Source: Henricia sp. BOLD:AAB3569
Taxonomy: Eukaryota; Echinodermata; Asteroidea; Spinulosida; Echinasteridae
Assembly: GCA_037783545.1 (NCBI GenBank)
Contig: JBBELK010000386.1
Span: 1,786,068 to 1,850,067 of the forward strand
Reading direction: 5' to 3'
Length of the DNA: 64,000 nt
In this document: positions 1 to 64,000 of the stretch, one piece after another
Numbering within the stretch: the first letter of the stretch is position 1
How the letters are laid out: each line of letters begins with the position of its first letter
The notes under the pieces: model-generated
What the model saw: the letters and a program-made list of their open reading frames with translations, nothing else
Databases searched by the model: none
What the model was told of the DNA's origin: nothing
Position numbers and translations under genes: made by a program

Positions 1-1008
1 ATAATTCAACACTGATAATTTAATGTTGACCCATATTTTCGAAAATGTTGCGCAAGAAAATAAAAGTTGGCATGACTTTTAAATGTTGATAGACTGTTTG
101 AAACTGGCATACCGTGCTTTTGTTGGCAAATTTTTAAAAATGTTGAGACTTGTTTTTGAGGGTTGATGGCAAAATTATCAGTGTTTAATTATTTCCGCTT
201 TGGCGTGCCATAGTATGGAAACAGTAATGGCGGATATGATAGTTGTTGACGTCCAATTGCACACGGAACATGATTTGATGCCACATGTTCATTTTAGAAA
301 CGATTATTTTTACCAAACGCAGACATACGTCCGTTTTATATAGAATGTGCGCTCGTGACGAGGTTGGGATGTATTGGTCTCATTTTCTAGTAAATATCAT
401 GTAGGCTGCAGGTGCAGGTGACGCTTGCCTACAAATCTTGTCAGTAGCCTATATATATCCGGGTTAATCGAAGGGTATTTGTCATGGGAGATGTGCCGTG
501 CAGGGAATAATTATTGGTATAGGTGATGTCCCTTGCCTACAGCTGTAGATATATAGATGCAGACTTTTAATCGTGTCCGATGAACCAGTTCTGGCAAAAT
601 TATTTTAAAGACAGATTACAAGATTGCAAAACTCTTAAAAACGGGAAAAACAGCATTACAGAACTAAACATAATGTTGATAAACTGCCTTGTAGAAATTT
701 CAGCCACATAGATGCAGTAATACTTCAGAAAACCTGAAACAATTTGGCGCGGATTTTGTGTATGAGTGAATTGTAAAAACTTGTCTGCAGACACCTTCAG
801 TTGGCAATTTCTCCCATAAAGGTACCATTTTACACGGGCAACAAATCTTGTGGTGTTTGTTACCATTGCTATCAACACTTTTATTCGGATTTCTCTTGTC
901 AACTCTTGTCAAATTTTGGGTAAGTGCAAATGGCTTTAATATTTTTTGACACTCAAAATCCTGTATACAGGTTTTAATGTTTGAAATTGTTTTGTCTTAT
1001 TTTCACAG
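1..1008. repeat. Left-edge dispersed repeats; no exon recognised
   Basis: No coding exon is recognised here. Bases 1-250 share a repeat with 2890-3125: the part around 50-180 reappears there in reverse complement, followed by a direct copy of the motif cgctttggcgtgccatag. Bases about 600-912 are one copy of a dispersed element also seen, whole or partial, near 8140-8260, 22368-22555, 30664-30745, 32750-33085 and 58560-59105 (shared motifs include acaaacacca and ttggcaatttctccca-like stretches). The first exons of the downstream protease, including any signal peptide, must lie further left or are too short to recognise. Confidence 0.55.
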
Positions 1009-4000
1009 AGACGTGCGGAATGCACGGGAACGCGGCCTACAGCGTGTCCAAGCGGGTTGTCCTGGGTCATGAGGCGGCCGAGGGCCGGTGGCCATGGTTG
1101 GTGCAACTAGAAGTCATAGACGCGAAACAGCCGTACTGCGGTGGAACTTTACTTAATAGTGAATTCGTGCTTACGGCTGCACATTGTTTCGACAGGTGAT
1201 TATGGACATTTGTTTTGTACACAAATATAATGGGGCCTGCCAGGCCGACTGGGCTTGCCCTGGAACATCTGGATCAAGCTTTTATTGGGACTCAAAGGTG
1301 ATTTTTGTTTTGCCATTAGGAATGGTACATTAACAAAAAATCGCTTTTAAAGCTTTTCTGATACATTAGACAGATTACATGATTTGATTTTTTTTTTTTA
1401 AAGCCATGCACCGAGAAGCCATATAACTGCTCCAACACCACGTTTTTTTTACCCACTGAAAGCAATATGCCGCCCCCAACAAAATGGCGATGCATGCGGT
1501 GGCTTTACGTCGACCAGCGGGTAATGATCCATCCAGTTTTTTTGTAGAGATCAGTGGTAACACACGTAATCACTTCGTCACGACGGTACCCGAGGCGAAA
1601 GGGACACATTACAATGTTTGCAACAGTTCACACAATATTGGGAAAATATCTCGTTTCACAAACTTGCTTTGCACCCGAAATGCCATTTGTACGCAGTATG
1701 TGCCTTGTTATTCCCTAGTCGAAGTGTGCGTATAGCGCTGCGCAGAATGCAAATTAAAAACTCGATGAAATCGTGACGTTTATTACAGCGCACGTTTTAC
1801 CATTAAAGGAACACCCCGGCCTTTTTCACAACGACCATCAAAAAAGTATTGTCAATGCTGCTACATCACTAAATCATGTAAACAGTAGGCCGGTGTGTAC
1901 CTTTAAGTGTTTGAGTTTCAAATCGTGTAATTGGACACCTTGTCAGCTTTTAGAATGATGAAAAAAACAACCCTATCGATATGTTTCGAGAGTTCAAAAC
2001 CACTTAATCAAATGAACAGGCAACGCGCAATAACAGAAACGCGATACGTAGCTCGATACAGACAGTTTCTAAAGTCTCGAAAGGGAGTCGATTTGAATTT
2101 CCAATAACACAAAATTTGCAAGGCGATGTTTATACCACAAACGCATGTCGAAAGAAAGTTTCTATTGTCACATCACAGAAAGTAGTATACCAGTGCGGTG
2201 TGAATTGCGGACGTGGGAGCGATAATTCAATACATGTATGCATGAGGGCGCTCTAGTCTGGCCATCGTGGGGCTATTTCGCCGGCGGATGTATCCGGACG
2301 TCGATAGTAACGAAATCGCGCGCGAGGACAAATTACCGCCCGAGTGCCAAAAATCGTTTGTTCCGTATCGATTTCGGGTATTCCGTGTATCGTACCTCGA
2401 TTTGAATTGGTAAACAGTATGTAGTTCGTACACACAAACACGTTCACTCTTTAAATAAAATAAATGGCTTTATAAAGGGCACGCTTAAAAGCTTCAATAT
2501 CGTTTTCTCCTTAAAGGAGCGTGACCAGAGTTTCTGGAAAACAGTTTTCGATGTAACTTACCAATATTATCAAGTAACTCCCATACACACCTCCCATGTC
2601 CCAAAAACCCGAAAACATTCGCAATTTCCAGTAAAAAATTTAACAAAACTATCGAGTCGGCTTTCAGCGGATAAACATTGATACTGGAAAATTAGTTTAC
2701 AAATAATCGGTGGATTTTCGACGATATCCTCGGAAATATGCGGCCTAGAAGCGCGGGAGTTTCAGTTTCGTAATCAGAAAAATATAACGGATGTTATGAT
2801 ATAAAAATCTCATGACCCATAAGGTAAGTCCCGGGGAGTTATGGGTAAAAAAAAGTGATCTGGTCACACTCCTTTAAAGGCAGAGGCTCGTCAATAACGT
2901 TTGCCATCAACCCTGGAAAAACAAGTCTCAACATTTTAAAAAACTTGCCAACAAAAGCACGGTACGCCGATTTCAAACAGTCTATCAACATTTAAAAGTC
3001 ATGCCAACCTTTTTTTTTCTTGCGCAACATTTGCGAAAATAATGCGTCAACATGAAATTATAAGCGTTGAATTATTTTTCGCTTTGGCGTGCCATAGTAT
3101 GGACACAGTAATGGCGGATAGCAACCGTTGTCAAGCCAAGTGAAACCCAAGAATACATAAATGAAGCAATGTTTTAGAAAAGCTTTAAAAACGATACTTT
3201 TTTTATGTACCATTTATAGCTTTCGCGTATTTCCAACAAAGTAACATTGAGGGCACTATTCAATTTTAATGGAAGCGATTGTGGAATCATTATTTGACTC
3301 GTACCCAGAGTCCTGTAGAACGGGGCGTTGGTAAAGTACGCCCTCTAGCTTTGTCATAAATCTGTGCTCCAGTGTTTTTCTATAATGTCCGCGCATGTTT
3401 TCGTACTTGCAATTTAATACCGCTTGGTTACCAGATGACGTCATAACATGCAGAGAACCGCTCGCAAGCACGCGTAAACTAGTAGTGGCGGGCACCGGGG
3501 CAGACACGAGTATAACGTGATGGCAAATCGAACGTTATGGCAAATCGAACGTATGGTGTAGGTTAATGTTACACGTGTAAGCTAATCGAACGCACTTATT
3601 GTCTTTGTCGCAGACACGAGCCGAACGACGTGGTCGTGATCTTAGGAGACAGGGATCGCTCCACGAAGGAAGGCACGGAGCAGCGATTTCGCATTGACTG
3701 CGTGTATGTTCACGAGGACTACATCCCGAAAGGAGACTACAAGGATGATATCGCCCTCATACGGCTGAAAACGCAGAGGAAGACGGTCAAGATGGGTGCG
3801 GGCGTGCAGCCGGCCTGCTTGCCGCCGAGGCAGCGCGCTGGGGACACCGACTTGTTTAAGACTGGGGATAAATGCCTGGTTGTCGGATGGGGATTTACAG
3901 GTTCGGAAATATTTATTTATTTATATATTTATTTGTTTATTTATTTTTTAGTTATTGATGTTATTTTCTTTTCTTTTCTTTTTACTTTTTCCCTATTTAG

Positions 4001-6445
4001 CTGTAAATGTCACGATTCTTTCGACTGGCATCAATCGATAACGTATAGGTTACTCTTAACAAAATACATAAAATAAAATTTAAAAAATTTAAAAGTAATG
4101 CTATATTTTCTTGAAATTAATTCATTATCAGAACAGAAGTTTGTTGAAGCTTATGTTTTTTTTTTCAAGATAGCGTCGGCGGCCATTTTGGGAAAAAAGT
4201 GCTATAAAAGTTAGCTGTAACTTTTGGGAGGTGTATTGACAAATTATCACGTTTTTTGGTTTTTTTTTAATTGTCCTTTTTCATCAGATTCATCAAGAAA
4301 ACAAGCGATGGTAAACGGTCGTTCATGTCTCATTTGAAAGCGAATAACTTTTGTTTCTAGAAAAATATCAATTCAAGAAAACAACTTTTTCCCCAAAATG
4401 CTACACCCAAAACGCACTGACAATGGATACCTGTTCGGAGTTTTCTGCACACACTGGAACTAGCATATTATCAAGAATTGGTACAGCGGACATTTGACAT
4501 GTATAGATTGGTTCCCGCTAGAGGTGGCATTCCGCAATAAGCTATAGGATTGGGAACCGGTCTATACATGTAAAAGGTCCGCTGTACCAATTTATGCTAA
4601 TTCCATTGTGTGCGGAAAACCCCCAACAGGTCTATAAGCTTTAAGAAGTTGATCAGATTGTTTTCTTTAAAATGACCCATCAAGCATCGGTAAGGTTAGA
4701 TTTGATGGAAAAACCCAAATTTAGAGTGAGAAAAATGTATGATTTTGTGAGGAAACACTTGGGAATTGTTCAGCCTGCTTCATATGTTTTGTACACAAAG
4801 TCTGAATCCATGATCTAAATTCTTTCCCACAAAACATAATTGAATTTTTAAAGATTTGTTTTCAAATATTAATGGTCAACTTCTCAATTCTTACCAGCAA
4901 AAAAATAAACGCTCAAAATGCAAATTCGAATCAGCCTACCTTGATTAAAATCACTAGAATCTTCTTCAGTCTGGGTATTTGTCTATACTTTTCCGACTTC
5001 GGTTGGCGGAGCTTGCGTCTCTTGCATGCCTTGTGTGTCAATATCTGGATGACCAACAAAGTCCGAATTTCCCGGAGTGGTTATATATCCTCACGCTCGT
5101 ACCGGAGACTTCAAAGTGATCTCAATGCGTCAATAATAATTTCAAATCACTGCCAAATGCATTTTGACGAGGGGAACCAAAGTTTTAAACGGCGTCCCGC
5201 TCACTGCCAAAACTGCAAGGTGCCACATGTTGCACAGTCAGTGAAACAATAAGGGATTTTCGCATTCCGCGGCCATCTTGAAAAAAAGATCCAGTCGAGA
5301 GGAACAAAATCGCTGGCAGCCAATGATTAGCGCCCTTGTAAATGACGTCAGTCAGTGAGGTATCTGCCATTATATAGCGCTTTTCTTTGGCTGCCAGCAA
5401 TTTTCGTTCCCTCTACTGAATCTTTTTTTCAAGATGGCCGCGGAATGCGAAAATCCCTTATTCTCGAGTCCTTTTTCATTCTGCGAAAGTCCAAAAACTG
5501 AATTGGAACATACGACCGCTTTCGGAAAGCATTTACAAGCCGGTCATTCACTAAGACTATGGGACAACTCAGAAATATTCCCAGTTTTTCCTATAGTAAA
5601 TTCTTCATATTTTTTTCCCTCCAAATTTTGGTTTCTTCATTAAATTTGCACTTATTGATGTATAATAAATCATTTTAAGGCAAAATTAGTGACGTCCGAG
5701 TACTAAATTCTTACCGTATTTTAAACAGCATCTTTTCCTTCCTTCTCTTTGTTGTAGCCATTTTGAAGTGTTGCCCTCCTCAAACAAGACTTTCTTGCAC
5801 TCCTGATCCTTACATGCAACATTATTTACGCACGTATTATAAATACTATCAAGCTCCAATGCATGCATTTCCATGAACTTACGCCGACAATTGTAGTCCG
5901 AGTTTGACTGGTAAAATATAAAAGAAAGCCATTTCGAGGGACGCAATTGCTTGCAAATATATTTGCAAAGAAATGTGCGACACTGCAAATAATCGTTTGC
6001 ATTTGCGATGTCCCTTGTACCGTTGCGATGTCCCTTGTACCGTACGACGCGATGATGCTTGTATCACTTGCAAATAATTGCCGAATCTTCCACAGATCCG
6101 TTGACGTACTTCAACTCCGAGCACCCTGCCGTTCTTCACGAGGCCCGCCTCCCGATCCTCTCCCCAAAGTCTTGCCTTGACGCGTACGGTCACCTCTACA
6201 CTGACAAGATGGTGTGCGCCGGCCACATGACGGGCGAGGAACGCACGGACGCGTGCAAGGGGGACAGCGGTGGGCCGCTCATGTGCAGGGACAAGTCCAG
6301 CCAATGGGTAGTATGGGGTGTGGTCTCCTGGGGTCACAACTATTTCTGCAACGGTTCTCCAGGCAAGCCCATACCAACGGTTTACACAAAAGTCGAGAAG
6401 TATCTGCCGTGGCTGTACCAGAGACTACGACTTCGCCAATGTTGA
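1009..6445 (+). CDS. Trypsin-fold (S1) serine protease, three 3' exons, 5' partial
   Basis: Secreted S1-family endopeptidase domain. The exons are 1009-1195, 3614-3900 and 6096-6445. Their phases join exactly (1/2, 2/1, 1/stop), with AG acceptors and GT donors, and the stop codon is TGA at 6443-6445. Exon 1 carries ETCG, a probable activation site R|VVLG and the histidine motif LTAAHC. Exon 2 carries the aspartate motif DDIALIRL and VVGWGF. Exon 3 carries the serine motif GDSGGP, VSWG and a C-terminal helix. The residue six before the catalytic Ser is Asp (D189), which predicts cleavage after Lys or Arg. The residue before VYTKV is Thr where trypsins have Gly226. The cysteine in ETCG probably tethers the catalytic chain to an upstream propeptide that lies outside the window. 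Introns are filled with MITEs. The exact orthologue is not assigned. Confidence 0.9.
1196..3613 (+). other. Protease intron 1, repeat-filled
   Basis: Intron between protease exons. It holds a complete 367-bp MITE (2511-2877) and, directly next to it, the second copy of the left-edge repeat (2890-3125). I see no further coding sequence in 1250-2450. Confidence 0.7.
2511..2877. mobile_element. MITE family A, copy 1 (367 bp, TTAA-flanked)
   Basis: Begins and ends in TTAA with imperfect terminal inverted repeats (ttaaaggagcgtgaccag at the left, ctggtcacactcctttaa at the right). The same 367-bp sequence occurs at 18653-19019 and 31532-31898, in the opposite orientation to this copy. There is no coding capacity. 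TTAA ends are typical of piggyBac-type non-autonomous elements; that assignment is inference. Confidence 0.85.
4433..4629. repeat. Inverted-repeat (MITE-like) element
   Basis: The outer arms pair: the left arm contains tctgcacacactggaactag and the right arm contains its imperfect complement ending in tgtgtgcgg. An inner pair (ggtacagcggac with gtccgctgtacc) extends the hairpin. No ORF of note. Confidence 0.7.
5248..5462. mobile_element. MITE with about 55-70 bp terminal inverted repeats
   Basis: The left end (aataagggattttcgcattc) is the complement of the right end (gaatgcgaaaatcccttatt). The arms include ccgcggccatcttgaaaaaa and its complement. It lies inside protease intron 2. Confidence 0.8.
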
Positions 6446-9356
6446 TGTCTATTGGTTTAATACACGAGAAAAGACTGGCATCTTTGCAAAATTTTACGCG
6501 ACTGTAGCGAATTTGGAGTAAAATTATACACTGAAATCCACAGAACCAACTTGGGCGGTGGTTTTGTATATTATATTTACACTATTTACAATACCCGATA
6601 CCTGATTGTCAAATACCATTTCGCACGTACATTTTTCGGTAAATCCTCCATTTAAAAAAATATCGTCATCAGTTTTGTTCAGACTGCTCAAATTGACTAA
6701 GTCGTAAAATACCAAAATGATGAATAACTTCTTTTTAAATACTTTTCCAAGGACAACTTTATTGAATCCTTTTCAAGACATTATTTACATTGATATATAT
6801 ACAAAGTAAATTAGTAAAAAAATAAAATAGTCTGTCGGGAAAAAATATCAATCTGTATTATAAAAACTTAGTCTTAAGAATAATTTCACCGTTAGTGTAG
6901 ACATATTTTACCGTTGTATGTAACGTTGGTAACATCTTTTAGAAATTCCTTACGCGTAACTTCTTTGGGTGATAATTAATAGTTTCCACTTTCAAGGAAA
7001 TTTCCTTAAAATAAGAAAATTTTGAAATATTTAGGAATTTTTTAAGGAAATACAAATTTGTAGGAAATTCTAAGGAAATCTCTTAAAAATTAGGAAATCC
7101 TAAGGAAATATTTTTTAAATGAGGAAATCCTGAGAAATTCAAAATTTGAAGAAGTTCGTACGTTTTGCAGCAATGAAATATAATTAAAACACGTATAATG
7201 CTTGAAAAGAGACTAGTAGCAGCTCAACCTAGACTCGTTTTCCAGACCTTATTTTTCGCACCTGCGCATTGTGCACACAAAGTAATACAAACATCCGTAG
7301 GCCTATATATGAAATATGTGGACCGGGTGAAATTTAAGGAAATCTAAGGAAATTACAGCCTCGTTTCAAGGAAATTGTCTTTTTGAATGTGGAAGCACCG
7401 GGATATAAACTACTCACAATAAGTATAGGGATATGCCGTACTATACTGTGGGGTGTACGCAGATATTTTACCGAGAATGCATTCTGCTTGAATGATTTTG
7501 TAAATGATTAGACAATTGTATCTGCATTACAGACACACCTTGTCACAGGAATAGGTGAAAACAGTCATTTGAAGAAAAAAAGGTCCAAAATTGACAACAT
7601 ACTAATATCCCTAACTTATTGTGACTAGTGTATTGACCCCTTTCGAACATTGTGCAAATACGCCATTTTGGGAGTCAAATAATGCCGAGTCATCGTGGAA
7701 GCGATGTGGGTGTGCTTCCAATGAATCTGTGCTTTCCATGCCAGTCCTATTGCTTCGTGCATTGTGCGTCGCCATTTTTGCGACGGCTTGTGAGGCGTAG
7801 CAACATGGGCGGTGTTGATTGGACAATCTTGGATGTCAACCATCTACCGTATGCGCATGCCCAGTAAAAACTCCGCACACGACTATTAGACAGTATCCGA
7901 AATTATCGGCCGTGGTTTGAAATTACACACGCGTCAATTATATACAGTTGCATGTTTTGTGAATCATTTGTGTCGAATAAATGCCTTAAATTATTTTATG
8001 ACAACTTTCTTGATATTGTATAAATGGTTTTTCTTTCTTTACGTCGTCCTATTTTTCAACAGCGGCGGAACAATTGACAATTAATCATGGGGCTTTGAGC
8101 GTTTTAATTTTTAAAGGTATAGTATACATGATTGGTAAAGTGTTTACAAAATCACTGGTAATTGAAAGCATATGTCAAGAAAACTACCTTGTAGAAATTT
8201 CAGCCACGTATTACTACTCCAGAAAACCTGAACAATCCAAGCATGTTTTTTTTTGCATAAATGAAAGATCGCCTACAGGCGATACAAATAGTTTTGTCAT
8301 TTTTATCACGAATGGGGGCATTTCAAATGACATAAGTTCACAGGATGATTACTACCATTACCATCTTGAGACATGTAACAAGTAAGCTTTTCGTATAGAT
8401 AACAATTCAGAAATTTTCTGGAGGGTATAATTACCAAACATGTAGACTGCCTTTAATAATTAATAGTACAAACTTTTGCCAGGTTAAAGCGGAATCGAAT
8501 CCGAGTCGAAATGGAATCGATTCAAATTTTTTTTCAATCGCCAAGTCAACGTGGTCAACGTCGACAACTTGACGTGAATAGCCGTGATTTAACCATCGAT
8601 ATATATATACACTGGATGAAGTATGCAATAGCAGTTGGCTATACGAGAATTGAAGCCACGCCGCTGGCCGCCATTGTACCTCACGAACAATGCCTGGCCT
8701 AGACTGCTCCCCGGTCCATGCGATCGCTTGCATTCCACTTAACACACGTAGACCATAATGTAGACTAGTGGGGACAGTATGACCAGTCTAGGCAACGCAC
8801 TGTATTTGGTGGGGTACAATTGCGGACGGTGTATATATATCGATGGATTACAACCAAAAAAAATTGAACAAGTTGAAACAACATAACAAACAAAACTCTC
8901 GGGCGGCAACCGGGAGCATCAGCCGGGTCTACATTTCCAGAGCTCGCACATCGACACGGCAACTCAAAAAAGCCGAGCGTACATCGACCTTGTATTGCAA
9001 CAGAAAGCAACTCAACCGGGGCCAATTTAAAGGTTGCTTATCAGGGAAAAAATGATTAGGCCTAATGCAAAATTTATTTGGTTTGAAAATAAAATGGGTT
9101 ATAGCAGTCAAAATGATATGTCAACTTAAACTTATGTATTTATAAAAGGTAGCGAATAATTAACTTAGTACACATCACATACAATTTTGACTGCTAACCC
9201 ATTTTGTAATGCCAATAAATTGTGCATTAAGCACATTTTTATGCTTAAAGGCTTTATGAAATTGAGTCCTGTCGGTGTGCGCCCACGCGACCAGACGCAC
9301 TCGTTAAAGTATAGATACGCGTATACATCGACGAAACTGACCGCAACTGGATACAA
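6446..9356. other. Protease 3' flank and intergenic repeats
   Basis: An AATAAA signal near 6820 could end the protease transcript. Bases 6990-7390 are a degenerate run of aaggaaat-type words. Bases 7405-7625 resemble 48120-48245 (actactcaca at one end, aatatccctaact at the other), so they are a dispersed repeat. A partial copy of the left-edge element lies near 8140-8260. Bases 8930-9020 contain the acatcgac/gcaact words of the element at 24783-25132. No gene is recognised. Confidence 0.5.
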
Positions 9357-9505
9357 CTATAGACCGTATCGAATAGCCGCCATCTTGTGGGGCAGTTTCT
9401 TTGTTTCTTGAGGACATGCATGGTTGTACATATTGTGCTTACATTGTTCAACAGTTTAAGTAACAAAAGGTGCCTCACAAGATGGCGGCTATTCAACTAT
9501 CTATA
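9357..9505. mobile_element. MITE family C, copy 1
   Basis: About 150-bp palindrome-like element starting tatagaccgtatcgaatagc and ending in the imperfect complement. Related copies lie at 15468-15621, 18143-18285, 28746-28895 and 54708-54857. The ends carry cgccatcttgtgggg and its complement. Confidence 0.8.
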
Positions 9506-10230
9506 GTTGCCAGAAAGTAAAACATGAGCAACTCGTGGCAACGGACATCTTTCCAGTTGCCATAGTACCGACCTCGGCCCCATGGTCTACTGCTACGAGG
9601 TGCTCGACCACCCTGGGGACGAGGTTGCCATAGTACGCGCGCATACCACGTTGAAAGAACTGCGTCACGTTGATCTTAGTTTACACAACATTGATCACTT
9701 TTATTCAACATCAGATACCTTATACGATTTTGTTTACATTTCCACATAAAGAAGTCTAGGTAAACTTGAATTATTTACTAAGCTCTAAAATCTATCCCAA
9801 GTTAGCGATTGAATTTACAAATACAATGGCATACACTTCGCAAATAACTCGTTACGACGAAATTTTAGATTTGAATTCATACAGAAATTAGCCTTGTGTG
9901 TGTTTCCCATGAACAGCGTCTGACGTACTGACTCTCTTCCCTTCACATGCACACAATAGTATCTAGATAACCAGACTAAATTGTTGCCACGTGTTCAATA
10001 TACCGTGTTCATGGTAGGAGAGAATGGCACAAAGAAATCAAAATGCTGGTTAATAGGCAAGGGCGTGCATCACGTACATGTAGCAAGAATAGTATGTGGA
10101 CTTTCTGAACTGCATATCCGTTTTAAAGTGAAGAATTCGAGGTACTAGGTGCCAGCCATACTACAAAGGTTACACGTAAAAGGCTAATCTAAGTTTATTT
10201 CTTTTAATCTTTTAGTCGGTGTATCACATT

Positions 10231-10551
10231 ATATATATATATATATATATATAGTGCGCAAGCCACCGGCGGACCGCCGTCGGCTGCCGTCGGCTGGGAA
10301 GCGGCCGGTCGGCATCGGCACACCGACCAAAAACCACCGGCGGTTCGCCGGTGGCTTGCAAGTGGCACGCGAACAGCGTTTTACAGCTCCCGAACCACTA
10401 GCGAACCACTAGCGGTATCCAGTGGCAAACCACCAGTGCCACTGCCGCTCCTCAATCGCCAACGGAGCACTAGCGGTCCGCGGTCCGCGGGTGGCTGCCG
10501 CTAGCGGTGCCGCTAGCGGGCCGCTGACGGCCCGACCGCGGCTTGCGCACT
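10231..10551. mobile_element. GC-rich palindromic element next to a TA microsatellite
   Basis: A run of TA (10231-10253) is followed by an element whose ends pair exactly: agtgcgcaagcc at 10254 and ggcttgcgcact ending at 10551. The interior is very GC-rich, with many self-complementary words (ccaccggcgg, cgctagcgg). ORFs on both strands here are composition artefacts. Confidence 0.75.
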
Positions 10552-10694
10552 GTTTACTACGCCGAGAAGTTTGCATGGTTTTGTTGGGTGTGGCAAGCAA
10601 GAATTGGCAATGAATTATGCAAGGCACCATTTCTACTCAACTTAATTTGCACTCCACTAACTTACCAAGTCCAACGTCACTTTATTAGAAATAT

Positions 10695-10815
10695 ATCATT
10701 TTAACACCGAATAATTAACACCGAAAAATTAACACCGAAAAATTAACACCGAAAAATTAACACCGAAAAATTAACACCGAAAAATTAACGCCGAAAAATT
10801 AACGCCGAAGGCTTA
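10695..10815. repeat. Tandem TTAACACCGAAAAA array
   Basis: About eight copies of a 14-15 bp unit (ttaacaccgaaaaa) with small changes (ttaacgccgaa). Confidence 0.9.
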
Positions 10816-11163
10816 ACACCGAATATGTGCAGAACCATGACATAATTGTGTGTCACTATTTCTGGCTCTGCTGCATCTACACACGAATGGTGTCATTACT
10901 ATAAAGAAATCCACCAGAACAAATATCATTGCAGCGGGTCGCTTTGGTGTCGCTCAGCGGGGTGTGGGGGGTGGGGAGCTTGGTGAGAGGGTAAGCGCCC
11001 TCACGCAACAGCTTGTATGGACATACATCATGTAATATAATGTAATAGCATTGCCATGGCATTTTATCAGCGGTGTTATATTAGTTTCATTAACTTTTTT
11101 ATTTTTGCCGACTGTATACCATGATTTTGCCGACAAAATATTAATCACATCATATATGAGGCA

Positions 11164-11216
11164 AAAGAGTGAGGGGTGGGGGGGGGGGGGGGTGGGGGGG
11201 GGGGGGGGGGGGGAAT
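11164..11216. repeat. Poly-G tract
   Basis: Near-continuous G run of about 40 bases. Length is unreliable in any assembly. Confidence 0.9.
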
Positions 11217-11399
11217 TGACATCCTCCCCCTCCCTACTACGCCTATGATTAATATACTGCTGCGATCAGTTAGGACATGTGTCTTAGACTTTCTAAACGG
11301 TTATATTGTAATCCACTCCAGTAATTTACCAAATTCAACGTCACTTCACTATACACAAATTACATTTGACGCTTTTAACCTTAGAATAATTAATATCAT

Positions 11400-11805
11400 T
11401 TTAACACCGAATAATTAACACCGAAGGTATATTAAAAGTTTAACACCGAAGATTTAACACCAAAGAAGTAACCCCCCAAATAAATTAATACAAACATTTC
11501 AACGCCACAGTTTTAACGCCAAAGGATTAACACCGAAGGTTATGTTTTTAACATTTAATAATATAATTTGAATACTGATTTAATGCCAAAGAATTAACAT
11601 TTAAAAAAATATCACCAAAGAAATAAAGTGTAAAGGTTTAATGCCAAAGATTTAACGCCAATAATTTAATGCCAACGATTTAACTCCAAAGGTTTAACAC
11701 CGAAGGTTTAACACTGAAAGCATATGTAACACCGAAGGCTCAACATCGAAGGCTTTAAAACACCGAAGAGTAAACGCCGAAAATTTAACACCGAAGGTTT
11801 AATAG
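11400..11805. repeat. Diverged, interspersed TTAACACCGAA array
   Basis: Dozens of variants of the 10695-10815 unit (taacaccgaagg, taatgccaaaga, taacgccaa) spread at irregular spacing. This looks like an older, decayed part of the same array. Confidence 0.75.
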
Positions 11806-11970
11806 GCATTATCTTCAAGCAAACTTGACGCACTAATAACATTTAATTTAACATTTAAAACAAAATTTACGCTCAAATCGGACAGTGCAACTTTAACATA
11901 CGGCTCATATGTTTGCGCAAACTTCAAAAGCAATGTGCATGTGGTTTATTATCGCTTAATATATCCATTG

Positions 11971-12952
11971 TTAGCATTTGCCAAAGCAGTGCTTCCAGTG
12001 CTTCCAGTGCTTCCATTGTATACCTTCAGCAAAACCTACGTTACCCTGATGGTAATATTTGCCATTGAGATTAGCAGAAAAACAACCGTTGAACCACCAA
12101 ACACATCGAAACAGGTCTGCACAATCCTCGTTTTTTAAATAATCGTTATCTTGATCCGTAGTAGTGAAAAATCTCCTTTGGCGTTTTATTCCGTCACCAG
12201 CCGTACCTTTGTATATACCAACATCGAGCTTGTACTTCTCATCCGATCGAGATGACAAACTTACCGTAATCGGCCCAAGCTGTGTTTCCTTCCCAGTCCC
12301 ACAAGTCCACTCGCAGTTGCCATTGTCCGCACTGAGTCATGCGTAGAGCTTCATTCCCAAGCCAGAACTCACCAGACAGATTGCCAAAGCCATGCTTGTA
12401 TTCATCCCAAGTACGGTAGAGGTCAACCGAGCCATCTTGACGCCTCTGAAAGACGATCCATCCTCCCCCATCAGTCTCCATGTCACAGTAGACCCGTAAG
12501 CCATCAGTTAGTCCAACAGGATAGATGGTTTAGATGCCATTGTCACGATGACCAGCTGTTAGCAACTCCTAACAGCTAGTGTAGTTTCTCAACAAGAAAG
12601 CTGTGGCCCTATCGCCATCATGGTAAGAGCTTCCTGGCAGATGTGTGAGGTCACACGGGCTCTGCTTTCGGGTCATATCGCTCAACTCGCAGAGATTCTC
12701 ATTTGCTTTATAGTTGAAAGACACACACTTTGGGTGAAAGGAACATTTACGACTGCAGGTCAAAAAGGTTTCGGCAGTAACTTTCTTAAATACGTGCTTT
12801 CCAAGGACGTGGTTGGTCATCATGTAAAAGGTTTTAGTAGTGGGGCACTCGCTCTTGCAAGAGAACACGAAGAAAATTACAAGCAATGATACACTTTTCT
12901 TGAGAACCGACAGAAAAGAACCAAACTTCTGTTCCATTTTACTGCGCAGCAC
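11971..12952 (-). pseudogene. PAN/Apple plus fibrinogen-domain protein, disrupted
   Basis: On the minus strand an intronless reading starts at ATG 12952. It has a hydrophobic signal-like segment (LLVIFFVFSC), a PAN/Apple-type domain with paired cysteines (TCSRKCSF, then CVSFNY and LCELSD), then a fibrinogen C-terminal domain: [46 protein letters not shown] and WWFNGCFSANLNGKYY. The frame is broken three times: TAG at 12569-12571, TAA at 12530-12532 (where fibrinogen domains usually have GIYTI), and a +1 shift near 12244-12250 that looks like a 4-bp duplication. After GIQW a 9-bp unit is triplicated and the usual C-terminal end is missing. Proteins of this type are secreted lectin or adhesion molecules. 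I infer a pseudogene. Sequencing error cannot fully explain three lesions. Confidence 0.8.
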
Positions 12953-13059
12953 TTAAACGTGCGTCGAACTGTTCAAGACATTCGCTAATTCCTCGAAGTA
13001 CAAAGTCTGACCCACAATGGTGGTAATGCTTAAGTTACTACCAGTGTACAATTTTTAAC

Positions 13060-13190
13060 AACCGAGTCCACATTCAGACGGACTATGCTTCCAGACCATG
13101 CATATTGTTCAACTAGCAAAGAATTCCCCTTTTGCGCGACAGTTGAAGGACTGCACGCTTCGTGTCAATGGAACATTCACGACCGCAGGT
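13060..13190 (-). pseudogene. Relic of a second PAN/Apple exon
   Basis: Aligns by eye with the PAN exon of the neighbouring gene (12650-12760). The minus strand gives TCGRECSIDTK against TCSRKCSFHPK, then stops. The shared DNA includes cgac-gcaggtca. It is probably the remains of a tandem duplicate. Confidence 0.5.
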
Positions 13191-14525
13191 CACAGGAGAA
13201 GAGTCGGTTATTGATTTAATCAAATGTCACAATCCAAGTGCTAATGGTTTGTGCGATATTGTCAGGCATGCAGCCGCTCAGATGAAGAGGGGTGATCCTG
13301 ATTATTTCCTGACAGAAGTGATAAACATGACATACAATTTAATTAATTATAATTATTATTATCATCTCATCTTCCTTTCGCAACGGTCTTTCCTGCACAC
13401 GTACCTAGTTTGCCAAGAACCCTTGCTGAAACGACTTATACTGGGCTTTATTTCAGGAATATTAGGCTTCCGCCTCGAGGCATAGTCATGGCTTCGAGAT
13501 CACCTTGGGCCTATAATCTTAACCATGACCCGAAAAAACAGCAGTCAATATTTGTTTTATATACCGAATGTGTAGATTTTTGTCATCTGGTTGGTTAAAA
13601 GTAACGATACATCATACAGTCATGACAGTGGTCCTTCGAGTTTCGATTTCGTAAAAGTTGTACATTTACAGCAAACATTTGTAGCATAATCACCTGGCAC
13701 TTTAGTAGCACATTTCACCTGACACAGTTTTCACTGTTGTAGGCCACTTCTCTTATATTCTTAAGGACTTCATCATCTACGACAGACGTCGAGATTCCGC
13801 CATTACCGTCCTGATGAATGTTTACGTGAAGCGCCCAGCTGCATAGTTGGTGCACAGCTATGCTAACACATGTAATGCGCGCGCCGGAACCCGCTAAATG
13901 ACTATGCCCGGGGCATGGCAACGACTATTGCCCGGTGGGCATATACGCGCCGGGTCTAGCCGATTCAATGCCCCCACTTTTAACCAATCAGATGACAGGA
14001 ATCTACGCATGAGGTATATAAATATGAATATTGATTAGCCAGTGACAGTGATCGCAACTGACCAATCACGCGCCGCGCACGTTGCACGTAGCGCGACATT
14101 AAAAATGCACCATAGCTACGGATGCTGTTGCCAACAGCAAGAGCCAATCACGCGCCTCGCTCCGTTTAGTGGTAGCGTCCACTTTTACTAGGGGGACGTC
14201 ACTGTAAGGGCGTTTTTTAATAGGCCTATCTTTATTCAGATGAACTGCGTTTAGCTTTTAGCGAAATATGATCTTCCTTCAGTTACGAACATTTATACTG
14301 CGTGCAAGATATTTATACTGCTATCCAAGGGGGCTATACAAAAGCAGGTGTTCATTGTTCCCAGTTCTTTTCTAATGGTATTGTAAACCTATATTGCCGT
14401 TTTCTCAAATGCCTTGCATTCAATCATTATTATTATCATCATTTATACTTGCGTTTCCTCACAAAATCTTATTTTTTTCTCACTGAAAAATCCCCTCCCC
14501 CAATCAAATCTGCAATTAACCATGC
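13191..14525. other. Intergenic, no gene recognised
   Basis: Holds an open frame at 13162-13485 of unknown meaning and GC-rich self-complementary stretches around 13860-14170. No conserved domain is recognised. Confidence 0.4.
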
Positions 14526-14529
14526 TTAA

Positions 14530-14865
14530 CGAGTCATAAGTTAATGCCAGTAAAACTAAATGTATGCTCATTGGCTCAAAAAGAAGGTCCTGGATAAGCG
14601 CGCATGAGCTCAGAGTACATATCAATAATAATCAAGTGCATAATGTTAAATCGTTTTAATGCTTGGGTGTTATTATTGACGAAACCTTAAGTTGGAACCA
14701 ACATGTCGAATATGTAAAGAAGACAGTTTTCTCGAAATTAGCTATGTTAAAAAGAATTCGCGACTGTGTAATTCAAAAGTACATGAACACCCTTATGTCG
14801 AGTTTAGTCATGCCTAGTCTAGATTATTGTTGCACAGTATGGGGTTACCGTTTATAATCTTTGGT
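14530..14865 (+). pseudogene. Reverse-transcriptase relic of a LINE-type (jockey-like) retrotransposon
   Basis: The plus strand encodes the C-terminal end of a non-LTR reverse transcriptase: LGVIIDETLSWNQHVEYV, then MLKRIRD and MPSLDYCCTVWG. Upstream residues continue in frame with a stop (TAA near 14658) just before the LGVIID motif. The element is truncated at both ends and inactive. Confidence 0.8.
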
Positions 14866-15146
14866 AAAGAAAACAAAGACGCACTATAACGTCTGTAAAT
14901 TGTGAAAGTAACTAAAATTCTTACCCGGCCAAGCTCCACACGACAACACACTAAGCAATACCGATGGTATGATGTAGCTATCGGCGAATATCGTGCATTT
15001 GAACACGGCAATTAGGTAAACATCCAACCGAGTCAAACTCCAAGACAATGAGCGAAATGATTGCTGGTATCAGATGGCACCGCTTGCGATGCAGATACGC
15101 TCCTTTCGTCTGACTAAAGTGTTGATGCGCCTAGATGAAACATTGC

Positions 15147-15340
15147 AAACTTAACGACGGTTTGACGTAACTTAATTGGTTAGGTTCCATTGTCGTTACC
15201 CAACTAAAACACACCAGCAGGAATACACAGAGCTCGCCACTTTGACAAATGAAGGACAAACAAATCCCCCACTTAAGCGAATGAAGTGAAGTTTGATGGG
15301 GATTCTATCTACCGATCCATTACCAAAATGAGGAGTCGCG
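15147..15340. repeat. Dispersed repeat shared with 16735-16930
   Basis: Both stretches carry cttaacga-ggtttgacgta, ttgtcgttacc-aactaaaac and cccacttaa-cgaatgaag in the same order. The family is unknown. Confidence 0.6.
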
Positions 15341-15467
15341 TACTGTGGCGGTCACGACCGCAAGAGCGTCTATACCTAAGACACTCGGGTCGCACAATTT
15401 CCGACGAGTCGACCAAGGTTCAATGACCCGGAATCGAACTTTGGCTAAACTTGGGTCTCAGAAATTG

Positions 15468-15621
15468 CTATAGACCGTATAGAATAGCTGCCATCTTGTG
15501 AGGCACCTTTTGTTACTTAAACTGTTCAACAATGTATAAAGCACAATACGTGCAACCATGCATGTCCTCAAGGAACAAAGAAACTGCCCCACAAGATGGC
15601 GGCTATTTGATATGGTCTATA
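15468..15621. mobile_element. MITE family C, copy 2
   Basis: Starts ctatagaccgtatagaatag and ends atatggtctata. Same family as 9357-9505. Confidence 0.8.
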
Positions 15622-16184
15622 CGAGCAGCCTCATGGCCCAGGGAAATTGATTCGTTTTGGAGGAAATATACCGCCCGTTGTAGCTGATATTTTCCCTCGG
15701 GGTAGGGAGAGGGACTCGGTACTGTAAATAATTCAAGAGTGCACATTGGACACATTCGAAGAACAAGGGAAAACATGCAGAGTACTGTCTAAAACGAATT
15801 TGTGTTTTTGAAACAAGTGTTAGGCGTATAAGGGTGCGAATACAGAAGACCCACCACACAGTCTTGAACACACCTCCCACCGCGGACGTCCCATTGTTTC
15901 TCTTTTGTTTTGACTTTTTCTGCATGGCAACTAGTTTAATTGGTTTTGTACACGATTTAATGGATTTTAGGGGGCCCGACACCCTGAATTCCATTGTATT
16001 CCTGTATTTTAATGAGGCTGGATCCGCCTCTGTACTTCTATGTACTTCTCACCCGAGACGTCAAACTCACCTTTGTAAAAAAGTGTTTTCTGTTCCACTG
16101 CATAATGGTTTAGAGCATTGTGGTGCAAGCTATGGAGCGTCAAAAGTAGACAACCCAAATTTCTCGCTTTCTGCTAACACTATG

Positions 16185-16270
16185 AGCAACTAACAATGGA
16201 AATTGGGCACAAACCATTGTTATTAACAATGGTGTGTGCCCAATTTCCATTGTTAGTTGTTCATAGTGTA
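16185..16270. repeat. Perfect hairpin repeat
   Basis: The words caatggaaattgggcac and gtgcccaatttccattg face each other across aaccattgttattaacaatgg. A related, partly decayed hairpin lies at 53640-53700. Confidence 0.85.
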
Positions 16271-17029
16271 ACTAGTATATTTTCAGGTTTTTAGAATTCG
16301 CGACGAGAATTTAAAAAAAAAATTTTCTGCTAGCAGAAATATGGATATTACTTTGACGACTCTCGTGGCGCCCCTAAAGTGGACGAACTAAAAACGTATC
16401 TCTCGTCGGGTTCGGAAACATATTTGCGGTTATGCTCCCGAAAACGGAGCAAACCACGGCTACACACCTCGTGAACAAAACGTATGCAGATTCATAAAAA
16501 TCAAATTGATTGAACCACATACATTGTTAGTTCATATTATAGTGGTTGAAACACCTTTTCAAATGAGGTCTCTCCATGTTAAACGGTTATTAAAACTAAA
16601 GTTATCGTGGATTTTTTTTTGTCAGTCGAATTTGTTGTATAGTCGATGTACGGTCCAAGCGGTTTAGCAAATTTTTGTTTTAGTAGGTTAAAGCGTTGGT
16701 ATGTGCAGATGAAAAATGGGAAACTTAACGAAGGTTTGACGTAGCCTTTATGGTTCCATGATGCATGACAATTGTCGTTACCAACTAAAACACATCGTCA
16801 GCAAAACACAAGGCGGACTTTTTCAGTACTCGTTACTTTGACAAATGAAAAAGGCAAAATCTCCCACTTAAACGAATGAAGTTCGATGAGGATACCGATC
16901 CATTATACCGAAATGATGAGTCATGTATTGTATTGTTTGGTTATAGTAAGGAATGCAACACATTCAAAGAAAAAAAACAAAAAACATCACGCCGAGTACT
17001 GTCTAAAACAGTACAATATTTTTATGTTC

Positions 17030-17160
17030 AATATTTTTATGTCTCCTCGTCATGAAAATACCGAACTCGCCATTGGTTCGTTCGGTATTTTCATGTCTCC
17101 TCGTCTTAAAAATACCGAACTTGCCATTGGTTCGTTCGGTATTTTCATGTCTCGTGCGGT
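17030..17160. repeat. Two tandem hairpin units (about 60 bp)
   Basis: Each unit has aaaataccgaac and its complement gttcggtatttt around ttgccattg, separated by catgtctcctcgtc. Short ORFs here run open on both strands because of the symmetry. Confidence 0.8.
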
Positions 17161-17199
17161 ATATTCTCATATCACATTGGCCCTCAATTTTTATACCCA

Positions 17200-17360
17200 G
17201 CACGATATGGGGCCTAAGGACCGCTCCCCCTCCCCCACACGCCCCATATGACTCAACACACTCTTCCCTTTTGTTGACGCACCAACCCCGCTCCCCCTAA
17301 AAACTGAAAGGGTTAGGGTAAGGGTAATCTCGGCCCCATATCGTGCTGCATACGTGTCAA
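17200..17360. repeat. Inverted-repeat element with cacgatatggggcc ends
   Basis: cacgatatggggcc at the left pairs with ggccccatatcgtg at the right. The interior shares acacactcttcccttttgtt with 28900-28930. Confidence 0.65.
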
Positions 17361-18142
17361 TTTGTACCAGTGAAATGAAGTAATCACAATATGAAAGCAT
17401 GATTACTCATACTCGGACTATTCTCCGGGTTTTGCGTGATTTATTATTGTAACATTATATTCTCATTTGCACGGTTTAAGCTATAGCGACATTCCATCAT
17501 ATAAGACTGTACAGTGTGTATATATACATCGATAGAAGATAAACCATGGCGGTAATCGTATACAATTTAAACAGTAAAATACATGTAAAGTTTTACAAAG
17601 TGTTAAACACCTTTTTTTCCGGACCTCGTATTCAACGTGCAAACACGAATAGGACCGGTATTGGAAACCATTTTTAGTCATTCCATGGTGAATACCATGT
17701 GAAGTACATGTATGCTCAGGAAACCATCAGCGCACGATAGCGCCGATGAGAATTCCCGCTACCGCTGCATGGTCGTGTATAAAGCGCAATGCATTGCCTA
17801 GCCTTTTGACAAGGCCTCGTGAATTTGGGCGATTTGGTGACTTGAGTGGAGTCTACACACGCCGAGTGTCTCATTCGCTTGGCTTTTTCGAACTGCGAGG
17901 CTATTCTTATTTATTTATTTCTTTATAATCGCTACCGAATTCGGTAGCAGAAATCAGCCAGTCACGTGCAGGTCACCCTATGCAAATATCGACGTAAACA
18001 ATTACAGCCTTTTTGCCTTTATGTGGGAACGTATGTCGTTCAGCCAATCAACGCAGCGCTTTTTAATGGTCCAATACCGGTCCTCATATTCGTGTGCGTA
18101 TGTGGAATTTGTGGTCTGGGTACCAGTCTAGGATAAAGGCTG

Positions 18143-18285
18143 TATAGACCGTATCGAATAGCCGCCATCTTGTGGGGCAGTTTCTTTGCTCCTTGAGGAC
18201 ATATTGTGCTTCCATTGTTGAACGGTTTAAGTAACAAAAGGTGCCCCACGAAATGGCAGCTATTCGATACCGTACGGTCTTATTC
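18143..18285. mobile_element. MITE family C, copy 3
   Basis: Starts tatagaccgtatcgaatagc and ends at a diverged complement (gctattcgataccgtacggt). Confidence 0.8.
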
Positions 18286-18444
18286 GATGACAACTTCATT
18301 GATATTTTACCAGCTGAGCTAGTAGTATGAGGCACAGTAGTATATTCCACTGTGGAAAGATTTTAAAATTCATACAAATTTTAAACGACTGTACTTTGTA
18401 CAGTTTAAAGAAAATATAGTCGAAAAGGAACTAAGCTATAAAAT

Positions 18445-19210
18445 ACAGTAAAACTTGTATATAGTGGCCACTATAGACAGGTGGCCCCTTTAGAAAGGTT
18501 GCATTATACACGTGGCATTCGGGACCAAAGATGGGTGGCCACTATAAACAGGTGGCCTCTTTATAGAGGTTGTATTAGCATTATACAACTTGGCATTTTG
18601 AACCAAAGATAGGTGGCCACTATAAACAGGTGACCTCTTTATCCGGGTGGCCTTAAAGGAGTGTGACAAGATCACTTTTTTTTACCCATAACTCCCCGGG
18701 ACTTACCTTATGGGTCATGAGATTTTTATATCATAACATCCGTTATATTTTTCTGATTACGAAACTGAAACTCCCGCGCTTCTAGGCCGCATATTTCCGA
18801 GGATATCGTCGAAAATCCACCGATTATTTGTAAACTAATTTTCCAGTATCAACGTTTATCCGCTGAAAGCCGACTCGATAGTTTTGTTCAATTTTTTACT
18901 GGAAATTGCGAATGTTTTCGTGTTTTTGGGACATGGGAGGTGTGTATGGGAGTTACTTGATAATATTGGTAAGTTACATCGAAAACTATTTTCCAGAAAC
19001 TCTGGTCACGCTCCTTTAATAGCAGGTTTCACCGAACAGAATTTGAAAATTGATCCCAAAACTCGTCTATAGTGAAGTGGGCACTCTCGGTACCAGAAAG
19101 AAGAAAACGCACCACTATAAAAAGGTTTCAATAGCATTATACATAATGGACCAAAGATGGGTGGCCACTATAAACAGGTGGCCTCTTTATCAAAGTGGCC
19201 TTAGTAGCAG
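18445..19210. repeat. Tandem GTGGCCACTATAAACAGG-type repeat split by a MITE
   Basis: Units containing gtggccactata-acaggtggcc recur at 18465-18652 and again at 19075-19205. The block between is the 367-bp family A MITE, so the MITE landed in an existing tandem array. Confidence 0.75.
18653..19019. mobile_element. MITE family A, copy 2 (367 bp)
   Basis: TTAA at both ends. Same length as the copies at 2511-2877 and 31532-31898. Confidence 0.85.
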
Positions 19211-20040
19211 GTTTGACTGTATTACTTAACTATAGTGTTTCACTTACTCGTACCGTGCTCATACAGTCACGAGTACTTTACGGTTATCGGCCACCACAAC
19301 GGTTCGGTACCATTATCCAATTATTTGGATATTCAAATATTTGATCGATAACTAAATAATTATTTAAATAAAAATATCAGTATTCGAAAAGGTTCAGAAG
19401 TGATTAATTTCTCAGTAAAAACTAGAGAAAAAAAGGAGTGTATTTTTACAAAAATAGTAAATTATTTGATATGACTCGGCCTCAGTATAGAAACAGCCTT
19501 AAACGGTTATTTGCCGATAGCAAATTAAAACTTGCTTAGCCACTCCGCAGCATCCTCTTGCAACAGTGCCCCTTTAACGCACTCCCCTATTTGTGCGAAC
19601 AGTGGCCCTGTTAAAACCGGCCCCATTTCGCTGGGGAACAAGCGACAGAAATCTTGTCGCCTCACTGGACCAATCATGGACGCTTGGCAGTGCATTGCGG
19701 GGCATTAAAATGTAACGCGCGCAGATTGTAAACACCGTGCATGCATGTGATACATGTACTCGGTAATGCTGGCCGTTGTCCGCGTCGACGATTGGCTGCT
19801 ATTTAAAAGTATACAGGGGAATCCGTTCCATTCACGTTAGTCAGCATGCATCAATGTTATTCATTTGAAAAACTGGAGTAAATAACATCGTCGCCAGAAA
19901 TTTTGGTAGGAATAGGACAGTCATAAGAAACAGAACCCAATACAATTTCTGGAAAGTAGAGAAATCGTTTCTTTTCGGCATAACATGACCGAATTGATTA
20001 AATTACATCAAACTGACTCGGGCATGCGTTTGCTGAACGC
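19211..20040. other. Intergenic, nothing recognised
   Basis: No coding motif or clear repeat structure is seen beyond AT-rich sequence around 19320-19480. Confidence 0.4.
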
Positions 20041-20044
20041 AACA

Positions 20045-20290
20045 GCCGCCTCACTTTACAGATTTGCATGGATTTCCTCAGGGCATTGTAACATCGCTTA
20101 GCAGAGTGGAATTTCCCCGAGATCTCAGGAGGCTTCACGAGGCTAGGCATTTTCCAATTTATTCCCCTGGAGCGGGAGACTGCACTTGCAGTTTTGGTTA
20201 TGCAGTATACATGTATGTCTCTGGGGCTGGAGACTTGATGACTAGTTTTTATTTCAAGTCCAGTCACAGGTCAAAAACCAAAAACTGACT
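20045..20290. repeat. Dispersed repeat shared with 41620-41840
   Basis: Both copies contain attttccaatttattc, ctggagcgggagactgcac and gcagtatacatgtatgtctc in order, ending near ccaaaaactga. Confidence 0.75.
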
Positions 20291-20653
20291 TTACCCCAAC
20301 TTAACAAGATGAGAGACCAGCTCTGCCCTGGTCTAATTCATGGGCTTATTCTGTATAACCGCCCCAAGACACTCACACTTAGAACTGCATATGCAGTTCC
20401 CCCGTCGCGAAGTGGTTAAAGAAGGTTTTTGCTGGTGCACACAACAGTATTTTGAAAGTAGAAACAGCCAATAGTAGTTTCGAAATCACGCAAAGACATA
20501 GGTACCCTCGCCAGGAGTTGGAGTAACACTTTCATGGAAATTGCACCCCTCCCCTCACACCCAAACCACCCTTCACCCTTAGTAGAAGCTTGTTCAAAGA
20601 GTGTGGCAGGTAATTCCGGCAAATTCCCAACTACTGACTTACTTCCACCTTTA

Positions 20654-21835
20654 CTAGCTCTCTATGCTTTTAAGAAATCCCCACATGTCTGATTCAGTGG
20701 CCTTCAGAATCTCAACTTGCTCTACTTTCATGCTCTCGAAGACTTCGTCAAACCTACAGGGCGAGAGAACAATAAAAGGGACTACGATATTAACAAATGC
20801 AAAAGATTCATTCACATCCAAGGCCGAAAATCCATGCACCCATCATGCGATGCGCGTAGCGCGCTGTGTTTTGAAAATCCATACACGTACGCATTTCTGT
20901 ATTAAAAGCCCTGCACAGGAAACGACAAGCACCAAATAGAAAATACAATTTGTCATCAAACTTGGAGTGGCTTTGGTAAGTTGGTGGTCAGACTGTCATT
21001 TCTCTTACGTCGTATAAATTAAGATGTTGTCCAACTAACCTCTCTCTCTATTATAACTGTGTGAAGGAGCGTATTTCAGGCCATTTTCCCAGTGAATTTC
21101 ACAAACAAACTTGTAGTGTGTGCGTCATCCGTGTTAAGCGCTCCCTGGAGCGTATTAAATTTAAATGGCAACGCAACAGTATAGTGCAGTGCACAGTATG
21201 AACACATGGACATATCCGCGTTGCTTTTCAAACAACTGATGTTTACGCATCACGCATAATGCGCGACGCATGATGCATACATGGATTAGTAAGAATTTAG
21301 TACTCGGATGTCACTAATTTTGCCTTTTAAATGATTTATTATACATCAATTAGGGCAAATCTAATGAAGAAACCAAAATTTGGAGGGGAAAAAATATGAA
21401 GAATTTACCAGAAAAAAGTTCGGCTTAAAGGCACAGGCTCGTCAGCAATGCGTGCGCGGCAAATTCGTGCGACGAAATACGCAGCTCCACAGTAAAGGCA
21501 TGGAGCTGCGTATTTCATGGCACGAATTTGGCGCGCACGCATTGCTGACGAGCCTGTGCCTTTAACTAATCTTCGTCGAATGAAGCGATTTTTCTAGTGA
21601 GAACGGGCACCAACCTGCTTATTGCAATAGAGCTCTGATTCATCAGTATCAATGACTCTTGCAGGGGCTTGTTGCCAAGGGGATTAATGCTTTGTAGTAG
21701 GCCAGGCAGTCCAGGGGACGCATCAGAGTTTGAGCTACTGGCTGAGGCTGCAGACGACTGGCGACTGTATGATGAGCTGACACCTGCACCGGTCGTTGTC
21801 ATGGAGGAGGGGGCGCTGCTGTGTACTTTAGTGAC
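20654..21835 (-). CDS. IKBKB: IKK C-terminal exons 18-19, with a possible short alternative end
   Basis: Exon 18 begins at 21835 ([11 protein letters not shown]) with a serine-rich stretch, then [12 protein letters not shown]. Using the donor at 21614 (AGCAG|GTTGGT, phase 2) it joins exon 19 (20753-20654), whose acceptor has a strong pyrimidine tract. That gives [16 protein letters not shown] and ends [14 protein letters not shown], which aligns with the vertebrate tail ending in the NEMO-binding motif LDWSWL. If the donor is not used, exon 18 reads through to TAG at 21566-21568 and ends ASFDED (736 aa) without a NEMO-binding-like end. The spliced form fits the family length better. The donor is not a strong one, so both ends may exist. 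Confidence 0.75.
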
Positions 21836-24800
21836 CTATGCATTCAAATAAATAAACAAAAATTACTAATACCTTGCGATCATCACAAATGCCCAAACGA
21901 ATCGCTAAATCCAAATACTATCGCTAGTTAGCGAACATACTTTTCTCATTGCAAATTATCTGTTTTACAAAAACTAAAAGCAATCGCTAAGTGACCAGTA
22001 AGAAATGACATCGTAAAATCAAATCACGGTGACTTTTTGTCAATTTCATTTGTCTAAAAGTCATGTGGTATTATGGCCTAGTTTGCTTAAGACTAAACAA
22101 ATGTACATGTACAAGTCTTTGAGAAGCCATTTAGCCTGCTACTGCTAGATCGTGTATAATTTCAAGCCGTAGGCGTAGCCAGGTAATTTCAACCTTACAG
22201 CATGTTTAAGTAGTGTCCAGACGTCTTTCTGTCTCTGGAGCTGGAGTGAAATCATTCGCTTTTCAGCCTTTTTAATCTCTTCTACGATGGCAGTTATCTT
22301 GGGAACCAGTTTTTCAACGTCCATCTTGCATGTGACCAGTTTTCTGTGTCAGGAAAGGCACAACAAAAAGTGTTGATAGCAATAGTAACAAACACCACAT
22401 GATTTTGTTTTCATGTAAAATGGGAGAAATTGCCAACTGAAGGTGGTTTTTTTTCAAAGTTGTCTGCAAACAACCTTTTTACCATTCATTCATACACAAA
22501 AAACATGTATGGATTTTTCAGATTTTCTGAAGTATTGATTGCTTTCGATGACGTAGAACATCCGGGAATGTGTGGTGGGCAACAGTCACGCGCGTACACG
22601 CGCGCGCCAATAGACGCACATGAACACGCGTAAAAAATACTCACCAGCGTATTTTCATTCAAAGATGACGCACGCGGGCATTGTGATACGTTCAAATTAT
22701 TGAGCATGCACTCGGCTTGTAAAAACGAAAGTGGTTTTAGTTGATCGCGATTTTTAGCCTGAAGAAATGCGTTTTTATCTTTCTCGATACAACAGCCATG
22801 GCGCAACAACATAAAGCAAGGTCAAGCAACAAAGGTAAGTGCAACCAATGCGCTTTTCCTGCTCTTTTTGCTGGTTATTACTCGAGCCACGTGGGTCATG
22901 AAAAATGCCCACCAAAATGGTGAATGGAAGGGGTGACGTCACCGGAAAGCAATCAATTACTGCATCTCTGTGCCTGACGTTTCTACAAGGCAGTTTTCTC
23001 GACCAGTGATCTCCACTACCGGTTTTGTCCGGGCGCGCCGCCCGGACAAAATCATCAGAGGTACCGTTAGCGCCTGGACAAAAATTTGCCGCCCGGACAA
23101 AACATTGTGCCGCCCGGACAAAAAAAAAACAATTTCTCCTCCAAAACACTATGAAAGTACAGCCAAGTCATTCCAAAATGAGGTGTAAATTCACCTAACG
23201 TGATTCGGTAGTCACTGGCGTCATTATCGGTCATTTACCACGCAAATCTATCGGATCGGCGACCCAAATTCGCATCGATAACGGCCATGACAGTATGCAT
23301 TTGTTGAACAGCGCCCTGAAGAGGCGAATTTGTTGACCTCTTGAGGGCGCTGCATGCCAACCGCTGTGTCGCGACGTACGGCCGGGTGCGTTCGTGGTTG
23401 TGTGTTTGGGTGAGTGCGTGCTGCTGCCGCCGCCATCGCCATTCCCCCCCCCCCCCCCCCCCCCCCCGCTGAGCGACATCGGCGCGCCCGGACAAAATTT
23501 GGACCAGTGGAGATCACTGTCGACATGGGCTTTTAATCACGAGTGGAAATAACACTATTGTTAACAGTTTACCAATCATGTACCGTCTTTAACTCACAGT
23601 ATGTAGCCGAATAGCTCCTTGGTCTGTTTGGCTCTGCTATTTATGCTCCTCATGACTAGACTTTGTATCTTGGTACTGTCTTGAAAGGTTAAGGCCCCTT
23701 CATTGCCTGTTGAGACAAACACAATAAGGGACATTCCTCAAAGGGGGCCAAAAAGTTTAGGGCGCGTTTGTTTCATCATAGATCGGAATCCAGATCTCGA
23801 GTTGTTTTACCGCGCAGAAACAATTGAAACTGCACTCAACAATGATCTCAAATCATGTGAATTGCAATTTAACCGTGAAAATGGCCAAATGTGTCGGTAC
23901 ATTGCCCGTACTACATGTACTTGTTCATGTCTTTAGGTAATATCAAGGGACATGGAATTCCTTTAAAAAAAATAATTCACAAGACACAAAGCTATGCGCT
24001 TACTTTTACTCTGTTGCAGTTCACGGTACAACTTGTTGGCTGCCTTTTCACTGTGTGAAGACAAGAAAAGAAATAACCAAACTTGGGATGAGAGAAAAAT
24101 GTCATGAAAACAATTTTTGTAAATAAAAAGAGTATGGTAGCATTGGGAAAAACAATTGGAAATAAAGTGGGTTTTGCTAGTCTTAAACATACGTTTAAAA
24201 CTGGCTAGGGGCCTGGAAGAGTGATAATGGCCCGAGCCGTGGATCGCAGAGCACACAAAAAAAAAGCGGAAATCCGCTAAAAATCAGAGATTTCACAATG
24301 AAAAACAGAAAACTCTCAAATCTGGACGTGTTGGTAAAATTCTGGAAAATCCGGAAAAATTATGACAAATCTCACCCCTGTAGTTTACAAAACATCAGTG
24401 TTTTTTTTAAAAACGTACGGATTGAGAACGCGAAATTTTAAAATGGCAATGAGAAAAACATGAAAATATTAATACCCATGGGGAAAATGGGGAGTTATAA
24501 AAATGTGATCTGGACACGCTCCTTCAACAGTGATCTTATTATCATTGTTCGACTGTAATACATACACTTCCTCAAGATCTTCAACATGTTTCTGTCTTGA
24601 GAGGGGGCTACGCTGAAGCTCCACAATCCGAGTCTGCGTTATGTTAACCTGACCACTCAGTACGTACACCTTCCTCAACTGGTCATAACAGAAAAACCAT
24701 GTATAGTTAGAAAATGTGCTTGAGTGGTGTACTCATATCAAGAGAAAAAGAGATCTGTAGTACATCACATGCCTTGGTCTAAAGCCTAGCGTACATCAAC

Positions 24801-27800
24801 ATTGCAACTGGAAGCAACTAGTGACAACTGGTGTTTCCGGCAACTGGAAGCAACTCGCGGCAACTGGGAGCAAATGATCAGTTGCTTAAAAAGGTTGATG
24901 TGTGCGCACTTGCAACTACTGGCAACTGGAAAAATCCCAGTTGTCGCGAGTTGCTCATGTTCTACTTTCTGGCAACTAGTTGTACCCAGTTGCGGTCAGT
25001 TGCGTCGATGTACACGTAGTTGCAACTAGTTGCTGTCAGTTGCATGTGTGTGTCTGAATACGTGCGCGCACATCGACAGCAACTGCAAGCAACAGTTGCT
25101 TCCAGTTGCAATGTCAATGTACTCTAGGCTTTACCGAGTTGCCGTTTCGATCTTTAATAGACTAGAAAATGCCTATATATCAAGAATTTGCAACCAGCTT
25201 GCAGAGTTGTACCGAGTCTCCCTGTGTTTAAATCAAGTCAAGTCAATCTGCTTTTGAGTCCCAAGTCAAGTCAATCTGCTTTTGAGTCCCAAGTCAAGTC
25301 AAACTGCCTTTAAATCCCAAGTCAAGTCAAATGGCCTTAGAGTCCTAAGTCAAGTCAAGTCAAGTCAAACTACCTTCTAGTCCCAAGTTACTCCTAGAAT
25401 CAGAGGCTACTCCGTTAGCCTCCTAAACAATATATTTCTTGAAATATGCATAACTCCAACGGCCGTTGATAGTCGAATTACATTTATCTAGAATTTAACT
25501 TTCACAAATTTCCCCCAAAAAGCAATCCTAGCTGTACTGGATCTCTTTAAAATGCGGCAACGATGTTTTTTAAAAGTCATTTAAGGTTCAAGTCAAGTCA
25601 AGTCAGTGAAAATTGGGCCTTGAGTCAATTCGAGTCCCGAGTCTCGAGTCCGAGTCATTACAACACCGTCGACTTGGACTTACCAGACCATTTTATTTAG
25701 GAATACATATACCACTAGCAAAGTCACATTTTATCAGGAAACATTCTGAGTTTTTCAACTTACTTCTTCAACATCTTCTACAACGTCCCGCTCTGTGTTC
25801 TTCCATGAACGAAACATCTTCTCGGATGCTGTAAGGAATAATGTCGCAGAAATCTTGAAGTGAAGGCCACTGCGAAGCTACTGCAAGGCCTTTTAATTTG
25901 TTATGCCTTCTAGGGCATCAAAAGACAGATCATGGTGCTGTCACTAGAGGGCGCTTTACCATTTCGTGTCTGACGAACATGCTGGGCGAATGGAGGTATG
26001 ATTGTCAAATCGCTATAACGAACAATCGCTATAAAGAAAATTTTATGTGGACCCCGCTGTGTTCGTTGTAGTGACGTTCTACGGTAGTCCAAGCCTAAGG
26101 GCGTGTTTGTTTCGGACGGATCCAGATTCAGATCTGCGCAGATCCAAAGTGAATTCGTTCACTTCGCGCACATCCTTATCGAGATCTGTGATCTGTGGAA
26201 TCCTTCTCGAGAGATGGTTCAGCGCTAGATCCAAAATGGCGACGTAAACATCGCAAAGATTTTGTGTGAGTAAAACCGTGTCGTTTCAGTTTTCAGAGGC
26301 AACACACGATACAAACAAATTTAGAATGCTTGTTTATTTACGACGAATGTCGTGGGAGAAATTTGGAACGAATTTGGTAAATAAATTGCAATTCACGTGA
26401 TTTGAGATCCGAGTTGAGAGCAGTTTCGTTTGTTTCTGCGCGGTAAAACAGATCGGGATCTGGATTCGGATCTGTCATGAAACAAACACGCTCTAATTTT
26501 TTCAAGGGCCAACCTCCTAGGTGGCCTGCTACCCTACAAGCCATTTGAATGAGAACTTACTGATGCCTGATGGGGACTGCACGGCGTAGGAGGTGATATC
26601 AAACTCCAAACTGGAGCGAAACATCTCGGACTTGGCTTCCAGCTTGTCCATCTGACCCATCATCTCTTTATGTAGATCGGTCAGTTGGTGGTTTAGTCGC
26701 ATTAAACACAACCTACCGATCAATACACACACAAACATTGTCTAATATTACAATGGAGATTCGAACACTATTTGGTAAGCTGCTTTTAAGCCAAAATATA
26801 ACGGTGGGAAAATGGTCGGTATTTTTTAATTCTTCAAATCTACATGTACATGTTCTTCAAACCCCAAGCCTTCTTCCTGTCACTGTAGCTCAGTAGAGTC
26901 TCGGGTTCTTGGACTGTCACAAGTCACCTACATACCGAGCTAATCAAACGGAAGACCCACTTACATTGCAGCTCTAGCACCCTCTAGTAACCTAGACGTC
27001 TCACTAGCCTGCTGACTGCAGTAGTATAATGCTTGGCCCCAAGCCTTCTTCCTGTCACTGTAGCTCAGTAGAGTCTTGGGTTCTTGGACTGTCACCTACA
27101 TACCGAGCTAATCAAACGGAAGACCCACTTACATTGCAGCTCTAGCACCCTCTAGTAACCTAGATGCCTCACTAGCCTGCTGACTGCAGTAGTACAACGC
27201 CTGGCCCCAAGCCTTCTTCCTGTCACTGTAGCTCAGTAGAGTCTCGGGTTCTTGGACTGTCACCTACATACTGAGCTAATCAAACGGAAGACCCACTTAC
27301 ATTGCAGCTCTAGCACCCTCTAGTAACCTAGACGCCTCACTAGCCTGCTGACTGCAGTAGTACAATGCTTGGCCCCAAGCCTTCTTCCTGTCACTGTAGC
27401 TCAGTAGAGTCTCGGGTTCTTGGACTGTCACCTACATACTGAGCTAATCAAACGGAAGACCCACTTACATTGCAGCTCTAGCACCCTCTAGTAACCTAGA
27501 CGCCTCACTAGCCTGCTGACTGCAGTAGTACAACGCCTGGCCCCAAGCCTTCTTCCTGTCACTGTAGCTCAGTAGAGTCTCGGGTTCTTGGACTGTCACC
27601 TACATACTGAGCTAATCAAACGAAGGACCCACTTACATTGCAGCTCTAGCACCCTCTAGTAACCTAGATGCCTCACTAGCCTGCTGACTGCAGTAGTACA
27701 ACGCCTGGCCCCAAGCCTTCTTCCTGTCACTGTAGCTCAGTAGAGTCTCGGGTTCTTGGACTGTCACCTACATACTGAGCTAATCAAACGGAAGACCCAC

Positions 27801-30800
27801 TTACATTGCAGCTCTAGCACCCTCTAGTAACCTAGATGCCTCACTAGCCTGTTGACTGCAGTAGTATAACGCCTGGCCCCAAGCCTTCTTCCTGTCACTG
27901 TAGCTCAGTAGAGTCTCGGGTTCTTGGACTGTCACCTACATACTGAGCTAATCAAACGGAAGACCCACTTACATTGCAGCTCTAGCACCCTCTAGTAACC
28001 TAGATGCCTCACTAGCCTGTTGACTGCAGTAGTATAACGCCTGGCCCCAAGCCTTCTTCCTGTCACTGTAGCTCAGTAGAGTCTCGGGTTCTTGGACTGT
28101 CACCTACATACTGAGCTAATCAAACAAAGGACCCACTTACATTGCAGCTCTAGCACCCTCTAGTAACCTAGATGCCTCACTAGCCTGCTGACTGCAGTAG
28201 TATAACGCCTGGCCCCAAGCCTTCTTCCTGTCACTGTAGCTCAGTAGAGTCTCGGGTTCTTGGACTGTCACCTACATACTGAGCTAATCAAACGAAGGAC
28301 CCACTTACATTGCAGCTCTAGCACCCTCTAGTAACCTAGATGCCTCACTAGCCTGCTGACTGCAGTAGTATAATGCTTGGCCCCAAGCCTTCTTCCTGTC
28401 ACTGTAGCTCAGTAGATTCTTGGGTTCTTGGACTGTCACAAGGCAAAGACATAAAAAATGTATATGGGTCTTTCTATAAATTAGGGGTCCAAAAGTGTGA
28501 CATTTGGTGTCCCCCGTTACACCTAATATGTGTTATTTTTCGTACAAAAATCATTAAAATGGCTTTTAAACCATTTTGTATGAATTGTACTTTATGTACT
28601 CACTCTTTGAGATGGAAAGTATTTAAAGAATGTGTCCTGAATTTACAAAAACAAGATTTGAAATGTAACGGGGGACACCAAAGCTGGACCCCTAATTTAT
28701 AGAAAGACCCATATACCCAACATGATGTGACAAAGGGACTGCCTCTATAGACCGTATCGAATAGCCGCCATTTCGTAGGGCAACTTTTATTACTTAAACC
28801 GTTCAACAATGGAAGCACAATATGTGCAACCATGCATGTCCTCAAGGAACAAAGAAACTGCCCCACGAAATGGCGGCTATTCGATACGGTCTATACCTCA
28901 ACACACTCTTCCCTTTTGTTAACACACCAACCACCTCCCCCCTCCACTACCCCAAAAAAGCTTGAAAGGAATTCCTCTAAAATTCCTTGGATGTTTGAGA
29001 CAAAATGGGTGTAACAATGGAAGAGGGAGTACCCTCTGTCACATATCGTACTGCATATGTATTTATTTAACCAGTTAAAGAGCGTGTTCAGATTTTTTCC
29101 GAAAATGGATTTCGTTCTAACTGAACAATCATATATTAAACTACCTCTCTAAAATACTATTAATGGGATGAAAACAGGAAGTTTAATTTGGATGTGGAAG
29201 CAAAAAGGTTGGTGTAATCACTGCACTGATTTATGTAAACAGACAAAATAGTTTACTAAACTAGATTTTTCATGATATCCTTGGAAATGTGTGACATAGT
29301 AGCATAAGTCGCGCTGGCTAGTATTCTTTCTGTGACAATAAGAAGCAATATGTGGCATTATAACACAGACATTTCAGGGGGAACACAGACATTCCAGGCA
29401 GTATCTGGGCACCGCCCGGAATTTCCATTGTGTTTTGGTATTTTATTATTTAATAAGCATTGATTTATTGTTTTTAAAATGCAATAAAAAAAACAAATGA
29501 CAAAACTCACTGATCAAATTGACTAATTCCGGTCTGGCCTTGCCTGGCAAGCTGTCGGGTACTTTTCCTTTATCAAATAGGAACATGAGAAATCCTGGCT
29601 GGTTCTGCAAAAGAAATGTAAAATGACTTCTTGAAAAGTACAGTTTAGACCAATTCCTTCTACTCTCTAGAATTGATTTGAAATTGCATCCTTTGACTAG
29701 GCTCGGGCGATCCACGCAGGAGTATAGTAGAATCGATTCCACTTTGGGAATCGCAGTCCAAATTTCGGTTGTCAAATTTTCACAAGTTGCACAAGCTATG
29801 CAATTTTTTGTGAAATGAATTGCCGATTCTTAAACCTACCTCTCTATTAGTGCACTGTATTGCCAGCTTATCCGAAGCCACTGTCTGGCCAGTTGGCATT
29901 AGGATATCTTGCTGAGCAACCGGTACGCCGGTGTCCTTTTCGAGTTGCCGTTGTAAACGCAGCATTTCATCCGTTTCCCTGATGGCGTAGCTGTGCAGTG
30001 TGTCTGTGTTTACGAATAGTATGTTGATAACCTGCGCAGACAGAAAAGGATCTGGATTATTTGATGTTGCGATTCTTGACAAAGATTTATATTCCAATTG
30101 CTAACTATTTGAATAATCATTTTTACTGACCATTTTGATTGGGAGCTTGCACACGGGTTCAAAGGGTCACTATTGCAATTGATATAAGACTTGTTCTCCA
30201 ATACTTGGGACTTCAATCGAGACTTGCTCTCCAAGACTTGGGGCTTCAATCGAGACTTGCTCTCCAAGACTTCGGGCTTCAATCGAGACTTGCTCTCCAA
30301 GACTTGGGACTTCAATCGAGACTTGCTCTCCAAGACTTGGGGCTTCAATCGAGACTTGCTCTCCAATACTTGGGACTTCAATCGAGACTTGCTCTCCAAT
30401 ACTTGGGGCTTCAATCGAGACTTGCTCTCCAATACTTTCAACTTTGGGACATAAAACAGCCCCGTTTTAGGAAGCAGAGATGTTACCATACCTGCATTCC
30501 TTGCAGTTTGTCTAGATAAGTAAAACACGTGGGACGATTTGTTTCGGGGTCAATGCCGCCCCCTCGAGTGTCAGGCTCAAATCTTAGCATGAATTGTAGT
30601 AACCTCTCGAAGGCCTTGCAGTATAACCTGTTGAAGAAGCAAGGCCAATTCATGTATGTATGTTAAAGACAGATTACATGATTGGAAAACTTTTAAAAAC
30701 AGGAACAACAGCATTACATAACTAAAGAATAATGTTGACAAACTATACTGAAACGCAAAAGAAACTTACCACCTTTTAAACCTTTAAAAAGCAACAATAA

Positions 30801-33800
30801 CACTGCGTGTAGTAATGTGTCAACTTATTTGTGGACAATAGTGTCCTCACTGTCAGACCAAACGGTGTCTGAAGGTCACTTGAACCTTCAATGGTCACTT
30901 CATGGCACAGCTGTTGACTGTCAGTGATTAGCCAAGGGGTATGGGACGATTGTAATGAGCTGCATCGGCTGCGCCATAATTCGAACAAATTTCGACCAAC
31001 ACGCGCGCGTGTTTGGAACAGCGTGTGCGTGCGCGTACTTGATAGCATTTAATACGCAGTAGCATTTCTTCCTACGAAGATGGCGTCTGTGAACGTGATC
31101 AATTGTGGTATTAACCATCACTATTTTTATTTTTTTTTTAAAATTCATTGTGGCACCCATTTTGTCTATTTTAAATATGTCACCCCGTACACTCAACAAA
31201 AATACGCCAATTCTGTTTTAAGCAATGGCCAAGTCACTTGAATATGTGGGTGAAAATGTTATAAGTCGAAGGAGGTTGTGGGTTCGAGTCCCACCCGAGC
31301 ATGCTATGAAAATTTTCCCTCAGTTTCTCGGTGAAGCACCGAGTATACAGTGCTAATCAACTTACGATGAGCAACGTCAAAAAACCGTAAATAATATTCT
31401 CCTCAGGGCAAAACAAAATAATTAATATTAAACAATTGGGTCTTGAATTTAGAGTAGTACTTACGGTGTAAGGTGGTTTGGGGTGAGAAGACTTTCTGTG
31501 AAGATTGGAATACCTGTAAACAGAGAATTATTTAAAGGAGTGTGACCAGATCACTTTTGTTTACCCATAACTCCCCGGGACTTACCTTATGGGTCATGAG
31601 ATTTTTATATCATAACATCCGTTATATTTTTCTGATTACGAAACTGAAACTCCCGCGCTTCTAGGCCGCATATTTCCGAGGATATCGTCGAAAATCCACC
31701 GATTATTTGTAAACTAATTTTCCAGTATCAACGTTTATCCGCTGAAAGCATACTCGATAGTTTTGTTCAATTTTTTACTGGAAATTGCGAATGTTTTCGT
31801 GTTTTTGGGACATGGGAGGTGTGTATGGGAGTTACTTGATAATATTGGTAAGTTACATCGAAAACTATTTTCCAGAAACTCTGGTCACGCTCCTTTAAGT
31901 AATTAATAACCAACTTTTTGGCAATTCACCAAAAAATAAACACAAAAATAAAATTGTCCTAAAAAACAAAAACAAATTGTGTCGATACTGTGATTTATAA
32001 GTTCTCAACAAGATTTGTCCATTCTTAAGGCCTGTCTACACGAGCCACCATTTGTTGGCCAACAGGGTCCAACACGTGTCCGACGATGTCGGCCGACCAA
32101 AAGTTGGATGGTGTGGACGTCGCTCCAGACAACGTCCAACATCATCCAACTAGTTGGAGCATGTATGAACATGTTCCTATCGTCCGACTTTTTTGGAGCT
32201 TGTTGGAGAAACGAACCAATAGCAGGTTAGAACGCATGAAGGCAGCAACCAACTGCGGTCAAGATATGCTGGAACATGTTGGTTGGCGCAGTCGACCGCA
32301 TCCATGTACCGCCCAACAAGTTCCAACTTCATGTTGGTCCTTGTTGGCCAACAAATGTTGACTCGTGTAGACGGGCCTCAACAGTTCTAGAAATGCCACC
32401 GATTATATTTTTTTCAACGGATGAAAAATTGCAGAAAATGTGCACACACCATCTACACTTGCACGACATATTTCTATGGACATTTCACCTCAAAAACCAT
32501 TTAATCTCTTCTATGGTGAATTGATTTATAAATTAAATTATTATAAAGAAAATAAAACAAAAATGAAACCTTCTGCATTGAGGTAGGCACAAATCTCATT
32601 GTCCGTCTTCTGTTTCACGGTGCCGTGCCTACGACAGAATGATTAAAAAAATATAAACACTTGTCAGCCATATTTTTAAATTTTTCCTTATGGAATTTTT
32701 TCCAAGGGTTTGTGACGTAATTATAGCCCTATTACATTTTACTTCATGAGTTGACAAGAAAAAGCAGATTAAGTGTTGATAGGAATGGTAACAAACACCA
32801 CATGATTTTCTCCCCGTGTATAAAAATGGTACCTTTACAGACTACCGAAGTCAATACGTCATCTTTTGTTAGTTGCCTAGGCAATGGTTCTACACTAAAG
32901 ATCACTGAACCGTGTCCCTGTGCTTTTGCAAGAGTACTTTTGCTGACAGCCATGATGTTTAGAGCCAATTACCATGGCAACCCACGTCACACTTTGGCTG
33001 TCTATGGGAGAAAATGCCAGCTGAACTTTTTTTTTTACAATTGTGTGCACACAATTTTATTCACCATTCACGCAACACAAAACACATAACACGTCGCAAA
33101 GCTGACATAGTGACGAATGTGCAGTGTTAAAGCCATTGCATATTCGTCACTATGTCAGCCTTGCGACGAATTGTGTGTTTGTGTACTTTTTGTGTACGTA
33201 CTGGGACTGTACAGCAGCGCTCGCGGTAAGCAAATTACGTCGGTCTTGTATTTTTAACGCTGGTGCAAAGCTAGTTTTCGCTTCGAAATGCGTCACTAAA
33301 AGTGGGAATTTTTACATTTCTATATACATGTATATGTTTCAATGTTTATTCAGGATTTTGAGGGCTTCGCAGCAATGGCACAGGGCCAAGTTATGTGCTA
33401 AAGGGTAATTGTCGTACCATTTAACTGGAGGCATTTGTGGTAGGAAGGGCCTGCTGCCCGTTATGCATTCAAACAGCACCGTGCCCAGCGTCCAGTAGTC
33501 AACGGTTGAGCCGTATTTCTGGGAAGCAAAAAGTTCTGGTGCCTAGACAGAAAAAATACAAAAACAAACGATTCTTCACATTTTGCAGTAAACATGGAGT
33601 GCAAAAAGCTATGCGTTCAAGTGAATTCTGTTAAAAAACTGCCCAGGCTATTACCATAAAAGGTGCACTTTTTTCACTGCGCAGCTCCAAGAGGTACACT
33701 TTTAGATTTGCTATTTGGCACTCGCGCATAATTGTGAAATCAGAGGATTGATACAGTAAAATCTTGTTAAGTCGAAACTATTGCAGGGCCGCACACACGC

Positions 33801-36114
33801 ATGGCCGGCGATTAGTGCTATCCTGTACTAATTTTGAGTTACTTATGTATTCGCGTGCAGAAAAGCCTATTCTTATGTCGGGAATGTGCCATTACTTTGA
33901 GGTAAACAGAGTTTCGAGGTTTCCGGTTTTGATTTAATGAGATTTTACTGTATTCAGTTTCCAAAAATACGAAGCTTGAATTTTGAGATTCGAAAAATGA
34001 CTGCCGACATTAACTTACCAAATACTGCAGGGTGCCTACAAACGTACTGGCCACGCTACCCTGATCCATGTCCTTGGCATAGCCTAAGTCGATCAACTTG
34101 TACACCAGCTTCACAAAGAAGGAAAGAAACAAAAACCTCTTTTTATGAAGTTAATTGAGGAAACAAAATATTACTTAGCATGGCACATGGATTTGCATTT
34201 TCTGAAAAAAAGAAGAAAACCTGATGTTTGCACTCAGGAAAACTCAACCCTAAAACCAGGGTGGTATTCAAGTCAAAACTATACTTAGTATTTAGCTTGA
34301 TTATTTAGAAAATGACTTGACTCGCGTTCAAATGTCTTCTAAAATGTTTACTTTATTTTTACATGGCGAGACCTGTTACTTGATTTAAATACATGACCAG
34401 GGATCGATTTCACAAAGCGCTAAGATGCGTCACAATTACCAAACCCATCTCAACTCACCGAATCCTTTGTAAGTTTTGCCACGGGTTCGGTGAGTTGCGA
34501 TGGGTTTAAGTACTTGCGGCGCGTCACAAGTCTTTGTGAAATCAACCCCAGGTCTCAGTGATTAGTTGTGATTTCAAAATATATAAAATGTTTATATATT
34601 TGACTTAAGTCTTCCAATGAATATCTCCTCTGGTGGCAAGTTTTGGTTGCCTGTAAGAGCAGTTACCTACATGTACTTTGCATTATAAAAACAAGAACGG
34701 GTTGACAAAGTTGCCCATTTGATAACTCGTTTTTGTTCGCTGTGTTGCCTTGACAGAATTTAGGTTGCCAGGGCAACTGGGCAAATGTTACTTCAGCAAT
34801 TTGAGGATTTAAGTAGGAATTTTAAAAACATTAAGAATGCAATCGTACCTGTCCGTTCTCGTCCTCCTGTATGACAATATTTTCCGGTTTCAGATCACGA
34901 TGAATAATGCGTTTGGAGTGAAGATGTTCCACCCCACTGCATATGTGCTTAGCTATGACCAATATCGGCTCTTGCTTCAAACCACAGCAATTCTCTGGCC
35001 TGCACAAGACCTTTGGGAGAAAAAATAAATCATAATGGAGACATTATTGGACTCCGACGGAGATTTGAGCCGAGTCAAGTGAAAACAAATACACATACAT
35101 TAAAATACATTTTACATAAAGTAGGTCTATATTATTACAAGTGCCGGGAAATATTTTCAAGTGCCTATTACAAATTGTTTGGGCCCAAACTTGCAGCCCG
35201 CAAGTGTGGACTCGACTAAAGCCATGTACCTTGCGCAGGTCTCCCTTCTTGCAGTACTCCATGCCTAACAGCGGCAGGTCCCCTTGCCCCATTTGTAGAT
35301 CCTCAGGCACCTCTTTAGCCTGTACAATATGCTCATGGTCAAGACGTTTCATGATATCAATCTCCATCTTCCAGCGTTTGGTGTTCTTGGCATCTAAACT
35401 TACTCTGCATTGCTTGAGGGCCAGGTTCTCTCCTGAATCCTGAACAAAAATATAGTATTGAGGTTTATCACGCTACGTCACGAGACGTCCAAAGGTTTAT
35501 TAGCATAATAATTAGTGTTCCAAGTCAGCAGACGCGCGTGCATTTTCAAATTTGTGTATAAATTTCTATAATGCGCGCTAGAATGTAAAAATGTGTGGAA
35601 GGCGCGCGATATCTGCGTGATTTGAACACAGACGTCCAAAAAGCACGTGGGTGAAAAACCGCAATAGGTCATTTCAGTAAGGTTTTTCCGGTCAAGATGT
35701 TGGTTAAAATTCTTAATTTTTTAAATTCGATACGGCAATGTAAGCACGACGTTTGAAACCATTTGGCTCGGCAAATTGAATTCGGCACGGCAGAAGAATT
35801 TAGCTCGACAGGGTCTGCCGTGCTAACTAAATTTAGTGCGGCACAAGCACGGCGCGGTTTCAAACGTCATGCTTCTGCCGTGTCGAATTTAATTCAAGTT
35901 CGAAGTTGGGCCGCAATTGTGTTCACAATTAGGAAAGCAACTGGCCTAAGCAACTGGCCCTGTTGACCACTTGGAAAAAAAGTTGAGGGAAAACAATGTG
36001 TACATGTACTTTAATTACCTTATTTTCCCACAGAGTAACGGTGCCAAAGCCTCCTTGTCCCAGTGTCCTCTGCAAGGACCAACTGCCAACTGTCTTCACG
36101 ATGGCAGTCGCCAT
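20654..36114 (-). CDS. IKBKB: IkappaB kinase catalytic subunit (IKK alpha/beta type), complete, 19 coding exons
   Basis: Ser/Thr kinase that phosphorylates IkappaB to release NF-kappaB; it acts in the cytoplasm as part of the IKK complex. On the minus strand the exons are 36019-36114, 35230-35439, 34849-35010, 34019-34108, 33418-33542, 32570-32628, 31465-31513, 30492-30627, 29840-30031, 29511-29604, one copy from the array at 26965-28432, 26561-26712, 25764-25828, 24566-24678, 24004-24050, 23598-23679, 22199-22343, 21615-21835 and 20654-20753. Every splice phase joins, giving about 753 aa (human IKK-beta is 756). Domain order is kinase (1-305), ubiquitin-like (310-395), scaffold/dimerisation (400-660) and C-terminal tail. 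ATG at 36114 is chosen because [10 protein letters not shown] leads straight into the glycine loop. A TTTGTCAG just upstream suggests a 5' UTR intron. It is divergent from NUDT13. Confidence 0.95.
21425..21565. mobile_element. 141-bp TTAA-flanked palindromic MITE at the short-isoform stop codon of IKK
   Basis: Arms of about 60 bp are almost perfect complements (ttaaaggcacaggctcgtca at each end). The right TTAA (21562-21565) directly abuts the TAG at 21566-21568. A related end (aaaggcagaggctcgtca) occurs at 2876-2893. Confidence 0.85.
22199..26712 (-). CDS. IKBKB: IKK scaffold/dimerisation-domain exons 12-17
   Basis: Exon 12 (26561-26712) starts [13 protein letters not shown], completing the RAAM codon from exon 11, and ends SPSGI. 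Exon 13 (25764-25828) has [15 protein letters not shown]. Exon 14 (24566-24678) has [17 protein letters not shown]. Exon 15 (24004-24050) has [12 protein letters not shown]. Exon 16 (23598-23679) has [12 protein letters not shown] and KELFGYI. Exon 17 (22199-22343) has VEKLVPKI and [13 protein letters not shown]. These are the long helices through which IKK subunits dimerise, in the same order as in vertebrate IKK. All are too short or interrupted to stand out as long ORFs. They were placed by homology and splice phase. Confidence 0.92.
22368..22560. repeat. Left-edge-type repeat copy in IKK intron
   Basis: Shares gtgttgatagcaatagtaac, acaaacaccacatgatt and the ttgccaactgaaggt words with 600-912 and 32750-33085. 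Confidence 0.7.
23440..23467. repeat. Poly-C tract in IKK intron
   Basis: Uninterrupted C run of about 25 bases, flanked by cgccgc words. Confidence 0.9.
23720..23890. repeat. Dispersed repeat, inverted partner at 26370-26520
   Basis: gcgtttgtttcat, gatcggaatccagatct, ttttaccgcgcagaaacaa and gtgaattgcaattt recur in reverse complement and in mirrored order at 26370-26510, on the other side of IKK exon 13. Confidence 0.7.
24783..25132. mobile_element. Inverted-repeat element rich in CAACTGG words
   Basis: The ends pair (agcctagcgtacatcaac with gtcaatgtactctaggct). The interior is packed with ttgcaactgg/ccagttgcaa words. Short relatives lie at 48896-48992 and 8930-9020. Confidence 0.75.
25225..25680. 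repeat. CAAGTCAAGTCAA tandem repeat in IKK intron
   Basis: Four to five units of about 30 bp (caagtcaagtcaatctgctt-type) at 25225-25390. A second patch lies at 25585-25670 with gagtcccgagtctcgagtcc. Confidence 0.8.
26862..28432 (-). repeat. IKBKB: Tandemly duplicated IKK exon 11: nine full copies plus one truncated
   Basis: Full exon copies on the minus strand, 5' to 3': 28309-28432, 28141-28264, 27973-28096, 27805-27928, 27637-27760, 27469-27592, 27301-27424, 27133-27256 and 26965-27088, each 124 bp at a constant 168-bp step. A tenth copy starts at 26913 but breaks off at about 26862 without its donor. Each exon encodes [20 protein letters not shown] and [10 protein letters not shown], matching the IKK segment with WAEAVHY and RLFQGQRAAM. 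Every full copy keeps an AG acceptor (gtgacag) and a GTAAGT donor, with a 44-bp spacer between copies. The first copy reads EPKN, the last full copy EPKT, and the others EPET. Most other differences are synonymous. Confidence 0.93.
28461..28716. mobile_element. MITE with about 60-bp inverted ends upstream of the IKK exon array
   Basis: tatatgggtctttctataaa at the left matches the complement of tttatagaaagacccatata at the right; cccccgttac/gtaacggggg pair further in. It lies about 30 bp from the acceptor of the first exon-11 copy. Confidence 0.85.
28746..28895. mobile_element. MITE family C, copy 4
   Basis: tatagaccgtatcgaatagc at the left and gctattcgatacggtctata at the right; in IKK intron 10. 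Confidence 0.85.
29081..29330. repeat. Family B element, partial
   Basis: Shares gcgtgttcagattttttcc, aaaatggatttcg-tctaac and ttggatgtggaagcaaaa with 44941-45243 and 55437-55785. Fragments also lie near 24415-24530, 39610-39830 and 51695-51830. Confidence 0.65.
29511..30031 (-). CDS. IKBKB: IKK ubiquitin-like domain exons 9-10
   Basis: Exon 9 (29840-30031, 64 codons) begins VINILFVNT and contains [20 protein letters not shown]. Exon 10 (29511-29604) contains [13 protein letters not shown] and ends in phase 1. Position and pattern match the ubiquitin-like domain that follows the kinase in IKK alpha and beta. Exon 10 hands one base (A) to the first codon of the duplicated exon 11. Confidence 0.93.
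30188..30450. repeat. 33-bp minisatellite in IKK intron 8
   Basis: Seven full copies and a partial copy of a 33-bp unit (cttcaatcgagacttgctct plus ccaagacttggg). Because 33 is a multiple of three it stays open on both strands ([11 protein letters not shown] on minus). The exon 8 frame ends at the donor at 30492, and the open frame here is a different one, so I treat the array as intronic. Confidence 0.85.
30492..36114 (-). CDS. IKBKB: IKK kinase-domain exons 1-8
   Basis: Exon 1 has the glycine loop GQGGFGTV. Exon 2 has the ATP lysine in LALKQC (about K41), then [11 protein letters not shown]. Exon 3 has PENCCGLK and the catalytic loop HRDLKPEN (about D141). Exon 4 has the IKK-type DLG motif (about D163) and the activation loop [12 protein letters not shown]. 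Exon 5 has [13 protein letters not shown] and GSRPFLP. Exons 6 and 7 are only 59 and 49 bp. Exon 8 has [15 protein letters not shown]. In the activation loop the first regulatory serine is kept (about S174), but the second site (human S181) is Thr (about T178), preceded by an extra Ser. The catalytic residues expected of an active kinase are all present. Confidence 0.95.
31255..31360 (+). repeat. tRNA-derived SINE fragment
   Basis: Contains a pol III B-box (ggttcgagtccc at about 31280) followed by ccctcagtttctcggtgaag. No complete cloverleaf can be formed. Lies in IKK intron 7. Confidence 0.5.
31532..31898. mobile_element. MITE family A, copy 3, next to the IKK exon 7 acceptor
   Basis: 367 bp with TTAA ends. 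Its edge is 18 bp from the first base of exon 7 (31513), so the branch-point region of that intron is element sequence. Confidence 0.85.
32028..32379. mobile_element. Inverted-repeat element with ggcctgtctacacgag ends
   Basis: The left end (aggcctgtctacacgagcc) pairs with the right end (gactcgtgtagacgggcct). The interior has tgttggccaaca and many ttgga/tccaa words. Confidence 0.75.
32745..33180. repeat. Left-edge-type repeat with an inserted segment, plus adjoining hairpin
   Basis: The ends match 600-912 (tgttgatag-aatggtaaca, acaccacatgatttt). The middle (32830-33000) is foreign to that repeat. Directly after it, 33080-33180 forms a hairpin with catagtgacgaat and attcgtcactatg arms. Confidence 0.6.
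34399..34550. mobile_element. MITE with gatttcacaaag ends in IKK intron 3
   Basis: The ends gatcgatttcacaaag and ctttgtgaaatcaacccc pair; inner arms include acccatc-caactcaccga with its complement. Confidence 0.75.
35725..35900. repeat. Inverted repeat in IKK intron 1
   Basis: gacgtttgaaacc pairs with ggtttcaaacgtc, and acggca/tgccgt words recur between. Confidence 0.65.
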
Positions 36115-36246
36115 GTTATCCCTGACAAATGTTTCAGGAAAAAAATATATTTTAATCGTGAAAATCATCAAGGTTTATCAATGTCCAATCACAGGTTGCG
36201 ACTGTGCCATGCTTATGGTCCATCACAGTTGCATTGTTGGTGCAAC

Positions 36247-36345
36247 TGGGTAGACAAGGCAATTGAGATCAAGTGTCTTGCCTATAGACACGAACATGTT
36301 GACACTAGTGAGACTCAAACCTACAACCCATCATGAGCACGTAAT
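36247..36345 (-). repeat. tRNA-derived SINE, partial
   Basis: Resembles the SINE at 42150-42262 (aagtgtcttgcc, acac-aaca-gttg, then a decayed B-box). Confidence 0.5.
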
Positions 36346-36873
36346 TTCAAAAATATTGCACATATTAAGACATTTTCTGCGCAATTTTGTTCTGTTCTGT
36401 CCCTATGGTAACCCGTAGGGACAGAATCATTTTGTCTACATAAAATCATGGGTCAAGAAAGTAACTCTCGTGCGCGCAAGAAAGAGTACGCACAGCGCGG
36501 TCGAGTTGGTTCAAGTCTAGACCCGTGAACCTCCGCCCCGTCGCCGTTTCCCACCCAAAATCTGTGGCAAACTTACGCAAATGAAATTTGTCCCTTGGGT
36601 CTGATATTTGCTCAATTGATACATGTCAAACTCACCCAAACATTTAATTCCGAAGAGTATGCATCGATCTGATGTCAAGTTTCAGTGAAATTGTTGGGCA
36701 AAATTTCGACCCTCTGCGAGATAAAAAGAAGACAGTTTGCGCCAAAATCAAATGTGCGCATGCATGAAAGCGGAGGTCAAGTACAAGAGGTCAATACAAG
36801 GGCTTCGTTCGAGCGTGTACTCGACGTGTTAACATCAGTATAAAGTATACTTCTGTGCGCGTGGACGACACTT

Positions 36874-37212
36874 AGGCATAAAAAAAAAAAATGTTATGTT
36901 GGCGTAACCCGACCGACCCTAAAAATACGGCCGACCCTGGATATTTTTATTTTTTTCAAGGGAAGAAATTTAATGATTAATATCTATATGTTTCCATCAA
37001 GGAAAAATGTGGATCTGCGGTCATTTTTGATCGCTTAAAACGGATAAATTTGAGTCAACAGCTTTTTGTCTGATTTTGGTTTCCACTTTTTCATGTCATT
37101 TTCGTTGCTGGGAGGAAAAAAAAAAAAAAAAAAAAAAAAACAATCCCGACCTACCTACCCTATTTTTTGGGGCCCGTTACGCCAACATAACATTTTTTTT
37201 TTTATGCCTTAG
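36874..37212. mobile_element. MITE with about 35-bp inverted ends
   Basis: The left end reads aggcataaaa, then atgttatgttggcgtaac; the right end reads gttacgccaacataacat, then ttatgcct. The interior has cgaccctaaaaata and a 24-base A run near 37117-37140. Confidence 0.85.
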
Positions 37213-37435
37213 GTCAGTGAGAGAGAACTGCACGCTCGAACACAACATGGTGACCTCTCCGCTCTCGCGCTTGCACACATTTGATATTTTGGAGTTTAAC
37301 TGTCTTATTTTTATCACACGGAGGGTCGAAATTTTGCTTTAACATTTCACCGAAAATAGACATCAGATCGATGCGTACTCTTCTGAATATTTAAACGTTT
37401 GGGTGAGTGCACCTATTGAGCAAATATCAGACCTA

Positions 37436-37553
37436 CATGTAGACCCAGTAACAGAGTATTTGGCAATGTTTTTGACGATTTTTGTTTTTCTTAGGCGAAA
37501 AAAACAAACCAAAATCGTCAAAAACGGAGCCAACGACAGTTACTGGGTCTACA
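37436..37553. repeat. Hairpin with acccagtaac arms
   Basis: tgtagacccagtaac pairs with gttactgggtctaca; inner arms tttttgacgatttt and aaaatcgtcaaaaa. A related motif lies at 46632-46724. Confidence 0.8.
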
Positions 37554-37584
37554 TCAGACCATGGAGCTAGACCCAAGCCAAGGT

Positions 37585-37795
37585 AGCTAAGATAATCTCA
37601 GCTCTTTTTTTTATCTTTTTTCATTGGGATGTGGTCTTTTAGCTAAGATAATCTCAGCTCTTTTTTTATCTTTTTTCATTGGGATGTGGTCTTTTAACTG
37701 CTAAAAGACCACATGATCCCAATGAAAAAAAAAAAAAAAAGAGCTGAGATTATCCATGGAGGAAGGTTCTTCCTCCATGGATTATCTTAGCTAAA
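37585..37795. repeat. Large hairpin with an internal direct duplication
   Basis: A 65-bp block (agataatctcagctctttt to ggtcttttagct) is duplicated in direct orientation and followed by its complement (aaaagaccacat to gagctgagattat). Confidence 0.85.
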
Positions 37796-38240
37796 GCCAA
37801 GGGACTAATTTCATTTGTGCGAGTTTGCCACAGATTTTGGGTGGGAAACGGCAACAGGGCGGAGGTTCCGGAGCCCTGTCCACGCCCACGGGTCTAGTTC
37901 GAGTTGAGTCGACTCAAATTTGAAGTCGAGTTGGTCAATAGACGAGTTGGTTTAACGGTCTAGTTGGTTGGTACAAAGGACAAGGTCGAGTTGGTACAAC
38001 GGTCGAGTTGACCTGCACCCTATGCATGAGCTTACCCAAAAAAAGGAGTACTTATTTATGGCGTTTAACTAGAGAAACTTTCGTCAACAACATCACTTAA
38101 GCCGAGTTGACATCATGACATGCTTCGTGCATGCGGTCCATATGCAGGTCCAGAGAGAGAACAGGCCAAGGGGTTTTCCAATTTTTCACTGGTTTCCTGT
38201 GCTTGTCAACATACTCGAGCAATGTTTTGTCAGTGTTTAC

Positions 38241-38300
38241 ATTGCGCAACCAGCGTGCTTTCCCGGAAGTTCCCCCGAAGCCTGGTAAACGATTACGTCA
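38241..38300. promoter_or_regulatory. Candidate composite enhancer: C/EBP, ETS, kappaB and CRE/ATF-like sites
   Basis: Within 60 bp: attgcgcaac (38241-38250, C/EBP-like), ccggaagt (38263-38270, ETS-like), ggaagttccc (38265-38274), whose complement GGGAACTTCC fits the kappaB consensus GGGRNNYYCC, and ttacgtca (38293-38300, CRE/ATF-like). It lies about 420 bp before the NUDT13 start and about 2.1 kb before the IKK start. This is motif matching only. Confidence 0.4.
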
Positions 38301-38722
38301 TTCTAAAAATAGATTGGCTTTTTTTTTCAGAACAAGAATTCAAAATTTGATAAAATTGTAAAATAGATATATCTACTTAGCTTGAAATTGTAACACTATA
38401 ACTAAGCCTACATATTTCGTAAAAGCTTTTTTTTAACCCTTTCTCACCATACCTTGTAATGTTGTAGTTAGACTGGTTTCCTGACCACACATTCCAAATA
38501 CGCACACGAATACATATGTTCTTGTTCGTATTTTGGAATATGTAGACCGGAAACCAGTTTATTTTCCAATATGGCAGCCTCCAGGGTTTTGTAATTTGGA
38601 ATGAGCTTCTGCTAAAACTAAGTCTAATATTGCCGCCGCTGATATATCTTGACAAGTTTTGAATAAAAATATCACATTTTGTACCTCATTTTGTACTCAG
38701 TCTCACATTAATTCCAATTCCA

Positions 38723-41700
38723 ATGGCGAATGTTCTTCAGAACTCGGCCTGTGCAACAATTTTATCAACTTTTCTCCGTCATGGTCGTCGTCGAATCGCA
38801 ACCATGGCGACTATAAATCACAATGCACGTGATCTCAATACACGGACGGCATGCCATGCATACAGAGCATGGACGGCACAGTCACCTTTCCACTGTCGTG
38901 CTTTTCCCAGAAGAAATTTATCTCAGTTTGTTCAGGGTGTGCGACATCTACAAAAGCTCAGAAGTGATGAAAAATACTGCAGAGACTCGTGGGCAAAAGG
39001 AGTTTTTGCAGTTTTTTACAACTTTAGGCCGTTGCTGGCACAGTCGGGGGAGAGACAAACTTGGGGTTTCATGTGGAAAAATGCAGATGGTACGGGATTT
39101 TATACTATAGACTAGTTATATTAAAAATTCAACTCACAGGTTTTCCACACCAATTTACGTGGAAGCGTACTGGTGAGGTCAGAGACCTGGCGACTATACC
39201 CACATTTTACATTGAAACCACTGGCAAAATTATAGTGGATGCCCTCTAAATTATATCTTTATTCTGCAAATTCATAAATTGAAAAAGTTGTTTAAATGTT
39301 GGCATACAAAAAATTATTCTGCTTGTATTTCTATTCTTTTTCACTTTTGTGCTTTCTCTATCCTACACACTTTGCAGAACTTGCAGAAACAGTTAACGAT
39401 TTCTCAGCTGAAGAATCGGTAGTTCTGAACTGCAACATTTCCGACCCCGATGGTCCTCCTAAGTTTGCAGTTAACATTGCAGCTACAACTCAACCAGACC
39501 ATGATGAACACATTGAGCAAGCAATAGGAGGCTCGGTGATCGGGGCTGGAAGGGCCCTTATGATTGTTTCCAAGACTGACAGAGACATTTTATTCCAGGT
39601 AAACGTTCTCTCGAACAAGCAACTTACACGATTTAAAAGGGCAGTTACATTTACGTGTACATTGCCAATTTGGATGTGGAAACAAAAAGTTGGTGTAATC
39701 ACTGCAATGCTTTATATTACCCAATGCTTTATAATTTCACAATGCAATGGTAATGAGATAAAAATGACATGATGCGATATCAAAATTTCATTACTCATGA
39801 GGTAAACCGGCCGGGCGGTTTAATAAACGTGATCTAATAAATGTATATTTTAAAAGGTTCTTCGAGACTACCCTGCTTGATCCAAAAGCAGGCAGATTCG
39901 CCAAAATTTAAGTGTTCCAATCAAATAAATTTTTTATTTTGTGTTAAAAGGCTTTAAAAACAAACCTTTAAAAAAAACATTTAAAATGAGGAGTCTCTCA
40001 TTGCAAGAAGGTACATGGAACTAAAGTTATTGTGGATTTTCTTCAGTAAATTAAATTTGACTCGTTTTGATATACAGAACGATAATATGCAAACATTGTG
40101 GCCATGTCAACAATCTTCAACATTTGAGGGCCTCTAAAACAACACTTGGCATTTACTCACATTGATGTAATTAAGTTAATTGGTTGATTTTTATATGTGA
40201 AGTATCCCTTTATTGAATCATCATGCAACATTTCTTAGTACTGTTTTTGTCTCTCAAAGAAATGTAGGTTTAAAAACAGGTCACAATTTGCATGCACAAA
40301 ATTGTATATAACAGAGTGCGCCCTCAATATTGCAGCTTGTGAAACTAACTACCAAATGATAACCACAACTGCAGTCTAAACACATTTTTTCATGTTCTAA
40401 TATTTCCTGCAGTGCCTACCTCTTCTTCAGTGGCATTCATCGCATCAATTCTGTCCACAGTGCGGTGGAAGGACACTTAAAGATGCAGCGGGGACTAAAA
40501 GAACGTGTCAGAATTGCAATGAAATTCATTACCCTATGGTAGGTAATGGCTCTTTAACCCTCAAAAGAGTGGGCGTGTGAATAAAACACAAAAATTGCAT
40601 TTAAATTTAACCTCCGACCTTACAGCAAACTGCAGCTGGCCGAGATTCCAGGAGTTTTGTATGTTGGGAACCTGCTGGGAATCTGGAAATATAGGCCCGA
40701 ATTTATGTTTTCACACATAAATAATGGGTTTCAAAGGTGACTGCACTGATTTGCATACATTTCCATTAATTTGCATACATTTACATTAGGTTTGGCTCGC
40801 CTAAAGATCGACGTATGAAACCAAGTCGCTCTTTAGTCGTTATACTAACTGTCGCAGTCGATCTTTCGACTTCTGGTGAACCGAGTCACTCCCAACTGAT
40901 TCATACACGTTGATCTTTTGGCGAACTTAATTCAAATTCTAGCAAAAATTTAGTTCGCCGCGGCTCTGGAGTCCCTGTATTACTCAGCTTTCTTTTTATT
41001 GACAGCTCCATCCAGTTGCCATGGTGTTAGTAACTAACAGTGACCAATGCCTCGTAGTGAGGCAACCACAGTTTATGCAAGGCATGTACAGCGCCGTTTC
41101 TGGATTCTGTGAACCAGGTATTATGGATAATTTTTCTATTTATTATTATTATTATTTATTTCTGGTATTCGTACCAAGGATTCCTCAATAGTGCTCATTG
41201 CACTGTCACTCGCAAGCGTGAGGAAACTCATGAAGAATTAGAAATGGCCAGAGACACCGGGGAATCCCCTTGCTCTTCACGAAAGAATGCTCTGGGATCT
41301 TTAGAGTGCGTTATGCACTCTTTCAGAAAAAAAAGACTAGTGAAGTTATCTCCATGTCAATTTTGTTTTCCCGTTAGGAGAGACCCTCGAAGCAGCAGTC
41401 GAACGTGAAGTAGCCGAGGAGGTGGGGTTGGAAGTGGACGACGTTAAAGTCCACTCATCACAAGGCTGGTCATTCCCTAAAAGTTCCCTCATGATAGGTT
41501 GCCATGCCAAGCTCAAACCAGGCACTACGGATCAGGTGTGTGAAGCAATACAATGCGTGTCCCAGAAAAATGTCGAGGGGCCAATTTCATAAAACGTGTT
41601 ACGCTTAATCAGAAATCTCGGATTAACCCCTTCGCAGCGGCTAACGATTTTCCAATTTATTCGCCTGGAGCGGGAGACTGCACTTGCAGTTTTGGTTATG

Positions 41701-42143
41701 CAGTATACATGTATGTCTCTGCGGCTGGAGACTTGATGACTTGTTTCTACGTTAAGTCGTAAATCAATCTTATTTCCCAAGTCCGGTCGCAAGTCCAATT
41801 CTCCAGAGTCAAGTCACGGGTGAAAAACCAAAAACTGATCTTGATACAGAATATTCTTACATGGAAAACGGTCTTTATTGCATCAAAATCAGTCAAGCGA
41901 ATAACAAGTTATTTATTTTTTGGTGCACCAAAGTCTTACCCTAGTTCATGAACTTTTTGTGGTCTTGTTTATTTCAAGGTTTCTCTTGACAAGACCGAGC
42001 TTGAGGATTACAGGTGGTTACACCGAGATGAGGTTCATGCCATTTTGGAAAGCGGAAGTCTGCCGGGTGAAGATTTGTGGTTGCCGCCGCCATTGGCTCT
42101 TGCTCACCAACTTCTGAAAAGCTGGGCGTCTCAGAAAAATTAG
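38723..42143 (+). CDS. NUDT13: NUDT13-type mitochondrial Nudix hydrolase, complete
   Basis: Predicted NAD(P)H/NADH-type dinucleotide pyrophosphatase of mitochondria. Exons are 38723-39089, 39378-39598, 40413-40538, 41006-41117, 41378-41535 and 41979-42143. Phases join exactly, giving 382 aa (human NUDT13 is about 350), ending in TAG at 42141-42143. The first 70 residues are rich in Arg, Ser and Ala with few acids, fitting a mitochondrial targeting peptide. Next comes VFYNFRPLL, as in NUDT13. Exon 3 carries a zinc ribbon (FCPQC then TCQNC), HYPM, and exon 4 HPVAMVLV. The Nudix box GX5EX7REVXEEXG spans exons 4 and 5 (GFCEPGETLEAAVE, then REVAEEVG). The tail has WLPPPLALAHQLLKSW. A symmetric 33-bp microexon at 39140-39172 may add 11 residues. 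Convergent with CNOT6L, divergent from IKK. Confidence 0.92.
39140..39172 (+). CDS. NUDT13: Possible NUDT13 cassette microexon (33 bp)
   Basis: Flanked by an acceptor (ctcacag) and a donor (G|GTGAGG). Phase 1 on both sides, so it can be included or skipped without changing frame. It encodes GFPHQFTWKRT before ELAETVNDF, which resembles HQY followed by ELERLLGKF at the same place in mammalian NUDT13. Confidence 0.5.
41137..41157. repeat. AT-rich ATT microsatellite in NUDT13 intron
   Basis: Short ttattatt run; of no coding meaning. Confidence 0.6.
41620..41840. repeat. Dispersed repeat shared with 20045-20290
   Basis: Same ordered words as the copy near 20150 (gattttccaatttattc, gcgggagactgcac, gtatacatgtatgtctc). 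Lies in the last NUDT13 intron. Confidence 0.75.
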
Positions 42144-42149
42144 GACGAG

Positions 42150-42262
42150 GCAATTGGGGATTAAGTGTCTTGCCCACGGACACAAACACGTTGGCACAAG
42201 TGGGGCTCGAACTCATAACCCCTCGATCACGAGCACGGCTGTATACCCACTAGACCATATTT
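42150..42262 (-). repeat. tRNA-derived SINE in the NUDT13 3' UTR
   Basis: Read on minus: A-box-like tggtctagtggg, B-box gagttcgagcccc, then a tail with gtgggcaagacacttaatc. It begins about 7 bp after the NUDT13 stop codon, so the 3' UTR almost certainly runs through it. Confidence 0.75.
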
Positions 42263-43988
42263 CTTGTTCTTTGTGTAATTCAATAATGTACGAGTAGCAC
42301 TTGTTTATGTTCAGCACAATGTCTTTTGTTTCTTTGGTATATTTCTATATTCTCAAATTATATTCTCAGGGAAAGAATTCTATAGTGTATGATTATACCA
42401 TTATATTTATTATAAATGAATTTTTAAAAGACTTGTTGGACAGTGATTATACGTGTAGGGGAGAGTGGGGTTAGTTAGCAGTTTTACTTATGGATTAACG
42501 TGTACTATGGGTTTACAGTAGCACCATGTGAATCTCTTTTGTATATGTGTGGTTCTGAAAAGAACCGGTGAGTGTGAACTCAACACTGTTCGAAACGTCG
42601 AGTTCACACTCACCAGTTTATTTCAGAACCATAGATATACAAAAGAGATACACACGTTGATTTCCACCATGCATACAGTCTTACCTACATGGATTAACTT
42701 GTACAGCTCGGCCTATATGGTTCCCCAAAAGGGGAAAAGTTGTAGGATATTTTACTTCTCATCCTAACCATAATTTAATTCTGGTTTAAATTTATAGGGA
42801 CCCTGCATATTCTTCATCTATTGTACATGTGAAGTGTATGGCTGAGAATGTTTTATTGTTAATGTTTAAAAGATACAGTGCAAGAAGTTCAAAATGTAAA
42901 GTTTACAATCTAAACTTTTTAATCAGGATGTTTTATGGCTAATTTTAATATTTTTAAGTTAAGTTAAAAACAGTTGAATTATAAGTGGGCGGAAAGTCAT
43001 CTTAACCGCTTGATGCATAAACTGTTTTGGTGCTCTTGTTTTGTACAGTTGCTAATGACCCCCCTGTTAATTAGCACCCCCAATTTACAGCTTATGTGTC
43101 CGACATGTTAATTAGGTTGATTACAGAAGTCATAGTAGTTTTTAAATGACCACATACTGTGTTTCAACTTACCCCGTAGGTGTGCAATGACATTATAAGG
43201 GTGATCCTGCATTCCTTTGGAAGCTTTCGGCCACCGTCTCCAGAAACGTATTGCCATAGGAGGATGCCAAGTCGAAAATGGCAAAATATGAAATTGAGTA
43301 TCTCCTCCCCCACACACACCGACAAAGATGATGCAAATCGCTCATTAAAATTTGTCGGGCCTTTTTACATGATCTGAAATTCTGGTCTAAATCCGTTGGA
43401 TCAAGGACAAAGTTATTTAGTAGAACTTTTGCACAGTGAAATAAATTTACAACTTGCATAGTACGTGCTCCCAAAACGTGGGTGCAGAATCCAAGCCTCT
43501 CCACATGGTGTTGTCACTCCAAACCCAAGAAACAGACTGAAGGTTTGGAGGGACAACATGCCCTTAAATAGCTTGTAAAAGAATGTTAAGACTGCTAAAC
43601 AAAAAACAAATATGCTACAGCAATTTCAGGCGTTCACATGGCCTCAATCGCACAAAAGAACTGACATTCCTGAGCATATGCAGTGCGATATAAGACAGAA
43701 GGTACCTCCCTTCCATTGTTACCCCATTGTGTCTCAAATATCCAAGGAATTTCAGTTTTCAGGGGCGAGTTGGTGCATTAACAAAAGGGAAGAGAAATAG
43801 GGCTGCTAGGGTTACAGTGTTCAAACCCAAAAAAATGTTTAACTTGTGAAATGAAATGTATTTTATTTTCCGAAGAAATATTTTTCTCGGCCTATATAGA
43901 GCAAACTTGGCCTGCTGAAGACTCGGATGTATGCTGGACTCGGACTCAAGTAAAAAAGTGGACTCAGCCCTGCTCAACTGGTCGCGAC

Positions 43989-44210
43989 CTGGGGCCAATT
44001 TCATGGCGCTGCTAAGCACAGGATTTGTTTGCTTTATAAAATGGATTACAAGCCAAAATTATACGCCAACTTGTGTAGGAGAATACCTTTCAATACACAC
44101 CACTTCTGATTTTGGCTGCCAACCCATTTTTGCAAAATAAAGTAAACGAATCCTGTGCTAAGCAAATGTTTGTGCTTAGCAGTGCCATGAAATTGGCCCC
44201 GGTTGTAAGC
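43989..44210. mobile_element. MITE with ggggccaatttcatgg ends
   Basis: ctggggccaatttcatggcg at the left pairs with gccatgaaattggccccgg at the right; inner arms gctaagcacagg and cctgtgctaagc. A diverged relative lies near 9170-9270. Confidence 0.85.
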
Positions 44211-44584
44211 GGTTTAGCAATGCCCCCGAATCCACAGCCTGTTGGAAAAATTAAAACACACTCACAAACAAATATCATGGAATGCTTCTCTATATTTTTT
44301 TCATTTCTCAATACCAAAGAAAGCTACAAGGCTACTGTACAATTATTACTAAATTGACCACACGGTTACTGAAGGTGAAGAGAATCCGTTTCATTTAAGT
44401 AAAATTCTTGTCACGTTTATTGTAGCCAATCCTGAGAAATATCCCACATTTAGCTACCACCGCCTTCCCATGTCAGAAATTTAAAAAGAAAACCGCACAA
44501 AAAAACCCACACAAAAAACATTAAAAACCCATGCTGTTCAACATGATGTAACAAAATTTTAACCAGTTGTAGAAAATGTACTTA

Positions 44585-44935
44585 GGCCAAACAAAATAAA
44601 TAATGCGTTTACGGTAACGGCCTAAACAAAATCCAGGTAGGTAGGTAGGAAAAAAATTTTATTTTATATTTTTTTTTTACATTTTAGTTCATGCATTTGC
44701 GTGTTGTTTTGCAATGTTTGAAACTCGCTATCAACACTATTAACCATGTTTGTGTACAAGTGTAGAAAATGTTACATGTATGTTCGTTGGAAATTATTGC
44801 AAATAATGCTCATTTAAAATGATCAACTTGAAAATTGGCAATAACAAGTTTGAGGTCGGCATTTTGGCCTCAAAAATTCAAGGTAAGTCGGGTTACCGTA
44901 AACACACCATTTATTTTGTTTTGCCTTAATCAAAC
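44585..44935. mobile_element. Inverted-repeat element with tttacggtaac ends
   Basis: aggccaaacaaaataaat and gtttacggtaac at the left face gttaccgtaaac and atttattttgttttgcct at the right. The interior has ggtaggtaggtagg. Structure resembles 36874-37212. Confidence 0.8.
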
Positions 44936-44940
44936 CGATT

Positions 44941-45243
44941 AATAAAGGAGCGTGTCCAGATTACTATTTTGAGCGCCACCCTTTTTCCCAGGGGTGTTGA
45001 GATTATTTGTCATGTTTTTCTCATTACCATTCTGAAATTTCAAGCTCTCAATCCGTATATTTTCAAGGATATCGTCAAAAAACCACCAATATGTTTTGTA
45101 AACTAATTTTTCCGTTCCATAAAGCAGTGCTGTGATTACACCAACATTTTTGCTTCCACACCCAAATTGGACATTGCAAATATGATTGTTATAGGTTAGA
45201 ACAAAATCCATTTTCTGGAAAAATCTGAACGAGCTCCTTTAAA
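44941..45243. mobile_element. Family B element, near-complete copy
   Basis: Ends aaaggagcgtgtccagatta and aacgagctcctttaaa. The interior (ttgcttccacacccaaattgg on this strand) matches 29081-29330 and 55437-55785. Confidence 0.7.
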
Positions 45244-48200
45244 ACCCTAACACTCCTCAATCCTCCAAAATCAATACGATTTTACACACATTCTAGGGAG
45301 TTAATAGGGTTAAGTATACGTAACTAAAAAGAACTGCACATGTACTGTTTCCTGCCAATTTCAATTCAATTTCATAAAAATTACGTAACGCATGTCTGGC
45401 AAGACCTAACAAGGTCACAAGCCTAGACAATTGGTGCAGATGAATATTACAATGCTTCACATGAATGGTGTGAAATTCCGCTGCTCCGTGGCGGCTAATT
45501 TGCAAAATATTGGCAGTTGCAAAAATGTGCATTTCTCTTTTGTTGAGTATACATGTACCATGACAAATTACCATATTTCTTTTCCCCCCTTGGGGAGGGG
45601 GGGAAAAATATCAATTTTTACAGATAAATGGTGTTTTCTTTCTTTCAAATTTACATTTTTCATTTTTTCATTTAGAAAACTACCAACTTTTCCCAGAGCA
45701 CTTTGGTTACGTTGCTCATTACATTTGCCTATATCAATTACATGTACTTATCAAAACTGGTTATGTACAGCAATCAGCCGACACACTCCAAACATTCTAT
45801 TGGCTAATTCTGTTTTGTTGCTGAGGAATCCAACCAATCAACTGCAGGGGTTAAAAAGGCAGGAGCAGGCACAGCCTCGGCCCGTACCATTTTATCCCAA
45901 GGGGTTGATCATGATTATCCTAAAAGAGGGGCAGCCATAATAGTAATCAATGATGAAATTGATATAAATTAAACGTTTGGGGTTTTACATATGTACATGT
46001 ATCGTCAGTACTCCTAAATCCACGCGGTCCTATTTCTACGCACTCGCATTATGTTTGCCGGCCAATGCGCTCGCGTACATCAGCGTTAGGTGCGCAGATT
46101 ATGGAGGATCGAGGATACATGTGGCAGAGATAGTTTTTAGAACAAAACTAAGGTTAAATTTCTTTGACTATAAGTAAACGGAACATCTATATTACATCTA
46201 CATTTTTACGGTTTTCTTTTCACAGAAATAAATAAAAACTGGGATTGCCACAAATTAGAAATGATGGATTTGTTTTCTGTCAAATTGAGGTTCATAAAAT
46301 AAAATGGACTGCTCCTCTTTTAAGGTTAACAATACTTATTGCGGATATCGCACATATTTACAAGTGCTGTGGATTCCTCTGACAAACGTCTACGATTTCA
46401 AAAATATATATATTTTGGAACAGCATGGGTATTTCACAAGGCGTTGGCAGTGATGTTATTGATAGATTATCATTTCAAACCTCAGATGAAAAAAAAGTTA
46501 ACTATAAAAAAAAAGAACAAATTTAAGAAAAATGCACATTTTGCCTCACCACGGCAAAAAGGATTAAAGAAATAAAACGAATGCACTCACAGCATAGACT
46601 ACTAAAGTGTGACGTCATTTGTCAGGATAACTGGGTCTAAACATTCGCTGGTAACCTGAAATATCCACTGCTAAAGTGCAGGAAAACAGTTTACCGGTTT
46701 TTGTGTAGACCCAGTAACCTTGGCAACACACAAAGGGTGACGTTTTCACTTTAGAACTATTGCAAAAAAAGAAAAGATGAATCCATTTAAGTATACTACA
46801 TGTAGCACAAATTAGTCAGTACACTAAAAAAGTACCCCCAACAAAATGGAAGAGTCTTAACTTTACATTGTTACGGGCTATTCCATTGTTTGTCGTAGGG
46901 TTTCTATCACATAGAGGCCAACAAAAAGGATAACTATGTTTAGCGTAAGTTGAAGTCTCCCAAATTGATGTAGTGACGCGGCTGTTTTTCCCTGGTTTTT
47001 TTTTGGTAAGTGGATTCCAAGTAAAGTCAAGTTGACATGAAGCCAACAGGCATGTTTTTAATACACCCCCCCAAATAAAACCTTTGACGCGCAGGGTTAA
47101 AAGTGACGCAGGCTAACGCTAAACAGAGTTTTTTTTTTTGCCTAAGCTAAGTTCAACACAAATTTATAAATAAAAAGCAACCAAAAACGAATCTTAAAAA
47201 CTGCTCTCGGCATAAACTGGCATTCCAAAAATGCAATTTAAATCTCCCCAACATGAATTTCTCAACTTTCTAAGGAAATTGGATAGGATGGGAAATTATT
47301 ATATTGACGATAAATTGTGGGGCAAATTTGTTTAGGTCATTATATTGCCATTTAGGTTAGTGGGAAGCATTGATATAAATGTACAGTTGGTGACAATTTA
47401 CAATTTTAAATCAATTCCGCAATTCATCAGTTTTGGTGCTGTTTAAATAAGCTCCCATGAAATATCCATCCAAAAAAATACATGCAATCTTAGCTTTTTC
47501 TCAAGCATGTCCGAGGTTTTCACCACAAATTTTCATTTCAAATCTCATTCCTATGGTAACTGGAAAGTAACAAACTACTGCAACAAAGACTAGTTTCAGT
47601 GCAAGATTTGGGCAGACTGCAATTAGATATTTTTCTAGTTTGAAAGTTACATTTAAAGCACAATTAAAATTGATAATTTATCTTAAATTGACTCAAATTT
47701 TATAGAAAGTGCAAAACCGAGCAGCAAAAAAACGGCACATTTTCAGTTTAATCAAATTTTGACAATTTCTTTTGTACTTAAGTTGACATCGAAAAATTCA
47801 CATAACAGCGTCAATATGCATGTGTAGAAAGCTTCGGTGTGCTAAAAATTCACACTCTCAGATTGACTTTTTTTTCAATAAAAAAAATAGAGAAAATGTT
47901 TACATTTTTTGTTGTTGCTCGGAATAGTTTTAGGCTTTTATTTTTGCTATCTTCATCCTAGATCCAATTTTAAACTTTTTACATTGAACAAAAAGTCATT
48001 TCCAATGACAAAAAAAGAAATATCTCTGATGATACACTACAGCATGTAAAAAACAAAAATGTAGCGCAACTTTTACACATGCAATAATAATGTATGCTTT
48101 TGGTCCCTCACGCGATACAGTAAAGACATACACTACTCACAAGACGTTTAGGATAGTGTGAGATGTGCGCAGATATTTTGAAGAAAATAAATTCCAAAAT

Positions 48201-49914
48201 TGAACCACGCCAATATCCCTAACTTGATTGTGAGTAGCGTACACTGTACATTGCAGATTGTTAGTAATGAGTAAGGTTTACATAAAAAAGAAAACCAAAC
48301 AATCTTTTAGATGTTTTTAAAATCAGACATCGTAATGTAAGAATAAAATAATCTTAATTTTATAAATGGTTTCCTCAAATTACAGATATGTGGAGATGCG
48401 CTCTCGAGTCGCAATGTTGGCATCTCCGGATATGTTAAAATAATTTGCTACACAAATTATTATGCTAACAAAGATGGCCGCCAAAAATGGTAACTTTTAG
48501 ACAGAACTGAGAGGAAAGAATGAAAATTTATGATTTCCACATAACATCACGGGCCACAAAATTAAGAAATCTATTCAAAATTTATAACTCCATTACAGTG
48601 AAACCAACTAGTTTGAAATTCTGTTACACAGAAAAATGGGGACTCGTGACCAAAAGAATGAAAATATGGGCAAGAAATTTGTCTGAAAAGTGCATATTTG
48701 TAAAACAGGTTGTTACCCTGTGTGACCTGGACTGAAATTCCAGTCATTCCTGAGAATTGTTCAGAAGTGCATTTTTTTTCGGTCCAGAAAAATTATTGAA
48801 ATTTCGTGAAATCTGAAACTACATGACAATATACTTTCATTTTTCTTGTTTTTAAAAAATGCTATTATAACCGAGTTTTATAGTTTTATAATGCCTGGCG
48901 TACATTGAAATTACAACTGGAAGCAACTCAACTGAACAATTGCTGTTGATGTGTGCGTAGCGCAGTTGCAAGGTCGATGTACGCTAGGCTTAAGAATTGA
49001 TGTAAAACAGTGACTTGGTGGTAAGGCTACATGAAGTTTAGGGGAATTTTTTGAAATAAAATTTTGATTAATCAGATTTTCTGTTGACAAAAAAATTGCA
49101 ACATTGTAAAAAAAATTAAGAATTTTAAAATTGAAATTAATGCCAGAGACGAGAATTTTTGCAAAATTTGTTTCTAATTACCTTTATATACATGCAAACT
49201 GCGACTTACAAATCGTCTTTTTTGCAAATTGTCGAGGAAATAATACTTTGTACTTGTCAGTACATAGCGCTACAAAGAACCATTTTGAAATTCATTCTTT
49301 TCAGAAAACAATTCCAAACTGTGAAGGATTTTAAGGTCAAAGGGAGAAGTGACAACATATACATGTACCATAATCAAATTTCACAAATTAGTTGCACATT
49401 TCATTAGACACACATTTCATGGCTATAATTGATACTAGGTGTAAAAAATAAATAATAGTTGACACTTTAAAAGTTTGATTATTCAAAAACTACTCTTTCA
49501 AACATATTGTGCCTTGGCTAATGTAAAAGAATTTTGTTTGTCGGCAAAACTTTTCTTCACTCTTACATACATGTAACAAGCAATTTATTTTTCAACTAGT
49601 TTTCTGGCCATATACACGTGATTTCTTGGTGCTGAGCTGTATCGTAAGTGACCTGGCTGGTGTAATGCCATGCCACGCCCCACCCCCCCTTTTTTGTCAT
49701 GACTAACCCTACCTAACACTTATATATACTCCCCCCCCCCCACTGCCCCACCCCTTAGGTGGGGGTTTGGTCAAAATTTTGACACATTGAAATACAAATT
49801 TCTGTGCATAAATAGCAAGGCGCGCATGTTTTGCACCCAAGGGTGGGGATTTTTGTCACCTAAATTTTGCCCCAGGGGTGGGGATTTTGTCACACGAATA
49901 GTAACAATCCCCAT

Positions 49915-50015
49915 CTGTTGGGGGGAGGGGGAGCTAGGGTGGGGGGAGGGGGGAGCTAGGGTGGGGGGAGGGGGAGCTAGGGTAGGGGGAGGGGGGAGCT
50001 AGGGGGAGGGGGAGT
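49915..50015. repeat. G-rich minisatellite (GGGGGAGGGGGAGCTAGGGT)
   Basis: Five units of about 20-23 bp with G runs of 3-6. Able to form G-quadruplexes on the plus strand in principle. A C-rich run lies just upstream (49680-49750). Confidence 0.85.
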
Positions 50016-51224
50016 GGGTTGGAACAATGAATAGGTGCATTATCAAACTTTAAAAGTGTCAAATATATTTGTTACACCAAGTCGAATGCAGACATAAGAC
50101 GAGCAAAACAAGACAGAGTACCGGTAAATAACGGCAATTATGAATTACAAAGAATTGAGCGGCAACAATAAAAAATTTGCTGTCAAAAAAACCCCACACA
50201 CAGTACTGTTCCACTATGGTGTACATGTACATAACTAATGTTAACAAGTTTATAAGTAAAACACAACACACAAATATTCAATTTTCCATGGTTCAATGTC
50301 ACATTTTCACAATCAACAAGAGAAAAAAGAAAGGAAAATTATTTTTTGTGAACTGCAAAATTTGCCATCCGGCTCAAGATGGTGTCCTTTGTTAAGGTGT
50401 TGCGTTAACTTCAAGAAAAACTTGAAGGTTTAAAATCTTTGGCCAAATACATGTACATTGTGTATGTCTATCTGATTGCACTTATATGAGACAAAAGCAA
50501 CTTGTTTTTGACAACTGTTAAATGTCATAATTTGTGAGAATTCAGATGATGAAATTAGTTGTTTAAATACTCTTAAAGATATTCAAAAATTGTCTACAAA
50601 CATTTTAATAATCAATGACAATATATTTTCTTAGTATTGTTGGCAATTTCTATGATACAGAATCGAGTTGCCTGTGCATTTTTTTTAGTCCTGGCTGACA
50701 CAAACATTTGTATGATCCCCATGAAAGGCCGGGCTTTTCAGCTTTTTAATTTTTGGCACCTCCGAACCTAACTTTGTTTTTAATTTTGCTGGAAAATTAA
50801 ATTTCTTGCTCAAGTTTAATTCTGTCCAAATTTTCTGATAATACGGTCTGAGACACCTTCTTGAGCGAAATGGTATTAAATCAATGCCCCCTAATTTTAC
50901 AAACTGCAACCTCGAGAAATATTCCGAGAGAAAGAGAGAGAAAAAACACGAGAAAAATGCTCAAAATTAAAGGGCGAGCAAGGCGCCGAATACGACACCC
51001 CCGGCCCAAAATTTATTTTCTTTAAAATAGTCTCAATTTTTTTCCTTCGTTTACACTTTACAATCTGTACAAGTACAAATCTTATTACACCTAAAAAGTG
51101 GCTCAGACGGGAGACAAGGGCCTCCTGGGCCATTCTTAAAAACAAAAATGGCCCAGGCACGAAAAATGGACCAAAATATATTCACAATGCCCTTACCAAA
51201 AATAAAAAGATGAGTTGAAATTGA

Positions 51225-54200
51225 CTACGTCTGGGGGAGTCGGACAATGTGGGTACTGAACACCCTGCTGTTGCTGGTACTCGTGCTGGTGATCTCTCCG
51301 GAACTGTAAGGCATATCCAGTTCAGTCAACAGCGAGAAGTGGTCTGAAGGGACGCTCGTGTGTGGACAACCGACGATCTTGGACTGGAAATGGGTAAAGG
51401 AGAAAGGAAAAGTTCTGTTTAGTGATGAAAATTGGGGGGGAAACAGACACTGTGTGGATTATTCACCACTTGCATGGGGTCGTGTTAACCCTCTGAGCAG
51501 CCAAGGTACTGTTGTCCAAGTACAAAGTTGTGTTTTTTTTTAATTACTAAAAGAATTGTTGCCTGATAAAGCTCAAACCCTGTGCAGTCACCTTTAATCT
51601 GGGGCTCACCCTTCAGCCACAGCGAACTGCAGAGGGCAGGTCCTCCAGGGAATCCCCATTAAACTGTGTACAAAACTTTTTGTGTGTGTGTGATGCCGCA
51701 GTTGTTTACAAAAGATTGATGGTTTTTTGACGATGTCCTTGAAAATATACGGATTGAAATCACAAAATTTCAGATTGGTAATGAGAAAAATGATAAATGA
51801 TATGGATGTCTATGAAAAGTCACCTTCTCTCGTACATTTTTAACAATTTATTTATTTATTCTTTTTGTTACCTGGTCTAACCACTCTTGTTCAACAGGCC
51901 CCAACACACCCAGCGTCGACATGAAATTAGTCGATGAGAAGATGTAGTCGATGACGCCCTTGAAGTCGTACGTGTAGTTAGTGTACTGCAGTGGCTGGTT
52001 GTGGTAGGCGCGACGCAACGAGAATGGATGCGATATGTGGCCGTTGCATTCTGAGCTACTTGAGAAGTTACGCAAAGCCTTATAGTGGATGTCCTTAAAG
52101 TCTTCGTGATGAACGGATACTTTGCCGTTTTCTAGGTACTCGAGGACACCTGATTTATAAGCAGAAAAGGGGAAAATATCCAGGTATTGACATTAAAGGC
52201 ACTGTAGATGATCTGTTTTTGAGCGATTCTGCGAATAAAACCATTATAAATAAAAAGGAAGACCAACAAACTCATCCGAAGAAATTTCAGCTGTGAAATG
52301 TACCACGTTTTCCAAAAAACATGAAAATCCATATGGGTTTGTCCATGAAGTTGGGGCACGGTGTCCACTTTATGGACAAACCCACATGCGTTTTTCTGAA
52401 TGAAATTTTGGTAACTGTCTTACCCGAGTCTGGTAACGAGTTGAGATCTCCGCACAGCACTAAGGGGATAGCCGTTGCCTCATGTGTTCGCGACGTTCCC
52501 CCCGGCCTGAAACTTATGGATTCCTCCTCAACAATCTTCTTGAGTTCATTCATGAACATGATGGTCTGGATCAGCTTCACGTCACTGTACTCGGGATCCC
52601 AGTGGATGTGAACGTTGGCGACTAGCATGAGCTGTCTGGCGTTGTCTGGGGCAGGTGCTGAAAACATTAGGTAGAAAATATTTGTTTAATACACTCTTCC
52701 AAAAACTGTTTTCTTAAAATATATAATTATAATTATTACATTTTTTATTGAAGGTATATATGAGAGGATTGACAATCTCGTGCTTGCCACTCTTTTTCCA
52801 ACAATGCAGTGGGGCAAATCCATGCCAACCAAGTTCGCTACACTGATGGCCTATTGTGAAGAGATTGTTGTGATGCTCCGGCGGGATGCCCAGATAGCTC
52901 AGTTGAGCAGTTGGCCATGTATGCCAAGGACCTGGGTTCGAATCCCAGTCCGGACACTGCAATTTTCTTGTGTTTCTATATTACATTTTTATACAACACC
53001 CGAATAAATCCCAGTCATCTGATTAAAGCGTTATGTGTCTTTTATTATTTACCGGTAGTATAACCTACGCTCTGGGCTGCACGCAATGCATGCCATTGGT
53101 TATTCACCGATGCTTAAATGTACAGTTTATGACCAGCCAAACCACAACTTTGTCCCCTTAGTGACTGCAACCTATCCTATCGCATGCACATTGCCTTTAG
53201 CTAATGTCACACATTCCCGGTTTTGTCGACCGTACCAGAGGGACACACCGGTGCCTACCAGGATGCAAAACCGGGAATGTGTGACAGGGCCCCTAGCCAA
53301 CCTACCACATCCGGTATAGCATCGTTGCCTCGTTTCAAGCAGGACAGCCAGTCCGATGTTGTCCTTTGTCATGACTCTGTTCAGCATGTCCTCATTACCG
53401 TCAGCGTTTGCCATGGCTAACTGGTTGAACTCTACCAGGTGTTCCTTTACTAAACTAAACCTGAAATGGGCAAGGATTGGAGTCACAAATTAAGCACAAA
53501 ATTAAATATTTGATAAATACATGTAACAGTTTACGCATCCCTATTGGCCGAGAGCACATCACATGGCCAGTTTTAAATGGTACCCAATGGTACCCATTTA
53601 TACACCTGGGTTAAAAGAGGCAATTCATGGCACACACTATGAACATCTAACAATGGAAATTGGGCACACACCATTGTTAGTAACAATGGGGTTACAATGA
53701 ACATGTACATGTTTTTGCTCATAGTGACAGTGCCTTGCCCAAGAGCACACGCACCATGGACGGGATTCGAACCCATGACCTGTGGATTTACCAAAGTCTT
53801 GGATTGAAGACGCTACACTACTCGGCCATGGTCCCCCTGCACAAAGTGTGCAATGCACATTCATTTGTCAAAACCGTGTTTAAGATCTCTGCAGTTGCAG
53901 ACCAATGCCTGATTCACAAGCTAAAAACTTTGGAAAACTGTCCGTAACTCACTTGTCCGTTTTGAAGAAGATTGCGCATCCGTCCACAAACTTGCGATCA
54001 CTCTCTGCCATCGTCTTAGCCCTGGACTTCGGACTAAAAACGCCGTCGTATCCGTGTTTCGTCAGCGACAGACTGAAGAAGTTAAAGAACTGATCGGTCT
54101 CGACTTCTTGAAGGCAGATGATGTCCGCGCTGGCGTGGAGAATCTCCTCCATGATGCCTTTCCGCCGGTAGTCCCAGCTGAGGGCCCACGAGGGGCAGTA

Positions 54201-54465
54201 CCCGTAGATCTGCTTGGTCGCGTATTTGTCGCAGAGGATGTTGTAGCTCATGACGGAGAATATTGCTGCATTCAGAAAAAATCATTTAAACAAATTAATA
54301 CTCATACTGAAAGATAAAGCTGAGAATTGTAACATTATATGCATTTTTTACCATTTTTTTGGGAGGTGGGGGTGAAATGTTTAAATAAATGCCTACCAGC
54401 TGGTCTTGTTCGATCAGGATCTTTGATGTGAATCCACGGTCTCGTTGGTGGCATTGTAGTTGGGG
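51225..54465 (-). CDS. CNOT6L: CNOT6L linker and EEP nuclease exons 3-8
   Basis: Exon 3 is a 69-bp linker (PPTRPWIHIKD). Exons 4-8 carry the nuclease, with the magnesium and catalytic residues in LQEVE, LCGDLNSLPDS and SDHF all intact. The last exon ends with a Ser/Thr-rich tail (GEITSTSTSNSR) that differs from mammalian CNOT6L. Hairpins sit close to the donors of exons 5 and 6. Confidence 0.94.
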
Positions 54466-57400
54466 CTGGAATAAGAGACAAAAATAAAGATGTCATTTTA
54501 AATAAATAAAAGTATAAAGATATATGTGTAACAGTTTAAAAATTCGAAGCTGCGTTAAAAAGAATAATGTTAGGACAAGAAAAACAAAGGTTCCTATTAC
54601 TTTAAAAAAAAATTAGGGTTGTTAGGTGGAAATATTTTGTTTCTATAATGTTTTAGCCAAATATATGTTGTTCCGCCTCTACATATATGTAGCAGCTAAC
54701 ATACCGGTATAGACCTTATCGAATAGCTGCCATCTTGTTGGTCACTTTTTGTTACTTAAACTGTTTAACAATGTAAGCACAATACGTGCAACGATGCATG
54801 TCCTCAAGGAACAAAGAAACTGCCCCACAAGATGGCGGCTATTTGATATGGTCTATAGATCTTGTACATGTACCACATTCCAGCACTGCACAAGTGTTAT
54901 AATACAAGATGGCTTTGAATACAAACACACAAGAGTGAGCCACTTTTGAGGGGTAAATAAAAATAAACCTATAATGCAGGTAGGTGCAATAAGTTTTAAT
55001 ATTTTTGAATAAAAAGATATAGATTCTGCATGACTTCCTTTTCAACGTTGAGGTCTATGGTATGAAAACATGTTTAACAAATGCCTAATTTGCATTCAGA
55101 ACTACATACTGTATGTATCTACGTGTACATGTACATGTTCTATTTTTTTAACAGCAGTTTCCAGATGTTTTTACACATCACATTCAACAACTCACGACGT
55201 GCATGAAAAGCATTGTCTTTTTACATACACCCACCCATACCATATTTATACAATAGAGATTGTTTGGATTATATGTACTGTATGTCCATTGTACAACACA
55301 TGAATAAACATATTGGATAACATATTGATTAGCCTATAATGCAAAACAGAAATGAGAATGCAAGGCAAGCACAATTTAATTACACACATTGCATATGGTA
55401 GATTTTGTGAGTGCCAATTGAATATTACATTGTAAATGAGCTTGTTCAGATTTTTTCAGAAAATGGATTTCACTCTAACCCAACAATCATATAAAATACG
55501 TCCCCAAAATACTATCCATGGGAAGAAAACAGGAAATTTGCAATCTCCAATTTGGATGTGGAAGCAAAACGGTTGGTGTTATCCCTGCACCGCTTCGTGG
55601 AACCGATAAATTAGTTTTTAAAAAGGTGGTTTTTATAATATCTTTAAAAATATACGGATTAAGAGCGCGATATTTCAGAATGGTAATGAGAAAAATATGA
55701 CAATTGATATGGTATCAAAATCTCAACACCCATGGGAATAAATGGGGGTGTAAAAAATGTGATCTGGACACAGTAATGAGGTACATTAGAAGGATAAGTC
55801 AATAATAAACGTCTTTGGTTTATTTCAGAATTAACGAAATTTCTTTCCGTTTCTCAGGAAAAAAAGGTAACAAATTACTGCCACAATAGACATAATTCTG
55901 AAAACCCTGTGTACAAATTTTCCCTTATAAATACGTATGCAGTATGGAATGACCAATGTGATTTTTTGTTTTGTCTGTTACACATGTAAGCATAAGGGGA
56001 CATTTCTACAGTGGAGTTTTCAAAAATGTAGGAAGGGGGAGGGGGATCAAGGGCCGCTTACTACTTTCAGGGGCAGGGAGAGGGGTCCTGAAAAATACTA
56101 CGCTCTGTAGAACCGTGAAAATGTTGATAACTTTGGACGACTCCTAAGAAGTAAAAATAAAGGAAGCAACTTACGACTGATGTTATCCAGCATGTAGGAG
56201 AGTAACCTGGGCACACCGTTTGGTTCATTATATAGGCCAAGCATGTCTGGGTTTAGGGGATTTCCCTTCAGACCCAACACCTGAAGCTGAAACAGCCGAC
56301 CGATCTCAAACGGCAAGTTGCGCAGATAGTTGTTGTTCAATAAAAGTTCCCTGAAATGAAAAACAAATGCTGAAGTAAGCACTTGTACTGCATCCTTTTG
56401 AGATTAAAAAGAAATAGTATTTTATTTATTTATTTATTTTAATTTTCTCTGATAAACCAAGGATTATTCAAAAGTGCTCAGTGCACTTTAGCTCGTTAGC
56501 CTCAAGAGAAGACCAAGAAATGCTCAGTTGGAAGGAAAACCCCCAAACTTAAGTGCATAGGAGAAAACCACAGTTTCTACTGAGCTGCTCTATCTGGAAA
56601 ATAGCAAAGCTTGCTGGCCTTCGTCACGCTTCGTGAATTTCCCCGAAAAAGGTCACATGCAGAGGTCAAACACGTGGATTGGATCAGTTGTTGTGCGTTA
56701 ACATTTACGTTTTCTCCCCTGTATGCGCACTCGGGCAGAACAGTGCATGTTTCTATTGCGGCTTTCTGGATAAATTCCCCGGCAAAGGAAAATTCTCCCC
56801 ACCATTTACTGGAAAATAGCGGATAAGACCCGTTTCTACTGAGCACATTTTCTGTCTTTTCCAGCATTATCCGGTAAATGGGTCTCAATAGAAACATGCC
56901 TATTGTAGGACTGCAAAAAGAACTTGAATACAAAAACACATCCGTCAAATTGAGATTGTACATGTACATGTACGTACAACAAATAGCGGATCCCGACAGT
57001 AATGTGGATTTAACTGATGAAAATAGTCCTTTAAACGTGTTTAAAAAAAAAAATACTGTACATGTGTACATATATGCAGTTACCATAACCACTATGCAGT
57101 TTGGGCCATTTATAATAAATCTACACTCAAGGCAGTTTGGGTTAAAAGCACTCAGCACATTTACATAATTCGTGAACTAACAACACTGAACATGTACGTA
57201 TGTACATGTACATGTACACTGTACTCTTTTCTCCCTCAAAAACTGTACGGACAACTATAATTTCATGCCTCTACTGCCATAAATATATGCCCAAATAAGG
57301 ATCTGTTTGGCTCAATGCAATTCCACACTTAAATTATGGTACATCGTGTGTTTTTATTTGTATTTTAATCTATCCTGTATGCTTTTAGATGTATAATATT

Positions 57401-59978
57401 TTGTGTACCCTGCATGTGTTTGGGATTTTCTCAAACCGTGACCTGGGTTGTGTGTTCATTCTTTTTAGAAATAAAGAATGATGAATATATGTGTACATTA
57501 TGTATGTGTGTTGAACTACTGCAGTAGCAATAATTAATACTGATCTGCTGATAAGTATATTTAGTCTTTTCCCAAGAATTTAATACCCCTTACTTTGTAG
57601 AACGAGAAAACGAGTTAAGCTTGGATTACTATTTTTTTTGCTATCAGGAAATACACAATTACATGTGGCAACAAGCAGTCATAAATATCGAAATCTGTGC
57701 TTTTTCGTGTTGGTTTCAATAGGTCCATGTCCAGTTGTCTCACATAAATTTTGGTTCTGAAGGAAAACCACTTCAGCCGTGTCCGCATTGGACTTGTTTT
57801 TTGGGAGGTTTTACCGAGACGATGGTAAATTGAAAAATGGCTAAATTTTACTGCTGTCCGCATTTTGCAACCACAAACATGACAAACAGAAACATGTTTG
57901 CAACAGACAAACTGTGTATTATAAATGCCTTTGTTTCCTTTTAAAAAAAAGAAACGGAATTTTCGTCCCCTGAAACGGGATTTGGGATTTTTGAAACAGA
58001 ATTTGTGTTTTTCTGAAACGGAAAATCATTGGCATTAAACTTGCTAAAGTTTGGTCGTTCCATTTCAATGGCAATTAGGCACCATACAAAATGTTGTATT
58101 CATCACAAAATTTAGTGAAATTTAACAGACACAAACTTGTACTACCAAAAACAAAATATGCCCACATGAGCATTTTGGACAATTATTTACAATAATGTAC
58201 TGTATAAAATTCAGTTGACCTTCAAACTGTTTCAACATTACACAGAAATCCCCATTATTCCAAACACAATGACATGCAGCAAAACCACTATACACAATGT
58301 ACATGTACGTATGTACATTGCTCCTACTTGTTCCTGGTTTCACACAATAGCAATGACTGTGTATTTAACTAAAGGGTTTCCGGTAGAGCAGTTTTCATGA
58401 AAACAATTATTCAAGCTAAACAAATATTGGATGAATGTACATACCGGTACTGTACATGTGTATGCAGCCATTCCATTAAGGCCCAATACATGTACACCAC
58501 TTGCAGCTCCATTCTATTCCATTTAAAGTCGAATACATGATCACTTGCAGTTACCCAGAATTTTACTTCACGAGTTGACAAGAAAAAGCCGACTACAAAA
58601 TGTTGACAGCAATGACAGAGATGCCAACATTGCAATTTGGAAAAGTGTAATTTGCCACGGGGCCCCCGTTTTAACAGGAAATTTTATAACAAAACACCCT
58701 ATTTAAACCCCACATTTAAAGCTATGCATTCTGGAATTATGTCACAATACTGATCGTCATTGGCTGAAACAATTGTACAAACTACGCCTAAATCGTAATA
58801 AATGTTTGCATCTCTGCAATGGTAACAAACACATTTTTTTTTCGTGTAAAATGCTACCTTCGTGGGAAAAATTACCAACAGAAGGTGCTTTTTATTTTTT
58901 AAATTATCTGCAGACAATTTTTTACCATTCATTCAACACAAAAACCATACATGGATTTGTAAGGTTTTCTGAAATATTACTGCATCTATAGGCCTATGGC
59001 TGAAATTTCTACTAAGCTGTTTATCATTATTATTTGTTAGTCATGTAATGCATTGTTCCTTTTGAAAAAAAAGTTTTCCAATCATGTAATCCGTCTTTAA
59101 ACCAGATAAAACTAACAAAAACTAACTCAGCCACTACTTGGTACGCCAGAACCAACAGTTCAGGAAATTTCGTTACAGTAATTTCAAGACAAGAAAGTAG
59201 TCTGGTGCTTATACGCGAGCGCCATAGCGCAGAGGCAGGACTCTATGATTTTATGCAAATCCAAAAACAAATTCTCAGACTTTCGTTGAAACACGAGGCA
59301 GTTTGAGGTTCTGCGTCGAGCGATGTGAATTTGATCGTCAAACTGAGAAGAACGAAGGTGTGTACGTCAGTTTTTAGAGTATTACGGCCAGGGAGGTATA
59401 TACAGCGTTTAGATATTCCGATTTTACCCAAAAATTGCAATTTCCAGTAAAAAGACTTGCTTAAAGACATTATTTTTAGCAACGAAATTGATGGGGAAAA
59501 AATGGTTCTATTGAAAGTAACGGCTTAATACCGGTAATAATAATATTTTCAATACAAACAATAAAAAAAGGCAGATACTTTCAGTATTTGGAAGTACTTG
59601 CAAATGATACATAGGGCCTTTAAATGTTTTGGGGATACTAAGAAGTGTGCGTTTAAAACTGTACCTGAGAGTGACTAAGTCCCCAAGTTCAACAGGCAAG
59701 CTGCGCAGCTTATTGGTAGACAGGTCCAGATGCGTCAGGCACGACAACTTGCAAATCTCGGATGGGACCCGTGTCAGGTTGTTATCATTCAGGTAGAGAG
59801 CCGTCAGGAACTGTAGGTTCCACAATTGCGGACTGAGGTTACGGATGGTGCCCGTGATCTCGAGTTGGTCCCAGTGGGGTTTCTTACCCGAGACAACGTC
59901 CTCGGGCGACATGATGCGGTACTGTCGCCGATGGTTGTTGTGGTGGTTGTTCTGTGTGTCGTATCGATCTTTAGGCAT
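51225..59978 (-). CDS. CNOT6L: CNOT6/CNOT6L-type CCR4-NOT deadenylase, complete, 8 coding exons
   Basis: Poly(A)-specific 3' exoribonuclease, the CCR4 catalytic subunit of the CCR4-NOT complex, acting in cytoplasmic mRNA decay. Minus-strand exons: 59665-59978, 56175-56350, 54397-54465, 53953-54265, 53306-53460, 52424-52657, 51872-52149 and 51225-51383. All phases join, giving 565 aa (human CNOT6L is 555). Start ATG 59978 (MPKDRYD) aligns with the MPKEKYD region of the human protein; the acceptor at 59993 shows a 5' UTR intron. The N-terminal leucine-rich repeats (LTALYLNDNNL, LTHLDLSTNKLRSLP, ELLLNNNYLRNLP) bind the NOT scaffold. The EEP nuclease domain keeps SYNILCDKYAT, LQEVET (E240, the same number as in human CNOT6L), NRVMTKDNIGLAVLL, HWDPEYSDVKLIQT, LCGDLNSLPDSG, YDFKGVIDYIF and PSDHFSLL. 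Stop TAG at 51225-51227. Confidence 0.96.
52880..52965 (+). repeat. tRNA-derived SINE head in CNOT6L intron 5
   Basis: A-box tagctcagttg (52895-52905) and B-box ggttcgaatcc (52935-52945) at tRNA spacing, with a paired T-arm (ctggg...cccag). The acceptor stem does not pair well, so I do not call a functional tRNA. Confidence 0.6.
53205..53295. repeat. Hairpin next to the CNOT6L exon 5 donor
   Basis: tgtcacacattcccggtttt pairs with aaaaccgggaatgtgtgaca, ending about 18 bp from the exon 5 boundary (53306). Confidence 0.85.
53712..53840 (-). repeat. tRNA-derived SINE in CNOT6L intron 4
   Basis: On minus: A-box-like tggccgagtag and B-box ggttcgaatcc. Next to it at 53640-53700 is a hairpin related to 16185-16270. 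Confidence 0.6.
54708..54857. mobile_element. MITE family C, copy 5
   Basis: tatagaccttatcgaatagc at the left and gctatttgatatggtctata at the right; in CNOT6L intron 2. Confidence 0.8.
55437..55785. mobile_element. Family B element in CNOT6L intron 2
   Basis: gagcttgttcagattttttc to gtgatctggacaca. Contains ttggatgtggaagcaaaa and the gaaaatggattt word shared with 29081-29330. Confidence 0.7.
56175..59978 (-). CDS. CNOT6L: CNOT6L leucine-rich-repeat exons 1-2
   Basis: Exon 1 covers the short N-terminal tail, a HW-containing cap (KKPHWDQLEITG) and the first repeats. Exon 2 gives ELLLNNNYLRNLPFEIGRL, LQVLGLKGNPL and the linker helix LLSYMLDNIS. The tail before the repeats is rich in Asn and His (QNNHHNNHRRQ), unlike the mammalian one. 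Confidence 0.93.
56400..59660. other. CNOT6L intron 1 with repeats
   Basis: About 3.3 kb. 56620-56890 holds an inverted repeat with ggaaaatag/ttccagcattatccgg-type words. 57180-57225 is rich in tgtacatgtaca. 58560-59105 is a copy of the left-edge element with an internal insertion. No further coding sequence is seen. Confidence 0.55.
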
Positions 59979-60004
59979 CCTGGAGGTTTCTTCTGCACGA
60001 AAAG

Positions 60005-60070
60005 AACACAGAAATGTGTTAAGCAGAAGGTCCGTGGTTCGAATCCCAGTGGAGCTCAGTTGTTTTTCAC
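60005..60070 (+). repeat. tRNA-like B-box fragment
   Basis: ggttcgaatccca near 60034 directly upstream (in CNOT6L sense) of exon 1; the rest of a SINE head is not clear. Confidence 0.4.
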
Positions 60071-60320
60071 TGTATCCATATTTCCAAAAATCATCGACAG
60101 TTGTCCACATCTGTATCAAAGCTACATTTTGTATTTCACCTCGGTAGTCCCTGGGTCATCATTCTTGAAAAAACAAAAAATTACATCCTTAATTTTCCAA
60201 ATAGAACAAAAATTGGGTTCATTACCATGCATGGACACCCAGGGTTTTCCTTGTTATAACACTCGGTATAAACCATGTAGTACTGTAAAATGTTAGTTTG
60301 ATGACAAAAATGCAAATTAG

Positions 60321-60918
60321 GCGGTCCTACTAATCACCGTCAGGAACCGTCGGGAGCAGTCGGAAGCAGTCGCAAGCAGTCGTGAACTGTCGGGAAGTAG
60401 TCGGGAAGCAGTCGGCGACCCGACAACCGTCAGTAACTGCCAGAAACCGTCAGGAAGCAGTCAGATACAGTCGAGGAAATTAATAATTGAGCATGTATAG
60501 GCTTTAAAAACGGTGTTGTAAGTATTTCTTTCCAATTATTTTCCAATCATGGACAACTCAAACCACTGCAGGACACAACTAGGAGGAAATGTTTGGGTGT
60601 GATTCTAATTTCGAGGCAAAATGACAAAAATCCACTGTATGAAAGGTGTTTCTTCTGTCCCTACGGGAAATCCCGTAGGGACAGAATCATTCTGTCTAGT
60701 TTTGCCGGTGCAGTTTGTGGACCGTTTTTAAGTTTTGAAATTTTGTAATAAATTAGATACCGTTGAGGTGAAGTACCGTAACTTTTAAAAATTTAAGTTT
60801 GAGAAATTTTCTTCATTTTTCTTGACGGTTCCTGACAACTTCCTGACGATTTATGGTGCCGTTTTTTACTGTTTCCCGACGGCTTCTGACGGTTCCTGAC
60901 GGTGATTAGTGCGACCGC
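60321..60918. mobile_element. About 600-bp inverted-repeat element
   Basis: gcggtc-ctaatcaccgtcag at the left pairs with ctgacggtgattagtgcgaccgc at the right. The left arm contains a run of gcagtcgggaa-type units. The centre holds a perfect hairpin (ctgtccctacggga with tcccgtagggacag) related to the spacer hairpin at 36400. Confidence 0.85.
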
Positions 60919-61169
60919 AGAATTGCAACATTTCGACAGAAGTGCAAGTGGGAAGTAGGCCCTAAGCCTATATCTTAGAATTGAATAAGGCTATAACAAG
61001 CATAAGCTATCAATTCTAATATAGGCCTCTAGCCTATAGGCCAAAATACATTTACCAAAATCCGTGTTTAATCTGAAAAAAAAAAAAATACCATCAGAAG
61101 TAAACGGAATTATTTCCAAGTTGGGGCACAATTGCAGAATACCCCGCAACTCGCAAACACCACCTCGTA

Positions 61170-61322
61170 GCCGGCTACGCAGTTACGGTTGAATGCTCTC
61201 ACTATACACTGTGTGTAATGCTCTCACTATACACTGTGTGTTTATGCCGGCTACGCAGTTACGGTTGAATGCTCTCACTATACACTGTGTGTAATGCTCT
61301 CACTATACACTGTGTGTAAATG
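61170..61322. repeat. Two direct copies of a 75-bp unit
   Basis: Each unit has ctacgcagttacggttgaat followed by two copies of atgctctcactatacactgt. Confidence 0.85.
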
Positions 61323-61344
61323 CTCTGTGTACGTTGTGTACGCA

Positions 61345-63000
61345 CTGCGCTCTTCTGATTGGACAATGCAACGCCAACATCGTATCCGCGTAGCCGGCAA
61401 CGGGGTGGTTGGGTTGGACTTAGCATTTTTTTCGATAGTTCCTATTCGTTTTGCACTGCTCTATTCTGATTGGACAACGCAACGCCAACATCGTATCCGC
61501 GTAGCCGGCAACGGGGTGGTTGGGTTGGACTTATAATTGTTTCGATATTTCCTATTCTTTTTGCACTGCTCGATTCTGATTGGACAACGCATATCCAACA
61601 TCGTATCCGCGTAGCCGGCAACGGGGTGGTTGGGTTGGACATAGAATTTGTTTTGATAATTCCTATTCTTTTTGCACTGCTCGATTCTGATTGGACAACG
61701 CAACGCCAACATCGTATCCGCGTAGCCGGCAACGGGGTGGTTGGGTTGGACTTATAATTTTTTTCGATATTTCCTATTCTTTTTGCACTGCTCGATTCTG
61801 ATTGGACAACGCATATCCAACATCGTATCCGCGTAGCCGGCAACGGGGTGGTTGGGTTGGACATAGAATTTTTTTCGATAATTCCTATTCTTTTTGCACT
61901 GCTCGATTCTGATTGGACAACGCATCGCCAACATCGTATCCGCGTAGCCGGCAACGGGGTGGTTGGGTTGGACTTATAATTTTTTGTGTACGCACTGCGC
62001 TATTCTGATTGGACAATGCAACGCCAACATCGTATCCGCGTAGCCGGCAACGGGGTGGTTGGGTTGGACTTATAATTGTTTCGATATTTCCTTATATTCT
62101 TTTTGCACTGCTCGATTCTGATTGGACAACGCATATCCAACATCGTATCCGCGTAGCCGGCAACGGGGTGGTTGGGTTGGACATAGAATTGTTTTTGATA
62201 ATTCCTATTCTTTTTGCACTGCTCGATTCTGATTGGACAACGCAACGCCAACATCGTATCCGCGTAGCCGGCAACGGGGTGGTTGGGTTGGACTTATAAT
62301 TGTTTCGATATTTCCTTATATTCTTTTTGCACTGCTCGATTCTGATTGGACAACGCATATCCAACATCGTATCCGCGTAGCCGGCAACGGGGTGGTTGGG
62401 TTGGACATAGAATTGTTTTTGATAATTCCTATTCTTTTTGCACTGCTCGATTCTGATTGGACAACGCAACGCCAACATCGTATCCGCGTAGCCGGCAACG
62501 GGGTGGTTGGGTTGGACTTAGAATTTTGTTCGATAGTTCCTATTCGTTTTGCACTGCGCTATTCTGATTGGACAATGCAACGCCAACATCGTATCCGCGT
62601 AGCCGGCAACGGGGTGGTTGGGTTGGACTTATAATTGTTTCGATATTTCCTTATATTCTTTTTGCATGCTCGATCTTGATCGACAACGCATATCCACACA
62701 TCGTATCCGCGTTAGCCGCAACGGGTGGTTGGTTGGACATAGAATTGTTTTTGATAATTCCTATTCTTTTTGCACTGCTCGATTCTGTTGGACAACGCAA
62801 CCGCCAACATCGTATCCCGGGAGGGTCCGCAACGGGGTGGTTGGGGTTGACTTAGAATTTTGTTCGATAGCCCTTTTCCGCGTTTTTGCACTGCGCTATC
62901 TGATTGGACAATGCAACGCCAACATCGTATCCGCGTAGCGCAACGGGGTGGTTGGGTTGGACTTAGATTTTTTTCCGATATTTCCTATTCTTTTTGCACG
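61345..63000. repeat. 111-bp satellite, about 15 units, A/B alternating
   Basis: The word ctgattgg recurs at 61355, 61466, 61576, 61687, 61798, 61909, 62005, 62118, 62229, 62342, 62453 and 62564, then in decayed form. Each unit contains ctgattggacaa, catcgtatccgcgtagccgg and ggggtggttgggttggac. Type A has gcaacgccaac and type B has gcatatccaac, and they mostly alternate. Since 111 is divisible by three, long ORFs run open on both strands; they are artefacts. Confidence 0.92.
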
Positions 63001-63009
63001 GCTCCTATT

Positions 63010-63385
63010 CTCCGCATCTCAGCAACCCTATTGCCCATTACATTTGCGGCCCACGAGAGGGATGTTTTAAAAAAGGTACATAAAGTCCGCAAACTACATT
63101 GCGTTCTTCGTGTCAAATTAATTCGGTGTTTAGAGGGCGCTTTTATTTCAGTTCCCCGGAAACCGACTTTCCCAGAATATTCGCGGCACGAGAGGGATGT
63201 TTTAAAAAGTTAAATAAAGTCCGCAAACCATTGCGTTCTTGCTCTCAAATAATTCGTGTTTAGAGGCGCGTTTATTTTAGTTTCCAGACGAAATCCTCTT
63301 TCCAGAATATTCGCGCACGACGAGAGGATGTTTTAAAAAAGGTAATAGTCCGCAAACCATGCGTTCTTCGTTTCAAACTTACAAT
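63010..63385. repeat. About 130-bp tandem repeat, three imperfect copies
   Basis: Each copy has acgagagggatgttttaaaa, agtccgcaaac and gcgttctt. Copies differ by many one-base gains and losses. Confidence 0.75.
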
Positions 63386-63499
63386 CATTATGTTATGTGA
63401 CTGGACAACATGTTCTGCGTCTTAGTATTTGCGACACTGTAGCCAGTGGTTCGGGGGGTATTTTCGAATTGCAGGGGTATTCAAATGGCAAGTTGACCT

Positions 63500-63655
63500 G
63501 CAACCTCCCCCTCTCCCCCCCCGCCTCCCCCCCCCCCCCCTCTCCCTCTCCGCCCACCCCACCCCCGCCTCCCCCCCACCCCCCCCCCCCCCCCCTCCTC
63601 CCTCTCCCCGCCCACCCACCCAGCCCTCCCCCCACCCCTCCCCCCGTCCCTGGTC
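63500..63655. repeat. Pure pyrimidine low-complexity tract
   Basis: C-rich with interspersed T and A (ctccc, cgccc). Proline-rich or glycine-rich ORFs across it are artefacts. Confidence 0.9.
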
Positions 63656-63919
63656 GAGTTGTCTCGACGGACAGGTTGTCCGCGTTCGGTCCCTAGTTAT
63701 AGTACACACACATCAACGAGAACAAACACTAACGTTAGTCACATAACCAACACAAACCGTCAGTAATTTTCTTTTTCCATGCCATGAATGATTCGTTTCA
63801 AGGTAGAGATAACGATAAACCCCATCAAAATTACCTTCATTGAAATGAAATATTGGAACAAAACAGAAAAAACCGTCTAATTTCTCATCGAAACGGACGC
63901 TCTTTCACGATTTTCTTCT

Positions 63920-64000
63920 TCTCGAATCCAAGATGGAAGCTGCGCATGCGCAGGCTAAGCGATTACCAACGCACGCGTACGTCGGCCATTTCCTCATTGG
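63920..64000. promoter_or_regulatory. CpG-rich promoter-like edge with NRF1, YY1 and CCAAT motifs
   Basis: gcgcatgcgc (an NRF1-type palindrome) at about 63951-63960, ccaagatgg (YY1-like) just before it, many CpGs, and a CCAAT on the minus strand at the very end. It could be the CNOT6L promoter (minus) or that of a gene to the right. Motif evidence only. Confidence 0.4.

Follow-up and report, generated by a model that had tools for sequence, protein, structure and literature searches.

Nine tandem copies of one exon in an IKK gene of Henricia: a candidate exon-bearing minisatellite

The Henricia DNA analysed here, a single stretch of 64,000 nt (the window), contains on its minus strand an intact gene for an IKKalpha/beta-type kinase of the NF-kappaB pathway, in which exon 11 (124 nt, phase 1 to phase 2) is present as nine full tandem copies at an exact 168-nt step, followed by a truncated tenth copy. 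We favour, with moderate confidence and from the DNA sequence, the reading that a minisatellite of recent origin, with an exon in its unit, lies in an IKK gene that still works: copy 1 would be the copy used, copies 2-10 would leave as intron, and minor leakage into the array would be passed to transcript decay. The gene, its array and the neighbouring elements are laid out as follows; each exon starts, in plus-strand coordinates, at the higher of its two numbers.

20654-36114, minus strand: IKKalpha/beta-type gene; runs from the ATG at 36114 to a TAG that ends at 20654, introns all GT-AG
29511-29604, minus strand: exon 10 (gene model); ends in phase 1, last base A
28746-28895, minus strand: a further palindromic (MITE-like) element of intron 10, with four related copies found by self-blast at other places in the window
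28460-28716, minus strand: foldback element in intron 10, bounded by perfect terminal inverted repeats of 32 nt; its end is 27 nt upstream of copy 1
28309-28432, minus strand: exon 11 copy 1; the sole copy with an ordinary acceptor before it; encodes IQEPKNLL...
28141-28264, minus strand: exon 11 copy 2
27973-28096, minus strand: exon 11 copy 3
27805-27928, minus strand: exon 11 copy 4; exon same as copy 3
27637-27760, minus strand: exon 11 copy 5
27469-27592, minus strand: exon 11 copy 6
27301-27424, minus strand: exon 11 copy 7
27133-27256, minus strand: exon 11 copy 8; exon same as copy 5
26965-27088, minus strand: exon 11 copy 9; K as in copy 1, plus an A-to-T replacement
26914-26964, minus strand: spacer between copies 9 and 10; 51 nt, 7 extra nt, ends GTGACTTGTGACAG
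26862-26913, minus strand: exon 11 copy 10; limited to the first 52 nt, no GTAAGT donor; step from copy 9 is 175 nt
26561-26712, minus strand: exon 12 (gene model); begins with G, phase 2

The gene model comprises 19 coding exons and a single open frame of 762 aa; the exons were found with a human IKKbeta sequence as guide, and their borders were then set by hand. The best PDB match of the predicted protein is IKKbeta (4kik, E 6.9e-163, residues 6-659), and Pfam places Pkinase at residues 14-285 and IKBKB_SDD at 382-657, so that a kinase domain and an IKK scaffold/dimerisation domain lie in one collinear protein, as in IKKalpha and IKKbeta. By its predicted product the gene is an IKK, in agreement with an earlier sequence-only reading, and a frame intact across 19 exons rules out a pseudogene. 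The C-terminus carries ESDMWGFL, which by eye resembles, as we take it, the NEMO-binding segment; no NEMO-binding Pfam family was matched at E 0.001. Five further, smaller tandem arrays lie inside the span of the gene.

Exon 11 accounts for the residues from IQEP to RAAM, where the scaffold domain begins. IKKbeta chains, among them 4kik and 3qa8 (the latter, named MGC80376 in the alignment, presumably from Xenopus), align gap-free at exon 11 with one copy's worth of sequence. Compared as protein chains, the solved vertebrate IKKs each hold a single copy's worth, and vertebrate IKKbeta and IKKalpha share with the predicted protein its two-domain plan, collinear with one copy of exon 11. An intact gene when copy 1 is included, collinear with a one-copy IKKbeta, is consistent with the use of copy 1.

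The array itself is regular. TRF reports 9.4 copies with 97% matches and 0% indels (score 2897, top of 46 rows), GTAAGT closes each of the nine full copies, and gtgacAG precedes all ten. Coordinates and TRF alike bear out the earlier description of nine 124-nt copies with GTAAGT donors at a 168-nt step and a tenth cut off at 26862; the 44-nt spacers it described are found in all eight intervals between full copies, but not before the tenth copy. Constant period and high identity in head-to-tail units fit a minisatellite, and tandem homologous exons that agree in phase and are similar in length fit a mutually exclusive exon cluster. No copy of the unit occurs elsewhere in the 64,000-nt window, and neither of the window's two gathering-level RNA family matches falls inside the array. 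Coding through the array on either strand was also considered and rejected: none of 43 stop-to-stop frames of at least 110 aa spans it, and one (28352-28702, plus strand) overlaps its edge.

Near-identical tandem arrays are difficult assembly targets, and the copy number could have been inflated, or copies misjoined, during assembly. We hold this to be highly unlikely, in view of the variation among copies. Eight sites vary in the exon (nine copies) and four in the spacer (eight 44-nt spacers), in a mosaic: all four combinations occur in 6 of the 28 pairs of exon sites. With both ends of the array distinct as well, the array is more than one sequence repeated mechanically; moreover, assembly errors collapse such arrays more often than they expand them. 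Adjacent copies resemble each other slightly more than expected by chance (sum 19 vs a mean of 26.2, P 0.047), and copies 1 and 9 have states in common that most middle copies are without. Mosaic sites and likeness between neighbours are as expected under unequal exchange and conversion.

At the protein level the nine copies fall into three variants and copies 2-8 encode identical residues, leaving no choice of protein among those seven. Copy 1 can be recognised by its codons AAG AAT at exon sites 12-16. The site at which K and E alternate is a CpG, and K agrees with the IKKbeta chains 4kik and 3qa8. Variation is synonymous at five of the eight exon sites (P 0.014, 0.027 and 0.049 at transition weights of 1, 2 and 4), a weak sign of coding constraint given that the sites are few and shared. 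Pure passengers should not show constraint; copies cycling through a used first position could account for the excess.

The reading frame sets narrow limits on how the array can be spliced. Including exactly one copy of exon 11 restores an uninterrupted frame of 762 aa, and each of the nine full copies works alone, as anticipated from the phases and from the joining bases of exons 10 and 12. Skipping exon 11 leads to a stop at residue 407, 844 nt before the last junction. Two to nine copies spliced in order stop at residue 456, at a TGA in the second copy, and a retained spacer stops at residue 446, at a TAA within the donor; both stops had been predicted by the earlier reading. We then enumerated 117 single-block products, each running from the acceptor of copy i (three AGs tried for copies 2-9) to the donor of copy j. 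The frame stays open in only nine, namely each copy alone with its CAG acceptor, and the other 108 contain a premature stop, as do all 2040 two- and three-copy products (three AGs per copy, a subset of the AGs present). Over the products enumerated, the copies are indeed unusable together without a premature stop, and a longer protein through inclusion of several of them is rejected on that basis. Among these single-block and multi-copy products the premature stop precedes the last junction by 945-2195 nt; the 72 products whose acceptor is an AG 7 or 19 nt upstream all terminate at residue 417 or 421, and the 36 that use the 7-nt AG do so at 417. Stops this far ahead of the last junction are expected to send a transcript to decay, and this expectation covers the whole range of 844-2195 nt.

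Donors and acceptors of the array differ sharply in quality. The donors of the nine full copies are identical and strong, scoring 9.8 vs -1.9 to 8.3 in 17 other donors. Acceptors were scored with two models, position-specific and pooled, against the acceptors of the gene's 17 other exons, each control being left out in turn for the position-specific scores. In that model the controls range from -0.3 to 13.4, copy 1 scores 2.5, copy 10 scores -1.4, and the in-frame acceptors of copies 2-9, at -12.3 or -12.2, fall below all 17 controls. In the pooled model (controls -1.9 to 7.8) copy 1 scores 4.95 and copies 2-9 are near the bottom: copies 2-8 (-1.16) exceed 1 of the 17 controls, and copies 9 (-0.76) and 10 (-0.24) exceed 2. 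Exon 12's own acceptor is also weak in this model (0.28). Copy 1 is thus inside the control range and is the top in-frame acceptor of the array in both models, by margins that differ between them, which argues for its use. Two model-free measures separate the copies as well. Pyrimidines at positions -20 to -4 number 7 in copies 2-9, 11 in copy 1 and 8-15 in the controls, and the nearest upstream AG lies 7 nt away in copies 2-9, 14 in copy 10, 37 in copy 1 and 20-93 in the controls. Checked copy by copy, then, the donors are good, and copies 2-9 have weak in-frame acceptors with an AG 7 nt upstream. The sequence-only reading had called the copies splice-competent; this stands for the nine donors but is not supported for the acceptors, since copy 1 alone has an ordinary one and an AG is not in itself a working acceptor.

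The upstream AGs speak against the use of copy 1. The out-of-frame AG 7 nt before copies 2-9 scores 3.8-5.1 in the position-specific model, above copy 1, one AG before copy 3 reaches 7.6, and copy 1's acceptor ranks only 26th of the 269 AGs between exons 10 and 12; in the pooled model the order is reversed, the 7-nt AGs (0.12-0.52) falling far below copy 1, and neither model, with 17 training sites each, settles the choice of site. According to PMC1431707, more than 90% of acceptors in human exons lack an AG within their last 12 nt, and AGs less than 12 nt apart can compete, with the preceding base making a difference. Because that base matters, the CAG of copies 2-9 could beat the upstream TAG. 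If the upstream AGs were used, the array might act as a rheostat, its identical strong donors and out-of-frame acceptors regularly yielding stop-containing transcripts, so that array length would set the level of IKK. We consider this unlikely, though the position-specific scores, the strength of the array's donors and the premature stops in 108 of 117 single-block, 2040 of 2040 multi-copy and 72 of 72 upstream-AG products all speak for it. Against it, the pooled model places copy 1 well ahead of the upstream AGs, and exon definition should favour copy 1, whose own donor is 124 nt off. The more specific proposal that each copy adds a strong donor and a poison acceptor, with individuals that have longer arrays making less IKK of unchanged protein sequence, we regard as improbable.

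The spacers provide a probable further obstacle to joining one copy to another. Apart from the two introns next to the array, the gene has 16 others, of 219-1254 nt. Each of the nine spacers contains a sole match to yUnAy, whose A lies 21 nt from the donor. In PMC5740500 a donor-to-branch-point distance below 50 bp counts as a potential cause of steric interference; of 629 human clusters, 57 (9%) show it, and 377 (60%) hold exons not divisible by three. The 44-nt spacers are probably too short for splicing, as had been suggested from the sequence, but human cells do splice introns of 43 nt (PMC4463651), which speaks against an absolute bar. Joint inclusion is barred by frame, as in a mutually exclusive cluster, and by spacer length on the branch-point measure only.

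These properties invite comparison with a true mutually exclusive cluster, in which any one of copies 1-9 would be chosen at a time. The open 762-aa frame given by each copy alone, the bars of frame and probably spacer length, the weak coding constraint, and a join from exon 10 to any copy that is free of steric hindrance all fit such a cluster. We nevertheless regard it as improbable: the three protein variants, with copies 2-8 the same, offer little to choose from, the in-frame acceptors of copies 2-9 are weak, and there is no sign of docking/selector pairing in the flanking stretches compared. In six duplex comparisons over three such stretches, all outside the middle of intron 10, Dscam-type competing RNA structures were not found, the best pairing being matched by 7 of 100 shuffles; folds of one unit and of two were no more stable than shuffled sequence (z +0.58 and +0.79). 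Well-known mutually exclusive clusters also encode different variants, in contrast to the identical products of copies 2-8, and differ from the IKK array, which is a 168-nt satellite with 44-nt spacers and an ordinary acceptor at copy 1 only. What the array has in common with such clusters (Dscam, MRP, Mhc, 14-3-3zeta and the human ones surveyed in PMC5740500) is homologous exons in tandem that share one length, which is not a multiple of three, a frame shift on joint inclusion, and a short donor-to-branch-point distance as a steric bar.

The likely limits of the unit bear on the minisatellite reading. The end of intron 10 is common to copy 1 and the later copies for only 7 nt in copies 2-9 and 10 nt in copy 10, and so the unit seems to lack intron 10's pyrimidine tract; it seems to consist of exon 11 with its donor, plus some 35 nt of intron 11. 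With the foldback element so close upstream, copy 1's flank may itself have altered after the duplication. We infer that the duplicated segment ran from only the last 7-10 nt of intron 10 through exon 11 and its strong donor to about 35 nt into intron 11, and that it was then amplified through unequal exchange and conversion. Copy 1, retaining the real intron-10 acceptor, would be spliced to exon 10, and its donor would join exon 12, removing copies 2-10 within an intron some 1.6 kb long. The later copies, with good donors, poor in-frame acceptors and spacers probably too short for excision, would mostly be passed over; a leak, whether by inclusion of two copies, retention of a spacer or use of an upstream AG, would meet a premature stop and presumably be lost to decay.

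The array resembles intragenic minisatellites and VNTRs in its exact period, its identity of about 97%, its mosaic variants and its fractional last copy. However, its unit comprises a whole conserved coding exon plus donor, unlike that of ordinary minisatellites and VNTRs, and it cannot lengthen the protein, since joining copies changes the frame and a stop follows. Exons duplicated in tandem and mutually exclusive exons are familiar from earlier work (PMC9013439 and PMC5224494), and PMC6071210 describes fly clusters of 48, 33, 12 and 8 exons. Among the open-licence PMC articles listed for the subject, judged by title and the start of the abstract, none was on exon duplication or alternative splicing of IKK in invertebrates or molluscs, which agrees, within that collection, with the earlier statement that no IKK precedent was known.

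With nine near-identical exons that all have the same donor within a single transcript, the array offers a natural test bed for splice-site choice, in which the frame reports any splicing error as a stop. It suggests that amplification of a conserved, frame-shifting exon can be tolerated in a signalling gene if the unit leaves its acceptor signals behind. The array is also a candidate for copy-number-dependent gene dosage through decay; if the rheostat were true, the level of an innate-immunity kinase would be tuned by the copy number of the array.

Each of the nine spacers separating the tandem copies of exon 11 in the IKK gene carries a second donor-like site, GTATGT preceded by CTCA or CTCG, located ~29 nt downstream of the main GTAAGT donor (for example at 27104 and 26936, both on the minus strand). 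For seven of these sites the listed scores are 7.0-8.7. The truncated tenth copy could yield, within 26843-26913 on the minus strand, an in-frame exon of 64 or 70 nt, were a GTACAT or GTAGAT lying 3' of the copy to serve as donor, and the frame was open in 2 of the 26 GT/acceptor combinations tested; at 64 nt, this exon would fall 20 codons short of exon 11.

The IKK gene span contains six tandem arrays altogether, among them a second minisatellite in intron 8. Just upstream of the exon 11 array, intron 10 holds one of the five members within the window of a palindromic MITE-like family; this intron 10 member shares 85-91% identity with the other four.

28746-28895: MITE-like member in intron 10 of the IKK gene
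9358-9494, 15468-15622, 18142-18273 and 54708-54857: the other four members
30187-30437: second minisatellite, 33 nt x 7.6 copies
61342-63004: long tandem array, reported periods of 111, 224 and 335 nt

The last of these arrays lies ~1.2 kb past a minus-strand ORF with leucine-rich repeats, which is listed here with other features of the window.

3567-4073 and 6056-6442, plus strand: trypsin-like serine protease (Pfam match), two stretches within 3567-6442
42526-42571, minus strand: histone 3' UTR stem-loop
52888-52957, plus strand: tRNA-Thr (TGT) gene
53952-54281, minus strand: Exo/endo phosphatase ORF (Pfam match)
59511-60155, minus strand: leucine-rich-repeat ORF (Pfam match)

The two protease stretches match consecutive portions of the Pfam profile. 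Taken as a pair, the phosphatase and leucine-rich-repeat ORFs hint at a CNOT6-type deadenylase gene.
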